64,000 nucleotides of DNA from an uncultured beta proteobacterium (GTDB lineage Bacteria; Pseudomonadota; Gammaproteobacteria; Burkholderiales; SG8-41), in assembly GCA_903905655.1 (NCBI GenBank), contig CAIVHG010000035.1, positions 1 through 64,000 of the forward strand. The letters are read 5' to 3'. The position numbers and the translations under genes were made by a program. The notes under the pieces are model-generated. The model had not been told where the DNA came from and ran no database searches. It saw only the letters and a list, made by a program, of their open reading frames with translations. Shown one piece after another: positions 1-64,000 of this stretch (its first letter is position 1; each line of letters opens with the position of its first letter).

Positions 1-23
1 CCCTGCCGGGCGCACAAAAAGAA

Positions 24-53
24 CGCCCCTGGGGGTCAAGTTCCCCAGGGGCG
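24..53 (-). terminator. Rho-independent-type hairpin, minus-strand orientation
   Basis: Perfect stem CGCCCCTGGGG (24-34) / CCCCAGGGGCG (43-53) with an 8-nt loop; read on the minus strand it is followed by TTCTTTTT. Confidence 0.7.
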
Positions 54-201
54 AAAAAACAAGCCCGTCGGGCACGGACTTGAGGAGAACACCATGGCAA
101 GTGAGAGAGGGGACCCTAGTACTTTGTGTTGCTCCTAGCGCATTTATAAACGATGAATATTACAACGCGGTGACTGTGCCCACCGCGCAGGGGTCTCCGC
201 A

Positions 202-543
202 CTAGGCGGCCTCTAGTTCAGGCACGCAGGCTGCAATTTGAGCGCTGACCCGCACCTGCTCGCTCTGCACACGGTCGCGGAGGCGGCACAAAGCGATGTC
301 AAAAACGTATATCGCTTTGCCCAAATCCGCCATCCTCGACCGATCCGAAACTTCTCCAGCCGCAGCCAAGAGGGAAACGAGCTTTTCAAAGCACGAGATT
401 ACGTCCGTCAATCCTTTCACCGGGAAAATCAGCAGCTGGTGCGGAATACTTCGCGAACATTGCAGTGCTTCTATATAAGCGTTCAACAAAAAACAGATGA
501 CGTACTCCGAATCGGACCTTCGTATCGCGTCGACGAATTCCAT
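202..543 (-). CDS. Small conserved-hypothetical-type protein
   Basis: Open frame; probable start at MEFVDAIRRSDSEYVICFLLNAY; lies upstream of the minus-strand hairpin at 24-53. Confidence 0.5.
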   Translation of the reverse strand: MEFVDAIRRSDSEYVICFLLNAYIEALQCSRSIPHQLLIFPVKGLTDVISCFEKLVSLLAAAGEVSDRSRMADLGKAIYVFDIALCRLRDRVQSEQVRVSAQIAACVPELEAA

Positions 544-681
544 CGATATTACTCCCCCGTTAGATGCAACACATGACATCATGAATCGATCATCTCCTGC
601 CGCCCGAAGCTTAACCGTTCTATGTTGCGCATAGATGAATGAACGAGTCGTGGAAATTACCAGGAACTCTGCGGTAGCTGA

Positions 682-903
682 AACAACTCGTCACAGATTC
701 GCTATCATGAGAGGCGCTCCCATCTGGCCGGCACGCCCACTTGGAGCGTCTATCCCGAGGGACGCACCGGTTGCAACCGGCAAGCGGTCGATATCCGTCT
801 TGACTATAGCTTTACGACCAAAGACCTGAGAGTCCATTCCTGCAAGGTGGAGGATTCGAAAGCCTCCGATCACCTGCCGGTGTCTGTGCTGATTGAAATA
901 TAA
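682..903 (+). pseudogene. C-terminal remnant of an endonuclease/exonuclease/phosphatase (EEP) family protein
   Basis: Frame starting after TGA at 679 reads ...RYHERRSHLAGTPTWSVYPEGRTGCNRQAVDIRLDYSFTTKDLRVHSCKVEDSKASDHLPVSVLIEI*, resembling the EEP C-terminal RxDY...SDHLPV signature. No start codon or N-terminal domain in frame. Confidence 0.55.
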
Positions 904-998
904 CGCGGTTAGCAGGTCACACACTTAGCCCTGTAGTTTGCACGAAAATCCCGCACTCGCAGGTACGCCGCCAGCACGGAATTCTTTTCAAGACGCGA

Positions 999-2108
999 TC
1001 AAAACTTAACCTGAGCCCAGACGCCGATCTCGTCATACTTGCCCTGCATCGGCGCCGTCGCGCTGCCGATGGTGCCGCTGCTCGCGGTAGACAGTGCACC
1101 GCCAGTGACATCTTCGTGCTTGTAAACAAGAGCGACGTCGACGTTGGCGCGCACGTGATACGCGAGGCCGAGGTTGTAATACTTGTCCTTGTAGTTCGGA
1201 TTCAGATCCTTGCTCGGAGAGACATTGTCGTAACGTGCAAACAGGCTGGTCTTGTCGGTAATGTTATAAGAAAGCCATGTCGATGAACCGGTCGACGAGT
1301 CCGTCGGAGCGAGCAACACCTGCGTCCAGTTGGTGGTCCTGAAATATTCGACACCGAACCGCACCACCGGATCGACGTAGGCAATTACTGCATCATAGCG
1401 CTGCGCTGTATGCTGCGACGTGACGCCTTGTGTCACTTTACCCAGCTTCCCATTGTAAAGGCCTGCCGCCAGGGTCACGCCTTTCATTGGCATGTACGCG
1501 ATGCGCCCTTCAAAGTCCACACTCTTCGAGCGCGAAGGATTCTTATAGCCGTTGCCGTTTACTGCGGATACTGCGTATGTCACCATCCCGTCGGATGTGC
1601 CGCCACCCGCATGCATGCCCCAGTCGGCTGAAGTACCGAACTTGGTGCGGTCGGCCACGGTGTTTTCAACGAACCGGTACCCGTAGAGCCCCTCGACAAA
1701 CGGGATCCACGGCATGTCAGCCGCACCGGCGCGCGCAATGAAGGCATCGGAGACTTTGGCCTGCACATATGCCTTCTTGACCAGGACCTGCGTCTGGCTG
1801 TCGGCGGCGACATAGTTGAAGTCGGTGGTGAGATTAGCAGTCCACATGCTGTCGAACACATGGTCCAGTGTCAGATAAAAACGCTTCACATCTATGCCGG
1901 TTCCGCTCGGAGTGACCCCGTTTCCATTGGTCGTTTGATCGATGTTGGTGAAGTCAAAATATGCAGTGCCGCCAACCTTCGTCGATTCTGAAATGTCAAC
2001 TGCGTATGCCGCCTTCGCAGTGACGCCCCAGGCGAACGCCATCATGGCAAGCGCGACACATTTCCGCATGATCTGATTCTTCGTTGTCTTTCCGGCACAA
2101 ATTTTCAT
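999..2108 (-). CDS. Outer-membrane porin (phosphate-selective porin O/P-like)
   Basis: Signal peptide, beta-barrel-like repeats, C-terminal ...GVWAQVKF; start placed at MKICAGKTTKNQ because AGGAG precedes it and a promoter-like element lies inside the longer ORF. Confidence 0.75.
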   Translation of the reverse strand: MKICAGKTTKNQIMRKCVALAMMAFAWGVTAKAAYAVDISESTKVGGTAYFDFTNIDQTTNGNGVTPSGTGIDVKRFYLTLDHVFDSMWTANLTTDFNYVAADSQTQVLVKKAYVQAKVSDAFIARAGAADMPWIPFVEGLYGYRFVENTVADRTKFGTSADWGMHAGGGTSDGMVTYAVSAVNGNGYKNPSRSKSVDFEGRIAYMPMKGVTLAAGLYNGKLGKVTQGVTSQHTAQRYDAVIAYVDPVVRFGVEYFRTTNWTQVLLAPTDSSTGSSTWLSYNITDKTSLFARYDNVSPSKDLNPNYKDKYYNLGLAYHVRANVDVALVYKHEDVTGGALSTASSGTIGSATAPMQGKYDEIGVWAQVKF

Positions 2109-2223
2109 AACGCTCCTGTTGATGTCGTATAAAGATAATTGCACTGCCTGCCATAGATAGTTCAGTGCGGTTGTGGAGCGCAGCACTGAGCTGCGCCTCG
2201 GTGTAGGAGTATGGTTAACCAAC

Positions 2224-2241
2224 ATGACAGAATCATTACTG
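2224..2241 (-). promoter_or_regulatory. Candidate PhoB box upstream of the porin gene
   Basis: Minus strand CAGTAAT-GATT-CTGTCAT (5/7 and 7/7 to CTGTCAT), then a 10-nt spacer and CATACT as a -10. Confidence 0.5.
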
Positions 2242-2334
2242 TATTGCGACTGCAATACAGTTGAAGTACGTACGGAAAATCCCTAATGCGGATGTGTCGC
2301 CGCCGCGCAGATGACTCTGCTTGCTCGCTGTAGA

Positions 2335-2366
2335 GCATCGTTCATCAAACTCTCGATGAACGATGC
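2335..2366. repeat. Intercistronic inverted repeat
   Basis: GCATCGTTCATC (2335-2346) / GATGAACGATGC (2355-2366), perfect 12-bp stem, 8-nt loop, no T tract. Confidence 0.7.
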
Positions 2367-2381
2367 CCGCATTAACTTTTC

Positions 2382-3458
2382 TTAAGGCTTTACCGCATCC
2401 AAGTTGCTCTTGACGATCATCGGATGAATGACAAAGAGTTCAGGCTGCCGGGGATCCACGCTCACCTTCACCCAATGGACGTTGGGGCTGCCGAAAGTTT
2501 CCAGCCGCGTAAAATTGGGCACGAGTTCGCTCTGCTTCACCAGCGGCTTGTCGACCTTGAAGAAGTGCGTGTCACCATGAACGAACAACACCTGGCCTGC
2601 GTATGCCCGCGTTTCCCTGACCAGGATCGCCAGAAAATTGGAGTACCCGTCACCGGCAGGGTCCTTGCGTTCGTCCAGTTCTTCAGTCTCCGGGATATCG
2701 AACCTGGGGTCGGCCTGAACGACGATCACCATGCCTTTGGCTTTTTGCTGCTTGGCGAGCGCGAACGCTTCCATTGTCCAAGCGATGTTGGCGGCATCGC
2801 GCTCAACGTATTCTGCGTTCGTCGCCTTGCACTGATCGAGGGTGCGTGCGCTCTTGTCCGCACACTCCTTGTCGCTGTTTACTTTGTTGTTGTTCGATCC
2901 TGGCACGTTGAGCCCCACGAACACGATGCCCTTGTGCATGAATCGCGTATTCTCCACATACCTCTCTCCGAGCTTGCCCTGATGCTCGAGCGGCATCCGG
3001 CTTATGCCGAAACTGCGCGAGTCGGCGTACATGATTTTGCGCACATAAGCGAGGCGCTCGAGGCTGTCATAACCACCGTTGTTGAGGCGATGGCAGTCGG
3101 TCCACTCGTTGTCTCCGGGCACGTAGACGGCCGGCTTGCGCAGCGTGTTGAACATCTGCACGGCATTCGCATAGACATCGTCGGTGCACTTTGAGCTGCC
3201 GTCCTTGATATCGCCGTCGTAGATGGAGAAAGCGATGTCGGATGCGTTCATGTCGGCGATGACACGCGGAATTTTAGGGCCGTCGTTCGCCTTTGCGTAG
3301 GGCATGTCCCCCCACAGGCCGAAGTTGAACTGCTGCGCGCTGGCGGTGGCTGCCATGCCGATACCCGCGAGCACGGCGCAGGCGTAACCGCACCGGAGCA
3401 AGGCCGCGTAAAATTTTCGCGGGCGGACAGTAGCGACGAAATGGGATAGCGATTTCAT
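2382..3458 (-). CDS. Secreted metallophosphoesterase (calcineurin-like)
   Basis: Signal peptide; motifs GDMPY, YDGDIKDG, PGDNEW, HGDTHFF. Confidence 0.75.
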   Translation of the reverse strand: MKSLSHFVATVRPRKFYAALLRCGYACAVLAGIGMAATASAQQFNFGLWGDMPYAKANDGPKIPRVIADMNASDIAFSIYDGDIKDGSSKCTDDVYANAVQMFNTLRKPAVYVPGDNEWTDCHRLNNGGYDSLERLAYVRKIMYADSRSFGISRMPLEHQGKLGERYVENTRFMHKGIVFVGLNVPGSNNNKVNSDKECADKSARTLDQCKATNAEYVERDAANIAWTMEAFALAKQQKAKGMVIVVQADPRFDIPETEELDERKDPAGDGYSNFLAILVRETRAYAGQVLFVHGDTHFFKVDKPLVKQSELVPNFTRLETFGSPNVHWVKVSVDPRQPELFVIHPMIVKSNLDAVKP

Positions 3459-3532
3459 GGGAAAACTCCTATGCGTGTTAATTTTTCGGAGGGCACCAGC
3501 CTAGCCGTGCTGGATTACGGATTTGTGAAAGC

Positions 3533-4228
3533 TCAGCGCGAGGCGGTGAGTTCGAACACGACGGTCACCTGATAGACCTGGTCCCTGCCCTTCAGCGACT
3601 CCGGCGCCTGCGGGTATGCTGCAGTCTCGACCGCAGCGATTGCAGCGCGGTCGATAAGGCCGGCGCCGCTGGTCTGGATGATCCTCATCTGGCTCGCGAC
3701 GCCATCGCGAAAATTGAACTCCACCCGCGCCCGCCCCCGAAACCCGCTGATGCGCGCGGCCGGCGGATAGGACACGGCCGCCTGGATTGCCGCCCTCACC
3801 CTTGCCGCGAACTCGGCTTCCCTGTCGGCGCGCAGATTTGCACTGGGCGGAGGTGGCGGCGCCACCGGCGCGGGTGGTTCGGCAATCGGCGAGTCGTTGG
3901 CAACGATCGGTGCAGGTTCAGGCCGCTGCACCGGTGGCGTGGGCGGCGCCGGCACCGGTGCAGCGGCGACTACTTTCGCGACCGCCTTCGGCGGTGGCAG
4001 CGGCTGCACCTTGGGTTGGAGCTTGGGCAGGCTCTTGGGAGTATCAGACTGCGTCTGGTCCAGTGAGATCTCGACGACCGGCATCTCGGGTGCTGCCTTT
4101 GTGGACGCGTTGATGATCAGCGCTGCCGCCGCCGATACGAAGAGCGCTTCAATCGCGATCGCGCACAGCAGCGTGCGGCCGAACGACAACGTCCGCACTG
4201 GTGCGCGCACTGCGCGCTCAGTCCGCAT
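3533..4228 (-). CDS. tonB: TonB-family energy transducer
   Basis: N-terminal TM, Pro-rich linker, C-terminal YPPAARISGFRGRARVEFNF...; adjacent to exbD/exbB. Confidence 0.85.
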   Translation of the reverse strand: MRTERAVRAPVRTLSFGRTLLCAIAIEALFVSAAAALIINASTKAAPEMPVVEISLDQTQSDTPKSLPKLQPKVQPLPPPKAVAKVVAAAPVPAPPTPPVQRPEPAPIVANDSPIAEPPAPVAPPPPPSANLRADREAEFAARVRAAIQAAVSYPPAARISGFRGRARVEFNFRDGVASQMRIIQTSGAGLIDRAAIAAVETAAYPQAPESLKGRDQVYQVTVVFELTASR

Positions 4229-4616
4229 TGCGTGTCGCTAGTCCGATCTGGCTGATGCCGCTCTCGCGGCATGCATCCATGACGCGGGTCAGCTGCTGCA
4301 GGGACGCCGTCGCGGATCCGGCGATGGTGACCACGGTCTTGCCTGTTCCTGCAGCCAGATCGCGGAGCTTGGCGCGCAGTTCTTCCAGGCTGATGACAAT
4401 GCGGTCTACCATCAGGCTGCCGTCCTCATGAATCTCGATCATCACTTTGGTGGGCGGCAACGCCTGGCTGGTGCTGCTCGCCGGCAATTGGCCGATCAGA
4501 CCGCTGGTGGGGATCATGTTCATCGCCATCATGATAAAAAACACCAGCAGGAATAGCATGATGTCGATCATCGGCACGATCTCGATGCGCGGCTTTTTCA
4601 CTTCGAAATAGCGCAC
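4218..4616 (-). CDS. exbD: Biopolymer transport protein ExbD/TolR
   Basis: PRIEIVPMIDIMLFLLVFFIM signature. Confidence 0.9.
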   Translation of the reverse strand: MRYFEVKKPRIEIVPMIDIMLFLLVFFIMMAMNMIPTSGLIGQLPASSTSQALPPTKVMIEIHEDGSLMVDRIVISLEELRAKLRDLAAGTGKTVVTIAGSATASLQQLTRVMDACRESGISQIGLATRNAD

Positions 4617-4619
4617 CGC

Positions 4620-5291
4620 TCAACTCCCAGTGCGGGCAAGCGCGATCGGAGCGTGCTGCGGCGGTGCATCGGCCCCGGATTGGGCGTAGCGATTGATCAG
4701 CATCTGCTTCAGTGTTTCCAGTTGATGCACCAGCAGGCGCACCCGGTTGTTCAGGCTGTTGAGGAACACCATGCCGACCATCGCGATCAACAGGCCGCAG
4801 GCCGTAGCGATCAGCGCCTCCGCCACGCCGCCGGTGACCTGGGTGGGAACCGAGCCCCCCTGTCCGAGGCCGGCGAAGGCGTTGAACATGCCGACGATGG
4901 TGCCGAACAGCCCCAGCAGAGGCGCCAGCGTCACCGCTGTGTCGAGCATCCACATGTAACGGTCGAGCAGCGGGATCTCGTGCATGATCGCTTCCTCCAG
5001 CCGGTCCGCCAGCACCTGCCGGTCATTGATCTCGGGATGTGCAATCGTCACCCCGAGCAGGGCCGCGTGCGGCAGGTGCCCAGCGTGATCGATTTCGGCC
5101 TGCAGCAGGTCGAAGCGCAAACGCGGCAGATCCGCCACCCTTTCATTGACGGCACGACCGCCCGCCATGACGCGATACAGGAACCAGCCGCGCTCCACGA
5201 TCACCGCCAGGGCGACCAGCAACAGCAACGCCATCAGGTAGAGGGTGCCGCCGGACGAAGCCGCGATCACGGACAAGTATTGTAAGCTCAT
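4620..5291 (-). CDS. exbB: MotA/TolQ/ExbB proton channel protein
   Basis: APLLGLFGTIVGMFNAF and GVAEALIATACGLLIAM motifs. Confidence 0.9.
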   Translation of the reverse strand: MSLQYLSVIAASSGGTLYLMALLLLVALAVIVERGWFLYRVMAGGRAVNERVADLPRLRFDLLQAEIDHAGHLPHAALLGVTIAHPEINDRQVLADRLEEAIMHEIPLLDRYMWMLDTAVTLAPLLGLFGTIVGMFNAFAGLGQGGSVPTQVTGGVAEALIATACGLLIAMVGMVFLNSLNNRVRLLVHQLETLKQMLINRYAQSGADAPPQHAPIALARTGS

Positions 5292-5357
5292 GTCATGCCT
5301 CTTGTGCCGTAGCTTGCAGAATAGGCAGGCCGCGCCCGCGGCCCGCCATTGTCAATC

Positions 5358-7625
5358 TCAAAACTCCGCCAGAAACGTGGCCATCATGCTGCGCGGCGGC
5401 TGCCAGGAGAAGGTGTCCCCGGCATTAGGCTGTCCGTATGCCGCGCTACCCGCGGTCTTGTTGACGGCGCTGACGGCGATGATGTCCTCGTGGTTGAAGA
5501 GATTGAACACATTGAGTTGCAGCTTAACGTTCTTTGCCCCCCAACCCAGGTTGGTGAAGCGGTAGGCGACGCTAAAATCGGCCGACGAATACGCGGCCAG
5601 CGGGTAGCCCTGATCGTCGAGCACGTACGTGCTGCCGACCCGCTTTTGCACCAGCGAACCGCTCCAGGGACCGGATTTGTAGAGCACCCCCACCGCAGTC
5701 GTATTGTCGGGCACGCCCGCAATCTGCAGCCCGCTCGCCTTCGAGGCGGCGCGGTTCAGCGAACCGTTTGCATAGAGCGAGATTCCGTTGCCGAAGGCGT
5801 AAGTCAATTGCGCTTCGACGCCCTTGTAGACCACGCCACCCTGGTTGTAGAACACAGGCTGAGAAGAACTACTCCCGGGGACCGTAGCGATCTTGTTGTC
5901 GAAATCGATGTAGTAAAGATCCGCGTCGAATGCAATCTTGTCGGACTGATGCACCACGCCCCACTGGTAATTAGTCGAAGTCTGCGGGGAAACCGACGAT
6001 GCATCCGCGTTGGAGCTCTGATAGCTGCTGATATCGGGCACCAGCATGCCCTTCGCGTACTGCATATAGGTCGACCACACGGGGCTGATGCGGTAATTGG
6101 CCGCCAGGAACGGCAGGGTTGCGCTGAAATCCTTGGAGATGTTCTGCGGGATGCGCGCCGTCTGGTTGACGCTCGCGTCGATCGTCAGATTCCAGTGCAT
6201 GTATTTGAGGCCCGGCGTCACTTTCAGAGCAGGAGTGACATTCCATTCGTACTCGATGAATGGCTGGTACTGGGTCCAGCCCGATTTCTGCTCGTATTTG
6301 ACGTTGTTGATGCTGGCATTGACGCCGGGAACGGCCGCCTGGTCATAGTTAGGCTGGTTGTTGAACAGGTTGTAATCGTAGAAGGCACGGTGAGTGAAGT
6401 TCTTCTCGACCCACGCGCCGAAGCGCACCAGGCCAGATTCGGTTTTCCGCGACGTCTTGAAGATGTCGCCCCACACCGCGTATTCATTGTTCTTGGTGCC
6501 GCCGGGCATTTGTCCAGTGACGGTAGCGCCGTTCGCAATCTTCACCGATCCGGTGCCGGTCGTGAGATCCGTCGCAGTCGTGGTGAGCGTGTTGTTGGTG
6601 TAGTTGTAGTAATAGGCGTTGTTGTCGATCCCCCATCCCGAGCCCAGGTCGCTCTGAAAACGCACGTAGTTCATCGCAGTGGACTTGGTGGCCTTGTTGT
6701 AGCCAAAATAATTGGCCTTCGTCGGGTCGATGCCCAGCGCGTAATTCTTGCCGAGCGCCTGCGCCTGAGCGAGCGTAATGCCCTTCTCGTTGTCGTTCTG
6801 CTGATACCAGTTATGGTTGATATTGAGGTTCGCCGTGATCAGCGAGCGATCGCCGACCGGCTTCTCGAACTTGAGCATCAGGTTCTGGCCCTGGATTTTG
6901 CTGTAGGTCCGATAGCCATCGCTGGTGATCTGCTGCGCGTTGATCGCCAGCGCCGCATCCCCGTAATTCTGCAGCGTGCCGGAGTCGTAGCGCGCTCCCA
7001 TCAGCTTGGTATTCCAGCTGCCGTAGGAGAAGGTCGGCGCGAAGGTTCTTTCGCGCGCCAGATCGCGCGAAAACAGGCCAATGGTTCCCCCGAAGGTCGC
7101 GGCGCCGAAATTGCTGGCCTGTCCTGGGCCGCGCTCGATTTCGACGCGGCCGATCACCGCAGCGGGAAAGTAGGCAGTGGAATGGTGCGTTGGGCCGTTG
7201 GTATCGCCAAACGGAATACCGTCGAACGTAATGTTGAATTCGCCGTCCTTGAAGCCGCGCAGCCCGTTCTTGGTTTCGCCGAGCCCCGGCCCGTTGGGAG
7301 AGATCCCCAGCGTGACACTGGGCGCGATGACGGCAATGGTGGAATAATCGCCCACCGGCGATCTGGACTCCTCGATGAAGGAGCGATTGATGATCGATTT
7401 CGGCTGAGTCGCTTCCAGGGTAGTCTGCGTGGGCGCCGCCGCAGCCGCCCGCGAGGCCGCGGCTCCGGTTGCACTTTGATTTAAAGCTGCGCCTGTCGCG
7501 CTAGTCCCCACGGTACCGAGATCGATCGCGTCTGCGGCGAACGCCTGGCTGACTGCAATGCTCAAAACTGAGGCGACTGCGACGGAATAGCGAAACCGCA
7601 CCCGCGTTGCGACTGGCTTTTTCAA
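5358..7625 (-). CDS. TonB-dependent receptor
   Basis: Signal peptide, plug domain (GLRGFKDGEFNITFDGIPFGD), barrel, C-terminal ...RSMMATFLAEF. Confidence 0.9.
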   Translation of the reverse strand: MKKPVATRVRFRYSVAVASVLSIAVSQAFAADAIDLGTVGTSATGAALNQSATGAAASRAAAAAPTQTTLEATQPKSIINRSFIEESRSPVGDYSTIAVIAPSVTLGISPNGPGLGETKNGLRGFKDGEFNITFDGIPFGDTNGPTHHSTAYFPAAVIGRVEIERGPGQASNFGAATFGGTIGLFSRDLARERTFAPTFSYGSWNTKLMGARYDSGTLQNYGDAALAINAQQITSDGYRTYSKIQGQNLMLKFEKPVGDRSLITANLNINHNWYQQNDNEKGITLAQAQALGKNYALGIDPTKANYFGYNKATKSTAMNYVRFQSDLGSGWGIDNNAYYYNYTNNTLTTTATDLTTGTGSVKIANGATVTGQMPGGTKNNEYAVWGDIFKTSRKTESGLVRFGAWVEKNFTHRAFYDYNLFNNQPNYDQAAVPGVNASINNVKYEQKSGWTQYQPFIEYEWNVTPALKVTPGLKYMHWNLTIDASVNQTARIPQNISKDFSATLPFLAANYRISPVWSTYMQYAKGMLVPDISSYQSSNADASSVSPQTSTNYQWGVVHQSDKIAFDADLYYIDFDNKIATVPGSSSSQPVFYNQGGVVYKGVEAQLTYAFGNGISLYANGSLNRAASKASGLQIAGVPDNTTAVGVLYKSGPWSGSLVQKRVGSTYVLDDQGYPLAAYSSADFSVAYRFTNLGWGAKNVKLQLNVFNLFNHEDIIAVSAVNKTAGSAAYGQPNAGDTFSWQPPRSMMATFLAEF

Positions 7626-7674
7626 TGTTGCTCCCTGGAATGTTCTGGAAAGAGCAGTAATCTAGAGTTGCCGT

Positions 7675-7703
7675 GTTACAGGCAGGTGAACCTTTTGTGA
7701 AAA
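7675..7703 (-). promoter_or_regulatory. Candidate triple PhoB-box-like element upstream of the TonB-dependent receptor
   Basis: Minus strand TTTTCAC-AAAA-GGTTCAC-CTGC-CTGTAAC (7-mers at 11-bp period), then 10-nt spacer and TAGATT. Confidence 0.5.
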
Positions 7704-7895
7704 CATTCGGCTTGACGCGTGCGGCACGTTATGACATGTCGTCTGCAACAGAGGTAGCGCGAGCCACTCAGCGGACGTTCCGCACGACCGACAATGTGAA
7801 TTGGATTCTGGTACCATCCCCGCAATAAAGCGTACGAAGCTGTCATGCTAGAGTTTTATGTGCAACGGAATACCATCCCACTAGAGGAGCAGACG

Positions 7896-8534
7896 ATGGC
7901 TACACCCTACGGACTGACGGTGGCGGGGCTCGACTACTCAGGGGTCGCGGAAGACGAATTCGACGACTGGTACGACCTGGAGCACATCCCCGAGCGCCTG
8001 GTGATCAAGGGCGTGCTCGGCGCCGAGCGCTGGATCGGGGTGGAGAACCCGAAGCTCTCGATCGTCACCTACGACTTCGAGAGCCCCGAAGTCTCTCAAT
8101 CACCAGCCTATAGAGCGATCAGCGGGGAGCACATGACGGTGTGGTCCAAGCGCGTGGTCGCCAAATGCCAGCGCGTCTGCGGCTTCGATGCCATGCAGTT
8201 GCTGCCCGGGCAGCAGGCCGCGCCAGCCGGTGCGGGCGGCGCGCTGCTGGTCGGGCTCAATGTGCCCGAGGAAGCGGACGCCGAGTTCAACGCCTGGTGC
8301 AATGAAGAGCACATCCCGCGCCTCGCAACCGTCAAGGGCTGTCTGGCCGCGCGGCGCTTCAAGACGACCCGGGGCACGCAGCGCTATCTCAATCTCTACC
8401 ACTACACTTCGCCCGAGATCCCCACGTCAGCCGAGTGGAAGAAAGCGGGCGCCTCGCCGTGGCGGGATAAGATGGTCCCCTATTTCCGCGACCATTTGCG
8501 CTACATCCTGCGGCCTTATGTGCGGGCGCAATAA
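7896..8534 (+). CDS. EthD-like / dimeric alpha-beta barrel protein, internally duplicated
   Basis: Start MATPYGLTV preceded by AGGAG; two copies of a xEFxxWYxxEHIPxRL-type motif. Confidence 0.6.
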   Translation: MATPYGLTVAGLDYSGVAEDEFDDWYDLEHIPERLVIKGVLGAERWIGVENPKLSIVTYDFESPEVSQSPAYRAISGEHMTVWSKRVVAKCQRVCGFDAMQLLPGQQAAPAGAGGALLVGLNVPEEADAEFNAWCNEEHIPRLATVKGCLAARRFKTTRGTQRYLNLYHYTSPEIPTSAEWKKAGASPWRDKMVPYFRDHLRYILRPYVRAQ

Positions 8535-8583
8535 GCGGGCGCCTTAAAGCGTGCGGGCGCAATAGCCGCGCGCCTAAAAAAGC
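8520..8583 (+). repeat. Imperfect tandem duplication over the gene 3' end
   Basis: GTGCGGGCGCAATA at 8520-8533 and 8551-8564, similar flanking GCGGGCGCCTTAAAGC / CCGCGCGCCTAAAAAAGC. Confidence 0.75.
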
Positions 8584-8604
8584 GCGCGCAGCAGCCCTGC
8601 GCGA

Positions 8605-8622
8605 ATGTAACGGGAATGTAAC
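8605..8622 (+). promoter_or_regulatory. 11-bp direct repeat, weak PhoB-box candidate
   Basis: ATGTAAC-GGGA-ATGTAAC, each 7-mer 5/7 to CTGTCAC, 125 bp upstream of the DUF1800 start; no good -10. Confidence 0.25.
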
Positions 8623-8746
8623 AACGCATCGCCTGCATTGACCGTCGGCCGCGCCCGCTGCTAGCATTTGCCTGGTTCGTGAGATATGCGCAGCGGGGTA
8701 TGCGCCAACTTTGCGCCCGCCTTGGGGAGATCAAGAGCCATCAGCG

Positions 8747-10336
8747 ATGAATGGGATTCCGCATAACGGCAAGCCGATGCTGAGTACACGACGCACCTGG
8801 AGTACGGCACTCGCTGTTGCCGCCTGCGCCATCGCCGCGTGCGCCCCCCTTTCCCCGGACCATCCGGCATCCGCAGAATCGCGCGCCGAGCAAGTACAAA
8901 GCGTCGAGCCGCTGCAGTTGCTCAACCGCCTGACCTGGGGCGCGAGCTGGGCATCGGCGCAGCAGATCTCTGCGCTCGGCAGCGCGCGGTTCCTGGAACA
9001 GCAGCTTCATCCCGCGCCCGCCGCTATGCCTCCCGAGATCGCGGCCCAGATCGACGCCATGACGATCTCGCAGCGCCCGGCCACGCAACTCGCGATCGAT
9101 CTCGAGCAGCGCCGCATCCAGGCCAATGCGATCGCAGATACTGAAAGCAAGCAGGCCGCGTTGCAGGCGTATCAGCAGGAACTGACACGGCTTGGGCGCG
9201 AGGCCGCGGCGCGCTCGCTGCTGCGCGCGCTCTACTCGCCCAATCAACTGCAGGAGCAGATGACCTGGTTCTGGATGAACCACTTCAACGTCTATCTGTT
9301 CAAACGCGACATCCGCGCGCTAGTCGGCGATTACGAGGAGCATGCGATACGCGATCATGCGCTCGGCCGCTTCCGCGACCTCCTGGCGGCGACCGTGCAT
9401 CATCCGGCGATGCTGCGTTATCTGGACAACGAGCAGAACGCGGCGGGCCGTCTCAACGAAAACTATGCGCGCGAGCTGATGGAACTGCACACCCTGGGTG
9501 TGGACGGCGGCTACACCCAGTCCGATGTGCAGGAACTCGCGCGCATCCTGACCGGCCTTGGGGTCAACGTGAATCGCGGCAATCCGAACGTGCGCGCCGC
9601 GCTGGCCGGCCAGTACGTGCGCGATGGGTTGTGGGAATTCAATCCGGGCCGGCACGATTACGGCGACAAGGTCCTGCTCGGGCAAACGGTCAAAGGGCGG
9701 GGGCTTGCCGAGATCGACGAAGCGATCGATCGCCTCGCACGGCACCCCGCCACCGCGCGCTACATCAGCCGCAAGCTCGCCACGTATTTCTGCTGCGACG
9801 ACCCCGCGCCCGAACTCGTGGCACGCATGGCCCAGGCGTTCCAGGCGAGCGATGGCGACATCGCGGCGACGTTGAAGACACTCTATGCATCCCCCGAGTT
9901 CGCGCGCTCGCTGGGCCGCAAGTTCAAGGACCCCATGCACTACGTCGTGTCCGCGCTGCGGCTTGCATATGACGACAAACCCATACTCAACACGGCACCG
10001 ATCATCAACTGGCTCAACCGCATGGGCCAGCCGCTCTACGCCCACCTCACGCCCGACGGCTATTCGATGACTCAGGAAGCGTGGGCGAGCCCCGGCCAGA
10101 TGACGACGCGCTTCGAGATCGCGCGCGCAATCGGGGCGAGCAATGCGGGGCTGTTCCGCGGCGAAGGCCCGCAGCCGGCCGAGCGTCCGGCGTTCCCGCA
10201 GCTCGCCAACGCGGTATATTACGGGTCGCTGATCAAGACCATTGGCCCCGCCACACGCGATGCCCTGGAGCGGGCGGCGTCGCAGCAGGACTGGAACATG
10301 TATCTGCTTGCCTCCCCAGAATTCATGAACCGCTGA
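8747..10336 (+). CDS. DUF1800 family protein
   Basis: LLNRLTWG, MTWFWMNHFNVYLFK, YLDNEQNAAGRLNENYARELMELHTLGVDGGYTQSDVQELARILTG signatures. Confidence 0.9.
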   Translation: MNGIPHNGKPMLSTRRTWSTALAVAACAIAACAPLSPDHPASAESRAEQVQSVEPLQLLNRLTWGASWASAQQISALGSARFLEQQLHPAPAAMPPEIAAQIDAMTISQRPATQLAIDLEQRRIQANAIADTESKQAALQAYQQELTRLGREAAARSLLRALYSPNQLQEQMTWFWMNHFNVYLFKRDIRALVGDYEEHAIRDHALGRFRDLLAATVHHPAMLRYLDNEQNAAGRLNENYARELMELHTLGVDGGYTQSDVQELARILTGLGVNVNRGNPNVRAALAGQYVRDGLWEFNPGRHDYGDKVLLGQTVKGRGLAEIDEAIDRLARHPATARYISRKLATYFCCDDPAPELVARMAQAFQASDGDIAATLKTLYASPEFARSLGRKFKDPMHYVVSALRLAYDDKPILNTAPIINWLNRMGQPLYAHLTPDGYSMTQEAWASPGQMTTRFEIARAIGASNAGLFRGEGPQPAERPAFPQLANAVYYGSLIKTIGPATRDALERAASQQDWNMYLLASPEFMNR

Positions 10337-10353
10337 CTGAACGAGGTGCCATC

Positions 10354-11538
10354 ATGAATCGCCGCGATCTGCTCAAGTATCTTGCGGGCGCCCCGCTCGC
10401 CGCCTCGGCGCTGCAACTATATGCCGCGCCTGCCGCCAGCACAAAGCTGTTGGTGGTATTCATGCGCGGCGGTTACGACGCGGCCAATTTCCTGGTGCCG
10501 GTTTCCAGCAGCTACTACTACGAAGCGCGTCCCAACATCTCGGTGCCGCGGCCGGGCCAGGGAACGAACGCAGCACTGCCGCTTGACGCGGACTGGGGAT
10601 TGCATCCCGCGCTGCGCGACACGCTATACAAGCTCTATGAAAAAGGCCAGGCCGCGTTCATCCCCTTTGCCGGAACCGACGACCTCTCGCGCAGCCATTT
10701 CGAAACTCAGGACAGCATCGAGCTCGGGCAGGCGCTCGACGGCAGCCGCAATTACGGCTCCGGCTTTCTGAACCGGCTTACCGAAACACTGACCGGTGCC
10801 CGCGCCATCGCGTTTACCGATCAGTTGCCGATCGCCATGCGCGGCGGCGTGCGCGTTCCCAACATGGCTCTGAGATTCGTGGCCCGGCCCGGGGTCGACA
10901 CACAGCGCAGCGCCGTCATTGCATCCATGTACCGCAATACTGCACTCGGCGCGCAGGTCGAGGAAGGCTTCGCCGTGCGCAACGAGGTGATGCAGGATCT
11001 GGCGGCCGAGATGGAAGCGGCGAGCCGCAATGCGATCACAACCCGAGGCTTCGAACTGGAAGCACGCCGCATTGCGAAACTGATGCGCGAGCGATTCAAT
11101 CTCGGGTTCGTGGACGTCGGCGGCTGGGACACGCATGTAGGTGAAGGCGGCGCCAACGGCTACCTCGCGAGCCGTCTGGAAGAACTCGGCCGCGGACTCG
11201 CCGGCTACGCGGATGAGATGGGGCCGGCATGGCGCGACACCATCGTCGTCGTGATCAGCGAATTCGGGCGCACCTTCCGCGAAAACGGCAACCGCGGCAC
11301 CGACCACGGCCACGGCAGTGTCTACTGGGTGCTGGGCGGCGGCATGCGCGGCGGCCGCATCGCGGGAGAACAGCAGCGCATCGCGCAGAAGACGCTGTTC
11401 CAGAACCGCGATTACCCGGTGCTCAATGAATACCGCGCTGTGTTCGGCGGACTGTTTGCGCGGCTCTACGGCCTCGGACCGTCAGAGATCGCGCGCATAT
11501 TCTCAGGCGTACAGGCCAAGGACATCGGCCTGATTTAA
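10354..11538 (+). CDS. DUF1501 family protein
   Basis: MNRRDLLKYLAGAPLAASAL; VVFMRGGYDAANFLVP; VISEFGRTFRENGNRGTDHGHG. Confidence 0.9.
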   Translation: MNRRDLLKYLAGAPLAASALQLYAAPAASTKLLVVFMRGGYDAANFLVPVSSSYYYEARPNISVPRPGQGTNAALPLDADWGLHPALRDTLYKLYEKGQAAFIPFAGTDDLSRSHFETQDSIELGQALDGSRNYGSGFLNRLTETLTGARAIAFTDQLPIAMRGGVRVPNMALRFVARPGVDTQRSAVIASMYRNTALGAQVEEGFAVRNEVMQDLAAEMEAASRNAITTRGFELEARRIAKLMRERFNLGFVDVGGWDTHVGEGGANGYLASRLEELGRGLAGYADEMGPAWRDTIVVVISEFGRTFRENGNRGTDHGHGSVYWVLGGGMRGGRIAGEQQRIAQKTLFQNRDYPVLNEYRAVFGGLFARLYGLGPSEIARIFSGVQAKDIGLI

Positions 11539-11565
11539 GAGATGCAGACGCCGGCGCCGGCGCTG

Positions 11566-12198
11566 CTAATTCAGCGCGAGCGGATTCGGCGTGGGGTCGG
11601 CGATCTTGGTGAGCAGGTTGCGATCCCTGTGGTGAAATGGCTCGGACTTGCCGCGGATCATGAGCACCGTGTCCTCGTCATAGGACCAGGTGCCGTCAGG
11701 GTTGATGCTCACCTTGATGCGGAACTCCACCGTCTTGAACGCGTATTCGAGAAACGGCGTGGAGCAGATGCCGTAGCTTTCCGCGCCTTTGGTCGCGACC
11801 AGCTCGAACTCCTTTGAATCCGCGGATGCCGTGCCCACTGCCATCGCGACCTGGGCGCGCGGAATGGTGAGCGTCTGGATGACAGTCCCGGTGGCGGGTT
11901 CCCAAAGCCAGTATCCGACCTGATCGTGGTAGGTCTTGGACTGGCCCGGCTTGACCATGTGCGTGTGATACCTGAGGCCGTAGAACAGCTGCGGCCCATT
12001 GGTCTGCGGATCGATCGGCTGCAGCTCGATGCGCTCGACGAACGCCTGCTTTTTCGGGCCGTCCGCCTTGGGCTTGACGTCGAGGCCGCGCGCCCCCTGC
12101 CAGATGCCCGCCATGCCCGTCAGCGGGCCGAGATTGCGCAGCGTATCGACATCGACGTCCGACGGCTCTGTATAAATATCCTCGGAAAACTCCTCCAT
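11566..12198 (-). CDS. Nitrobindin-like / FABP-type heme-binding beta-barrel protein
   Basis: LGPLTGMAGIWQGARGLD, LFYGLRYHTHM, QTLTIPRAQVAMAVG motifs. Confidence 0.7.
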   Translation of the reverse strand: MEEFSEDIYTEPSDVDVDTLRNLGPLTGMAGIWQGARGLDVKPKADGPKKQAFVERIELQPIDPQTNGPQLFYGLRYHTHMVKPGQSKTYHDQVGYWLWEPATGTVIQTLTIPRAQVAMAVGTASADSKEFELVATKGAESYGICSTPFLEYAFKTVEFRIKVSINPDGTWSYDEDTVLMIRGKSEPFHHRDRNLLTKIADPTPNPLALN

Positions 12199-12347
12199 GA
12201 TGTACTCCTATGCAGTTATTAGGCATGGAGTCATGCGCAGCCTGGTGATGCTCCGGCCAATCGGACCCCGAAGCTGAATTATGCCACCTTGGTCACGCCT
12301 TTACTAAATGTCGAGGCCGGTGCGCGGCAGCACGGGACCAACGGCCA

Positions 12348-14024
12348 TCAATAGCTTCGACCGTTGTGCGTTTCCCCGTGACAGTTCAGATAGCACTGCC
12401 GGGTCACCGTATTGACGTAGAGCTTCGCGGCGGCACCAGTGCCCACCGGCGTATTGTCGGTGGTGGAAAGATTGATCAGCCGGCTGTTGAAGGTTGCGTT
12501 GCCCTGCGTGCCGCTGATCCCGTGCGGATCATGGCAGGCCTTGCAGCCATAGCGCAGATGTTCAGACCGGTTGTGCGGCGACCCGCTGGTGACGGTCGAT
12601 TGGCGGTGGCACTTGTAGCAGATGTCGCCGGCAGTCGGCGTGCTGTTGGTCGCATACGGCCGTTCCAGCAGCCGCACATTTGTAGATCCGTGCGGGCCGT
12701 TGGGTCCCGTTCCGCCGGCGCCCGGCCCGGCATTGTTGTTGTGGCAGTCTTCGCACTTGACGATGCTCGATATCGTCCACGGTGCGAGCAGGCTCGGCAC
12801 GTTCGCGCTCTTGCCGGGTCCTGCGACCGGATGATACGACGGATTGAGCGTGCTGAATTCGAGCCGCGTATTGCTCTGCGCGATCTGGCGTGCGATGAGC
12901 GGCGCGGGCTGGCCGGGGCTGTCGGCATGGCAGCGAAAGCAGATTTGATACTCTGCAGTGGCGGGATTGATCGCGGCACCATTGATATCGATGCCGCGCA
13001 CTCCGATGAGCGAGCCCGGCAGCGTTCCCGCCGTGGCATTGCTGGCGTGCGGATTGTGACAGTCCACGCACTCGACGTGACGCGACTGCGCCACCGCGGA
13101 TTCGATCGGGTCGTGCACGCCGGTGGTGGCCGCCACCGGATGGATTGAAGATTTAGCGAACTCGCTCTGGACATTTTTCGCCGCTACGTTGCCGTTGTGG
13201 CAAGGGTAGCAGTTGTTTTCCTCGACAGCGGTGTTGAGGTTCCATTTTTTGCCGCCGGCAGCGTGCGGCCGATGACAGCTCTCGCACGCGTTTGCCGAAA
13301 CCGTGGTCCAGCTGGTGTGCGGCCAGGGATTGGTGCCGCTGCCGTTCCAGGTCTTGGTCGACAGCCGGTGGTCGCTCTGACTCCAGTAATTCTTCAGGTG
13401 GCAGGTCTGGCACAGCGCGGACCCCTGATTCGACATCACCAGAAACTTTCCATTGCTATCGTCATGCGGATCGTGGCACGCTGTGCACTGCAGCTGACCT
13501 GCGGCATCGAGCTTCACGCGCCCCGTGAGCAGGGAAGGTGCCGCAAGCTCGCCGCGCGCGGCAGCGAGCGCCGCCGAGTAAGTGATCGACACCGGGTGAT
13601 CGTCCGAAAGATCCGTGCCGATGGCGCTGGCCGAGCCGGTGGGCATAGTCGTCACCCCGCCTGCCATCGCGATCGGCGTGGCGCGATTCAGCACATCGCC
13701 CAGCGCTATGGTGCCGTCGTGGCAGCTCAGGCACAACAGCGAAGCGCCATTGGGCTGACCGGCGTTGCCTTTGGCGGTGGAACTCGTGTACGGAATATAA
13801 GTCGCGCCTGGTGTGCGCCGGTTCCACAGCTGAGCGCTCGGTGCATTGTTATGCGGTGCATGGCAGAACACACAAATCTGCGGTTCCGACGCGCCTTTGA
13901 CAGTCCCCGGTCCGCTCACCGACAAATTATGTTTGCTCGTCGCCAGCAAACCAGCCGCAGCCGCCGGGAAAATCACGCACACTGCAACGACGATGGCGGC
14001 GAGCCACCGCAGCCAGCGACTCAA
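12348..14024 (-). CDS. Multiheme c-type cytochrome (11 CXXCH + 1 CX3CH), doubled-CXXCH type
   Basis: Signal peptide; 11 CXXCH motifs counted plus C-terminal CYLNCH. Confidence 0.9.
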   Translation of the reverse strand: MSRWLRWLAAIVVAVCVIFPAAAAGLLATSKHNLSVSGPGTVKGASEPQICVFCHAPHNNAPSAQLWNRRTPGATYIPYTSSTAKGNAGQPNGASLLCLSCHDGTIALGDVLNRATPIAMAGGVTTMPTGSASAIGTDLSDDHPVSITYSAALAAARGELAAPSLLTGRVKLDAAGQLQCTACHDPHDDSNGKFLVMSNQGSALCQTCHLKNYWSQSDHRLSTKTWNGSGTNPWPHTSWTTVSANACESCHRPHAAGGKKWNLNTAVEENNCYPCHNGNVAAKNVQSEFAKSSIHPVAATTGVHDPIESAVAQSRHVECVDCHNPHASNATAGTLPGSLIGVRGIDINGAAINPATAEYQICFRCHADSPGQPAPLIARQIAQSNTRLEFSTLNPSYHPVAGPGKSANVPSLLAPWTISSIVKCEDCHNNNAGPGAGGTGPNGPHGSTNVRLLERPYATNSTPTAGDICYKCHRQSTVTSGSPHNRSEHLRYGCKACHDPHGISGTQGNATFNSRLINLSTTDNTPVGTGAAAKLYVNTVTRQCYLNCHGETHNGRSY

Positions 14025-15043
14025 GCGTCGCCCCCGATATACCGAAACACCTGGACGCGGCTGTTGTATGAATCGGCAACGTAGATTAAATCGTCGTCGC
14101 CAATGTAGATGCCCGCCGGCAGCCAGAATTCTCCGCGCTCGCGGCCGAGCGCGCCGAATGCGAGAAGCAGCCTGCCTGCAGTGTCGAATATCTGCACCGC
14201 ATTGAACAGCGCATCGACAACGTAGATGTGTCCATAGCGATCGGTGGCCACGCCCTTCTGGCGCAAATGATCCCCGCTGCCGTCGCCCAATTGCCCAAAC
14301 TTTCCCAGATAGCGACCGCCATCGTCGAAGATCTGGACGCGAAAATTCATGGCATCAGTTACATAGAGCTTGCCCTGCGGCGTGCGCCAGATGAGCGTCG
14401 GATAGTTGAATTCACCGTCGCCCGCGCCGCGGCGCCCGAAACTGTACGCGAGTTTTCCATTGCGCTCGAACACCTTGACGTCGTGCGCAGTGGTGTCCAC
14501 CACGTAAATCCGTCCGCTCCTTGCATCGACCGCGATCCCGGTCGGCTGCCTGAGCGGTGCGCTCAGTGCGACGCGGGAAATCACATGTTCGCGCGGCCGC
14601 ATGACCGACACGGTGGCGAGCGCAGAATCCGTGACGTAGACCTCTCCCGCCGCTCCACGTGCGAGCCCCACGGCAGACGGCAGTGCGCCGCTCTCAGGAC
14701 GCAGCAATTCGTAATCGCCATTTGCGGTGTCAAAGCGATGCACGCCTTGTGCGCCCGGGTCTGCTACATAAAGCATTGGCCCGACCGCGAGCACTGCCAT
14801 CGGCCGCACCAGCCGTGAGTCGCTGCCGCCGAACAGCGCGTCCGCGACGCGCTGCAGGAAACCCTTGGTGATACCGAGATCGTCGGGGCGCGCAATCGTC
14901 TCGACGTACGCGATCCGCGGCGCCGCCGGCGCCGCCGGCCACACCAGCGGCACCTTGTCCTCGGCTTTATGCACTGTTGGCGCGCATGCAGCCAGCGCCA
15001 GCAGCATCCAGATCACACAGGCCTTGTGTAGACGAATGCTCAT
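14021..15043 (-). CDS. NHL-repeat (beta-propeller) lipoprotein
   Basis: Lipobox LALAAC; repeated GxIYVVDxxxxxVQIFD-type motifs; 4-nt overlap with the downstream cytochrome gene. Confidence 0.8.
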   Translation of the reverse strand: MSIRLHKACVIWMLLALAACAPTVHKAEDKVPLVWPAAPAAPRIAYVETIARPDDLGITKGFLQRVADALFGGSDSRLVRPMAVLAVGPMLYVADPGAQGVHRFDTANGDYELLRPESGALPSAVGLARGAAGEVYVTDSALATVSVMRPREHVISRVALSAPLRQPTGIAVDARSGRIYVVDTTAHDVKVFERNGKLAYSFGRRGAGDGEFNYPTLIWRTPQGKLYVTDAMNFRVQIFDDGGRYLGKFGQLGDGSGDHLRQKGVATDRYGHIYVVDALFNAVQIFDTAGRLLLAFGALGRERGEFWLPAGIYIGDDDLIYVADSYNSRVQVFRYIGGDA

Positions 15044-15045
15044 GC

Positions 15046-17064
15046 TCAGAATTCTCTGCGGCCAACAAGCTGGATCAGGTTGCGCACGCGCTCGGTGTTG
15101 CCCTGAGTTTCGCGCGAGCGCCCGATATCCAGCGTGAGGCTCGCCTTGCGATAGCGCCATTGGCCCTTGATCGAGGCCGCCATGCGGCTGCGCGGCAACA
15201 CGCCGCCGATGTCCCGTTCGTAGCTCGCATCCGCGGACAGGTCGAGTCCGAACCAGCGCTGCGACCAGTACCTGAAGTCGTACGCGGTGAGATTCACATT
15301 CTGCGTGGAGTTCGCGTAGTCGACCCGGGTGCGGCGCATCCCGACGCGCACGTTGCCGGTGCCGAAGAACGGGTCTTCGCTCTGCACGTAGACGTCGCTT
15401 GCCACGCGCGTATAGGGAGAGATCGCTTCGCGCCGGTCTTCGCTCTCGAAACTGCCACCGACCGAAGATTCGAACGGCGTCTTCAGTGGCATATCCGCCC
15501 GCACCCCATACAGGCTACCGTGCACCGTATTGAGCTGAAACGTGGGACTGCCCGAGGTCAGACGCGGCGTGGACTCAATAAAGCGCAAATACACGCTCAC
15601 GTAGTTGCGCAGGCTCCAGTTGATGTTCAGCGTCTGATCGGACTGTGCATAGGCGTAAGTGCCCCCGACGTCGTAGCTGTAGTCCACCAGCACTTCCTGG
15701 CCGTCGACGATGTTGCCCCCGATCAGCCGCTGCAAGCGCATCTCCAGGCCGACCACGGTGATTGTGTAATCACTGCCTTCCACAAAGGACTGCGTGCGCG
15801 TGTTATTGCTGACGAGCACGCTGCCGCCGACGACATGCTGGTGCGAAAGTGGGGAATACGCGATTCCCGTCAGCGTAACGCGTTCTCCGATCACTGCGGT
15901 CTGGTTTGCCACGGCCTTCTGCTCGCGCAGATCGCGGCGCACGGCGTAGTTCACCTGCACGCTGCCCAGCGGAAGCGCATGCTGGTAGCGCCCCGATGCG
16001 TCGACCCCAGTTGTGCTCGAGGTGTACTGGCTGGTCCGGTTGTTTTCGCCATGCACGCTTACGGTCGCCGTGAGATCCTTGTGCGGCCAGTAGCTTGCGC
16101 CAGCGCTAACGGCATTGACTACAGAGGAAAGTGCTCCCTGATTGCTCGAGTTGTAGTTGTACGTCGCGAAACTCTGCAGCTGTTCCGAGTGCCGGCCGCG
16201 CACATCCAGAAATGCTCTGGCGTCCCGGCGATCGGGCAGTGCGCTCTGCCCAGTCACGTAGCTCTGGGTATTCAATGCGAGAAGATTGACGAGATCGAAT
16301 TGCCGGTTCGCGCCGAACGTGAATCGTGAATCGGCGCTCACGCTCTGCGTCGTGGAGTTGCTCGCCTGGACGGGAAGATTAGGGCTGCCGCTGATCGATG
16401 CCTGCTTCGTGCTCTGATATTGCACCTGAGTCGCACCCAGCGCACCGAACGACCGTGTTGCCTTGAAGTTGAGGCGGTCAAGCATATCGTCGATGATGCG
16501 GTCTACCCCCCGGCCCTGGGAATGCGCACGCGTTGCGTCCACATACACAGGCACCGGCGTCACCGGCCCCAATATTGACATATCAAAACCGTAGCGCGTG
16601 TTCTGCTGCGTGAGGACCTGGCCAGGCGAGACACTCAGGGTAGGATTCAGATGATCGTAGAACACCGATCCTCGATAAGGCTTGTCGCGCAGTATCGTCG
16701 CCCGGCCGGTCAGGTTGTAGAGCGCGCCCTTCGACTGATCGCTACTGGTATCGCTCGCGAAGCTCTGACGCTGCAACACCGGTCCGCCTCCGATGTCGAA
16801 GCTCAGCAGGCTCGGATGGTATGCATAGCTGTGCGTCATCAGAAACAACTCCTGCCGCAGATCCGCCTGCGCCTGGCGCGATCGCACCGGGGTTCCGCCG
16901 GCTGCCGGCTGCCCAGTCACAAACTCGTCACGCAAATAGCGTATCGTCGCGTAACCTTCCATGGCCGTGAAACGAAACGGCACGATGTCCTCGGCACGAC
17001 ATGAATCCGGCGGCGCCATGAGAAGTGCCAAGCCGCCGCAGGCCAGGAGCACCGCTGCTTGCAT
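15046..17064 (-). CDS. Large outer-membrane beta-barrel (porin-cytochrome-type channel candidate)
   Basis: Signal peptide (MQAAVLLACGGLALL), alternating amphipathic strands, C-terminal aromatic ...QLVGRREF; sits between NHL lipoprotein genes. Start uncertain. Confidence 0.65.
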   Translation of the reverse strand: MQAAVLLACGGLALLMAPPDSCRAEDIVPFRFTAMEGYATIRYLRDEFVTGQPAAGGTPVRSRQAQADLRQELFLMTHSYAYHPSLLSFDIGGGPVLQRQSFASDTSSDQSKGALYNLTGRATILRDKPYRGSVFYDHLNPTLSVSPGQVLTQQNTRYGFDMSILGPVTPVPVYVDATRAHSQGRGVDRIIDDMLDRLNFKATRSFGALGATQVQYQSTKQASISGSPNLPVQASNSTTQSVSADSRFTFGANRQFDLVNLLALNTQSYVTGQSALPDRRDARAFLDVRGRHSEQLQSFATYNYNSSNQGALSSVVNAVSAGASYWPHKDLTATVSVHGENNRTSQYTSSTTGVDASGRYQHALPLGSVQVNYAVRRDLREQKAVANQTAVIGERVTLTGIAYSPLSHQHVVGGSVLVSNNTRTQSFVEGSDYTITVVGLEMRLQRLIGGNIVDGQEVLVDYSYDVGGTYAYAQSDQTLNINWSLRNYVSVYLRFIESTPRLTSGSPTFQLNTVHGSLYGVRADMPLKTPFESSVGGSFESEDRREAISPYTRVASDVYVQSEDPFFGTGNVRVGMRRTRVDYANSTQNVNLTAYDFRYWSQRWFGLDLSADASYERDIGGVLPRSRMAASIKGQWRYRKASLTLDIGRSRETQGNTERVRNLIQLVGRREF

Positions 17065-17194
17065 TGCACGGCCGCCTGCTGCGTTGCCTGCAAGCGAACA
17101 GCGCAACCTAGAGGCGTCCAGCGCTCGTTGCTTAATCGCCACGCCGCCGCTCCGCTGTTGCCGGTATCCATCCCCTTCCCCGTCCAATGCATCG

Positions 17195-18340
17195 TCACCG
17201 CGCAGTATTGGTATTGGCCGCCTGTGTGGTCACAGATTTGGCGTCGGGTGGATAGCTCATGCCGTTCATTTTTCCGAATCCGTATACGTCGACCTTGTTC
17301 GGACCAAACTGGCTGACGACGAAAATCAGGTAATCGATGGCAAACCTCGGGTCTGCGTAGCGGCGGAACAGTTCCACATTCTTGTAGTCGATCGAAACGC
17401 CTGCCGGAAGGTTGAGGCCCTCAGCGCCTGCACCGGGCTGACCAAAGTAGAGCAGCAGCCTGCCGTCGTTGTCGAATATCTGCACGTTCTCGAATGCCGA
17501 ATCCCCGACATAAAGACGGCCAGAACGGTCGATCGCAATGCCTTTGGGACGCACGAACTTTCCGACTTCAGCGCCCAGATCTCCGTAGATGCGCACGAGC
17601 TTGCCTTCGGCCGTAAAGCGCTGCACTCTGAAATTGCTGGTATCGACGACGTAGACATCGCCATCCGGGCCGACGGCGATATTGGTGGGATGAAACAGCT
17701 CGCCGCGCTCGGACCCCGCGGTACCGAACTTGAATTGCGGCTTGCCCGTACGCTTGTCGAGCACCACCACCTGATGATGCTTGATGTCGACGACGTAGAG
17801 GCGCTCCCCGGAAATTACCGTGTCCACCGGTTTGAATTCGCCGTCCGCGCCATACGCATACTGGAAGCGATCGCTGCCGTCGTAGACCAGAACCTGGTCG
17901 CGCCCGGTATCCGTCACGTACTTCGTGCCGTCCGCATCGATCCTGACGTTGATCGGCCGCTGCATGCGCCCATTGCCCACTCCCGAAAGCAGCGTGAACC
18001 GATGCTGCACGAAATCGAAAACCGCAAGGCCCGATGCACGGCTGTCAGCCACGTAGAGCTTGCCTTCGTACATGGCCACGCCGTACGGCTGTTTGAGGCG
18101 CTGCACGTTCTGATCATCGCCAAGCACAAACTTTGCGAGGCTGCTATCCGCCGCATTCACGTCGCGGTCGCTCATGATCGTGGTCAGATGCTGGATGCGC
18201 GGCGCATCCGGCAACGCCGGATAAAAAACGGCGCCGGGCGCCGTGACAACCTTCGGCCCCGGTGCCGCGCAAGCTGCAACCAGCGACACCGCGAGCGCAA
18301 TCAGGGCGCGGCGCAAAACTCTACTCTCAAACATCGTCAT
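17195..18340 (-). CDS. NHL-repeat (beta-propeller) lipoprotein
   Basis: Lipobox SLVAAC; repeats such as LYVADSRASGLAVFD, VYVVDTSNFRVQRF, LYVGDSAFENVQIFD; GGAG before ATG at 18340. Confidence 0.8.
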   Translation of the reverse strand: MTMFESRVLRRALIALAVSLVAACAAPGPKVVTAPGAVFYPALPDAPRIQHLTTIMSDRDVNAADSSLAKFVLGDDQNVQRLKQPYGVAMYEGKLYVADSRASGLAVFDFVQHRFTLLSGVGNGRMQRPINVRIDADGTKYVTDTGRDQVLVYDGSDRFQYAYGADGEFKPVDTVISGERLYVVDIKHHQVVVLDKRTGKPQFKFGTAGSERGELFHPTNIAVGPDGDVYVVDTSNFRVQRFTAEGKLVRIYGDLGAEVGKFVRPKGIAIDRSGRLYVGDSAFENVQIFDNDGRLLLYFGQPGAGAEGLNLPAGVSIDYKNVELFRRYADPRFAIDYLIFVVSQFGPNKVDVYGFGKMNGMSYPPDAKSVTTQAANTNTAR

Positions 18341-18545
18341 TAGGTCTCCAGGGGTTATGACACTGGGCGGATGTTCGCTGCACGAACCGTGGGCACCGGT
18401 AAACGCCGCAAAAGCAGCGCACGCCCGCAGGATGAACTCGAAACATCTACCATCGGCGTTCCGATCGGCGCATCGCCACACGCACCTGCGTGCGGCAAGT
18501 AAACGCAGGGCAATGCACCGCTCGCAACTGATCTCTGGAATAGCC

Positions 18546-19199
18546 CTACTTGTTGTGGCAGGCGAGGCAGATGGTGCTTCCGGCCTCCGGCAGCTTCACC
18601 AGGTGACTGGTGCCAGCGGTGAAGGTGTTATGGACGTCGTGACACGACGAACATTCCATCTTGCCGTTGTAGAGCAGGGTTGCGGTTATGGTACCGGTTT
18701 TGGTCTGGCTTCCCGATCCAATGGTCACCGACTTCGTGCTGGGATCGAACAGGGCGCCGTCCGCCGTAGCGAGCGCGGTGTTGTAAGTGAATCCGATCGG
18801 ATGATCATCCGCCAGCGAGGTGCCTATGTTATTTACAGCGGAGATCATCGTAGTGCCCGTATTGCCGCCGAAGCTGTCTATGGCGACCGTGCCGTCGTGG
18901 CAGGACAGGCAAAGCTTCGAAAGTCCGCTCGGCTGCCCCATGGGGCCGGCGTTGAGCGTCGGGCTGCTGTACACCGTATAGGTCTGCGTGGAGTTGGCAT
19001 GACTCCACAACGGCGCATCGGTCACGCTGGTATCGGATTTGTGCGTCACGTGGCAGGCCACGCAGATGCGCCCGCCCGACCAGGCCTTGGTCGTGAAGTC
19101 ATGCTGTGACCCTGTGATCGTGCCTGCGACACAGACACCCGCGCCCAGAAGGAACATCAACCCCGCCAGTACCGCCCATCTCGTAGCTTTCGCTCTCAT
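18546..19199 (-). CDS. Tetraheme c-type cytochrome, doubled-CXXCH type
   Basis: CVACH, CLSCH, CSSCH, CLACH; signal peptide from MRAKATRWAVLAGLMFLLGAG. Confidence 0.85.
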   Translation of the reverse strand: MRAKATRWAVLAGLMFLLGAGVCVAGTITGSQHDFTTKAWSGGRICVACHVTHKSDTSVTDAPLWSHANSTQTYTVYSSPTLNAGPMGQPSGLSKLCLSCHDGTVAIDSFGGNTGTTMISAVNNIGTSLADDHPIGFTYNTALATADGALFDPSTKSVTIGSGSQTKTGTITATLLYNGKMECSSCHDVHNTFTAGTSHLVKLPEAGSTICLACHNK

Positions 19200-19873
19200 T
19201 ATTTTCTCCTCACCATTTCCATTTGCACACCACGCAATACCCTTCTTCAAGGACATTGCTCCACTACTTTTCCACTACGGCCGTATGGTTTTCTTTTTAC
19301 GATCGAGTGTCAACGTGCAAAAGTCACATGCGCCGCGTTATTTTTACAATTCGCTAAATTGTTCGATGAACAGCGTTATGACATTTACATACCCGCAACC
19401 GCATCAACAACGATCATTAATCGCATTGGCGATCGCACATCATCACCGCGAAGCATCGCGCCACGCTTGAATGCAATCACACACACCGCCCCCGCTTCTC
19501 CATACACGACAAATTAGCGCTGCGTAGCCGTTAGATGAATGAGCATCTCATAGCTCGACAATCGGGGTTCCTTTAGCCGCCATCAACAGCCTCGTCGCTC
19601 GACAACAGTTGTAGATTTTCTTCTGTTCATTTCTCGTCAGTCGTGAATTAGTTCCTAACGATCGTGACCTATCTGCATTTAACTTCGACACCAAATGTGG
19701 ATCACCACACTACGGCAGTGATTGAAGTAGCCGCGAACAAGAAGGAAAGACCAGAATGCCAGCCAGCCCGCTCGGGCTTACACTGAGCGCGCTCTGCCCG
19801 CGCATGCGCGTGATGTCTGCAGCCGCTGCAGCGAAAGCATGCAGTCATCGTCATTTCCCTCGGTATCGATGCA

Positions 19874-20764
19874 ATGGATAATCAGGCAACATTGAGATCG
19901 GACTTGCTGCCGGCGGCCATGCCCCCGCAGCTGCGACGCATCGGCATAGCTTTGTTGCGCGGTGCGCTGTGCGCGCTGCTGATGCTGGGCGCAGCAGCAG
20001 GATGGGGGCTGATGCATGGAAAATCGTACAGCCCAGGCTCGGCCGCAGGTTATGCGCTCGGTGTCACCGGCGGATCACTGATGCTAATGCTTCTGCTCTA
20101 TCCGTTGCGCAAACGCCTGCGCTTCATGCACAACTGGGGTCCGCTCAAGCACTGGTTCAAGCTGCACATGGTCGGCGGCATACTTGGGCCCGTGCTCGTG
20201 CTGTTGCATTCCGGCTTTCACGTAGGATCACTCAACGCCGCGGTCGCATTGAGCTGCATGCTGCTGGTCGTCACGAGCGGCATCGTTGGACGTTTTCTGT
20301 ACCGCAAAATTCACCATGGCCTCTACGGCAGCCAGGCGACGCTCAAGCAACTGCATGGCGCTTTGCAAAATGAACTGAAATCGCTGGACCAACAGCTACG
20401 CGAAATGCCGCTCATCAAGAGCGAGATCGATCGCTTTGCCGCACTCGCAGCGCAAGCACCGGCAACCCTGCTCCAGCGTGCGGCTCAATTCCTCGCATTG
20501 GGGCCGATGCGCCGCGGCGTGCGGCGCCGCGTCCGCCGCGAACTCGCCACGCTCAGCGCCGGCTCCGGGACTGCAGCATCTTCGCCCGAAAAGCTCGCGG
20601 CACTCCGCAATGCCGTCGACGCCGTATTGCGCGCGGCACAGCGCAGTGCGCAGTTCAACACTTACGAGCGCCTGTTTTCGCTCTGGCACGTGGTGCACAT
20701 CCCATTTCTATTCATGATGGTGATCACGGCAATCATCCATGTCGTGGCTGTACACGTGTATTAG
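19874..20764 (+). CDS. Polytopic membrane protein, probable b-type cytochrome / ferric-reductase-like
   Basis: TM helices with His pairs: HMVGGILGPVLVLLHSGFH and HVVHIPFLFMMVITAIIHVVAVH. Confidence 0.6.
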   Translation: MDNQATLRSDLLPAAMPPQLRRIGIALLRGALCALLMLGAAAGWGLMHGKSYSPGSAAGYALGVTGGSLMLMLLLYPLRKRLRFMHNWGPLKHWFKLHMVGGILGPVLVLLHSGFHVGSLNAAVALSCMLLVVTSGIVGRFLYRKIHHGLYGSQATLKQLHGALQNELKSLDQQLREMPLIKSEIDRFAALAAQAPATLLQRAAQFLALGPMRRGVRRRVRRELATLSAGSGTAASSPEKLAALRNAVDAVLRAAQRSAQFNTYERLFSLWHVVHIPFLFMMVITAIIHVVAVHVY

Positions 20765-22553
20765 GATCGCGCTGCTGGGTCTGCTCGTCATGGTCGCCGG
20801 CTCCGGCCCTGCGGCCGCGCAGAACCTGGAGACCGCCCTCATGCCGGGTGCGGTGGTCCAGGCCCACGCCAAGCTCGAGACGCAATGCAGGAACTGTCAT
20901 GTGCGCATGGATCGCAATGCGCAGCAGCGCCTGTGCCTGGATTGCCACAAGGAAGTCGCAGGCGATGTGCGGAACAAGGCCGGCTATCACGGCCGGCTGC
21001 AAGAGCGTGAATGCCGGACCTGCCATACCGACCACAAGGGCCGCGACGCGAAGATCGTGCAGCTCGACGACAAGCGCTTCGATCATCTGCTCACGGATTT
21101 CGAGCTGCGCGGTAAGCACACGCGCGCTGCCTGTGCGAGCTGCCATCGCCCGGGGACCAAGCACAGCGCAACGCCCTCCGACTGCGTCTCCTGCCATCGC
21201 AAGGACGACAAGCACAAGGGCGGCTTGGGCGCCAAATGCGAAGACTGCCACAACGCAAATGACTGGAAAAGCACGCGCTTCGACCACGGCAAGACGCGTT
21301 TCCCCCTGCCCCACAAGCATGCCAAGGTCAAATGTGCGGAATGCCATGCCGATCAGCGCTACGCCGACACGCCGCGCGAATGCATCTCCTGCCATCGCAA
21401 GGACGACGCCCACAAGGGACGCTTCAGCAACCGCTGCGAGCGCTGCCACGACGACACGCAATGGAAGACGCCGCTGTTCAGGCACGATACCGACACGCGA
21501 TTTCTCCTGCGCGACCGGCACCGCTCCGTGAAGTGCGAAGCCTGCCATCGCGAGCCGATATACCAGGTCAAGGCGCCGATCAGTTGCTACGCCTGCCACC
21601 GCGGCGATGACGTGCACAAAGCGGCGCTCGGTGAGAAATGCGAAAGCTGCCATACCGAGCGGGGCTGGAAAGAACCGGCACGCTTCGATCACGATCGCGA
21701 CGGCCATTTTGCGCTTCTGGGGAAACACAAGGATGCAAAATGTGAAAGCTGCCATCAGGACCGTAAATTTCGCGACAAGCTTTCTACTGCCTGCTTCCAA
21801 TGCCACAAGGCGGATGACCGCGCAAAGGGGCATAAGGGACGCTACGGCGAAGACTGCAAGACCTGCCACGCCGAGACTTCGTGGAGGGCCACGATCTTCG
21901 TGCACGATCGCGACACCCGGTATGCGCTGCGCGGAAAACACGTACCTGTGAAATGCGATTCCTGTCACCAGGGAGTTCTTTACCGCGACAAGCTCGATGG
22001 CAACTGCGCGTCGTGCCATGCCAAGGATGACAAGCACCGTACGCAACTCGGAGAGCAATGCAGCCGCTGCCACAACGAAAGATCGTGGCGCGAAGCACCC
22101 TTCGATCATGCGCAGTCGCGTTTCCCTCTCACCGGGCGCCACGATGGGCTTGCGTGCAAACAATGCCATCTGACGCCGGCGTTCAAGGACGCGCAGACCG
22201 CGTGCTCCTCCTGTCATGCCAAGGACGATGCGCACAAGGAACGGCTCGGCCCCCGCTGCGAGCAATGCCATAACAGCAGCACCTGGAAGAAATGGGACTT
22301 CGACCACAATCTGCGCAGCCGCTTCAAGCTTGCCGGAAAGCACGCGAACGCCAAGTGCTATGCCTGTCACACGATGCCGGTGAAAGGCGATCTGACGCTG
22401 GCGTCGGATTGCGCAAGTTGCCATGCCAAGGACGACGACGTGCACCTGGGCAGCCTCGGCCTCAAGTGCGAGGAGTGCCATGTGCCCGACAACTGGCGCA
22501 AGCTCATCAATCAAAAGCGCCCGCAGCCGCAGGGCCGGGACATGGCAAAATGA
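20739..22553 (+). CDS. 24-heme periplasmic/secreted cytochrome of tandem tri-heme (c7-like) modules
   Basis: 24 CXXCH motifs counted; seven units each opened by FxH...KH plus an N-terminal tri-heme unit; signal peptide; 26-nt overlap with the upstream gene. Confidence 0.92.
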   Translation: MSWLYTCIRIALLGLLVMVAGSGPAAAQNLETALMPGAVVQAHAKLETQCRNCHVRMDRNAQQRLCLDCHKEVAGDVRNKAGYHGRLQERECRTCHTDHKGRDAKIVQLDDKRFDHLLTDFELRGKHTRAACASCHRPGTKHSATPSDCVSCHRKDDKHKGGLGAKCEDCHNANDWKSTRFDHGKTRFPLPHKHAKVKCAECHADQRYADTPRECISCHRKDDAHKGRFSNRCERCHDDTQWKTPLFRHDTDTRFLLRDRHRSVKCEACHREPIYQVKAPISCYACHRGDDVHKAALGEKCESCHTERGWKEPARFDHDRDGHFALLGKHKDAKCESCHQDRKFRDKLSTACFQCHKADDRAKGHKGRYGEDCKTCHAETSWRATIFVHDRDTRYALRGKHVPVKCDSCHQGVLYRDKLDGNCASCHAKDDKHRTQLGEQCSRCHNERSWREAPFDHAQSRFPLTGRHDGLACKQCHLTPAFKDAQTACSSCHAKDDAHKERLGPRCEQCHNSSTWKKWDFDHNLRSRFKLAGKHANAKCYACHTMPVKGDLTLASDCASCHAKDDDVHLGSLGLKCEECHVPDNWRKLINQKRPQPQGRDMAK

Positions 22554-23848
22554 CTCACTACCCGCTGTGGTCGCTATATGCAGTCCTGCTCACGTTGATA
22601 CTGTGCCTCTATGTGCGGCGCCAGCGGCAGCGCGAAACGCGGTCGAGGTCGGCACTGCAACGGGCCGTGGAAGCAGGACTGACCGAACCGCCGAGCCTGC
22701 ACCCGGTCGTCGATCCCAACCTCTGCATGGGCTCCGGCGCCTGCACCCGGGCGTGTCCTGAAGGAACGCTCGGGATCGTCAATGGCAAGGCTTACCTCAT
22801 CAATCCCACGGTATGCATCGGACACGCTGCATGCGCCGCAGCCTGCCCGGTCGAAGCGATCAAGCTCGTGTTCGGCAGCGCGCGCCGGGGCATCGATATT
22901 CCCTACGTGAAGCCGAGCTTCGAGACTAACGTTCCAGGAATTTATATCGCAGGAGAACTGGGCGGGATGGGGCTGATACGCAAGGCCGCCGAGCAAGGCC
23001 GGCAGGCGATGGAATCGATTTCGAAAAACCGCGCTCACCGCCAGGAACTCGATGTGGTCATCGTGGGCGCCGGTCCCGCCGGAATTTCCGCAACCCTGGC
23101 GGCGATGGAACGCGAGTTGCGCTTCGTCACCATCGAGCAGGAAGCCTCGCTCGGAGGCACGGTCTACCACTATCCGCGCAACAAGATCGTCATGACCCAG
23201 CCGATCACGCTGCCCATCGTCGGCAAAGCGAAGCTTGGCGAGATCTCCAAGGAGTCGCTGCTCGAATTCTGGCAGGGCATCGTGGACCGCACGCGCATGC
23301 CGATCCACTACGGCGAGCGCCTGGTGAAGGTCGGGACCGCCGACGGCGGCTTTGTGGTCAACACCGGCGGCAATGAGTACCGCTGCCGCTCGATCCTGCT
23401 CGCCATCGGGCGGCGCGGCACGCCGCGCAAGCTCGATGTCCCCGGAGAAGAGCTGTCAAAGGTCGTCTATCGGATGGTCGATCCAGAACAGTATCAGGGC
23501 AAGCGGGTGCTGGTCGTGGGCGGCGGCGACAGCGCGATCGAAGCGGCCGTCGCCATCGCAGGCGAAGCCGGATCGCATGTGACGCTGTCGTACCGCGGCG
23601 CCGCCTTCAACCGCGTGAAGCAGCAAAATCGCGAGCGCATGGCTGCGGCACAACAGTCGGGGCGCCTGCAGCTCGCATACAACTCGACGGTCAAACGCAT
23701 CGAGGAAAAACGTGCTCTGCTCGAGCACGATGGACGGTCACTGGCTTTGGACAACGATAGCGTCATCGTGTGCGCCGGCGGCGTGCTGCCGACGCCGATG
23801 CTGAAGGAAATGGGCATCATGGTGGAAACCAAATACGGCACTGCATGA
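22550..23848 (+). CDS. Membrane-anchored ferredoxin-domain / FAD-NAD(P)H oxidoreductase
   Basis: N-terminal TM helix; two degenerate ferredoxin motifs; VVIVGAGPAGISA (FAD) and VLVVGGGDSAIEAA (NAD(P)H). ATGA overlap with the 24-heme gene. Confidence 0.85.
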   Translation: MTHYPLWSLYAVLLTLILCLYVRRQRQRETRSRSALQRAVEAGLTEPPSLHPVVDPNLCMGSGACTRACPEGTLGIVNGKAYLINPTVCIGHAACAAACPVEAIKLVFGSARRGIDIPYVKPSFETNVPGIYIAGELGGMGLIRKAAEQGRQAMESISKNRAHRQELDVVIVGAGPAGISATLAAMERELRFVTIEQEASLGGTVYHYPRNKIVMTQPITLPIVGKAKLGEISKESLLEFWQGIVDRTRMPIHYGERLVKVGTADGGFVVNTGGNEYRCRSILLAIGRRGTPRKLDVPGEELSKVVYRMVDPEQYQGKRVLVVGGGDSAIEAAVAIAGEAGSHVTLSYRGAAFNRVKQQNRERMAAAQQSGRLQLAYNSTVKRIEEKRALLEHDGRSLALDNDSVIVCAGGVLPTPMLKEMGIMVETKYGTA

Positions 23849-23907
23849 CCCGCGTGCCAATTCCCCAGTCGGTATCGCCGGCTTTGCAGAACGACACCGC
23901 GCATTAA

Positions 23908-24867
23908 TTATGCGTGGATGCTGGCTGCCTTCAGCAAAGCTCCCCACTTTTCCGATTCCGATTTGATATGCGCGCTGAATTCCCTGGGGGTAGTGCCGAG
24001 CGCACGCTTGCCTTCTGCCGCCAAACGCTCCCCGAGCACCGGGGCGCGCACCACTTTCACCGCGTCATCGTGCAGTTTGCTTATGACGGCTCCCGGCGTG
24101 CCGCTTGGCGCCAGCAGCCCATACCAGGTTTCGGCTTCAAAGCCGGGAAACCCAGACTCCGCGATCGCAGGAACGTCCGGCATGATGTGCAGCCGCACCG
24201 GGCTCGTCACGGCCAGAGCGCGCAGTTTTCCGCTGCGCACATGCGGGGCCGCCGCGAGCAGATTGTTGAAGAACATGTCGACTTGTCCGCCGATCAGATC
24301 CGTGAGCGCCTGAGCGCTGCCCTGATAAGGCACGTGCATGATCTGAACCCGGGCACGTGCTTTGAAAAGTTCCGCGGCGAGGTGCGACGTCGTGCCGATG
24401 CCGGTGGAAGCGTAATTGAGCGCCCCCGGCCTGGCACTCGCCAGCGCAACCAGTTCGCGCACCGACTTTGCCGGCAGCGCCGGAGGTACGACGAGTATGT
24501 TGGGCACCGCGGCCAATAACGTGACCGGCGCGAAATCGCGCTGCGGCGCATAGGGCGTATTGCGAACCAGGTACGGCGTGACGGTCAGCAGTGCGCCCGA
24601 GGTGATCAGCAGCGTGTAGCCATCGGGAATCGCCTTTGCCGCCATTGCAGCTCCAGTAATCCCGTTTCCCCCGGCGCGATTGTCGATGACCAACGGCTTG
24701 CCCAGGCTTTCGCTAAGCGCAGGGCCCATGAGGCGCGCGAGGATGTCGACCCCGGATCCCGGCGGGAATGGAACGATGACGCGAATGGGCTTTGACGGAT
24801 AGGTCTGCGCGGAAACAGCAAATGCACAGAGCAATAGCGCGCTCAGGAAAACGCGATGCTCAGGCAT
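23908..24867 (-). CDS. Tripartite tricarboxylate transporter substrate-binding (Bug/TctC) protein
   Basis: YPSKPIRVIVPFPPGSGVDILAR, VIDNRAGGNGITGA, VPYQGSAQALTDLIGGQVDMFF. Confidence 0.9.
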   Translation of the reverse strand: MPEHRVFLSALLLCAFAVSAQTYPSKPIRVIVPFPPGSGVDILARLMGPALSESLGKPLVIDNRAGGNGITGAAMAAKAIPDGYTLLITSGALLTVTPYLVRNTPYAPQRDFAPVTLLAAVPNILVVPPALPAKSVRELVALASARPGALNYASTGIGTTSHLAAELFKARARVQIMHVPYQGSAQALTDLIGGQVDMFFNNLLAAAPHVRSGKLRALAVTSPVRLHIMPDVPAIAESGFPGFEAETWYGLLAPSGTPGAVISKLHDDAVKVVRAPVLGERLAAEGKRALGTTPREFSAHIKSESEKWGALLKAASIHA

Positions 24868-25654
24868 TCTCGAGCCTGAAAACGATCGGAACAATGACCC
24901 AGGATTCGACTGTGTCGTTGCCGCGCCGTGCCGGGACAAACCTCCAGCTCTTTACCGTGTCCAGCGCCGCCTGGTCGAGCGCCGCTGAGCCACTGCTCTG
25001 ATCGAGTTGCACGCGCCCTGCGTATCCGTCAAGCGTGACCAGCACTCTCACCCTGACCGTGCCCTGCTCTCCATTGCGCCGCGCGATAAACGGGTACTGA
25101 GGAGGCGTGTTGCGCAAATAGGCGGCGTTGAAGTTCGGCGCGGTCGTTGCGCCAGTGTCACGGACCGCGGTTGCGGGCGCCGCGCTGCGCGCCGCGATTT
25201 CAGCCTTGTCCTCGGCCGGCTTGGCGTCGGCATTCTTCTGCGGCACGCTGAACGCCGCAGCGGGAGGCGCTGCTTCAGCAGCCAATGCGATCACGGGCTT
25301 GGGCGGTGAAGTCTCAGTTTGCACCCGCGCGGCTTCGGCAAGCACTTGCGGCTGCGTGCGCTCGGTCCGCATTTTCGATTCGGGCGGCCGGCGCTGTGCC
25401 CGCACGAGGGGCAGCGGCTCGGGCGGCTGCGCGAGCACGACGTCCAGAGCGGAAGACGCCGCATCCGCATCCAAACCCGCAGGAGGAGGCAGCAGCGCCA
25501 GCGCCGCCGCGTGCAGCACGATGCTCAGGGCCAGCAAGCGCGCGAGCAACGCATTGCCGCGCCAAAACGGAGCGCGCATCGCTCCAGCCGCGGCATCTGC
25601 ACTGTGGACATCCTGCATGACGAAACTCATCCGTTCGCAACCCGTAATGCACAA
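24860..25654 (-). CDS. TonB-family energy transducer
   Basis: C-terminal YPFIARRNGEQGTVRVRVLVTLDGYAGRVQLDQSSGSAALDQAALDTVKSWRFVPAR. Start uncertain. Confidence 0.85.
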   Translation of the reverse strand: MCITGCERMSFVMQDVHSADAAAGAMRAPFWRGNALLARLLALSIVLHAAALALLPPPAGLDADAASSALDVVLAQPPEPLPLVRAQRRPPESKMRTERTQPQVLAEAARVQTETSPPKPVIALAAEAAPPAAAFSVPQKNADAKPAEDKAEIAARSAAPATAVRDTGATTAPNFNAAYLRNTPPQYPFIARRNGEQGTVRVRVLVTLDGYAGRVQLDQSSGSAALDQAALDTVKSWRFVPARRGNDTVESWVIVPIVFRLENA

Positions 25655-25782
25655 ACGCTATCGGGGCATCGTGCACCGGGGCACGCGCCGCGCATATTTA
25701 GACTACCATGAATCACGGCCAGCGTTTCCCTGTGCGCGGCGCAGCCTCGCGCTGGCCGTGGAAGCCATTCGATGCGCATCGC

Positions 25783-28107
25783 CTAATAATTGAACCTGAG
25801 TTCCGCCAGCGCGGTGCGCTGCGGGAACGGATGGAAGACAAAGTATTTGCGATTGTTCAGGTTGTCCACGCCCAGCGCCGCGCTCCACTGCCGGTCGATC
25901 TGATAGCGCGCGCGCAGGTCCACGACGAAATAGGCGTCGAAGCCCTGATAGGTATGCGTATAAAAGTCAGAATTGTCGGCGGTCGCATAGGCGCGGTCGC
26001 TGTAGCGCGCAGCGAGCGTGACCGCAGCCTTGGCGTTCGGGCGAAAGGTGGCGACCAGGGTCGCGCGCCAGCTCGGCACCTGCGGCGTTTGCTTGCCGAC
26101 GGCTGCGGCGAAAGCGGAGTCTGCGGTGATGCGTGAATGGACGTACACCACGCTGCCCGAGAGATCGAGGCCTTCCACAAATACATCCGCGCCTTGAGCG
26201 ACGAGTTCGAGGCCCCGTGAGCGCACGCTGTCGATGTTCTGGACGTAGCTGAAGAGCGTGGCCGAGCCTGCAACCAGAGGCGCGGTCTGCGAGATCAGCG
26301 CGTCGGCGATGCGTTCCTCAAAATACGAAGCGCGCACCCGACCTCCTTGCCACGCCCGTTCCGCCGAGAGCTCGCCTGACCAGGCGCGTTCCGGCCTGAG
26401 ATTCGGATTGGGTATGCTGAGCGTCGCGCCAGTGGTGATCGCCTGGTAAAGCTCGGTCACCGTTGGGAATCGATAGGCCTTGCCGAGCGACGCGGTGAGC
26501 AGCCATTGTGCCGATGCTTCAAATGCAAGCGAAGCCTTGGGTGAAAAATGCGACGCATCGAGACCCGGCTGCGCAACGGACAAAGCGGGCGCCAGGGAGT
26601 AATTCTGACCGTCAAACGCGCGCCAGTGCTCATAGCGACCGCCGAGCGTCGCTTTGAACGCCGGCGCAAGCCGCCACACGTCCTGCATCCACAACGCCTC
26701 GGTCTGAGACTTGCCGCGTGCATCTGCGGCGAGCTGCTCGCCACCGTTGTCGATCCAGTTCGCGGTGTTGTATTTGGGATTGACGAGCTTGTAGTAGTCG
26801 TGATGCACGCCGAAGCTCAGCTGATGCGCCCCGCTCACGCCGCGGGGACGCCAGATGCCCTTGAGGTCCACGGCTCGCCACCCGGTGCCGTCCATCGATG
26901 AGAGCGTGCCAGCGCCGCCCGCCAGCGCTGCAGGCAGCGCGGCCGTCGGCGTGCGCGTCGTCTCCGTGCCATAGCGATAAAGGCTGGCGACCGCCTCCCA
27001 ATCCCACGTGCCGCGCGTGTCGGAGCGCAGCGCCAGGCTGTGCATCCAGTGCTGCTCCTCAGTCCGGTAGACATTGTTGGAGAACGCGCTCGCCGGCACG
27101 GAATAGTTATAGCCGCCGATATTGAGACTGCCCGAGTACATCAGGTTGCCCGCCGCATCCCTCAGGTAGGTCTGCGCCGTTGCCCGGTCGTCGTTCTGGA
27201 AGAACCCGATGGTGTACGCCGCGTGCAGCGTGGGCGTTACCTCGTAACCGAGCTTTAACTTGAAGTTGTCCTGCAGCTGACGTTCGATGCCGCCGGCCCC
27301 GAGCACTGCGATCGGCGCGCCGCTGCGGTTGGCATCGGCAAAAGCTCCGGTGACGGGAGTGCCGACGGCGCTGGGTGCTGCTACCCGGGCAGCGGTCACA
27401 TATGCGAGCGGCTGTCCATAGCTGTCCAGGTGATTTGCGCTCAACCACCAGGAAAAATTGCCGGACCGGTTGCCGAGCAGCGCGCTCGCCTGCCGCGCTG
27501 GATAAGTGTCGCTGGTGCCGTACTGGGAAAAGCTTTGCCATGCGCTCTGCACTTTCACGGCGGCCTCGAAGCGGCGCGGCATGCGGGTGGTGATCTCGGC
27601 TACGGCGCCGATGGAGTTGCCGGGATACGCCGCGGCGAACGGCCCGTACATCACGTCGATGCGCTCAATCTCCTCAGGCGCCACCATGCCCCAGCGCGGC
27701 GAGGCTGTGGAGTTGTTGTTCCCGATCAAAGCAGAGAGCGGAACGCCATCGGCGTAGATCAGGCCGCGCGCACTGGAGCCCACCCCCGAGGTGCGGGTGG
27801 TCATCGGCGCCTGCGTATCCCCGATGTGCCGCTTACGTATCAGCACATTCGGCAGGTACTTGAGCGCATCTTCGGTGTTCACCGCATTCACCTGCTCTGA
27901 GATTTGACTTGCCGTCACGCTCTCGGTGACGAGCGGCAGCTGATGCCTTTCCGAGATGCTGGGCGTTTCTGTTACCGTCACCGCGGGCAATGCCGCGTCC
28001 GTACTTTGCGCGATCGCGGCCGAAGCCGCGCACGCAATGCTCAGCGCCGCCGTGCAAAGAAGCAGGCGGCTGCCGCACACACTTGAGGTCATCTTTCCAC
28101 TCCACAT
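25783..28107 (-). CDS. TonB-dependent receptor
   Basis: Signal peptide, plug domain (VNTEDALKYLPNVLIRKR), barrel, C-terminal ...RTALAELRFNY. Start uncertain. Confidence 0.88.
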   Translation of the reverse strand: MWSGKMTSSVCGSRLLLCTAALSIACAASAAIAQSTDAALPAVTVTETPSISERHQLPLVTESVTASQISEQVNAVNTEDALKYLPNVLIRKRHIGDTQAPMTTRTSGVGSSARGLIYADGVPLSALIGNNNSTASPRWGMVAPEEIERIDVMYGPFAAAYPGNSIGAVAEITTRMPRRFEAAVKVQSAWQSFSQYGTSDTYPARQASALLGNRSGNFSWWLSANHLDSYGQPLAYVTAARVAAPSAVGTPVTGAFADANRSGAPIAVLGAGGIERQLQDNFKLKLGYEVTPTLHAAYTIGFFQNDDRATAQTYLRDAAGNLMYSGSLNIGGYNYSVPASAFSNNVYRTEEQHWMHSLALRSDTRGTWDWEAVASLYRYGTETTRTPTAALPAALAGGAGTLSSMDGTGWRAVDLKGIWRPRGVSGAHQLSFGVHHDYYKLVNPKYNTANWIDNGGEQLAADARGKSQTEALWMQDVWRLAPAFKATLGGRYEHWRAFDGQNYSLAPALSVAQPGLDASHFSPKASLAFEASAQWLLTASLGKAYRFPTVTELYQAITTGATLSIPNPNLRPERAWSGELSAERAWQGGRVRASYFEERIADALISQTAPLVAGSATLFSYVQNIDSVRSRGLELVAQGADVFVEGLDLSGSVVYVHSRITADSAFAAAVGKQTPQVPSWRATLVATFRPNAKAAVTLAARYSDRAYATADNSDFYTHTYQGFDAYFVVDLRARYQIDRQWSAALGVDNLNNRKYFVFHPFPQRTALAELRFNY

Positions 28108-28267
28108 TGTCTTGATCTGCGCCGATGGCTCGTCGACGCCAATACTTTGATCCATGCCGCGGGATCCGCTGCGCACGGAGAGCGCACAGCGAAACGCAGT
28201 GCAAGAAGGCGACACGCACAAACGCGCTGCGCACCGAATGCGCAGCACCGCGTGTCGCGAAGCAAAG

Positions 28268-28645
28268 CTAGATCAGCACAGGGGGGCCGCGCGGCGGCGC
28301 ATGGAGATGGGCAACGCTGCCCGAATGTAGATACTCAGAAGCGCGCACCCCGCCGGATGCAGGGACGAATGGAACGAATATGAGGAGTGGCGCACTGATG
28401 AGCGGCGCACCGCCGGCGCCGCTCGCGCAAAACGGGCAATGCGGACCTTGATGCTGCTCGGCCGGCGCCGGCAACGGCAACTCGCCGACTTGTACCACCT
28501 TGCCGCTCTTGACGGAGCACAGCTCAAATACGATGGACACCGACTGCGGAGCGGCATTGGCGATGAGCGGCCACAGCGCATTGAGCGCCATACCCAAAAT
28601 GGCAAGCCAACCGCCGATCCCAATTTTCTTCCGATTATTTCTCAC
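28268..28645 (-). CDS. DUF2946-like small membrane/exported protein
   Basis: N-terminal hydrophobic helix, HCPFCASG motif, C-terminal APPRGPPVLI. Confidence 0.6.
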   Translation of the reverse strand: MRNNRKKIGIGGWLAILGMALNALWPLIANAAPQSVSIVFELCSVKSGKVVQVGELPLPAPAEQHQGPHCPFCASGAGGAPLISAPLLIFVPFVPASGGVRASEYLHSGSVAHLHAPPRGPPVLI

Positions 28646-28771
28646 AGAGGCATTTTATCATAAACGCCGGATTTTATCCAGCCACCACCACGGGTGAGAT
28701 CCACACATCCCATCATATGCCAGTTGCATTAACCGCCGGCCGCAGACTTTGAGCACCGCATCTGCGACCGC

Positions 28772-29592
28772 TCAGCGGCGCGGCTGCCAGCGCACGAGGC
28801 GTGATTCCAGGCGCAGCAAGCTCTCGTTCAGCGCAAGGCCGCACACCGCAAGCACGATGAGCACCGCGAATACGCGGTCGGTCTGAAAAGTCTGCGCCGC
28901 GTTGCTGATGAGATAGCCAAGTCCCGAGCTCGATGAGAAGAGTTCGCCGACGATGATGCCCACCATGCCGAGTGCGGCCGATTGGCGCAGCCCGGTGAGT
29001 ATGAACGGCACTGCCGCAGGTATGGCGACCGCCCGCAGCAGCTGCCAGTCGCTCGCGCCGAAAGACTGTGCCATGCGGATCAGCGCGGCGTCCGCGCTGC
29101 GGATGCCGGAAATGGTATTGATCAGCAGCGGGAAAAACGCCAACAACACGACGATGGTGACTTTGTAGCCAATACCGAAGCCGAGCCAGATCAAAAGCAG
29201 CGGAATGAGCGCACTGCGCGGCACGGCATAGATCGCAGAAAAGAACGGCTCCAGCGTGTCGCGCAATAGCCGGTACCAGCCCATGCAAACGCCCAGAAAA
29301 ACCGCCGCCACGACCGATGCTCCCCACCCCAACGCAAAGCCTGCGGCGGTCGAACGCACGTGCCCCCAGAATGCGGAGTCGACGAGCATTTGCAGCAGCG
29401 TCGCGACGACCAGCGTCGGCGAACTGCTGAATTTCGGATCGATCCAGGCATGGCGGCTCGCCGCTTCCCACAGCACCAGGAAGAACAGGATGAAGCCGCC
29501 ACCCAGTATCAGGCGTGCCCAAGGCGAGCCTTCACCCGAAGCGGGCTTTGCCGTCGCTACATAACCGTCAGTGGCAGTTTCAATCGGCGCCT

Positions 29593-29596
<4 letters not shown>
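28772..29596 (-). CDS. ABC transporter permease (SsuC/TauC family)
   Basis: Permease signature around SFGASDWQLLRAVAIPAAVPFILTGLRQSAALGMVGIIVGE; start overlaps the ATPase stop. Confidence 0.88.
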
Positions 29597-30404
<808 letters not shown>

Positions 30405-30408
<4 letters not shown>

Positions 30409-31394
30409 TTGCGTGACTTCAGCACTTCGCGCAGCAGCGTGAAGTTCCACACCTGAGACAACGCGATGTTCTGGGTGTTGTTCTGGCCCTTCTTGGTGGA
30501 CTCAAGAGTGATCTGCAGCGCCTCGTCGGAAACCAGCCCGTCCTCTGGCATGTCGCGTTGGATCGTGGCATAGGCCTCCTCAGCGCCTGCACGATTGTAT
30601 TTCATGACGCGCATCGTGTACTCTATGACGGCTTCGCGGCTGCTGCGCATGTTGGCGATGGTCTCCAAAGCCGCCCTGATCATGCGCGTTACGGTCTGGG
30701 GGCGCTCCGCGATCATTTTGTCGGAGGTGCCGACGATACTCACGGGTCCGCCGGGAACAAACTGTCCTACGCGGAATACTTCGTGCAGGCCGAGCTCTTC
30801 TGACTGGCTGCGCGAGGACGGAAAGCTCGCAAAGGCATCGGCCTCGCCGCGCTTGACGAGTTCGAGGCTGACCATCGGCGCACCGCGGCTCACCACCCAG
30901 GTAACGTCTTTGTCCGGGTCGACCCCATTTCGCCGCAGCACGTCCTTCAGGCTGTCATAGGGCGCGATGATGCGCTTGCCGCGCAGGTCCTGGATGGTCT
31001 TGATCGCGGGGCCCGCATAGACACCCAGATTGTCCTTCGCGGTCACCATCACCGCTTTGATCGGAATGCTGCGGATGGCGCCCTGATGCAACTGTGCGCC
31101 GTGGGCGACGAACTGCACCTGGCCGCCGGCGAGCGCTGCGATCGGATCGGCGACATTGTCGATGACCTGGAGATCGATCCCGTATTTTTCGAATATGCCG
31201 TGCTCTTTGCCCCAATACACCCACATGTGATTGACTGCGGTGCGATTCGCCGCGACCGTGATGGACTCGCGCTGCGCCTGCGCGACTGCCGGCGCAGCAA
31301 ATCCCAAATAACCGGCGGCAACCGCTGCCAGCAGTGCAAGGCCGTTGACGACAAACGCGCGTCGTCCCCTACCGATTGAATTGATTGCATCCAT
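30405..31394 (-). CDS. ABC transporter substrate-binding protein (SsuA/NMT1-like), copy 1
   Basis: NRTAVNHMWVYWGKEHGIFEKYGIDLQVIDN...; located before the ATPase gene. Confidence 0.85.
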
Positions 31395-31488
31395 TACTAT
31401 CCTCTTCAGTTTAAGTTGGGGTAAAAATCAGTCTTTCCGAAATTAATTTCCATCTTGGGGGCGCTGACCTGTCGATGCAGGATGCTCA

Positions 31489-32490
31489 TCATTTGCGCGA
31501 CTTCAGCACTTCACGCAAAAGCGTGAAGTTCCACACCTGCGACAGCGGGATATTCTGGGTATTGCCCTGGCCTTTCTTGATGGAATCGAGTGTGATGCGC
31601 AGCGCCTCGTCTGAAACCAGGCCATCTTCCGGCGTGTCGCGCACAATGCTCGCATAGGACTCCTCGGCACCGGCGCGGGTGTATTTCATGACGCGCATCG
31701 TGTAATCGATCATGGCCTCGCGGCTGTTGCGCATGTTGGCCAGCGTTTCCAGCGTCGCTCTGAGAAACCGTGCTACGGACTGCGGATGTTCCGCAATATA
31801 CTTGTCCGTGGCGCCGACGACGGCGACCGGCCCGCCCGGGACGAACTGCGAGACGCGGAACACTTCGTGCAGGCCAATCTCCTCGGCCTGGCTGCGAGCC
31901 GCCGGAAACCCCGCGAACGCTTCAGCCTCGCCGCGCTTGACCAGTTCCAGATTGACGAGCGGCGCGCCGCGGCTCACGACCCAATTGATCTCCTTGTCCG
32001 GATCGATGCCATTGCGCTGCAGCACGTCCTTCAGGCTGTCGTAGCGCGAAATGATGCGCTTGCCGCGCAAGTCCTGCATCGTCTTGATGGCGGGACCGGC
32101 ATAGACGCCGAGATTGTCCTTGGTCGTCACCATCACGGTCTTGACGGGAACGCCGCGGATGGCAGCCTGATGCAACTGCACGCCGTGGCCGATGAACTGC
32201 GCCTGGCCGCTGACGAGCGCGGCAACCGGATCAGCGACATTGTCGATGATCTGTATGTCGATGCCGTATTTCGCGAAGATGCCCCGTTCTTTCCCCCAGA
32301 ACGCCCAGATGTGGTTGACCGCGGTGAGATTCGCGGCAACGGTTACGGTCTCGCGCTGCGCCTGCGCACCCGCGGGCAGGGCCGGCCCCAGGCAGGCGAC
32401 CGCACCCGTCAGCAGGAGCATGAGGTATTTCTTCGAAGCGGTACAGCGTGTAGCAAGGAAAGAGCAGAGTGAAGTACGAATCGGATTCAT
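31489..32490 (-). CDS. ABC transporter substrate-binding protein (SsuA/NMT1-like), copy 2
   Basis: NLTAVNHIWAFWGKERGIFAKYGIDIQIIDN...; clear tandem paralog of 30405-31394. Confidence 0.85.
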   Translation of the reverse strand: MNPIRTSLCSFLATRCTASKKYLMLLLTGAVACLGPALPAGAQAQRETVTVAANLTAVNHIWAFWGKERGIFAKYGIDIQIIDNVADPVAALVSGQAQFIGHGVQLHQAAIRGVPVKTVMVTTKDNLGVYAGPAIKTMQDLRGKRIISRYDSLKDVLQRNGIDPDKEINWVVSRGAPLVNLELVKRGEAEAFAGFPAARSQAEEIGLHEVFRVSQFVPGGPVAVVGATDKYIAEHPQSVARFLRATLETLANMRNSREAMIDYTMRVMKYTRAGAEESYASIVRDTPEDGLVSDEALRITLDSIKKGQGNTQNIPLSQVWNFTLLREVLKSRK

Positions 32491-32514
32491 CGGACACCTA
32501 TCGATGGTTCGGGT

Positions 32515-32994
32515 TCAAAGCAATTGCCCTGCAGTTACTGCGATCTGCAAGGCCGGATCAGCAACGATTTCAAAATCGGTATCGATCTGCGCGACGTGCT
32601 GCAGCGTCGCGGAAATCGAACAGGAGCCGTGGCAAGCAGCGAGGCATGCACGCACCTGCTCGGGATCCAGATGATCGCCGCTTACCCGGAACAGCAATGC
32701 GATATGGCGAAACACCTGCGGCGGCTTGTCGTCGATGGTGCCGGACACCTTGATGTTGAGCGCGGCCATCTTTTGTCCAGCATCGCGCATCGCCGCGATG
32801 AAGCTGGTGCCGGAACAGCCTGCCAGCGCGATCAGCAGCAGGTCGCGTGGAGAGAGGCCGTCGTCTCCGCCCGGCACGCCGAGCTTGCCCGCCATGTCGA
32901 CCGGGACTTCGAAACCATTCACATCCCTGCCGAGAAAAAATGCGCGCTCCGGATTGACCTTGACATCGACGGTTCGTGACAATTTTTGGTTCAT
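32515..32994 (-). CDS. OsmC family protein
   Basis: GGDDGLSPRDLLLIALAGCSGTSFIAAM motif. Confidence 0.85.
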   Translation of the reverse strand: MNQKLSRTVDVKVNPERAFFLGRDVNGFEVPVDMAGKLGVPGGDDGLSPRDLLLIALAGCSGTSFIAAMRDAGQKMAALNIKVSGTIDDKPPQVFRHIALLFRVSGDHLDPEQVRACLAACHGSCSISATLQHVAQIDTDFEIVADPALQIAVTAGQLL

Positions 32995-33007
32995 TTATCG
33001 AATTTCC

Positions 33008-35353
33008 TCAGGAAGATGAAATGCGGCGCAGCGTGCAGGGATAAGCCTTCACCGGTACGGAGCCGGAGATCGGATCAAGCACAGCGTTGGTCATGATCAG
33101 GTTGACGTTGGCACCGCTGCTGGTATACGGATCGTGCCCCGGCAAACCGAGCTCTTCGCAGGCTTCCCACCAACCGGTCTGGGTGGCGACGACTCCCGGC
33201 GGCAGGGTATTCGTCACCCGCGCCTGGAGCCGGATTTCACCGGCGTGAGTCACCAGGCCGACGGCTTCACCGTCTGCAATGCCATACGCCACAGCAGTGT
33301 CCGGATGGATTTCCACGTACGGTGCGCTGACCTGCGAGCGCAGCTTCGGAATGCCGCGGCCCTGGCTATGGCAATATTCAGGCACCTTGTGCGAAGTGAG
33401 GATCAAGGGAAATTCCGCGCCGTGCGTCAGACGCGGCTGCACCGAAGGAAGCGGATCGTAACCGTGCGCAAGAAACTCCTGCGCGTAGATCTCGATCTTG
33501 CGGCTGCGCGTGTTCATGCCGCGCACCGCACCGGACACCTCCTTGTCCTGGTACCTGCGGTAGTTCTGCTTGATGGCTACAGTGAGACCGCCCGGCCTCG
33601 CCTTCACCTGCTCCAGGCTGAGCCCGGATTTGGATAGCAGGTAGCGGAACGCTTCCTCGATATCACCGTTCCAGAATTGGTCCCCGAGGCCTAGCGCGAC
33701 CGCCAGATCAAAGATGAGTTCGAGGTCGGGACGCGATTCGAATTGCGGCCGCATGACTGCCGGGCGGTACTGCACATGCGCCTTGGTTTCGGGGCCACCG
33801 CCGAATTCCATCGACAGAAACGATGCTTCCCATGGCGTGGCGGTGGGCAGCAGAATATCCGCCGTTTCGCATGAAGGGTTGGGAAAGAGATCTGCGTGGA
33901 CCTGAAAGTCGAGCGCTTCGAGCGCCCGCCGTCCGCGCAAGGTGTCGCCGTTTTGCAGCAACAGGTTGCCGCCAAAGGTCACCAGGGCACGCGCTCGATA
34001 GGGCCCCTCGCCTAGCGCCGCATCATAAAAATTATAGGCCTGAACCACGCGACGCGCCGCACTCAGAGGTCGCGTCGTCAGCCCCAGGCGCTTGGCAGCC
34101 TGCGCCTTCGGCAGCAGTTCTGAGCCTTCGATCGGCGGCGCTGGAATCCCGGCAAAGGACACGTTGCCACCCTCGGCCTCGAACCAGCCGGTCAGCGCAT
34201 ATAGAATACACAGCGCGCGATTGGTCTGCGCCGTATCTACGTGCTGCTCTACGCCGTTGTAGGTGTAATAGCTCAATGGACCTTCCGTACCGACTGCCTT
34301 GGCGAGCGCTTCGATCTGCTCCACCGGCACGTCGGTCAGCGCAGCAACAGCCTGCGGCGCATGCTGCGCCACGCGCTCGATGAGGTGCACGAATGCCGAG
34401 CGCACTCGGACCGGAGCGCTGCCCGCAAGCGCCAGTTCGGTATCCACCACCAGTGCGGGTTCCACGCCCCATTCGGCAGGGTCCCTGGCAACATCGATGG
34501 TGACGGCCTGGTTCGTGCCTGCATCGAAAACGACGTAATCATCGGCGGCCTGCGCCCCGATGTCGCGCCCGCGCAAAAGTGCGCCGGTAATCGGAGACAC
34601 GAGGAAGGGCGCGTTGGTCCAGTCCCTGACGAATGATCGGTCGTAGGTGCCGTCGCGCAGCAGAATGTGGATCAACCCCAGCGCAAGCGCCGTATCCGAA
34701 CCCGGCCGCAACTGGATCCACAGGTCGGCCTGCGCAACCGTCGCCGTGCGGCGCGGATCGACCACGATCAGCTTGGCGCCGTTGCGCCGGCCGTCGTGAA
34801 TGCGGCGCCAGTTTTGTATGTGTGAAGCCGCGGGATTGTGGCCCCAGATCAGCATCGTCTTCGAAGCTTCGAAGTGCGGTGTCGGCAGACCTTTGCCATA
34901 TGTATAAACCGACCCTGCATCGCGGCCCCACTGACAAATATGCGACGTAGCGATGACGTTCGGGCTGCCGAAGGCGCGCACCAGGCGTTCGAAAAACGGG
35001 ACCCAGTCGGTGGCCTGGCTGGCGCCCGGCGCCGGGCGACCGAAGACGACTGCTTCCGCACCGGACTCGGCCTTGATCGCAGAAAGCTTCGCGACGATGG
35101 TCGAGATCGCCTCTTCCCACGAGATCGGGACAAATCCCGGATCCCGCGAGGACTTCGGCTGAGTCCGTTTCATGGGCGTGCGTATGCGCCCGCTGTTATG
35201 CACGATCTCCGGCGCTGCACCGCCCTTGATGCAGAAACCCCGATTGGGGTGGTCGCGGTCGGCGCGCACCTCTATCAGACGATCGTCCTCCACCGTCGCA
35301 ATGGTTGCGCATTTGGATTTGCAGTGCGCGCAGTATCCCCTGATTTCAACCAT
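33008..35353 (-). CDS. Molybdopterin-dependent oxidoreductase with N-terminal [4Fe-4S] motif
   Basis: CAHCKSKC...GFCIKGG, WEEAISTI, HNPAASH, C-terminal molybdopterin dinucleotide-binding region; no Tat signal. Confidence 0.88.
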   Translation of the reverse strand: MVEIRGYCAHCKSKCATIATVEDDRLIEVRADRDHPNRGFCIKGGAAPEIVHNSGRIRTPMKRTQPKSSRDPGFVPISWEEAISTIVAKLSAIKAESGAEAVVFGRPAPGASQATDWVPFFERLVRAFGSPNVIATSHICQWGRDAGSVYTYGKGLPTPHFEASKTMLIWGHNPAASHIQNWRRIHDGRRNGAKLIVVDPRRTATVAQADLWIQLRPGSDTALALGLIHILLRDGTYDRSFVRDWTNAPFLVSPITGALLRGRDIGAQAADDYVVFDAGTNQAVTIDVARDPAEWGVEPALVVDTELALAGSAPVRVRSAFVHLIERVAQHAPQAVAALTDVPVEQIEALAKAVGTEGPLSYYTYNGVEQHVDTAQTNRALCILYALTGWFEAEGGNVSFAGIPAPPIEGSELLPKAQAAKRLGLTTRPLSAARRVVQAYNFYDAALGEGPYRARALVTFGGNLLLQNGDTLRGRRALEALDFQVHADLFPNPSCETADILLPTATPWEASFLSMEFGGGPETKAHVQYRPAVMRPQFESRPDLELIFDLAVALGLGDQFWNGDIEEAFRYLLSKSGLSLEQVKARPGGLTVAIKQNYRRYQDKEVSGAVRGMNTRSRKIEIYAQEFLAHGYDPLPSVQPRLTHGAEFPLILTSHKVPEYCHSQGRGIPKLRSQVSAPYVEIHPDTAVAYGIADGEAVGLVTHAGEIRLQARVTNTLPPGVVATQTGWWEACEELGLPGHDPYTSSGANVNLIMTNAVLDPISGSVPVKAYPCTLRRISSS

Positions 35354-35961
35354 CGCAGACCCCGCTCGCCGGGCTGCGTTCGCTGTATATTCCTGTTTGC
35401 ATCAAGTACTCCTGATTTTCCCTCTGCGGATTCATCCAGCCGTTTAACAGCGGCCTCGGCAGCAATCCATCGTCTGCACCGCGGAAAGCCGTGCGTTCAG
35501 AGCTGCTGCAATTTACGTTGATGAATTACTTCAGTAGCGCAGCCAGCTGCGCACTGCCCGATGCCCGGAGGGGGTGCGCGCGTCGCCTTTGGTTTAGCAG
35601 ACTGACCGGACGGACACGCGCGCGGTGGAGACTAGGAAGCTGAGGGGGGATGCAGCGGAAATGAGATGGCGGTGCGGTGCGCGCACACGGCCGGCATTGC
35701 AAATGGCGGAAAAACCACGGGAACCATGCAGTGATGCTCTTTGCTTTTCAGACTCGACCCGATCAATGGTATCACGAGCGGAAACAACCGCGCAATTGAC
35801 CCGAAGACCCGTGCAGCCGCAGCAGGCACGATGCCGATGACATCTGGGACTGCGGTGACAAAATCTTAGAACGACCCGTGATAACGATAGCATCTTTTGA
35901 AAGTTTGTTTAGCGGCCGGCATCGGGTATAGTAGCCCGCTCCTGAAAGAGGAGTGAAAAAA

Positions 35962-36954
35962 ATGAAGGCATCAAGCGTATTTGCAGCCCTGTTGGCGCTG
36001 GCCGCGGCACCCGCATTCGCAGACGTCTCGCTGCTCAACGTCTCCTATGACGTCGCCCGCGATTTCTACAAGGATTACAACCCGCTGTTCGAGAAGTACT
36101 GGAAAGCGAAAGCCGGCGAAACCGTGACCATCAAGCAATCGCACGGCGGCTCGACCAAGCAGGTGCTGGCTGTGGCCGACGGGCTGGACGGCGATGTCGT
36201 CACGATGAACCAATCGACCGACGTCGAATTCCTCGCCAGCAAGAACATGGTCGCCAAGGACTGGGCGAAAAAATTCCCGAACAATGCTTCGCCCTACACT
36301 TCGACCATGGTGCTGATCGTGCGCAAGGGCAACCCGAAGGGCATCAAGGACTGGAACGATCTCGCCAAGCCCGGCGTGCAGGTCGTCATTCCGCATCCGA
36401 AAAACACCGGCAATGGCCGCTACAGCTATCTCGCCGCCTGGGGCTATGCGTTGAAGCAGCCGGGAGGCAATGACAGGACCGCGCAGGAGTTCGTCGGCAA
36501 GATACTGAAGAATGCGCCGCTGTTCCCGCCCGGCGGACGCGATGCGACCACCACCTTCATGCAGCGCAAGATCGGCGACGTGCTCGCCACGTTCGAGTCG
36601 GAAGCCGAGCTGATCGCCAAGGAGTTTGGCCGCGGCGAATTCGAGGTCGTGTATCCCAGCCTGTCGATACTCACCGAGTTTCCGGTAGCCGTCGTCGAGA
36701 CGGTAGTCGACAAGAAGCACTCGCGCAAGGAAGCCACCGCTTATCTGGAGTACCTGTGGTCCAAGGAAGGCCAGGAAAACGCTGCGCAGAACTACCTGCG
36801 GCCGCGCGATGCCGAAATGCAAAAGAAATACGCCAAGCAGTTCCCCGCCATCCGCACCTTCACCGTCGACGAAATCTTCGGCGGCTGGACCAAGGCGGCC
36901 GCGACGCACTTCCGCGACGGCGGCAGCTTCGACCAGATCTACGAGCAGAAGTAG
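35962..36954 (+). CDS. sbp: Sulfate ABC transporter substrate-binding protein
   Basis: LLNVSYDVARDFYKDYNPLFEKYWKAKAGETVTIKQSHGGSTKQ; alternative GTG start at 35953. Confidence 0.93.
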   Translation: MKASSVFAALLALAAAPAFADVSLLNVSYDVARDFYKDYNPLFEKYWKAKAGETVTIKQSHGGSTKQVLAVADGLDGDVVTMNQSTDVEFLASKNMVAKDWAKKFPNNASPYTSTMVLIVRKGNPKGIKDWNDLAKPGVQVVIPHPKNTGNGRYSYLAAWGYALKQPGGNDRTAQEFVGKILKNAPLFPPGGRDATTTFMQRKIGDVLATFESEAELIAKEFGRGEFEVVYPSLSILTEFPVAVVETVVDKKHSRKEATAYLEYLWSKEGQENAAQNYLRPRDAEMQKKYAKQFPAIRTFTVDEIFGGWTKAAATHFRDGGSFDQIYEQK

Positions 36955-36975
36955 GAACTAGCCGGCAGTCTCATT

Positions 36976-37845
36976 ATGCGCAAGGCGAACGTGTTGCCCG
37001 GACTGCGGTTGGGCCTGGGTTACACGCTGACTTACCTGTCGATCCTGGTGCTGATCCCGATCGCCGCGTTGATACTCAAGAGCGCATCGGTCAGCCCCGA
37101 GCAGTTCTGGCAGATCGCGACCGGCACGCGCGCCATGGCATCCTATCGCGTGACCTTTGGCGCCTCGCTGATCGCGGCTTCCATCAACGCGGTATTCGGG
37201 TTGATCGTCGCCTGGGTGCTGGTGCGCTACACCTTTCCCGGCAAGCGCCTGATCGACGCCCTCGTCGACCTGCCGTTCGCGCTGCCGACCGCGGTCGCGG
37301 GCATCACGCTCGCGACCTTGTATTCGGGCAATGGATGGATTGGCCAGTTCCTGGAGCCACTCGGCCTCAAGGTGGCCTTCACTCCGCTCGGCATCGTGGT
37401 GGCACTGACCTTCATCACGCTGCCGTTCGTGGTGCGCACGCTGCAGCCGGTGATCGAAGACATAGAGCCTGAAGCTGAGGACGCCGCTGCGTCGCTGGGG
37501 GCCTCGCGCTGGCAGACCTGGATGCGCGTCATCTTCCCGACCATCTTTCCCGCGCTGCTCACCGGATTTACCCTCGGCCTTTCGCGCGCCATCGGCGAAT
37601 TCGGCTCGGTCATCTTCATCGCCGGTAACATGCCGTTGATCTCCGAAATCACGCCGCTTTTAATCATCTCCAAGCTCGAGCAGTACGATTTGCCGGGCGC
37701 CACCGTGCTCGCGGTGGTCATGCTGATCGTCTCCTTCGTACTGCTGCTCACGATCAACATTCTGCAGTGGTGGACGGCACAGCGGCAGTCCGGCGATGGC
37801 GGAGCCTCGGAGCCGATGCCCGCCCCTGTGGTGCAAGCGGCATGA
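36976..37845 (+). CDS. cysT: Sulfate ABC transporter permease CysT
   Basis: [71 protein letters not shown]. Confidence 0.93.
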
Positions 37846-38708
37846 TCGAAGGCCGCGCCAGAAGCGAGCCGCGTGCGGTGCGCATCGCGCTGACCTCAAT
37901 CGCGCTGGCGTTCCTGTTCTTTTTTCTGATCCTGCCGCTCGCCGCGGTGTTCGTCGAAGCATTGCGCGCCGGAATTGCGGCCTATGCCGGGGCGCTCACT
38001 GAACCCGAGACGCTGCACGCCATCGGACTGACGCTGCTCATCGCCGCCATCGCATTGCCGTTCAATATTCTGTTCGGCGTGGCCGCCGCGTGGGCCATCG
38101 CAAAGTTCGAGTTCCGCGGCAAGAGCCTGCTCATCACGCTGATCGATCTGCCCTTTGCCGTTTCGCCGGTGGTCGCGGGCCTGCTGTTCATTTTGCTGTT
38201 CGGGGCGCAGGGCTATTTCGGGCACTGGCTGCAGGCGCACGACGTGAAGATCGTGTTCGCCATTCCCGGCATGGTGCTGGCAACGCTGTTCGTGACGGTT
38301 CCGTTCGTCGCACGCGAGCTGATTCCGCTCATGCAGGAGCAGGGCCGCGACGAGGAAGAAGCGGCGATCTCGCTCGGCGCGTCCGGCTGGCAGATGTTCA
38401 TGCGGGTGACAGTGCCCAACATCAAGTGGAGCCTGCTCTATGGCGTGATCCTCGCCAATGCACGCGCGATGGGCGAGTTCGGCGCGGTGTCGGTGGTCTC
38501 CGGCCATATCCGCGGCGAGACCAACACGCTGCCGCTGCACGTGGAAATCTTCTACAACGAGTACAACATGGTCGGCGCGTTCGCCGCCGCCTCCGTGCTC
38601 GCGCTGCTTGCCCTGGTCACGCTGGCCGCGAAGTCCGTGGTGGAATGGCGCATGCGCGTCGAGACGGAAATGTTGTCGGCGGGTCTTTCGCCGGAAAAAG
38701 GATCCTGA
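37842..38708 (+). CDS. cysW: Sulfate ABC transporter permease CysW
   Basis: [63 protein letters not shown] overlap with cysT. Confidence 0.93.
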
Positions 38709-38710
38709 GC

Positions 38711-39751
38711 ATGGGTATCGCAGTCCACGGCATCACCAAACGGTTCGGCGACTTTGTCGCGCTCGACAACGTCAGCCTGGAAATACCAACGGGAGAACTG
38801 GTCGCCCTGCTCGGCCCCTCGGGCTGCGGCAAGACGACGCTGCTGCGTATCATCGCGGGCATGGAGTCGGCAGACGCCGGCCAGGTGCTGTTCTCGGGAG
38901 AGGAAGCGACGCACCTGCATGCGCGCGAGCGCCAGGTCGGCTTCGTATTCCAGCACTACGCTCTGTTCAGGCACATGTCGGTGTTCGAGAACGTGGCGTT
39001 CGGGCTGCGCGTCAAGCCGCGCGGCCAGCGCCTACCGGAGCCCGAGATCCGCGAGCGCGTGATGAGCCTGTTGAAGCTGGTGCAACTCGACTGGCTCGCC
39101 CAGCGCTACCCGTCGCAGCTTTCAGGCGGGCAGCGGCAACGCATTGCGCTCGCCCGCGCGCTCGCCGTCGAGCCCAAGGTGCTGCTGCTCGACGAGCCGT
39201 TCGGCGCGCTCGATACCCAGGTGCGCAAGGAACTGCGCCGCTGGCTGCGGCGGCTGCACGACGAGATGCACATCGCCAGCATATTCGTCACGCACGACCA
39301 GGAAGAGGCGCTGGAAGTCGCCGACCGCGTCGTCGTGCTCAACCGCGGGCAAATCGAGCAGGTCGGCTCGCCGGATGAAGTCTATGCGCATCCGGCCTCA
39401 CCCTTCGTCTTTCGCTTCCTCGGCAACGTCAATGTCTTTCACAGCCGCATGCACGGCGCTTGGGCGGACGTCGCGCAGGAAGTGCCGCGCACCGAGGGCC
39501 ACGGCGATTCGATCGCCTTCGTGCGCCCGCACGACATCGAGCTCGAGCGGAAGCAGGCAACAGGTTCCATCAAAGCCCAAGTGCGCCACGTGCAGCCTAT
39601 CGGGCCCACGGTGCGCGTCGAACTGGAGCACGACGGCGAGATCGTAGAAGTAGACCTCACCCGCGATCGCCATGAAACACTGCGCCTGCAGTCCGGAGAA
39701 ACCGTCTGGATGCGACCGCGCCAGGTGAAGGTTTTTTCCGCCAAGGCATAG
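38711..39751 (+). CDS. cysA: Sulfate/thiosulfate ABC transporter ATPase CysA
   Basis: [45 protein letters not shown]. Confidence 0.94.
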
Positions 39752-39842
39752 GCCGTAAGACTCGACATCAATACTGGCGCGATGATGCAGCGTCGCCTAA
39801 AGACGATGCCCTACCCTTCAACATAAAACGAATCACGCGCAT

Positions 39843-39884
39843 AAACAAACGGCCGTGCAGCAAATGCTGCACGGCCGTTTGTTT
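39843..39884. terminator. Bidirectional Rho-independent-type terminator
   Basis: Perfect 20-bp inverted repeat AAACAAACGGCCGTGCAGCA-AA-TGCTGCACGGCCGTTTGTTT between convergent genes, T-rich outer arm. Confidence 0.9.
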
Positions 39885-39946
39885 TCAGACCCGATGCCGA
39901 AGCGGGAGAATCACCGGCCCGGCAACCCGGAAGGCGAACCTCCCGG

Positions 39947-42028
39947 TCAGTGCCTCCAGTTCTGGAGATACTCGTTGTCGTTGATGTCGCGCCCTCTGAG
40001 CTGAACGAGATTGAAGTTGCCCGAGGCCGTGGCCTTGGACATGTCGCCCCAGGCTACACCGCTGTTGGTCAGCGCCACGCTGGCCGCCGTCAGCGCCACT
40101 TTGGTTTGATCCTGATACAGCGTGCCGGTGGAACCGCCGATGGGCCGGCTTTGCACTTGCACTTTGCTGATGGCAGGCGCACCGGCGACGTTCGTCCACT
40201 TGACGGTAAACGAAGCACCGCCAGCAAACGCGCTGCTGCTGAGAGGATCGATCAGGTTCTTGGTTTCCGTCGCCAAACCCGTGTTGAAGGTCAGCTTGTC
40301 GACTTCGCCGCTGCCCACTGTGCTACCTAGCGCAACGGGCCGGCCGCGCAGGCGTTCCACGTAAATGAGATTAGGCGTCGTAGTGGCATTGCCGACGTTG
40401 AATATCTTGAATTGATAGGCCGAGAACGGCTGCAATCCCGTGATCGTGGCGTCCGTTGCCGCAGTCGCCGCGAAATCCGGGCTGCTCGTGCTGCCGAATG
40501 AGCTCTGGGAATTCGCATTTTCCGGATCAGCAGCGGTTGCCTTGCGGTACTGCATCTTGTAAAACCCGGTGCAGGAAGCAGGCGTCGCCGTGCTGCTCGT
40601 CGTAATCGCATAGAAAGTGTCGCAGCCGCTGAGCAAGGGGTTGAGCACTATGCCGTTGTTCGGAAGGCCGGGACCCGTGACATTGACATACGCAATCTTC
40701 TTGCCATTGCCGCGCGACGAACCACTAACCGCACCGCCCGCGCCGCCTGCACCATAATCGAAGCCTATGGTAAAGCCCGAATAGTAATAAGCGCCTTTAG
40801 CACGAGCCGTCGTGCCGGTGCCGCGGGTCTCGAGCTGCTCTTCGCGATTGACCGCGCCGTTGATGCTTACCCTGTACAGGCGCTGGTTTCCGCGCACCTT
40901 CCAGGTTCCGCCGGTCTTGGTTGAATTCTCAGCCACCGTCTGGATCCACTCGCCCACGCCATCAGCGCGCTTGAGTGCAAAGCGCACCAGGGCACGCTGA
41001 TCGCCTGCGGTGGTGCTGTAAAAGCGGATTACCTCAGGCTTGGCGAAGGTCGCGCCGTCGTAGGTCGAACCCGTCAGGTACGAATCGAATTCCTGGGAAC
41101 CGGTATTGCCGTCATTCAGGTAATCGGATGCGAACGGCAATGCAGCGCATGCCGCAGCCTGCCCAGTACTGCCAAACGTGCCGCGCTGTGCTGCGGCCAA
41201 AGCGAAACAGCTATTGAAAGCCGCCTGCACGTTGTCAGCGACCGACATATCGTCGACAGTCGCCGGCAACGCCGTCAGGCCGGCCTTGAAGTTCGTAGAT
41301 CCGTTGATCGTGATCGCCGCCGCGGACAGGTCGGCGGTCACGGTCTGGCCGCTCATGTTGCCCATGTCATCGGTCTTGGCGCCGCCAGGACTGGTGATGC
41401 TGACACCGTTCGGCGTCACGATCACCTTGATGTTGTCCAGCACCTTGTCGAATCCGCCGCGGTTCGCGGTGAATTGAGTGGCTATCAGATCGACGCTGCC
41501 CGTCACGCCTGCTGCGGCCAGCGCGGGAGCGAGCGCTGCGGCGAGCGCGGTATTGCGGTCGCTCACGCCGCTGGTGGTAATGTTGGCTTTTTCAGTCGCG
41601 ATGTTCGCGGAGAGCGTCGCGGGATTGCCGTCGCTCGCGAGCGTCGCAGCGATGGCATTGGTAAGAGAAGTCACATTGACGGTGCTGATACCGGTCGCCG
41701 TCGTGGCCAGCACGGACACCAGTGTCTGAGTGACGTCGCCTACCTGCGCGGTCGCACTGATCACGTAGGGCGCAGGGCAACCCGTCACCGGGATCGAGTA
41801 GGCGCCAGTCGCATCGGCGGTACCGGTCTTGGTGGTACCGTCAGAGCAGGTTATGGTGATGGCCGCATTTGCGAGCGGCGCGCCGGACGCGGCCGTGCCG
41901 CTAATCGTAGGCGTCGACGTGATCGACGCAGTTTCTCCTCCACCGCAACCTGCCAAAGCCAGCGCAACTAAGCCGGCGAGAACCGTAGCATGCCTTCTTG
42001 CGAAAGCAGATAGACCGAACCTCTGCAT
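39947..42028 (-). CDS. Large putative surface/periplasmic lipoprotein, unknown function
   Basis: Lipobox LALAGC; N-terminal carboxypeptidase-regulatory-like segment; AGGAG before ATG. Confidence 0.65.
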   Translation of the reverse strand: MQRFGLSAFARRHATVLAGLVALALAGCGGGETASITSTPTISGTAASGAPLANAAITITCSDGTTKTGTADATGAYSIPVTGCPAPYVISATAQVGDVTQTLVSVLATTATGISTVNVTSLTNAIAATLASDGNPATLSANIATEKANITTSGVSDRNTALAAALAPALAAAGVTGSVDLIATQFTANRGGFDKVLDNIKVIVTPNGVSITSPGGAKTDDMGNMSGQTVTADLSAAAITINGSTNFKAGLTALPATVDDMSVADNVQAAFNSCFALAAAQRGTFGSTGQAAACAALPFASDYLNDGNTGSQEFDSYLTGSTYDGATFAKPEVIRFYSTTAGDQRALVRFALKRADGVGEWIQTVAENSTKTGGTWKVRGNQRLYRVSINGAVNREEQLETRGTGTTARAKGAYYYSGFTIGFDYGAGGAGGAVSGSSRGNGKKIAYVNVTGPGLPNNGIVLNPLLSGCDTFYAITTSSTATPASCTGFYKMQYRKATAADPENANSQSSFGSTSSPDFAATAATDATITGLQPFSAYQFKIFNVGNATTTPNLIYVERLRGRPVALGSTVGSGEVDKLTFNTGLATETKNLIDPLSSSAFAGGASFTVKWTNVAGAPAISKVQVQSRPIGGSTGTLYQDQTKVALTAASVALTNSGVAWGDMSKATASGNFNLVQLRGRDINDNEYLQNWRH

Positions 42029-42386
42029 TGTTTCCACTCCTGTCATGATCAATGTAACAACTTCTGATCGCCGTATTCGACGATGCAAAATTCATTTGCC
42101 CGCACACATCGCACAGCTGCGGGGCGCGGAGTGTAGCAGTGATCTGACTAAGACATTGCACTGATTACTGTGGCGACCTCCAAGCTTACGCCGAGCTTAC
42201 GATGACCATTGCATCAACAATGGCATTCGCGCATTAATCATTAATTTAATAATTGACATCGAACATGCTCGCGATGCGGAGGCGTCGCTGGTGAAATTGG
42301 TCTGATGTCGATCGCGCGGCGCACTTCAGGTGCCGCAATTGAAATTGCGACAGCCAATGCATGGACCGCGGGCGCGGTCGCAGCGT

Positions 42387-43598
42387 CTAATGCACCAGCT
42401 GGTTGATCTGAATGATCGGCAGCAGTATCGCAAGCACGATGAGCAGCACGATGCCGCCCATCACCAGGATCATCGCGGGTTCGAGCAACGTAACGAACAC
42501 CGCGAGCCGCCGCTCCAGCGCCTGCGTTTCCAGCCGTGCAGCGCGCTCCAGCATCTGCTCCAGCTTTCCACTCACTTCGCCGCTTGCGATCAGATGCACC
42601 AGCAGCGGCGGAAAGGCCCGCGTCGCTCCCAATGCCCGCGCCAGGCCTGCGCCTTCGCGCACGCGCTCGATGACGCGCTCGATCGCCTCCCGCAGTACCA
42701 GGTTGCTCATCACCCGCGCGCCCGAGTCGAGCGCACTGAGCAGCGGCACGCCGCCGCCGACCAGGATCGCCAGTGTGCTGGCAAAGCGCGAGGTATTAAT
42801 GCCGCGGATCAGCGCCCCGATGCCGGGCATGCGCAGCAACAGCGCATCGCAGCGCCGCTTCACTTCGACACGGCGCAGCAGCCTGCGCGCGAGCACGACG
42901 CAGGCCACGATCAGCACCAGCAGAAACGGCCAGGCGGCGCGCAAAAAGTCGCTCAATGCGATGAGCCCACGGGTGAGCAGCGGCAGACTCTGCTTTGATT
43001 GCGCGAACACCTGCACCACCTGCGGCACCACGTAGACCAGCAGCCCGGTGACGATCATGATCGCGACCACCGACACCAGCAGCGGATAAAGCAACGCGAG
43101 CTCAGTCTTCTGCTTCAGCGCCTGCCGCACGTCCAGATAGTCCGCGAGTTGCTGCAGGATCGTCGGCAGCGCGCCGGATTCTTCGCCTCCATGCACCAGG
43201 GCGCGGTAGAAATCGGGAAAGCTGCTTTCAAAGCTTCCAAGCGCTCGCGCCAGTGAGGCTCCCGCGATGACATCCGCCTTGACTCCCGCAAGCACCTCGC
43301 GCGTCGTGGGGGCGGTTGCTTCCTCGATGAGCGCCGTCAGCGACTGCTCGATGGTGAGGCCTGATTCAAGCAGCGTGGCGAGCTGCCGCGTCAACAGGCT
43401 CAGCTCGGTCGCGGAAATGCCCTGCTTCCAGCTCCACCTCCGCCGCGAGCGCTCCTGTGCGCGAATCGCATCGACCACCGATGGCAGCAGGCCCTGCGCA
43501 CGCAGCTGGGCGCGCACCTGGCGCGCCGTGTCCGCCTGCAGCACGCCGGACACCGTGCGGCCGTTTGCATCCAGCGCTTCGTATCGGAATGCTGCCAT
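42387..43598 (-). CDS. gspF: Type II secretion inner-membrane protein GspF
   Basis: MAAFRYEALDANGRTVSGVLQADTARQVRAQLRAQGLLP; typical length. Confidence 0.95.
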   Translation of the reverse strand: MAAFRYEALDANGRTVSGVLQADTARQVRAQLRAQGLLPSVVDAIRAQERSRRRWSWKQGISATELSLLTRQLATLLESGLTIEQSLTALIEEATAPTTREVLAGVKADVIAGASLARALGSFESSFPDFYRALVHGGEESGALPTILQQLADYLDVRQALKQKTELALLYPLLVSVVAIMIVTGLLVYVVPQVVQVFAQSKQSLPLLTRGLIALSDFLRAAWPFLLVLIVACVVLARRLLRRVEVKRRCDALLLRMPGIGALIRGINTSRFASTLAILVGGGVPLLSALDSGARVMSNLVLREAIERVIERVREGAGLARALGATRAFPPLLVHLIASGEVSGKLEQMLERAARLETQALERRLAVFVTLLEPAMILVMGGIVLLIVLAILLPIIQINQLVH

Positions 43599-43604
43599 GC
43601 GGAC

Positions 43605-45083
43605 TTATTCGCCGGTGACCCGCACGATCTCTTCCAGGCTGGTCACGCCGTCAGCAACCCAGCGCATGCCGTCCTGCTGCAATGAGCGCATGCCGCGTGC
43701 CACGACATGACTCCTCAGTATCTGCTCTGAAGCGCGATCGTGTATCAGGCGCCGCAGCTCATCGTCCACTGTCAAAAGCTCGTAGATGCCGGTGCGTCCG
43801 CGGTAACCGGATTGCATGCACGCTGCGCAGCCCTGCGCCGTATAGAGCTGGCGGCCGGACCCAGCAGCGCCCAGCATTTTCAATTCAGTCGTATCTGCAG
43901 CGTATGGCTTGCGGCACTCAGTGCACAGCGTGCGCACCAGGCGCTGGGCGCCGACCCCGATCAGGCTCGACGCCAAGAGAAACGGCTCGACACCCATGTC
44001 GACCAACCGCGTCACCGCGCTCACCGCATCGTTGGTGTGCAGCGTCGCAAACACCAGGTGCCCGGTGAGGCTCGCCTGCACCGCGATCTGCGCGGTCTCG
44101 ATGTCGCGGATTTCACCGATCATGATGACGTCCGGGTCCTGGCGCAGGATGGTGCGCAGCGCATGCGCGAAACTCATTCCGATCCTGGCATTGACCTGCG
44201 TTTGGCTGATGCCATCGAGATCATACTCAATGGGATCTTCGACCGTCATGATGTTGAGCGCTGTCGCGTTCAGCCGCGACAGCGCTGCGTAGAGCGTAGT
44301 GGTCTTGCCCGAGCCGGTTGGACCGGTGACGAGCACGATGCCGTGCGGCTCGCGGATCAGCTGGTCCATGTGCGCGAGCGTGCCGTCGTCCATGCCGAGC
44401 CGCGTCAGGTCGAGCCGCCCCGCCTGCTTGTCGAGCAGCCGCAGCACGACACGCTCGCCGTGCCCGGTGGGGATGGTGGATACGCGCACATCGATCGACT
44501 TGCCAGCCACCCGCAGCGCGATGCGCCCGCCCTGCGGCATGCGCTTTTCCGCGATGTCGAGCTGCGCCATGATCTTGACGCGCGAGACGATCGCCGCATG
44601 CAATGCACGCGCCGGCTCGAGCAGATCGCGCAGTGTGCCGTCGATCCTGAGCCGCACCACGGAGCGTGTTTCGAAAGGCTCGATGTGTATATCGGAAGCG
44701 CGCTCGCGCAGCGCCTGCGTGAACAACGCGTTGATCAGCCGTATGACCGGAGCGCTGTCCTGGCTGTCGAGCAGGTCTTCCACCTGCGGGATATCCTGCA
44801 GCAGGCTCGACAGGTCGAGCTCCCCGGAAAAGTCGTCGGCCATGGTCGCAGCCGCGCTGCCGTCTCCGTTGTAGAGGCTCGCCAGCAGTTCGTCGAAGTC
44901 AGCAGCAGCGATGGCACGCGAACGCAGCGGCACGCCCAGCGTGCGCCGCAGTTCCGCCAGCGCCCGCGGCTGCGCATCCTCGCGCACCGCCACCTCCGCG
45001 AGTTCAGGCGTAAGCGCAGTAACGACCACGCCGTTCAGCTTGGCGAATGCGTACGGTACTGCAGTGATTGCCTTGCTCACCAC
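43605..45083 (-). CDS. gspE: Type II secretion ATPase GspE
   Basis: GPTGSGKTTTLYAAL, VEDPIEYDLDGISQTQVN, GEIRDIETAQIAVQASLTGH; GTG start inferred after the gspD stop. Confidence 0.93.
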   Translation of the reverse strand: MVSKAITAVPYAFAKLNGVVVTALTPELAEVAVREDAQPRALAELRRTLGVPLRSRAIAAADFDELLASLYNGDGSAAATMADDFSGELDLSSLLQDIPQVEDLLDSQDSAPVIRLINALFTQALRERASDIHIEPFETRSVVRLRIDGTLRDLLEPARALHAAIVSRVKIMAQLDIAEKRMPQGGRIALRVAGKSIDVRVSTIPTGHGERVVLRLLDKQAGRLDLTRLGMDDGTLAHMDQLIREPHGIVLVTGPTGSGKTTTLYAALSRLNATALNIMTVEDPIEYDLDGISQTQVNARIGMSFAHALRTILRQDPDVIMIGEIRDIETAQIAVQASLTGHLVFATLHTNDAVSAVTRLVDMGVEPFLLASSLIGVGAQRLVRTLCTECRKPYAADTTELKMLGAAGSGRQLYTAQGCAACMQSGYRGRTGIYELLTVDDELRRLIHDRASEQILRSHVVARGMRSLQQDGMRWVADGVTSLEEIVRVTGE

Positions 45084-45090
45084 GAGAGCA

Positions 45091-47340
45091 TTATCTGGCA
45101 GGAGCGGGATTGGCGGCGGTCGCCGGCCGCGGCGGCAGGCTCGGTGACGGTATATAGGGCAGCGGACCGTCAGAAACGGGCTCCACCTTGCGCTGCTCGC
45201 CCAGGATGTAGTCATAGCGATCGTTGGTGAGGCGATCCGCCTGACCGCCGTCGCGCAGCACTACCGGCCGCAGAAATACCATGAGGTTGGTCTTGCTCTG
45301 CGAGCGCGTCTTGTAGCGGAACAGGCTGCCGAACAGCGGCAGGTCGCCGAGCAACGGGACCTTTTGCACGCCGTCGGTGACGCTGTCCTGCATCAATCCG
45401 CCGATCACCACGATCTGCCCGTCGTCGACGAGCACGGTCGATTGCATGGACCGCTTGTTGGTGATCACGCCGGCGGCATTGCTCTGATCCTGCACGCTGG
45501 ATACTTCTTCGTAAATCTGCAGCCGCACCAGGCCGCCCTGCGAAATCTGCGGCTTCAGCTTGAGCACCAACCCGACGTCGCGCCGCTCGATGGTCTGAAA
45601 GGGGGTCGGCGTCGTGGCAGCGCTCGATACCGCGTACTGCCCGGTAATGAACGGCACGTTCTGCCCGACCACGATCGTGGCTTCCTCGTTGTCCAGCGTC
45701 AGCAGCGTCGGTGTCGACAGGATGTTGGCATTGCTGTCGGTCTCCAGCGCGCGCACCAGCAGGCCGAGGTTCAGAAGCTGCACGCCCGTGCCGGGGATCG
45801 TCACTGTGCCTTTGACCACGCCCACGTTCAGGCCGACGCCGGCGCTGGCCGGGTTCTGCGAAATGCCGAGGATATTCTGGCCGGACGTGCCGAAGTTGGT
45901 GCCGCCAAACGCCGACGAGCGACTCGAACCCAGGCCGTTGAGATCCTGCCATTGAATGCCGAATTCCGCGGCCTTGGCGGCCGTGATCTCGGCGATCAGC
46001 GCTTCGACGTAGACCTGAGCGCGCCGCACGTCCAGCTTTTCCAGCACTGCGCGCAGGTCGTTATAGATCGCATCGGGCGCGGTGATGATGATCGAGTTGG
46101 TGGCTGCATCCGCCTGGATGATGCCGGGCGCGGATACGGCTACCTGGCCTGTTCCGGCAAAAGATACTGCGGCAGCGCCTTGCGGCTGCCCCGGTGCAGC
46201 CGCCGCAGCGCCCAGCGTAGTCGGAGCCGACAACGCTCCGCCCGTCGGAACCGCGGGCCGCACTGCCCCCACAGCGGCATTGCCCTGATAGATCGCGCGC
46301 AGCGTTTCGGCAACTTTCACCGCCTCGGCATTCTTCAGGTACACGACGTGCATATTGCCCGCGGCACTGGTTTCCACATCGAGCATCGATACCAGGCTGC
46401 GCAGCCGCGCGAGGCGCGATGGATTGTTCGACCGCGCAAGCAGCGAATTCGCGCGCACGTCCGCGATGATCGTAATGGATTGACTCGGGTCCGCCGCGCC
46501 CTGGGCCTGCGCCGCCTCCGCAAAGAAACGGTTTACCGTTTGCGCGACATCGGTCGCTGAGGCATAGCGCAGCGGGATCACCATGCCGTCGGCACCGCTC
46601 GGCTGATCGAGGGAACTGATGATTTTCTCGAGCCGCTGCAGATTGCCCGCGTAATCCGTGATGATCAGAGAATTGCTGCTCTGGTGCGCAGTGATCGTGT
46701 TGTTGGGAGCGATCAGCGGCCGCAGCACCGGCACGAGCTGCGCCGCAGCCTCGTACTTCAACGTGAACACCTGCGTCTGCACTTCGTCATTGCCGGCACG
46801 CGGCCGGTCCTGCGGACCGTAGGTCGGGCTTTGATAGAGCTTGACGTCGCCTTCGGGAACGATATTGACGGTGCCGCGGCCCTCGATCGCAGCGAAGCCC
46901 TGCATGCGCAGCGCGGACAGGAACACGTCGTAGACGAGCGCTTTGGCAAGCGGCTTCGAGGAGATGATATTGACCGTGCCCTTGACGCGCGGGTCGAGCA
47001 CAAAATTCTTTCCGGTGATTTCGCTCACCACTTTCACCACGCCTTCGATTTCAGCGTTGACGAAGTTGAGCGTCACCTGATCCCCACCGACGGAACGCAC
47101 CGCACCGTTGGCGGCGGACTGCGCCGGCGTATTTGTGGCAGGAGCACTTGCGGCCCGTGCTTGACCTGCAGCCGGCGCGGTTGCGGCCGGTAATTGACCC
47201 GCGCCCGCCGCATCGGCAGCCAGCACAGATCCGGCGCAGATTGCGCAGGCCATCCCGATGCCGACGATCGCGTTGCGCAGCGCGCAACACATCTCGGCCC
47301 CGGCATCAGAGGCGCTATAAACCAACAATGCAGACATCAT
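45091..47340 (-). CDS. gspD: Type II secretion secretin GspD
   Basis: VTLNFVNAEIEGVVKVVSEITGKNFVLDPRVKGTVNIIS; VGQNVPFITG; VPLLGDLPLFGSLFRYKTRSQSKTNLMVFLRP. Confidence 0.95.
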   Translation of the reverse strand: MMSALLVYSASDAGAEMCCALRNAIVGIGMACAICAGSVLAADAAGAGQLPAATAPAAGQARAASAPATNTPAQSAANGAVRSVGGDQVTLNFVNAEIEGVVKVVSEITGKNFVLDPRVKGTVNIISSKPLAKALVYDVFLSALRMQGFAAIEGRGTVNIVPEGDVKLYQSPTYGPQDRPRAGNDEVQTQVFTLKYEAAAQLVPVLRPLIAPNNTITAHQSSNSLIITDYAGNLQRLEKIISSLDQPSGADGMVIPLRYASATDVAQTVNRFFAEAAQAQGAADPSQSITIIADVRANSLLARSNNPSRLARLRSLVSMLDVETSAAGNMHVVYLKNAEAVKVAETLRAIYQGNAAVGAVRPAVPTGGALSAPTTLGAAAAAPGQPQGAAAVSFAGTGQVAVSAPGIIQADAATNSIIITAPDAIYNDLRAVLEKLDVRRAQVYVEALIAEITAAKAAEFGIQWQDLNGLGSSRSSAFGGTNFGTSGQNILGISQNPASAGVGLNVGVVKGTVTIPGTGVQLLNLGLLVRALETDSNANILSTPTLLTLDNEEATIVVGQNVPFITGQYAVSSAATTPTPFQTIERRDVGLVLKLKPQISQGGLVRLQIYEEVSSVQDQSNAAGVITNKRSMQSTVLVDDGQIVVIGGLMQDSVTDGVQKVPLLGDLPLFGSLFRYKTRSQSKTNLMVFLRPVVLRDGGQADRLTNDRYDYILGEQRKVEPVSDGPLPYIPSPSLPPRPATAANPAPAR

Positions 47341-47828
47341 TTACGCGTCCCGTTTGAAGTGACTGCGCTCAGCGGAACGCCGGGGGCCGGCGCCGCCTGT
47401 GCAGCTTGTTTTGTTTCCCATGATAGCGTCTCGCGCGCTGCGTTGCGCTCGATGACCACGTGATCGGCATAGACTTCAGCCAGCCGCAAGCCGGGCACGA
47501 TATCGCCGCCCTCGCGCACGGAAAGTATCTCCTTGGACTCGAGCTGCAGCACCGCGTATCCACGCTGGCCGCGCGCTGCGGCGGCCACGCCCAACAACCT
47601 GATCGCCATGCCGGTGGGGGCAGCCGCGTCGCGATTGCGCTGCGCGCTTCCGAACAGCGCATATGCGGACGCGACACCAGCACTCGCTTCCACACCATGC
47701 TGGGCAGGCGCTACCGCACGCGGGGCAATCCAATGCCACGTCCAGTACGCGAGCACCGCCGCCAGCAACAGCAACGCGCCAAAATTAAACAGGGATACGA
47801 TAGTAGTTTGCGCAAGCTCCGACCGCAC
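47337..47828 (-). CDS. gspC: Type II secretion protein GspC
   Basis: Single N-terminal TM, GspC-like domain; ATGA coupling to gspD. Confidence 0.75.
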   Translation of the reverse strand: MRSELAQTTIVSLFNFGALLLLAAVLAYWTWHWIAPRAVAPAQHGVEASAGVASAYALFGSAQRNRDAAAPTGMAIRLLGVAAAARGQRGYAVLQLESKEILSVREGGDIVPGLRLAEVYADHVVIERNAARETLSWETKQAAQAAPAPGVPLSAVTSNGTRK

Positions 47829-47997
47829 TGCAAGTTCCTTTAGCTAGCGTACGCTATTGCGTTTCCGCGCCGGGGGGGCAGGCGGTATCCGCAGCGATCA
47901 GTCAAATGTTGTATATTACAAGAATACGCCGCCTGATGTGCAATGGACTATCGCGGCGCCCAACCTAGCCAGGCAAAACCTCCTCTTATAGGACCTC

Positions 47998-48477
47998 ATG
48001 AATATGGCAACCGGCAGCGATGCTCGGCACGGCAATCGTTCGGCTTTGACCTGCGGCCGCGCAATGGCAGGCTTTACCCTGCTTGAAATCATGGTCGTCG
48101 TGGTCATTATCGGCATCCTCGCCGCGCTGGTCGTGCCGAAGATCATCGGCCGACCGGACGAGGCGCGCGCAGTCGCCGCGCGCCAGGACATCGCGAGCCT
48201 GATGCAGGCTCTGAAGCTCTATCGCCTCGACAACCTGCGCTATCCGAGCACCGAGCAGGGACTGCAGGCGCTCGCGGTGCGTCCAACGACGGCCCCGCTG
48301 CCGGCCAACTGGAAGGCCGGCGGTTACCTGGACCGCCTGCCCAAAGATCCGTGGGGCAATGCTTACCAATATCTCAACCCGGGCGTGCACGGCGAGATCG
48401 ACGTATTCAGCTATGGTGCCGACGGCGCGCCCGGCGGCGAAGGCAACGACGCCGACATCGGCTCGTGGAATCTCTAG
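47998..48477 (+). CDS. gspG: Type II secretion major pseudopilin GspG
   Basis: GFTLLEIMVVVVIIGILAALVVPKIIGRPDEARAVAARQDI. Confidence 0.96.
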   Translation: MNMATGSDARHGNRSALTCGRAMAGFTLLEIMVVVVIIGILAALVVPKIIGRPDEARAVAARQDIASLMQALKLYRLDNLRYPSTEQGLQALAVRPTTAPLPANWKAGGYLDRLPKDPWGNAYQYLNPGVHGEIDVFSYGADGAPGGEGNDADIGSWNL

Positions 48478-48506
48478 AATAGCCTGAGGGTACGCAACCA
48501 GTCGTA

Positions 48507-49031
48507 ATGCGCGCCATGAATCCTCTGACGATCGAGCGCGGCTTTACGCTCATCGAGATGCTGGTCGTGGTACTGATCATGGGACTGCTGCTCGGCCTGG
48601 CGAGCGCAATCGTGGGGCCGGATGACCGCACGCGGCTGCACCTCGAGGCCGAGCGGCTGGCGCGGCTGCTGGACATCGCCGCCGCAGAATCGCGCATCAC
48701 CGGCAAAGCGATTGGCTGGACCTCTGACGGAACAGGCTATCGCTTCTGGCGCGTGCGCTTCGACACCGGTTGGACCGAAATTCTCGACAGCGATGAGCTG
48801 CGCGCGCGTCCCCTGCCGCCGGGCATGACGATCTCCACTCTGCGCATCGAGAACCTGCGCCCGCAGGCAGGAAACATGCGCCTTGAGTTCATGCCGCGCA
48901 GCGCTGCGCTCCCTTTCTTCACCATCGAGATGTCGCTCGGCGCCGCGCATTCGCTCATCTCAGGCTCCGCGTTCCGCGGCATACGTGCAGACCCGCCAGG
49001 CGAGAGCAATGATGCGATCAAAGCGAACTAG
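48507..49031 (+). CDS. gspH: Type II secretion pseudopilin GspH
   Basis: GFTLIEMLVVVLIMGLLLGLASAIV. Confidence 0.85.
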   Translation: MRAMNPLTIERGFTLIEMLVVVLIMGLLLGLASAIVGPDDRTRLHLEAERLARLLDIAAAESRITGKAIGWTSDGTGYRFWRVRFDTGWTEILDSDELRARPLPPGMTISTLRIENLRPQAGNMRLEFMPRSAALPFFTIEMSLGAAHSLISGSAFRGIRADPPGESNDAIKAN

Positions 49032-49401
49032 CCGGGGCGGATTCACGCTGGTCGAGGTCATGATTGCGCTGGCCGTGGTCGCGATTGCGCTGTTGGCGGC
49101 GTTCCGTGCGGTCAGCCAGGGCACGAGCAGCAGCGCGGAACTGCGCGCGCGCATGCTCGCCGGATGGGTCGCGGAAAACCTGCTCGCGGAACAGCGCGCG
49201 CGCGGCGACTGGTTGCCGGTGGGAATACAACGCGGCAACGTGCTGCAGGCGGGCGCCGCGTTTACGTGGCGTGAGGAAATCATTGCAACGCCGAATCCTG
49301 CATTTCGCCGCGTCGACGTCTACGTCTACAGTCAGGCCGAGCAAACCCGCCCGCTGGCGCGGCTCACCGGCTTCAGCGTGCTTCCGCGGACCGGCGAATG
49401 A
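49009..49401 (+). CDS. gspI: Type II secretion pseudopilin GspI
   Basis: GGFTLVEVMIALAVVAIALLAAFRA. Confidence 0.88.
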   Translation: MMRSKRTSRGGFTLVEVMIALAVVAIALLAAFRAVSQGTSSSAELRARMLAGWVAENLLAEQRARGDWLPVGIQRGNVLQAGAAFTWREEIIATPNPAFRRVDVYVYSQAEQTRPLARLTGFSVLPRTGE

Positions 49402-49994
49402 CCGCGCACAACCGCATGCGCAGCCGCGGCTTCACCCTGATCGAGTTGCTCGCGACGCTGCTGATCCTGTCGCTGCTGTCACTGATGTCCTATCGCGGTC
49501 TCTCCGCAATCCTCGATGCGCGCGAGCACGTGACGCGCGAGGCGGACAAATGGCGCAGTGTCGCTTTGTTTTTTGCGCGCTTCGAGGACGATACGCAGCT
49601 CGCCGCGCCGCGCGCAGTACGCACCGTGAGCGGCGTCGCACCGGCGTGGCTGGCATCCCCCGACGCGAATGGGCGCGCGCGCCTGGAATTCAGCCGCTAC
49701 GCTTCCGGCGCCGGCATGGACACGCCGCGGCGGCTCGCTTATAGGCTCAACGAACGGCAACAGGTCGAGCTTTGGATCTGGCCCAGCCTCGATGTCGCGC
49801 CCGGTGTCGCCCCGCTGCGCTACCCGCTATTGGACGGGGTGTCGAAATTCGAGCTGCAATACCTGACGGCAGACCTTGCATGGGTGGACGCATGGCCGGC
49901 GACGGCGCGCGATGCCGCGATTCCCCAAGCGCTGCGGCTGCGCATCGTGCTGTCGTCCGGCGAGGACATCGTGCGCGTGCTGGCGCTGCGATGA
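49398..49994 (+). CDS. gspJ: Type II secretion pseudopilin GspJ
   Basis: SRGFTLIELLATLLILSLLSLMSYRGLSAILDAREHV. Confidence 0.9.
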   Translation: MTAHNRMRSRGFTLIELLATLLILSLLSLMSYRGLSAILDAREHVTREADKWRSVALFFARFEDDTQLAAPRAVRTVSGVAPAWLASPDANGRARLEFSRYASGAGMDTPRRLAYRLNERQQVELWIWPSLDVAPGVAPLRYPLLDGVSKFELQYLTADLAWVDAWPATARDAAIPQALRLRIVLSSGEDIVRVLALR

Positions 49995-50908
49995 ACAGAC
50001 TCGCGCAGCGCGGCATCGCGGTGGTGCTCGCCATGAGCGTAATGGCGGTGGCCGCGATCGCCGCCACCGCCATCATGGTGACGCAGAACACCTGGCTGCG
50101 CGAAGACGCGCTCATCGCCAAGCACGCCCAAGCCTATCACCTGATCCCGGCCGGTATCGACTGGGCGCGCGCCCTCCTGAGCGACGACCGGCGCTCGAAC
50201 AACATCGACCACCTCAGCGAGCCGTGGGCGTTGAAATTGCCCCCGGTCCCCGTCGACAACGGCGAGCTCGCCGGATCCATTGAAGATCAGCAGGGACTGT
50301 TCAATCTCAACAATCTGGTGCTCGAAGGCAAGGTGAGCCACACGCAGCTCGCGCGCTTGCAACGCCTGCTGTCGATATTGGGATTGCCGGCCGGGCTCGC
50401 CGATGCGGTTGCCGACTGGATCGACGCCGACAGCGCGCCGCAATCATCCGCCGGCGCCGAGGACGACTATTATCTCAAGCTCGACAGTCCCTACCTCGCT
50501 CCCAACCAGCCGCTGATCAATGTCGCAGAACTGGCGCTGGTGCGCGGCTTCGATTCTGAGATCCTGGCGCGCCTGCGGCCGTTCGTCAGCGCTTTGCCGC
50601 GCTCGACCGCGCTCAATGCCAACACCGCGAGCCCGGAAGTGCTGGCGGCCGTCGTGGATGGGTTGAGCATCGACGATGCGCGCGCGCTGGTGGCGCGGCG
50701 CGAGCGCAGCTATTTTCGGAATTTTGCCGATTTCTCCAGTCGCCTGCCCGAGGGTGCCACGGTGCCTGCCGCGGACATTGCCGTCAGCAGCAATTATTTT
50801 TTGGTGACGGTACGCGTTACAATCGGCGAGGCTGAAGCGCGCGGCGCAGCGCTGCTGGCCCGGGACAAGACTGCTTGGCCGACCATCATGTGGCGAAATT
50901 ATCTATGA
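49991..50908 (+). CDS. gspK: Type II secretion protein GspK
   Basis: QRGIAVVLAMSVMAVAAIAATAI; DQQGLFNLNNLV; LNANTASPEVL. Confidence 0.92.
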   Translation: MNRLAQRGIAVVLAMSVMAVAAIAATAIMVTQNTWLREDALIAKHAQAYHLIPAGIDWARALLSDDRRSNNIDHLSEPWALKLPPVPVDNGELAGSIEDQQGLFNLNNLVLEGKVSHTQLARLQRLLSILGLPAGLADAVADWIDADSAPQSSAGAEDDYYLKLDSPYLAPNQPLINVAELALVRGFDSEILARLRPFVSALPRSTALNANTASPEVLAAVVDGLSIDDARALVARRERSYFRNFADFSSRLPEGATVPAADIAVSSNYFLVTVRVTIGEAEARGAALLARDKTAWPTIMWRNYL

Positions 50909-52110
50909 ACCTGCTGCGGATCTACTGCTCGCTCCTCGAAGCGCCGCTGCGCTGCCAGTGGACGCTGCTGAGCACCGGCCGCGCACCCGCGGCTGGAGCG
51001 GGCCCGCTCGCGGAGCTGCCGCGCGCAGCGGATCGCGTGCAGCTCATCATATCGGCAGCCGAGGTTTTGCTGACCCGTGCACGCCTGCCGCGCGGCGTGC
51101 GGCGCCACTCCGATGCCGTGCTCGCGTATGCCGTGGAGACCGAAACGCTGGGTGAACCAGAAACAAACCAGGTGACGTGGCTCGGCGCTGCGGGTGACGA
51201 GGATGCGCTCGCGGTCATCAACAAAAAGAGCCTCACGCAGTGGCTCGAAGCACTCGCTGGCGCCGGGCTCGGACAATGCGAAGTCTGTTGCGAGACTCTG
51301 ATGCTGCCGTGGAAGGACGGCGAATGGAGTCTCGCGTGGAGCGGCAGCGAAGGCTATGTACGCACCGGGGCATTCGAAGGCGCCGCGACCGATTGCGGAG
51401 ACCGCAATGCCCCGCCGCCGTCGCTGCGGATGATGCTTAAAGCGGCGCACGGCGCGCTACCCAATGCAATCACAGTCTATACGACCGCGCCCGATGCAGA
51501 GCCCGACATCGACGCCTGGCAACGCGAACTCGGCGTCACGCTGCGGCGCGCAGGCTCCTGGAACTGGCGGACCGCCACAATCGATGCCGGCGTCAGCCTG
51601 ACGCGCCCGCGCAGGCACTGGCGCACCGCCCTGCGCACGCTCGCGCCATTGCGTACTGCGGCATGGATCGCGGGTGCTGCACTCTTCATCCATGCGGCGT
51701 TGCTCGCCACTGACTGGACGCTGCTCTCCGGAGAACAACGCTCCCTGCGCCAGAAAATGGAAGCGCGCTTTCGCGCGACCTTTCCGGAAGCCGTTGCACT
51801 GGTCGATCCGGCGCTGCAAATGAGCCGCAAGCTCGCTGAGGCGCGCCATGCGGCCGGCCAGATGGATGGCGGTGATTTCCTGCCGATGATCGAAAATGTA
51901 TCTATGGCGCTGAAGGACGTGCCCGCCGGCAGCGTGCGCCGTATCTCCTTCGAATATGGACGGCTGACGCTGGATCTAAGCGCCGTCGACGATGCGCGCG
52001 TGCGCCAGATCCTCGCCCGGCTGGGACAGGCCGGTCTCAAAACCGAACTCGCTCCTGCTGCGGGGCGCACCTCAAGCGGAACGCTCACCGTCACGGTGCG
52101 TGCCTCATGA
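50905..52110 (+). CDS. gspL: Type II secretion protein GspL
   Basis: Position and domain layout (cytoplasmic actin-like part, TM, short periplasmic part). Confidence 0.85.
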   Translation: MNLLRIYCSLLEAPLRCQWTLLSTGRAPAAGAGPLAELPRAADRVQLIISAAEVLLTRARLPRGVRRHSDAVLAYAVETETLGEPETNQVTWLGAAGDEDALAVINKKSLTQWLEALAGAGLGQCEVCCETLMLPWKDGEWSLAWSGSEGYVRTGAFEGAATDCGDRNAPPPSLRMMLKAAHGALPNAITVYTTAPDAEPDIDAWQRELGVTLRRAGSWNWRTATIDAGVSLTRPRRHWRTALRTLAPLRTAAWIAGAALFIHAALLATDWTLLSGEQRSLRQKMEARFRATFPEAVALVDPALQMSRKLAEARHAAGQMDGGDFLPMIENVSMALKDVPAGSVRRISFEYGRLTLDLSAVDDARVRQILARLGQAGLKTELAPAAGRTSSGTLTVTVRAS

Positions 52111-52595
52111 AATCTGATCTGCGCAAACTGTTGCAGTCCCCGCTGCTGCGCGAGCCCGCCGTCATCGCCGTTTGTGCACTGCTGGCGCTCGCGCTCTATG
52201 CATGGTTCGCGCAGTCCGCAGGACGGGCGCGCGCGCAGCTCAGCGCAAGGGTGGCCACGCTGCAGGCGCAGGCATCGCGCCTCGAACTGCAGGCAACCGA
52301 AGTGGCGCGCCTACGCGCTGCGCCCGCATCCACCGCATCGCGTACTGATCTGCGCACGCTGCTGCAGACCCAGGCCAACGCGGCCGGCCTAGCGCCTGCG
52401 TTGTTGCGCATCGACGTGGCCGATGCCGATCAGGTGCAGGTGACATTCGGCGCCGTCGCATTTGCCGACTGGCTCGCCTGGGCAGCGAACCTGCAAGCGC
52501 AGCGCGTGCGCGTAGACAGTTGCCGGATAGAAGCACTGACTGCACCAGGAATGGTGAGCGTGACCGCCACCCTCGCACGCCCCGCTCAGCAATGA
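52107..52595 (+). CDS. gspM: Type II secretion protein GspM
   Basis: N-terminal TM, ferredoxin-like C-terminal part (FADWLAWAANLQAQRVRVDSCRIEAL), position. Confidence 0.85.
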   Translation: MKSDLRKLLQSPLLREPAVIAVCALLALALYAWFAQSAGRARAQLSARVATLQAQASRLELQATEVARLRAAPASTASRTDLRTLLQTQANAAGLAPALLRIDVADADQVQVTFGAVAFADWLAWAANLQAQRVRVDSCRIEALTAPGMVSVTATLARPAQQ

Positions 52596-53338
52596 TTCGC
52601 TGGAGATTGCCGGCGGCCGGTGTGTGTTTATATGCGCTTGCCCTCACAACAAGCGTGCCTGCAACCCTGATCGACGACGCGCTGCAGGGCGCGAGCAGCG
52701 GCCGCTTTCGTCTGGCTGAAGCGCGCGGCACGCTATGGTCCGGGGCCGGAGCATTGGAGATCCGCGACGCCGCCCGGAATACCGGCATCGGCAAACGCTT
52801 CGCGTGGAATTTTCTGCCGGCCTCATTAATGCGCGGGCAGCTCGCCTGGGAGATCACCTCTGAGCAGGAGTCCACGCGCTCTGTCGTCACGCTGTCGCCA
52901 TCGCGCATCGAAATTGCAAACGCGGATCTCAGTTTTCCGGCAGCGGCGCTGGCGCTGGCCGTACCGAAGCTGTCGCCGCTGCAGCCTACCGGCGATGTAC
53001 TCGTGCACATCGCTCGTTTGTCGATCGCACGCGCACGCGTAGACGGCGATGTCAGCGTGCGCTGGCAGGGCGCAGGCTCGCGTCTGTCCCAGATCTCCCC
53101 GCTCGGCAGCTATGAACTCGAATGTGCGGGACAGGGAGCCAGCATTTCCCTGACATTGCACACATTGCAGGCAGCAGCCCCGCTGCATCTGGAGGGCAGC
53201 GGGATGTGGAACCTGGGCGCTGCGTCCGGCTACTCGATCACTGCGCGCATCCTCCCACAGCATCAGCAACAACTCGCCCCGCTGCTGCGCCTGATCGCGG
53301 TAGAAAGCAGCGACGGCAGCTTCATGCTGCAGTCCTGA
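52592..53338 (+). CDS. gspN: Type II secretion protein GspN
   Basis: Position after gspM; AEARGTLWSGAGALEIRD-type GspN segment. Confidence 0.8.
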   Translation: MIRWRLPAAGVCLYALALTTSVPATLIDDALQGASSGRFRLAEARGTLWSGAGALEIRDAARNTGIGKRFAWNFLPASLMRGQLAWEITSEQESTRSVVTLSPSRIEIANADLSFPAAALALAVPKLSPLQPTGDVLVHIARLSIARARVDGDVSVRWQGAGSRLSQISPLGSYELECAGQGASISLTLHTLQAAAPLHLEGSGMWNLGAASGYSITARILPQHQQQLAPLLRLIAVESSDGSFMLQS

Positions 53339-53514
53339 TTGCCGGCATGCGAATTTCCGGTCGCGCCCACAATAGAAAATGAATTCCACGTAACATTAAG
53401 CCCGCCGTTTACATTTACTATCATAAATAGGGCTGCGGATCCGACCTCAGTGCTTACTCAGTGGTTATAATGAACCGTTGCCGTGCCGGTGAACCGATTC
53501 GTGTGGAGAATTAG

Positions 53515-54765
53515 ATGCGCAGATTTCTGGGATTTCTGACTTTAGGGGCGGCACTGCTTGCCGCCCTGCTCGTCGCAGGTTGCGGCGGTGGCGGCAGTTC
53601 TGCAGCGCCCCCCACCAGCGTGACTGCAGTTGCCGGCGACGGCATCGTCACCGTCTCGTGGAACGCCACACCCGGCGTCAACTATTGGCTGTTCATCGCC
53701 ACTGGAACCACCACCAATACCTGCGATGTCACGGTCGCCGGAACACGGGCGGTCCAGAACGCCAGCACGCCCTATATCGTAACCGGGCTTACCAATGGCA
53801 CCACCTATGCCTTTGCGCTCAACGGGCGCACGGACGGAGGCCCCGGCGGCACGTGTACTGCTGCAGTTTCCGCAACCCCGCGGCTCGCCGGAACGTCCAG
53901 CGCCAGCCTGCCCGCGCCATGGACTGCGGGCACGGCGCTCGGCACCAACAGCCTGCGCGGCGTTTCATTCATCGCGGGGCCTGCATTCATTGCAGTGGGC
54001 GCGAACGGCGTCATGTACAAGAGCACCGATGGCATCACCTGGACCGCACAGAGTTTCGTGGTGACGACCAACCTCAACGCGATCGTCAGTTTTGCGACCA
54101 CCGCTTATATCGCGGTCGGTGACGGCGGCACGTCGCTGTTCTCAAATGACGGCACGACCTGGACTTCGCGCAACGTAGGAACCACCAATAAACTGAACGC
54201 GATCGCATCCAACAATGCCAATATGAACATCGCGGTGGGTGCCAACGGCACCATCGTCACCAGTGCCAACGGCACCACGTGGACGACGGTCGCTTCCGGC
54301 ACCACGAGAGATCTCTTTGGGGTGACCTACGACAGCACGTCGGGCGCCTGGATTGCCGTGGGCGCGAGTGGCACCATCCTCACCAGTATAGATGCCGGGA
54401 CCACCTGGACGGCCGCCACTTCGGGCACCACCCTCGACCTGAGGAGCGTGGCTTATGGCATTAATGCGACCAACAGCGTGGGCACCTATGTTGCCGTGGG
54501 CGCGAACGGCGCGATCCTCACCAGCACCGATCGCGCAGCGTGGACGGTGCTGACCCCGCCCACCGCGAACACGCTGCTGGACGTGATCTACGGCACCCAG
54601 TACATCGCCGTCGGCAACAGCGGGACCATACTCACCAGCACGACCGGATCAACCTGGACCGCACAGCCGTCCACGACTACCAGCAATCTGAACGCCATCT
54701 GGTACTCAACTATTTACAGATATTCCGTGGTCGGGGAAAACGGCGTGAACCTGCTGGCCCAATAA
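53515..54765 (+). CDS. Lipoprotein with fibronectin-III-like N-terminus and beta-propeller repeats
   Basis: Lipobox LLVAGC; six full repeats of xIAVGxxGTIxTSxDGxTWT plus a partial C-terminal one. Confidence 0.75.
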   Translation: MRRFLGFLTLGAALLAALLVAGCGGGGSSAAPPTSVTAVAGDGIVTVSWNATPGVNYWLFIATGTTTNTCDVTVAGTRAVQNASTPYIVTGLTNGTTYAFALNGRTDGGPGGTCTAAVSATPRLAGTSSASLPAPWTAGTALGTNSLRGVSFIAGPAFIAVGANGVMYKSTDGITWTAQSFVVTTNLNAIVSFATTAYIAVGDGGTSLFSNDGTTWTSRNVGTTNKLNAIASNNANMNIAVGANGTIVTSANGTTWTTVASGTTRDLFGVTYDSTSGAWIAVGASGTILTSIDAGTTWTAATSGTTLDLRSVAYGINATNSVGTYVAVGANGAILTSTDRAAWTVLTPPTANTLLDVIYGTQYIAVGNSGTILTSTTGSTWTAQPSTTTSNLNAIWYSTIYRYSVVGENGVNLLAQ

Positions 54766-54791
54766 CGGGAACGCCGTACACTCTGCGCGTC

Positions 54792-54818
54792 GTAGCAGCG
54801 CAGCAGTCGCGCTGCTAC
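54792..54818. terminator. Hairpin between convergent genes
   Basis: GTAGCAGCGC / GCGCTGCTAC, 10-bp perfect stem, 7-nt loop; followed by palindrome GCTCAATTGAGC (54819-54830); no strong T tract. Confidence 0.5.
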
Positions 54819-54855
54819 GCTCAATTGAGCGCCGTAATCTAACACGGCTGGAATA

Positions 54856-55989
54856 TCAATCCTTCTTTCTGGGCCGGCTCATCAAGCCTCCGCCCACGAG
54901 CATGCAGGAGTTGAGCCAGAACATCGGGGACAATCCGAATGCCGAGGCGATGGCCCCGAACACGACCGGACTGATCAGCTTGGTCAGCTGATTGACCGTC
55001 ATCTTCAATCCCAGCGCCTCCCCCGAACGGCCGTCGGCAGAACTGCTGAACATGAGCATGGTCACGATCGGCTGGCCGCATCCCATGCCGAGCCCAAACA
55101 CGAACGACATCAGCCCCAGCAGCACAGCACCCTTGAAGAACGGGATCAGTGCAAGGCTCGCCGCGCCCAGGAAAAAGGCATAGGCGAGCAAGCGCTCTTC
55201 CTTGTACTTTGCGATGAGCCGTGCGAGGACCGTGCGCACCACGAAGGCGGCCGCGGAATTCATCGCGAGCACCATGCCGATGATGGAAGCCGAAAGGCCA
55301 ATCGAATGCGCGTAAACCGGAAGATAGAAGCGGTAGAGATTGGTGCCGGCCTGCAGCAGGCTGCCGGTGACGAGCGTTCTGCGCACCTCCGGTGCCGCTA
55401 GCATCGCGCGCAGGTTGCCCTTCGATTTGCTGGCGGCAGGGGAGCCTCCCGGCAGGTCCGCGCCGCGGCGCGCAAACATCGCGACCGGCACCAGCGTCAG
55501 CAGCGCCACGTAGAGGCAGGCCGATGCATGGCTTGAGTGCTCGATCGAGAACCCCGCGATCAATGGCCCCAGGAAATCGGCAGCGGAGTTCCCCAGGCTG
55601 TAGTTGCTGAAATTCGTGGCGCGATTTTGCGGAGTGCTGAGCAATCCGACCAGGTTCTGCGTGGATACACTGAAGAAGATCAGGGAAAAACCGCTCATCG
55701 CCCCGGCGATGAAGATGGCCGGCAGCCCGTGCACAAAATACGGCAACATCATGCCGAGGCCGCTGCCGGCGGCGCCGAAGATCAGCAGCCAGCGCGGACC
55801 GAAGCGATCGGACAGCCGGCCCGCGGTCACTGCCAGCAGCATCGGGAACACCGAAAACGCCGTCGACAGCAATCCGATGGTGATCGGCTGCGCGCCGAGC
55901 GCGAGCGCGTACAACGTCAGGATCACGCGCGACGCGAACATGCTGGTCGAGTTAATAAAACTCAGGGCAATGACGAAATAGATCGACAT
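54856..55989 (-). CDS. Major facilitator superfamily transporter
   Basis: Multiple TM helices; GRLSDRFGPRWLLIFGA MFS loop motif. Confidence 0.88.
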   Translation of the reverse strand: MSIYFVIALSFINSTSMFASRVILTLYALALGAQPITIGLLSTAFSVFPMLLAVTAGRLSDRFGPRWLLIFGAAGSGLGMMLPYFVHGLPAIFIAGAMSGFSLIFFSVSTQNLVGLLSTPQNRATNFSNYSLGNSAADFLGPLIAGFSIEHSSHASACLYVALLTLVPVAMFARRGADLPGGSPAASKSKGNLRAMLAAPEVRRTLVTGSLLQAGTNLYRFYLPVYAHSIGLSASIIGMVLAMNSAAAFVVRTVLARLIAKYKEERLLAYAFFLGAASLALIPFFKGAVLLGLMSFVFGLGMGCGQPIVTMLMFSSSADGRSGEALGLKMTVNQLTKLISPVVFGAIASAFGLSPMFWLNSCMLVGGGLMSRPRKKD

Positions 55990-56349
55990 CGATATTCAGG
56001 GTTGGGAGTTGCGCAACGGCGCTACGCCTCGAAGTTATCACACCCTCCGGGACGAAGCCAGAACCCGCCCACGACCGCCGATCGCCCGGGAATATCGCTA
56101 CATGCACTCCAGCGCACGAGCGCTGCCCCGCATAGCGAGGCTGGCATGGCGGAAGCGTCAATGCTGAGGAAAGCGGCGCGACTGCTTGCCGCGCACGCGT
56201 GATCGAATGTACCACCGAAAAACAATGTGGCCGCGCAGCCGATTGTGCTGCACCCTACAGCGACTGTGCAGGGCCGGCCAAACCCAGGCGGTCGCCGTGC
56301 GGCGAACCGCTAGACTAGCGGCGGCCGGCTAAGCAGCCGCCGCACCTGC

Positions 56350-56694
56350 TCAATTTCCGGCCAAGCCGGCAATGCGTGTGGCGCACGCCGAACTGACGTT
56401 GCTGTCGCTTGCATCCTGTCCGGGAATCTTGTCCCAACCGCCCTTCTGTATGAATGCGTCCCGCTGAGTAACTTCCAGCGCCTTCAGTTCCTTGAGCTTC
56501 TGCTCATAATTCGGGTCCTTGCGGAACTGCGCGTAGCAGACACCCGCTTCCACATCGACCACCTTGGCATGGGCGATCCGATCGGTATCGTCCTTGTCAT
56601 TCAGATAGCCCAGCTTCACCGCGCCCAGCACCGCGAAAAGCGCTCCAAGAAGCGCGCCGCTAAACCCCCAAGTCCATTCCGATTTCATTTGCAA
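56350..56694 (-). CDS. Small membrane/exported hypothetical protein
   Basis: Open frame with N-terminal hydrophobic helix. Confidence 0.5.
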   Translation of the reverse strand: MQMKSEWTWGFSGALLGALFAVLGAVKLGYLNDKDDTDRIAHAKVVDVEAGVCYAQFRKDPNYEQKLKELKALEVTQRDAFIQKGGWDKIPGQDASDSNVSSACATRIAGLAGN

Positions 56695-56989
56695 CCTTTC
56701 ATGAGTAATGCGATATTTCTGTTAAACACAAATCATCGTGTCGCCCAATGCACATCAAACACGGGCGCCTGCGCGACACACCACATTCCAGATCAATACA
56801 GTGCCTGCATTTCAGCTTAGCCCAAAACCCCACGCCCGCCTTCGCATTAAGCAAATTTAATCCGCTTTCGCATCTGCGCGCGTACGGAAATCAGCAAGCC
56901 CACGTAGTCAGCGCCGCGCAGGACGCATATCATCCGCTATTGGGTTGCATGCGGGCGCATCCCCAATTCCAGGGATGGTGGAGCAGCAC

Positions 56990-57670
56990 ATGAAGATCTT
57001 GCTCGTTGAAGACAATGAACGCGTGGCACACTTCGTCAAGAACGGCCTGCTGGAGGCGGGTCATGCCGTTGAGTATGCAGCCAGCGGACGCGATGGCATG
57101 AACCTCGCCACCGCACACACTTACGATGTGATCATCATGGACCGCATGCTGCCGGGAGATATCGACGGGCTGGGCGTGATCGAGGCCCTGCGCGGGGCCG
57201 GCAACAAGGTGCCGATACTCATCCTGAGCGCTCTGTCGGACGTCAATGAGCGCATCCGCGGGCTGAGGAGCGGCGGCGACGATTACCTGGTGAAGCCGTT
57301 TGCGTTCGGCGAACTGCTGGCACGTCTCGATGCCCTCGCCCGCCGCGTGCAGGATACGCACGCAGAAACCACGCTGTCGATGGCCGACCTGAGCATGGAT
57401 TTGCTGGCGCGCAAAGTAACGCGCGCAGGAAAGACCGTGCCACTACAGCCGCGCGAATTCAAGCTCCTCGAGTACCTGATGCGACACACGAACCAGGTGG
57501 TGACCCGCACCATGCTGCTCGAAAATGTCTGGGAATACCACTTTGATCCCCAGACCAATGTCATCGACGTGCACATCAGCAAGCTGCGTCAGAAGATCGA
57601 TGCCGGCGGTGCGCGGCCCCTGCTCCGAACCATACGCAGCGTCGGATACATGCTGACAGCCGATGACTAG
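56990..57670 (+). CDS. OmpR-family response regulator
   Basis: MKILLVEDNERVAHFVKNGL; KPFAFGELLARLDALARR; winged-helix C-terminus. Confidence 0.93.
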   Translation: MKILLVEDNERVAHFVKNGLLEAGHAVEYAASGRDGMNLATAHTYDVIIMDRMLPGDIDGLGVIEALRGAGNKVPILILSALSDVNERIRGLRSGGDDYLVKPFAFGELLARLDALARRVQDTHAETTLSMADLSMDLLARKVTRAGKTVPLQPREFKLLEYLMRHTNQVVTRTMLLENVWEYHFDPQTNVIDVHISKLRQKIDAGGARPLLRTIRSVGYMLTADD

Positions 57671-59012
57671 GCTGCGCTTTTCCGCGTTCAATCTCGCGCT
57701 TGCCTATATCGCGCTCAGCATCGTCGTGCTCGCGGCGTTCGCGACCCCGCTCTGGTATACGTGGCGGGAAAATTTCGAAGAGCGCCGCGCCTTTCTGCTG
57801 GGCGAGGAAGCGCGCTCGTTCACAGAGGTGTTCGAGAAGTCGGGGCCCGCCGGGCTCGCGCGCGTAATCGATGCCCGGCTTGCGGGCGCGCGCGGCAGCG
57901 ACGACATCATCCTGCTCGCAAATCACCAGCACGTGCCGCTTTCCGGCAACCTCGCTGCGTGGCCACCCGAGGTTCCGCAGGCGGTAGGGACATTTGCGCT
58001 CAACTTCAGGGACCGCGGCAGAGCACTGAACGTGCTGCTGGTGCACACCTATCTGCCGGATGGCTACGAATTGCTGACGGGGCGCGAAAGCAGCCGCTTC
58101 CGCTCCCTGGAAACGCTGTTCTGGTCCGGGCTGGCGGGAGCGGCCGGTTTCGTGCTGCTGCTGGGAATCGGCGGCGGCTTTCTGATACGGCGCCTGCTGC
58201 TGTCCGAAGTGCAGGAGATCAGCCAGACCGCTGGCGAGATCGTCAACGGCAACCTATCGCGCCGCGTGCCCACCCAAAACCGGGGCGACGAACTCGACGT
58301 GCTGGCGCAGACCGTGAACCGAATGCTCGATCAGATCGAGCACCTCATCCACGGCGTGCGCAATGTTTCGAATGCCATCGCGCACGACCTGCGCACCCCG
58401 CTCGCAGAACTGCGCTCGCGGCTGGAAGAATTCGTGGTGACGCACCGCTCCTCAGAAGGTTCCGCCGAGATCGAGACCGCGGTCGCCGATACCGATCGGG
58501 TGATCGGAATGTTCGATGCGCTGCTGCGGCTGGCGGAAATCGACAGCGGCGCGCGCCGTTCCGGATTCGTTCAGGCAGATCTCGCAAAGGTAGCGAGCGA
58601 AGTTGCCGACTTCTATCAGCCGGCCGCGGAACTGAAGGGACTAACGCTGTGCTTCGACACCAGCGGCGCGCTGACCGTGGCGTGCGATCCGCTGCTGCTG
58701 TCGCAGGCGATCGCGAACCTAATCGACAACGCGCTCAAGTACGCGCAGAACGGCAAGATCCGCGTCGCGGCCACGCGGCGGCCGGATGACATGGTGGAAA
58801 TCTCCGTGACCGACGACGGCCCTGGCATCAGCGACCGGGACAAGCCCAAGGTGGTCGAGCGCTTCTACCGCGGTGACGCGAGCCGCGGCACGCCCGGCGT
58901 CGGGCTCGGACTCGCCCTCGTAGCCACGGTCGCGAAGCTGCACGGCGGCACACTGGAGCTTGCCGACAATCATCCGGGTCTGCGCGCGTCGTTGCTGTTC
59001 GCCGCAACTTAG
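57663..59012 (+). CDS. Sensor histidine kinase
   Basis: HAMP; IAHDLRTPLAELRSRLEE (H box); NLIDNALKYAQNG; VTDDGPGISDRDKPKVVERFYRGD; GVGLGLALV. Confidence 0.93.
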   Translation: MTRLRFSAFNLALAYIALSIVVLAAFATPLWYTWRENFEERRAFLLGEEARSFTEVFEKSGPAGLARVIDARLAGARGSDDIILLANHQHVPLSGNLAAWPPEVPQAVGTFALNFRDRGRALNVLLVHTYLPDGYELLTGRESSRFRSLETLFWSGLAGAAGFVLLLGIGGGFLIRRLLLSEVQEISQTAGEIVNGNLSRRVPTQNRGDELDVLAQTVNRMLDQIEHLIHGVRNVSNAIAHDLRTPLAELRSRLEEFVVTHRSSEGSAEIETAVADTDRVIGMFDALLRLAEIDSGARRSGFVQADLAKVASEVADFYQPAAELKGLTLCFDTSGALTVACDPLLLSQAIANLIDNALKYAQNGKIRVAATRRPDDMVEISVTDDGPGISDRDKPKVVERFYRGDASRGTPGVGLGLALVATVAKLHGGTLELADNHPGLRASLLFAAT

Positions 59013-59021
59013 CAGAGCCGA

Positions 59022-60971
59022 TCAAAGCATTCCCGAGCGCGCCTGTCTTAGCACGAAGCGTCCGGGATCCATGGCGCCGGCGAGATCGCTCTCTGCCGGC
59101 AGCGGCTCGCCTTCGATGAGGCTCGCGATCATCTCTCCGGCGAGCGCGGCCCACACCAGACCGCGCGAGCCCAATGCAGAAACGCAGTAAAGCCCGGCGC
59201 GGCGCGGCAGCTGGGCGAGATGCGCCCCCGAGAGCTCGGCGCGGCGCTCGTGCGCCGCGTGCACATCAGGCAGCGCACCCACCACCGGCATGTGATCCGG
59301 GGAAGCGCAGCGGAATCCCACCGCGCCATCGAGCATCGAAGCGTGCAGCGGCGTGTGCGCATCAGGCAGCAGTTGCGCGAGGCGCAGCAGATTGGCTGCA
59401 TGCCCACTTTCCTGCAGCGCGGGATCGGCGTCGTCGAAATCGTAGGTGCTGCCGGTCACGACCACTCCATCTACGGCGGGCAGCACGTAACCGGAACCGC
59501 TGACGGCAACGCGGGGTGCCTGCACCTGCTGCGCCGGCAGATAGGTCACCTGCCCGCGTATGCTCCTGAGCGGCTGCGCAATCGTAGCCAGCCGCGCTAC
59601 ATCATTCGAGTTCGCGAGCACGATCACTGGAGCGGTCGCAATGACGCTGCCGTCCGCAGCGAGCGCCTGCCAGCGGGCGTCGACGCGTGCAAGCGCATGC
59701 ACCGCGGTGTCCAGGTGCTGCATAAAGCGCGAGCCGGCTCCATAGGCGCTCGCGGCGGCGAGCTGCGCCGCGATGAGGCTCAGCGGATGCATCCAACCGC
59801 CCTCGGCGAACCACCACCCGCCTGCGCGCAATCTGCATCCCGCCAGAGCTTCGGCCTCGGCGCGGACTACATAGCGCGCATAGTGCCCGGGATAAGCCGC
59901 GGCCGCTGCGGTCTCTCTCATGCGCCGCTCCTGGCGGGAGTCACTCGCCAGCTGCAGCAGACCGCACTTTGCCCACGACAGCGCGTGCCCCGTGCGCTGC
60001 AGAGCAGACCAGCGTTTAGCCGCATAGAGAAAGCCATTGCGCGCAGCTCTGGAGAGGATGCAGTCGTCGCGCGAAACGTGCGGATGAAACACCCCCGCAT
60101 AGCTGCCGGGCACGTGCACCGCAGGCAAGGTACGGCGTTCGATGAGATCGATGCGCCAGCCGCGCAGCGCCAGGCGCTCGCTCACCGCAGCCCCTGCCAG
60201 TCCCGCTCCGATCACGATCGCATGGCGCTCGGCGCATACGGCAGCTGAGTATGCATTACCGCGCACCGGCCAGCGCGGCGCATAGGTAGCGCACAGCATT
60301 TCGCGCTTGGCGCCGAAGCCGCGGCGCTTTTCGAGCGCGAATCCCGCAGCTTCCAGTCCGCTGCGCACCACGCCCGCCGTCGAGTACGTCGCCAGCGTGG
60401 TGCCAACGCGCGCAAGCCGTGCCAGGCGCTTCATCAGTTGCGGCGACCACATCTCAGGGTTGCAGCGGGGCGCAAATCCATCGAGATAGATTGCATCCGC
60501 GCATAACGTCAGCTGCGGCAACGCGCTCGTCACGTCCGCGAAAGCGAGCGTCAGCGTAACTCTTTCGTGCTCGAAATGCAGGCGGTGCAGGCCTGCAGTG
60601 AGCGGCGGCCAGGCATCCCGCAATTGCGCGGCGAGCCCGGCGTATGCAACGTAACGATCATGCAGCGCGGCAAGCGCGTCGCGCCCGAAGGGATGCTTTT
60701 CGATGGAGACGAAATGCAGGCGCTGCGGACGCTGAGGATCGTCGCGCCACTCACTCCAGGTCGCGAGAAAATTCAGCCCTAATCCGAATCCGGTTTCGAG
60801 TATGGTGTAGACGCGGGCGCCGGCCCAGCGCCGCGGCAGATCATTGCCGCCTAGAAATACGTGCCGCGCCTGGCCGGGACCGGAGTCCGCGCTGTGATAG
60901 ACATCGCCATAGGCGGGCGCAAACGGCGTGCCGTTTGCGTCAAAAGCAAGTTCTGCGGGATCGATGCGCAC
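59022..60971 (-). CDS. mnmC: Bifunctional tRNA mnm5s2U biosynthesis protein MnmC
   Basis: YGDVYHSADSGPGQARHVFLGGNDLPRRW; LDGFAPRCNPEMWSPQL; FAD domain AIVIGAGLAGAAVSERLALRGWRIDLIER. Confidence 0.93.
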   Translation of the reverse strand: MRIDPAELAFDANGTPFAPAYGDVYHSADSGPGQARHVFLGGNDLPRRWAGARVYTILETGFGLGLNFLATWSEWRDDPQRPQRLHFVSIEKHPFGRDALAALHDRYVAYAGLAAQLRDAWPPLTAGLHRLHFEHERVTLTLAFADVTSALPQLTLCADAIYLDGFAPRCNPEMWSPQLMKRLARLARVGTTLATYSTAGVVRSGLEAAGFALEKRRGFGAKREMLCATYAPRWPVRGNAYSAAVCAERHAIVIGAGLAGAAVSERLALRGWRIDLIERRTLPAVHVPGSYAGVFHPHVSRDDCILSRAARNGFLYAAKRWSALQRTGHALSWAKCGLLQLASDSRQERRMRETAAAAAYPGHYARYVVRAEAEALAGCRLRAGGWWFAEGGWMHPLSLIAAQLAAASAYGAGSRFMQHLDTAVHALARVDARWQALAADGSVIATAPVIVLANSNDVARLATIAQPLRSIRGQVTYLPAQQVQAPRVAVSGSGYVLPAVDGVVVTGSTYDFDDADPALQESGHAANLLRLAQLLPDAHTPLHASMLDGAVGFRCASPDHMPVVGALPDVHAAHERRAELSGAHLAQLPRRAGLYCVSALGSRGLVWAALAGEMIASLIEGEPLPAESDLAGAMDPGRFVLRQARSGML

Positions 60972-61049
60972 GCGAGATGCTGCTTTCTACTAAAGTGCTA
61001 CCGCACCAGCCATCCTGCGATAGCGCCCGCCTGCGACATTCCGGATGCG

Positions 61050-61769
61050 CTACGGCCGCACGAGCGCAAGCAGCGTACCCGCGTACTCAGATGCCATGTC
61101 GGGGGTGAGCTGCGCCGCCTTTGTGTAGTAGCGCTTGATCGTCTCCAGCACCAGGCGCGGCCGCGACGACAGGGTTTTCAGAAACACGTCCGCAGCGCCG
61201 GCAAACTGCGCCTCGGGCAGCACCTTGCTCACCAATCCCATCGCCGCCGCCTGTGTGGCGTCTATCCGCTCTGCAGAGTAGACCAGGTAGGCAAGCGCCT
61301 TCGCCGAGACCTTGCCCAAAGCGGCGCTCATCCCCAGCGTCGGCGGAATGTCGTGCTCGATTTCCGGAAACGCGAAGCGCGCGCCTGCGGCGGCGAGCGT
61401 GATGTCGCATCCCACCGCGAGCCCGGCGCCGAAACCGCTGGCATCTCCGTGCACGCATGCGACCACCGGGACCGGCGTCTCTGAAAGCGCCTGAAACACG
61501 CCCAGCGTCGCCCCCATCAGATTCACACGTATATCGTAGGGCGTCATGCCAGCACGCGATTCTCCCGCGCCATCCCGTCCGCGACAGAACTGCCGGCCGC
61601 GTCCGCCGATCGCAATTACGTGTACGTCGCTTGCATTGCCGAGTTCGCGCACCAGCGATGAGAGCTGGATCATCATGGCACGCGTTAGCGCATTACCCTT
61701 GTCAGGACGGCCTAGATCGATCCGTGCAATCGCACCATCCCGCGTGACCTGGAATTCGAAGGTGTTCAT
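61050..61769 (-). CDS. Enoyl-CoA hydratase/isomerase family protein
   Basis: Start MNTFEFQVTRDGAIARIDLGRPDKGNALT; ACVHGDASGFGAGLAVGCDITLAAAGARFAFPEI. Confidence 0.9.
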   Translation of the reverse strand: MNTFEFQVTRDGAIARIDLGRPDKGNALTRAMMIQLSSLVRELGNASDVHVIAIGGRGRQFCRGRDGAGESRAGMTPYDIRVNLMGATLGVFQALSETPVPVVACVHGDASGFGAGLAVGCDITLAAAGARFAFPEIEHDIPPTLGMSAALGKVSAKALAYLVYSAERIDATQAAAMGLVSKVLPEAQFAGAADVFLKTLSSRPRLVLETIKRYYTKAAQLTPDMASEYAGTLLALVRP

Positions 61770-61846
61770 GTTTCCGTCTCTACGATAAATCGGCCGCCGC
61801 TCCTGATTCAAAGGCGGATCAGCATGCCTCCAGGCCCGGCGACGGG

Positions 61847-63127
61847 CTACGCAGGCTTGACGACTGCTGCTTCCGGCGCCAGCGGCGGTAGCGCGATCTT
61901 GTGATCGGTGCTGAACTGATAATCGTGGAACACGTGCTCTGCGCTGAGCAGCTGATAGCTGCCATCCGGCAGCTGGCGCGTCGTGTCTTTCAGACGGTAC
62001 GTGTAATGCCCGCAGGTCCAGCAGTCGAAGTTGCGCATCGCGGTGCACAGGCAGGTCTTGTCGTAGACCGCGACCTTCTTTGCATCGGGGTGTGCGGCGA
62101 CTTCGCGGTTGTAGGCGGTGATATAAGCGCAGTTTCCCGAACCGTCGAGCAGATAGCCGTAGGCCTCGCAGTTGGGCCGAATGCCGTCGCCGATCGCCGG
62201 GCTGTTCTTCAGCATGCGCATCGGGTAGCCGGTGGGCGAAATGGTGTTGACCTCGATGTCTACCTCGCCCGCCTTGAAGTACTCCTGCTGAACGCGCGCC
62301 GGGAGACCGCACTCACGGACCGCGGTAAAACGCGTTGCAACCTGCACCGCTGCCGAGCCGGTTTCCAGGTACGAGACCGCGTCGCTGCCGGTGAAGATGC
62401 CGCCTGCCGGAATGAGCGGTATCTCGAGATTTTGGGACTTGAGATAGAGCTGAATCTCCGTCACGATGGCGCGCAGATCGTAGGTTTGCCAGTCGTCGAT
62501 GCCGAAGCCCAGGTGCCCGCCGGCGAGCGGACCCTCGATGATGACATAATCGGGCAGCCGGCTCAGTTTTGCGTTTTTGCGCAAAAACAACTGCAGCGCC
62601 CGCAATGACGAAACGATGATGCCGAGCTTCACATCGCGGAAGCGCGGATGGTCCGCGATCAATGCAAAGGAGCCCAGATGCAGGCCGGCGCTCAGGGTGA
62701 TGCCGTCGATGCCGGCATCGAGCGCAGCCGACAAACGCACGCGCAGCGTCTCGCGCGGTGCGTTCATCGTGAGCTTCTCCATGCAGTTGATGAAGATCAT
62801 GCCATCGCCGCGCCGCGCGTCCATGGTGCGGCCCACGTGCAGCTTGGTCGCCTCCGCCAGCCGGTCCAGATTGAACAGGATGTCGGACTTGTCGGAATTG
62901 GCGACGTTGTATTTGAAGAGTTTCGTCTTTTCCTTGACGAAATGCGTCTGGTAGCGCCGGTCGGACACCGTCTGCACCATGGCGTCGGAGATATGCCCGA
63001 TGCCGCCCAGGCGCGCGACCTCGAGCGCAAGCTCTGCGGTCGAAATGTCCACGCCCATCCCGCCGCTCATGATCGGCACCAATTCCCTGCTGCCGAACCG
63101 GAGGCGGAAATCATCCACACACTTCAT
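61847..63127 (-). CDS. Nitronate monooxygenase family protein
   Basis: PIMSGGMGVDISTAELALEVARLGGIGHISDA; YVIIEGPLAGGHLGFG; IPLIPAGGIFTGSDAVSYLETGSAAVQVATRF. Confidence 0.88.
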   Translation of the reverse strand: MKCVDDFRLRFGSRELVPIMSGGMGVDISTAELALEVARLGGIGHISDAMVQTVSDRRYQTHFVKEKTKLFKYNVANSDKSDILFNLDRLAEATKLHVGRTMDARRGDGMIFINCMEKLTMNAPRETLRVRLSAALDAGIDGITLSAGLHLGSFALIADHPRFRDVKLGIIVSSLRALQLFLRKNAKLSRLPDYVIIEGPLAGGHLGFGIDDWQTYDLRAIVTEIQLYLKSQNLEIPLIPAGGIFTGSDAVSYLETGSAAVQVATRFTAVRECGLPARVQQEYFKAGEVDIEVNTISPTGYPMRMLKNSPAIGDGIRPNCEAYGYLLDGSGNCAYITAYNREVAAHPDAKKVAVYDKTCLCTAMRNFDCWTCGHYTYRLKDTTRQLPDGSYQLLSAEHVFHDYQFSTDHKIALPPLAPEAAVVKPA

Positions 63128-63226
63128 TGCAATCCTTCGACTGCCAACGGCAGTAATATGCCTGGCGCTAATCCCGGCCAGTAAATAGTGCCGAGTTTAA
63201 TGCATTGTCTGCCATTGCGGAATGAC

Positions 63227-64000
63227 TTACGCGGAAAGCGCGCGGCGCGGAGCACGCAGCATGCGCGCGACTTCATCCGCGGGCAGCGGCTTTCCATACA
63301 GATCGCCCTGCGCTGCATTGCACTTGAGCAGCCTCAGGTATTTGGCCTGATCTTCGGTCTCAACACCCTCCGCAACCACGACCAGATCAAGCGAATGCGC
63401 AAGCGAGATGATGATGGAGATGATGGTCATGCTCTCGGAAGCCGTTACCATGTTTCGAACGAAGGATTGATCGATCTTGAGCGTGCTGACAGGGAGCTTT
63501 GCAAGATAGGAAAGGGACGAGTAGCCAGTCCCGAAGTCGTCGACGTGAATGCCGATGCCCATGTCCTTGAATGCCCGCAGCTTCGCGATATTGTCCTCGA
63601 TGTCTTCCATGATGATGCTCTCGGTGATTTCCAGATCGAGGCCGAGCTTCTCGCTGCCCGATGCTGCGATCGCCTCGCGCACGCTGCGCACAAAGTCCTC
63701 ACGCCTGAACTGCACCGCAGACACGTTCACCGAAACGCGCGGCGGCTGCAGCCCCAGCCTGAACCACTCCTGAAGGTCGCCGAGCGCCTGGTGGAAGGCC
63801 CAGCGCCCGGCCTCGACGATCATTCCGGTCTCCTCGAGCAAGGGGATGAATTCCTGAGGAGAGATCAGGCCGCCGTCCGGATCGTTCCAGCGGATCAGCC
63901 CCTCGAGGCCGCACAGGGCGCCGGTCGCCAAATCGACCTTGGGTTGGTAATGCATGACGAATTGCTGCTTTTCGAGCGCGGCGCGCAGCTTGTTTTCCAG
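63227..64000 (-). CDS. EAL-domain c-di-GMP phosphodiesterase, truncated by window edge
   Basis: LRAALEKQQFVMHYQPKVDLATGALCGLEGLIRW; DDFGTGYSSLSYLAKLPVSTLKIDQSF; frame open to position 64000. Confidence 0.92.
   Translation of the reverse strand: MENKLRAALEKQQFVMHYQPKVDLATGALCGLEGLIRWNDPDGGLISPQEFIPLLEETGMIVEAGRWAFHQALGDLQEWFRLGLQPPRVSVNVSAVQFRREDFVRSVREAIAASGSEKLGLDLEITESIIMEDIEDNIAKLRAFKDMGIGIHVDDFGTGYSSLSYLAKLPVSTLKIDQSFVRNMVTASESMTIISIIISLAHSLDLVVVAEGVETEDQAKYLRLLKCNAAQGDLYGKPLPADEVARMLRAPRRALSA

Follow-up and report, generated by a model that had tools for sequence, protein, structure and literature searches.

How cytochrome nanowires are linked to the respiratory chain is, to our knowledge, an open question, and the locus described here raises it for a single block of genes: do two divergent operons, one resembling a nanowire module and the other an inner-membrane electron-transfer module, together encode one conduit across the cell envelope? 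The window analysed, 64,000 nucleotides of contig CAIVHG010000035.1 from an uncultured betaproteobacterium (2.55-Mb assembly, 69.7% complete), carries eight ORFs in two divergent operons at positions 12348–23848, as follows.

12348–14024, minus strand: 11+1-heme (12-heme) cytochrome, UetJ-like, candidate filament base; OmcE-like N-terminal 200 residues, CX3CH motif
14021–15043, minus strand: NHL beta-propeller lipoprotein 2 (NHL2); Pfam NHL, lipobox LAAC
15046–17064, minus strand: outer-membrane beta barrel, Uet-type, fold predicted with AlphaFold2; the ORF reaches 17187, likely start M42
17195–18343, minus strand: NHL beta-propeller lipoprotein 1 (NHL1); Pfam NHL, lipobox VAAC
18546–19199, minus strand: OmcE-like tetraheme cytochrome, candidate nanowire subunit; the ORF reaches 19256, and the chosen start is the ATG at 19199, with GGAG upstream
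19257–19873, no strand: divergent intergenic region between the two operons
19874–20764, plus strand: inner-membrane protein of PCC3 type, likely di-heme b; WX3HX13H twice, and SGXXG
20739–22553, plus strand: 24-heme periplasmic cytochrome of PCC3 type; 24 CXXCH motifs, homologs in PCC3 loci
22550–23848, plus strand: membrane-anchored ferredoxin/FAD/NAD(P)-binding protein; Pfam Pyr_redox_3 (E=2e-43) and Fer4_10 (E=6e-10)

Coordinates, strands, overlaps and heme counts were verified. Neighbouring genes overlap or abut at 14021–14024, 15043/15046, 20739–20764, and 22550–22553, and the CXXCH motifs number 4 in the tetraheme gene, 11 plus one CX3CH in the gene at 12348–14024, and 24 in the gene at 20739–22553. 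The ORF check and the motif counts thus bore out the gene order, heme counts and overlaps that a sequence-only reading of this DNA had given for both operons. Its additional “+1” heme proved to be real as well, since all 53 homologs share the CX3CH motif, which makes the 11+1-heme protein a likely 12-heme cytochrome. As to the identity of the cytochromes, that reading had the heme counts right but overlooked the OmcE-type nature of the 4-heme gene and the OmcE-like domain of the 12-heme protein. Pfam recognised NHL repeats, paired-CXXCH/cytochrome c7 repeats, and ferredoxin and pyridine-nucleotide oxidoreductase domains among the cluster proteins, and matched no family to the barrel or to the membrane protein. 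A search of the divergent intergenic region across loci revealed no shared operator; one FNR-like site was detected, in one locus.

The leftward operon can be read as an OmcE/Uet-type nanowire module, because both its 4-heme protein and the N-terminus of its 12-heme protein are homologs of OmcE. In a single-sequence search against the PDB, the 4-heme protein matched OmcE (7TFS) across its full length with E=1.4e-21, and 9YUQ, which contains the chain 16 times, with E=5e-19; the family profile matched 7TFS with E=1.7e-34. In an alignment of 88 rows, with OmcE and the 12-heme N-terminus beside the family members, the four CXXCH motifs and four distal histidines are invariant and coincide with those of OmcE, whereas a fifth histidine (H86), nearly invariant in the 4-heme family, is replaced by Arg in OmcE. 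Judged by its sequence, then, the 4-heme protein is homologous to the nanowire subunit of Geobacter. It is a candidate for a filament-forming subunit, as homology to OmcE is no proof of polymerisation; what cytochrome filaments do in the living cell is, besides, a matter of dispute (PMC11077965).

Residues 11–210 of the 12-heme protein also matched OmcE (7TFS, E=6.1e-30). In OmcE filaments, one heme is ligated by a histidine from the next subunit (PMC12307469), and therefore a 12-heme protein that carries such a filament-like domain is a natural candidate for the base of the filament. AlphaFold2 gave no usable model of it (pLDDT 41). The barrel, in turn, was predicted as one plug-free beta barrel (pLDDT 86, pTM 0.72) with about 28 long strands by our count and a conserved non-barrel insert near residues 430–506. 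Its sequence found no match in Pfam or the PDB, and the best PDB fold match of the model was MtrB of the Mtr complex (6r2q_B, E=3.8e-9), with a TM-score of only 0.41–0.45, so that the likeness is one of kind and does not imply homology. A weak phage tail-tube match at barrel residues 425–511, overlapping the non-barrel insert, was dropped, and a crude sequence-based count of beta strands was not relied on, as it failed to tell known barrels from shuffled sequence.

The membrane protein that opens the rightward operon has WX3HX13H twice together with SGXXG, the latter as SGIVG. He et al. (2017, PMC5566968) treat this combination as diagnostic of the inner-membrane proteins of PCC3 and PCC4 and read it as a di-heme-b site. 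Both WX3HX13H motifs were found in all 39 relatives, with the four ligand histidines invariant (39/39), and the protein is classed as PCC3-type, likely with di-heme b. In the 29 best membrane-protein relatives from 274 genomes of the class, the gene adjoins a homolog of the window's 24-heme gene, encoding 21–24 hemes where complete. In those PCC3-type loci whose wider flanks were inspected, a further cytochrome gene usually comes downstream, together with a large ORF that is presumably the porin, in line with the definition of PCC3. In addition, a ferredoxin/FAD homolog lies near the membrane-protein gene in about 20 of the 29 class loci. The ferredoxin/FAD domain is probably cytoplasmic, as suggested by the N-terminal hydrophobic segment followed by RRQRQRE. 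No mention of this protein was found in He et al. (PMC5566968) or in the Sideroxydans CL21 paper, and a ferredoxin-NADP reductase has been described near another porin-cytochrome type in a 2026 cave metagenome paper (PMC13264449). These observations suggest that the overlooked ferredoxin/FAD protein may belong to PCC3 biology.

Are these two modules neighbours by chance? As the barrel alignment was too divergent for a scan of the whole collection, the 4-heme family alignment was used instead on one genome per species (85,462 species), and the best 80 loci were taken. All of the top eight showed the inner trio divergent beside the nanowire genes, a neighbourhood seen in none of the other 72, many of them cut by contig ends. 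Together with the window and a further genome (G006), this brings the hybrid layout to ten genomes, from Thiobacillaceae, Rhodocyclaceae, Sterolibacteriaceae, and further Betaproteobacteria; several of the nine other loci are cut by contig ends, and the full eight genes are not visible in every one. The arrangement is not due to chance, since nine further genomes have these genes in the same divergent layout, set among other neighbours. Its distribution is patchy, given that only 3 of the 15 genomes of the window's genus carry the block. Separately, two Rubrivivax genomes with related 4-heme genes gave only weak membrane-protein matches.

The hybrids formed one clade in each of the trees of the membrane protein, the 24-heme protein, the ferredoxin/FAD protein, and NHL1. 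For all ten hybrids the branching order was identical in the trees of the membrane protein and of NHL1, which stand for one operon each, and the ferredoxin/FAD tree (without locus L100) agreed with them except for a modestly supported order inside the window's genus. Single clades in four trees, and one order in a tree from each operon, indicate that the block has been inherited as one unit, whether by vertical descent or by transfer as a unit.

Within this unit, the outer half of PCC3 appears to have been replaced. No extracellular multiheme cytochrome of the PCC3 type lies in the window's cluster or, in the hybrids, next to the trio, and a profile built from eight PCC3 porins found no such porin in nine of the ten hybrid genomes, including G000, G002, and G006. 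The profile detected the porin in three control genomes with E<=3e-264, but these had contributed to it; its sensitivity is better seen in G521, the hybrid genome of locus L100, where a PCC3 porin independent of the profile was found with E=9e-114. That genome also contains two extra copies of the membrane protein. Matches with E from 1e-4 to 1e-6 in hybrid genomes were not counted, as they cover only profile positions 197–308, probably a TPR-like stretch, seen by Pfam in one PCC3 porin. As the window's genome is only 70% complete, the case for missing PCC3 parts is carried chiefly by its congener G002 and the further relatives. The outer module, for its part, also exists without the trio: stand-alone OmcE/NHL/barrel/NHL/12-heme clusters were found in many phyla (L067–L072, L104, L112, and others), and in other Gammaproteobacteria their neighbours are 7/8-heme cytochromes and a membrane protein of the cytochrome-b561 type. 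One kind of outer module thus occurs with different inner modules, suggesting an inner partner for every nanowire module.

Taken together, gene content, homology, motifs, recurrence, joint inheritance, and the predicted barrel fold make it quite probable that the block is one PCC3/nanowire hybrid trans-envelope electron conduit, built from two known kinds of half. The sequence-only reading had proposed a candidate trans-envelope conduit from two linked operons; this idea has gained ground, as the operons co-occur in ten genomes with congruent trees and the barrel is predicted to be wide and plug-free, with MtrB as its nearest solved fold. It had not recognised the arrangement as a named system, but the halves do resemble Uet and PCC3, both named, although functionally unproven. 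The accessible open-access literature yielded no characterised pathway with another function that would correspond to the cluster.

From these data we infer the contacts between the parts, the formation of a filament, and the flow of electrons with its direction. The cytoplasmic, membrane-anchored ferredoxin/FAD protein would exchange electrons with NAD(P)H or a similar carrier, and also with the di-heme-b membrane protein, which may use quinol too. The 24-heme cytochrome would carry electrons across the periplasm to a 12-heme cytochrome seated at or in the wide outer-membrane barrel, aided by the two NHL lipoproteins, and this cytochrome would connect to a filament outside the cell, made of 4-heme OmcE-like subunits. 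That filament would then take the place of the PCC3 extracellular cytochrome, and the Uet-type barrel that of the PCC3 porin. A bolder version, which we put forward only tentatively, is that an OmcE-type nanowire is charged straight from the inner membrane by way of one inherited unit, from an NAD(P)H/ferredoxin-type flavoprotein through di-heme b and the 24-heme cytochrome to the 12-heme base, whose filament-like N-terminus would nucleate the filament or plug into it at the barrel. If true, this would explain how a cytochrome nanowire attaches to the cell.

Outward flow is energetically favoured if the flavoprotein is NAD(P)H-linked. The reverse course, in which Fe(II), another mineral, or a different cell supplies a lithotroph with electrons for its quinone pool and the flavoprotein has a side role, is nevertheless a serious contender that falls just short of probable in our estimate. 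The literature treats PCC3 and Uet mostly in the context of Fe(II) oxidisers and cathode oxidisers (PMC5566968, PMC10734462, PMC13386937), and matches to the RuBisCO-large family in six of the ten hybrid genomes fit autotrophy, although this family also includes RuBisCO-like proteins. On the other hand, OmcE filaments come from a metal reducer (PMC12307469), and, if NAD(P)H is the partner of the flavoprotein, electrons from Fe(II) would face both an uphill step in potential and an opposing membrane potential. An NAD(P)H link would thus favour outward flow, against which the RuBisCO-large matches and the oxidiser context favour uptake.

A porin-cytochrome complex of the ordinary, non-polymeric kind, in which the 12-heme protein is joined by a 4-heme protein that acts as a surface terminal reductase or oxidase and not as a wire, seems rather unlikely. 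The Uet (undecaheme electron transfer) pathway of Tenderiales has been described as a porin-cytochrome complex with an extracellular tetraheme cytochrome (PMC10734462), and H86, conserved in nearly all family members, is missing from OmcE; however, of the two solved relatives found by sequence, OmcE (7TFS) is a filament and the 9YUQ entry holds 16 copies of its chain, and all four distal histidine positions are kept. Finally, it is improbable that two independent systems share only the divergent promoter region, one being a nanowire module that receives its electrons from general periplasmic cytochromes and the other an inner-membrane/24-heme system serving, e.g., electron storage or a periplasmic reductase: each half does occur alone, as stand-alone nanowire clusters or as PCC3 loci with their own porin, and congruent trees are also expected when two linked but independent systems descend together, but the hybrid PCC3 half lacks its own neighbouring outer cytochrome and porin, with any PCC3 porin missing from nine of the ten genomes, each half forms a single clade that matches the other, and the b561-type and 7/8-heme module adjoining stand-alone clusters speaks for pairing.

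Under the hybrid-conduit reading, one compact, co-inherited unit of eight genes contains both an OmcE-type subunit and a full candidate path to the cytoplasm, and therefore the link between nanowires and respiration becomes testable on a single cluster. In a wider sense, our data suggest that the tetraheme proteins of Uet-type clusters, present in about ten phyla or more among the loci examined, may be nanowire subunits, with the 12-heme partner as a possible filament base. No statement that UetA is an OmcE homolog was found in the accessible parts of the open-access Uet and PCC3 literature.

Compared with known systems, the cluster shares with MtrCAB (PDB 6R2Q) the common plan of cytochrome and barrel, the latter wide and plug-free, but its barrel has no detectable sequence relation to MtrB, an MtrA-type decaheme protein is absent, and a putative filament stands in place of MtrC; membership in MtrCAB was dropped after the best TIGR03508 score over every cluster cytochrome reached 50.7 bits against a cut-off of 192.2. 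The OmcE nanowire (7TFS) is approached more closely, through the homology of the 4-heme protein over its length, with the same four CXXCH and four distal histidines, and of the N-terminal domain of the 12-heme protein, whereas the conserved H86 is particular to the cluster family, and the host of this candidate filament subunit is a betaproteobacterium. The stand-alone five-gene clusters have the same outer module, and their full neighbouring inner module, where seen, is of the b561-type and 7/8-heme kind and not the PCC3 trio. The likeness to Uet, judged by gene type, comprises a UetA-like tetraheme protein, a UetC-like barrel, two NHL proteins (UetHI), and a UetJ-like undeca/dodecaheme cytochrome. 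In contrast to Uet as described in PMC10734462, an ORF and heme-motif check of the window's operon showed neither the triheme UetDEG nor the isomerase UetB, and a PCC3-type inner half accompanies the module; trihemes do occur in other loci of the class, e.g., L073, L077, and L079. PCC3 and UetJ have been reported in the same genomes (PMC13386937), and no report of a single combined cluster was found in the accessible open-access literature. With PCC3 itself (He et al. 2017, PMC5566968; Hoover et al. 2023, PMC10734462), the cluster shares the inner-membrane protein of about 300 aa with its motifs, a periplasmic cytochrome whose 24 hemes lie inside the PCC3 range of about 21–27, and, as in most PCC3-type loci examined, a nearby ferredoxin/FAD gene; it differs in having neither the PCC3 extracellular cytochrome nor the porin, with a nanowire module joined to this inner half instead.

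In the membrane-anchored ferredoxin/FAD/NAD(P)-binding protein (22550-23848), the second cysteine of the second ferredoxin motif is replaced by an invariant histidine (CIGH[GA]AC...C), found in the window and in 26 relatives (27/27). The second cysteine of the first motif is likewise missing in the hybrids, the genomes joining the nanowire module to a PCC3-type trio, where serine or alanine is present instead. Judged from these motifs, the protein may have an unusual Fe-S ligation.

In one Lac Pavin hybrid (L095), a histidine kinase gene (4636-6108, - strand), a possible regulator, abuts the ferredoxin/FAD gene, and an ORF similar to it in size and position was found at a second locus, L098. 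In the window, the cluster is flanked by the following genes:

8711-11538, + strand, DUF1800/DUF1501 gene pair
11566-12198, - strand, THAP4/nitrobindin-like heme-binding protein, just outside the cluster's left end
23908-28248, - strand, TctC-type receptor, TonB, and TonB-dependent receptor genes

No counterpart of the THAP4/nitrobindin-like gene adjoining the cluster was identified in relatives.

At three loci of other genomes, very large cytochromes adjoin PCC3-type genes:

L092, 12021-20000, at least 88 CXXCH motifs (gene cut off)
L083, 656-5770, 69 CXXCH motifs
L089, 16501-19965, 47 CXXCH motifs

In addition, an open frame of 800-960 aa with two 4-heme-like stretches recurs across many genomes of the class (e.g., G351:C11, G348:C11, and G389:C1), often with a further frame, 250-300 aa long, lying some 10 kb from it, and possibly represents another OmcE-related system.

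Regarding the tetraheme OmcE-like protein of the cluster itself (18546-19199, - strand), a fifth conserved histidine, H86 in ORF numbering, was present in 85 of the 88 aligned rows, whereas OmcE has an arginine at this position, which sets the family apart from it.
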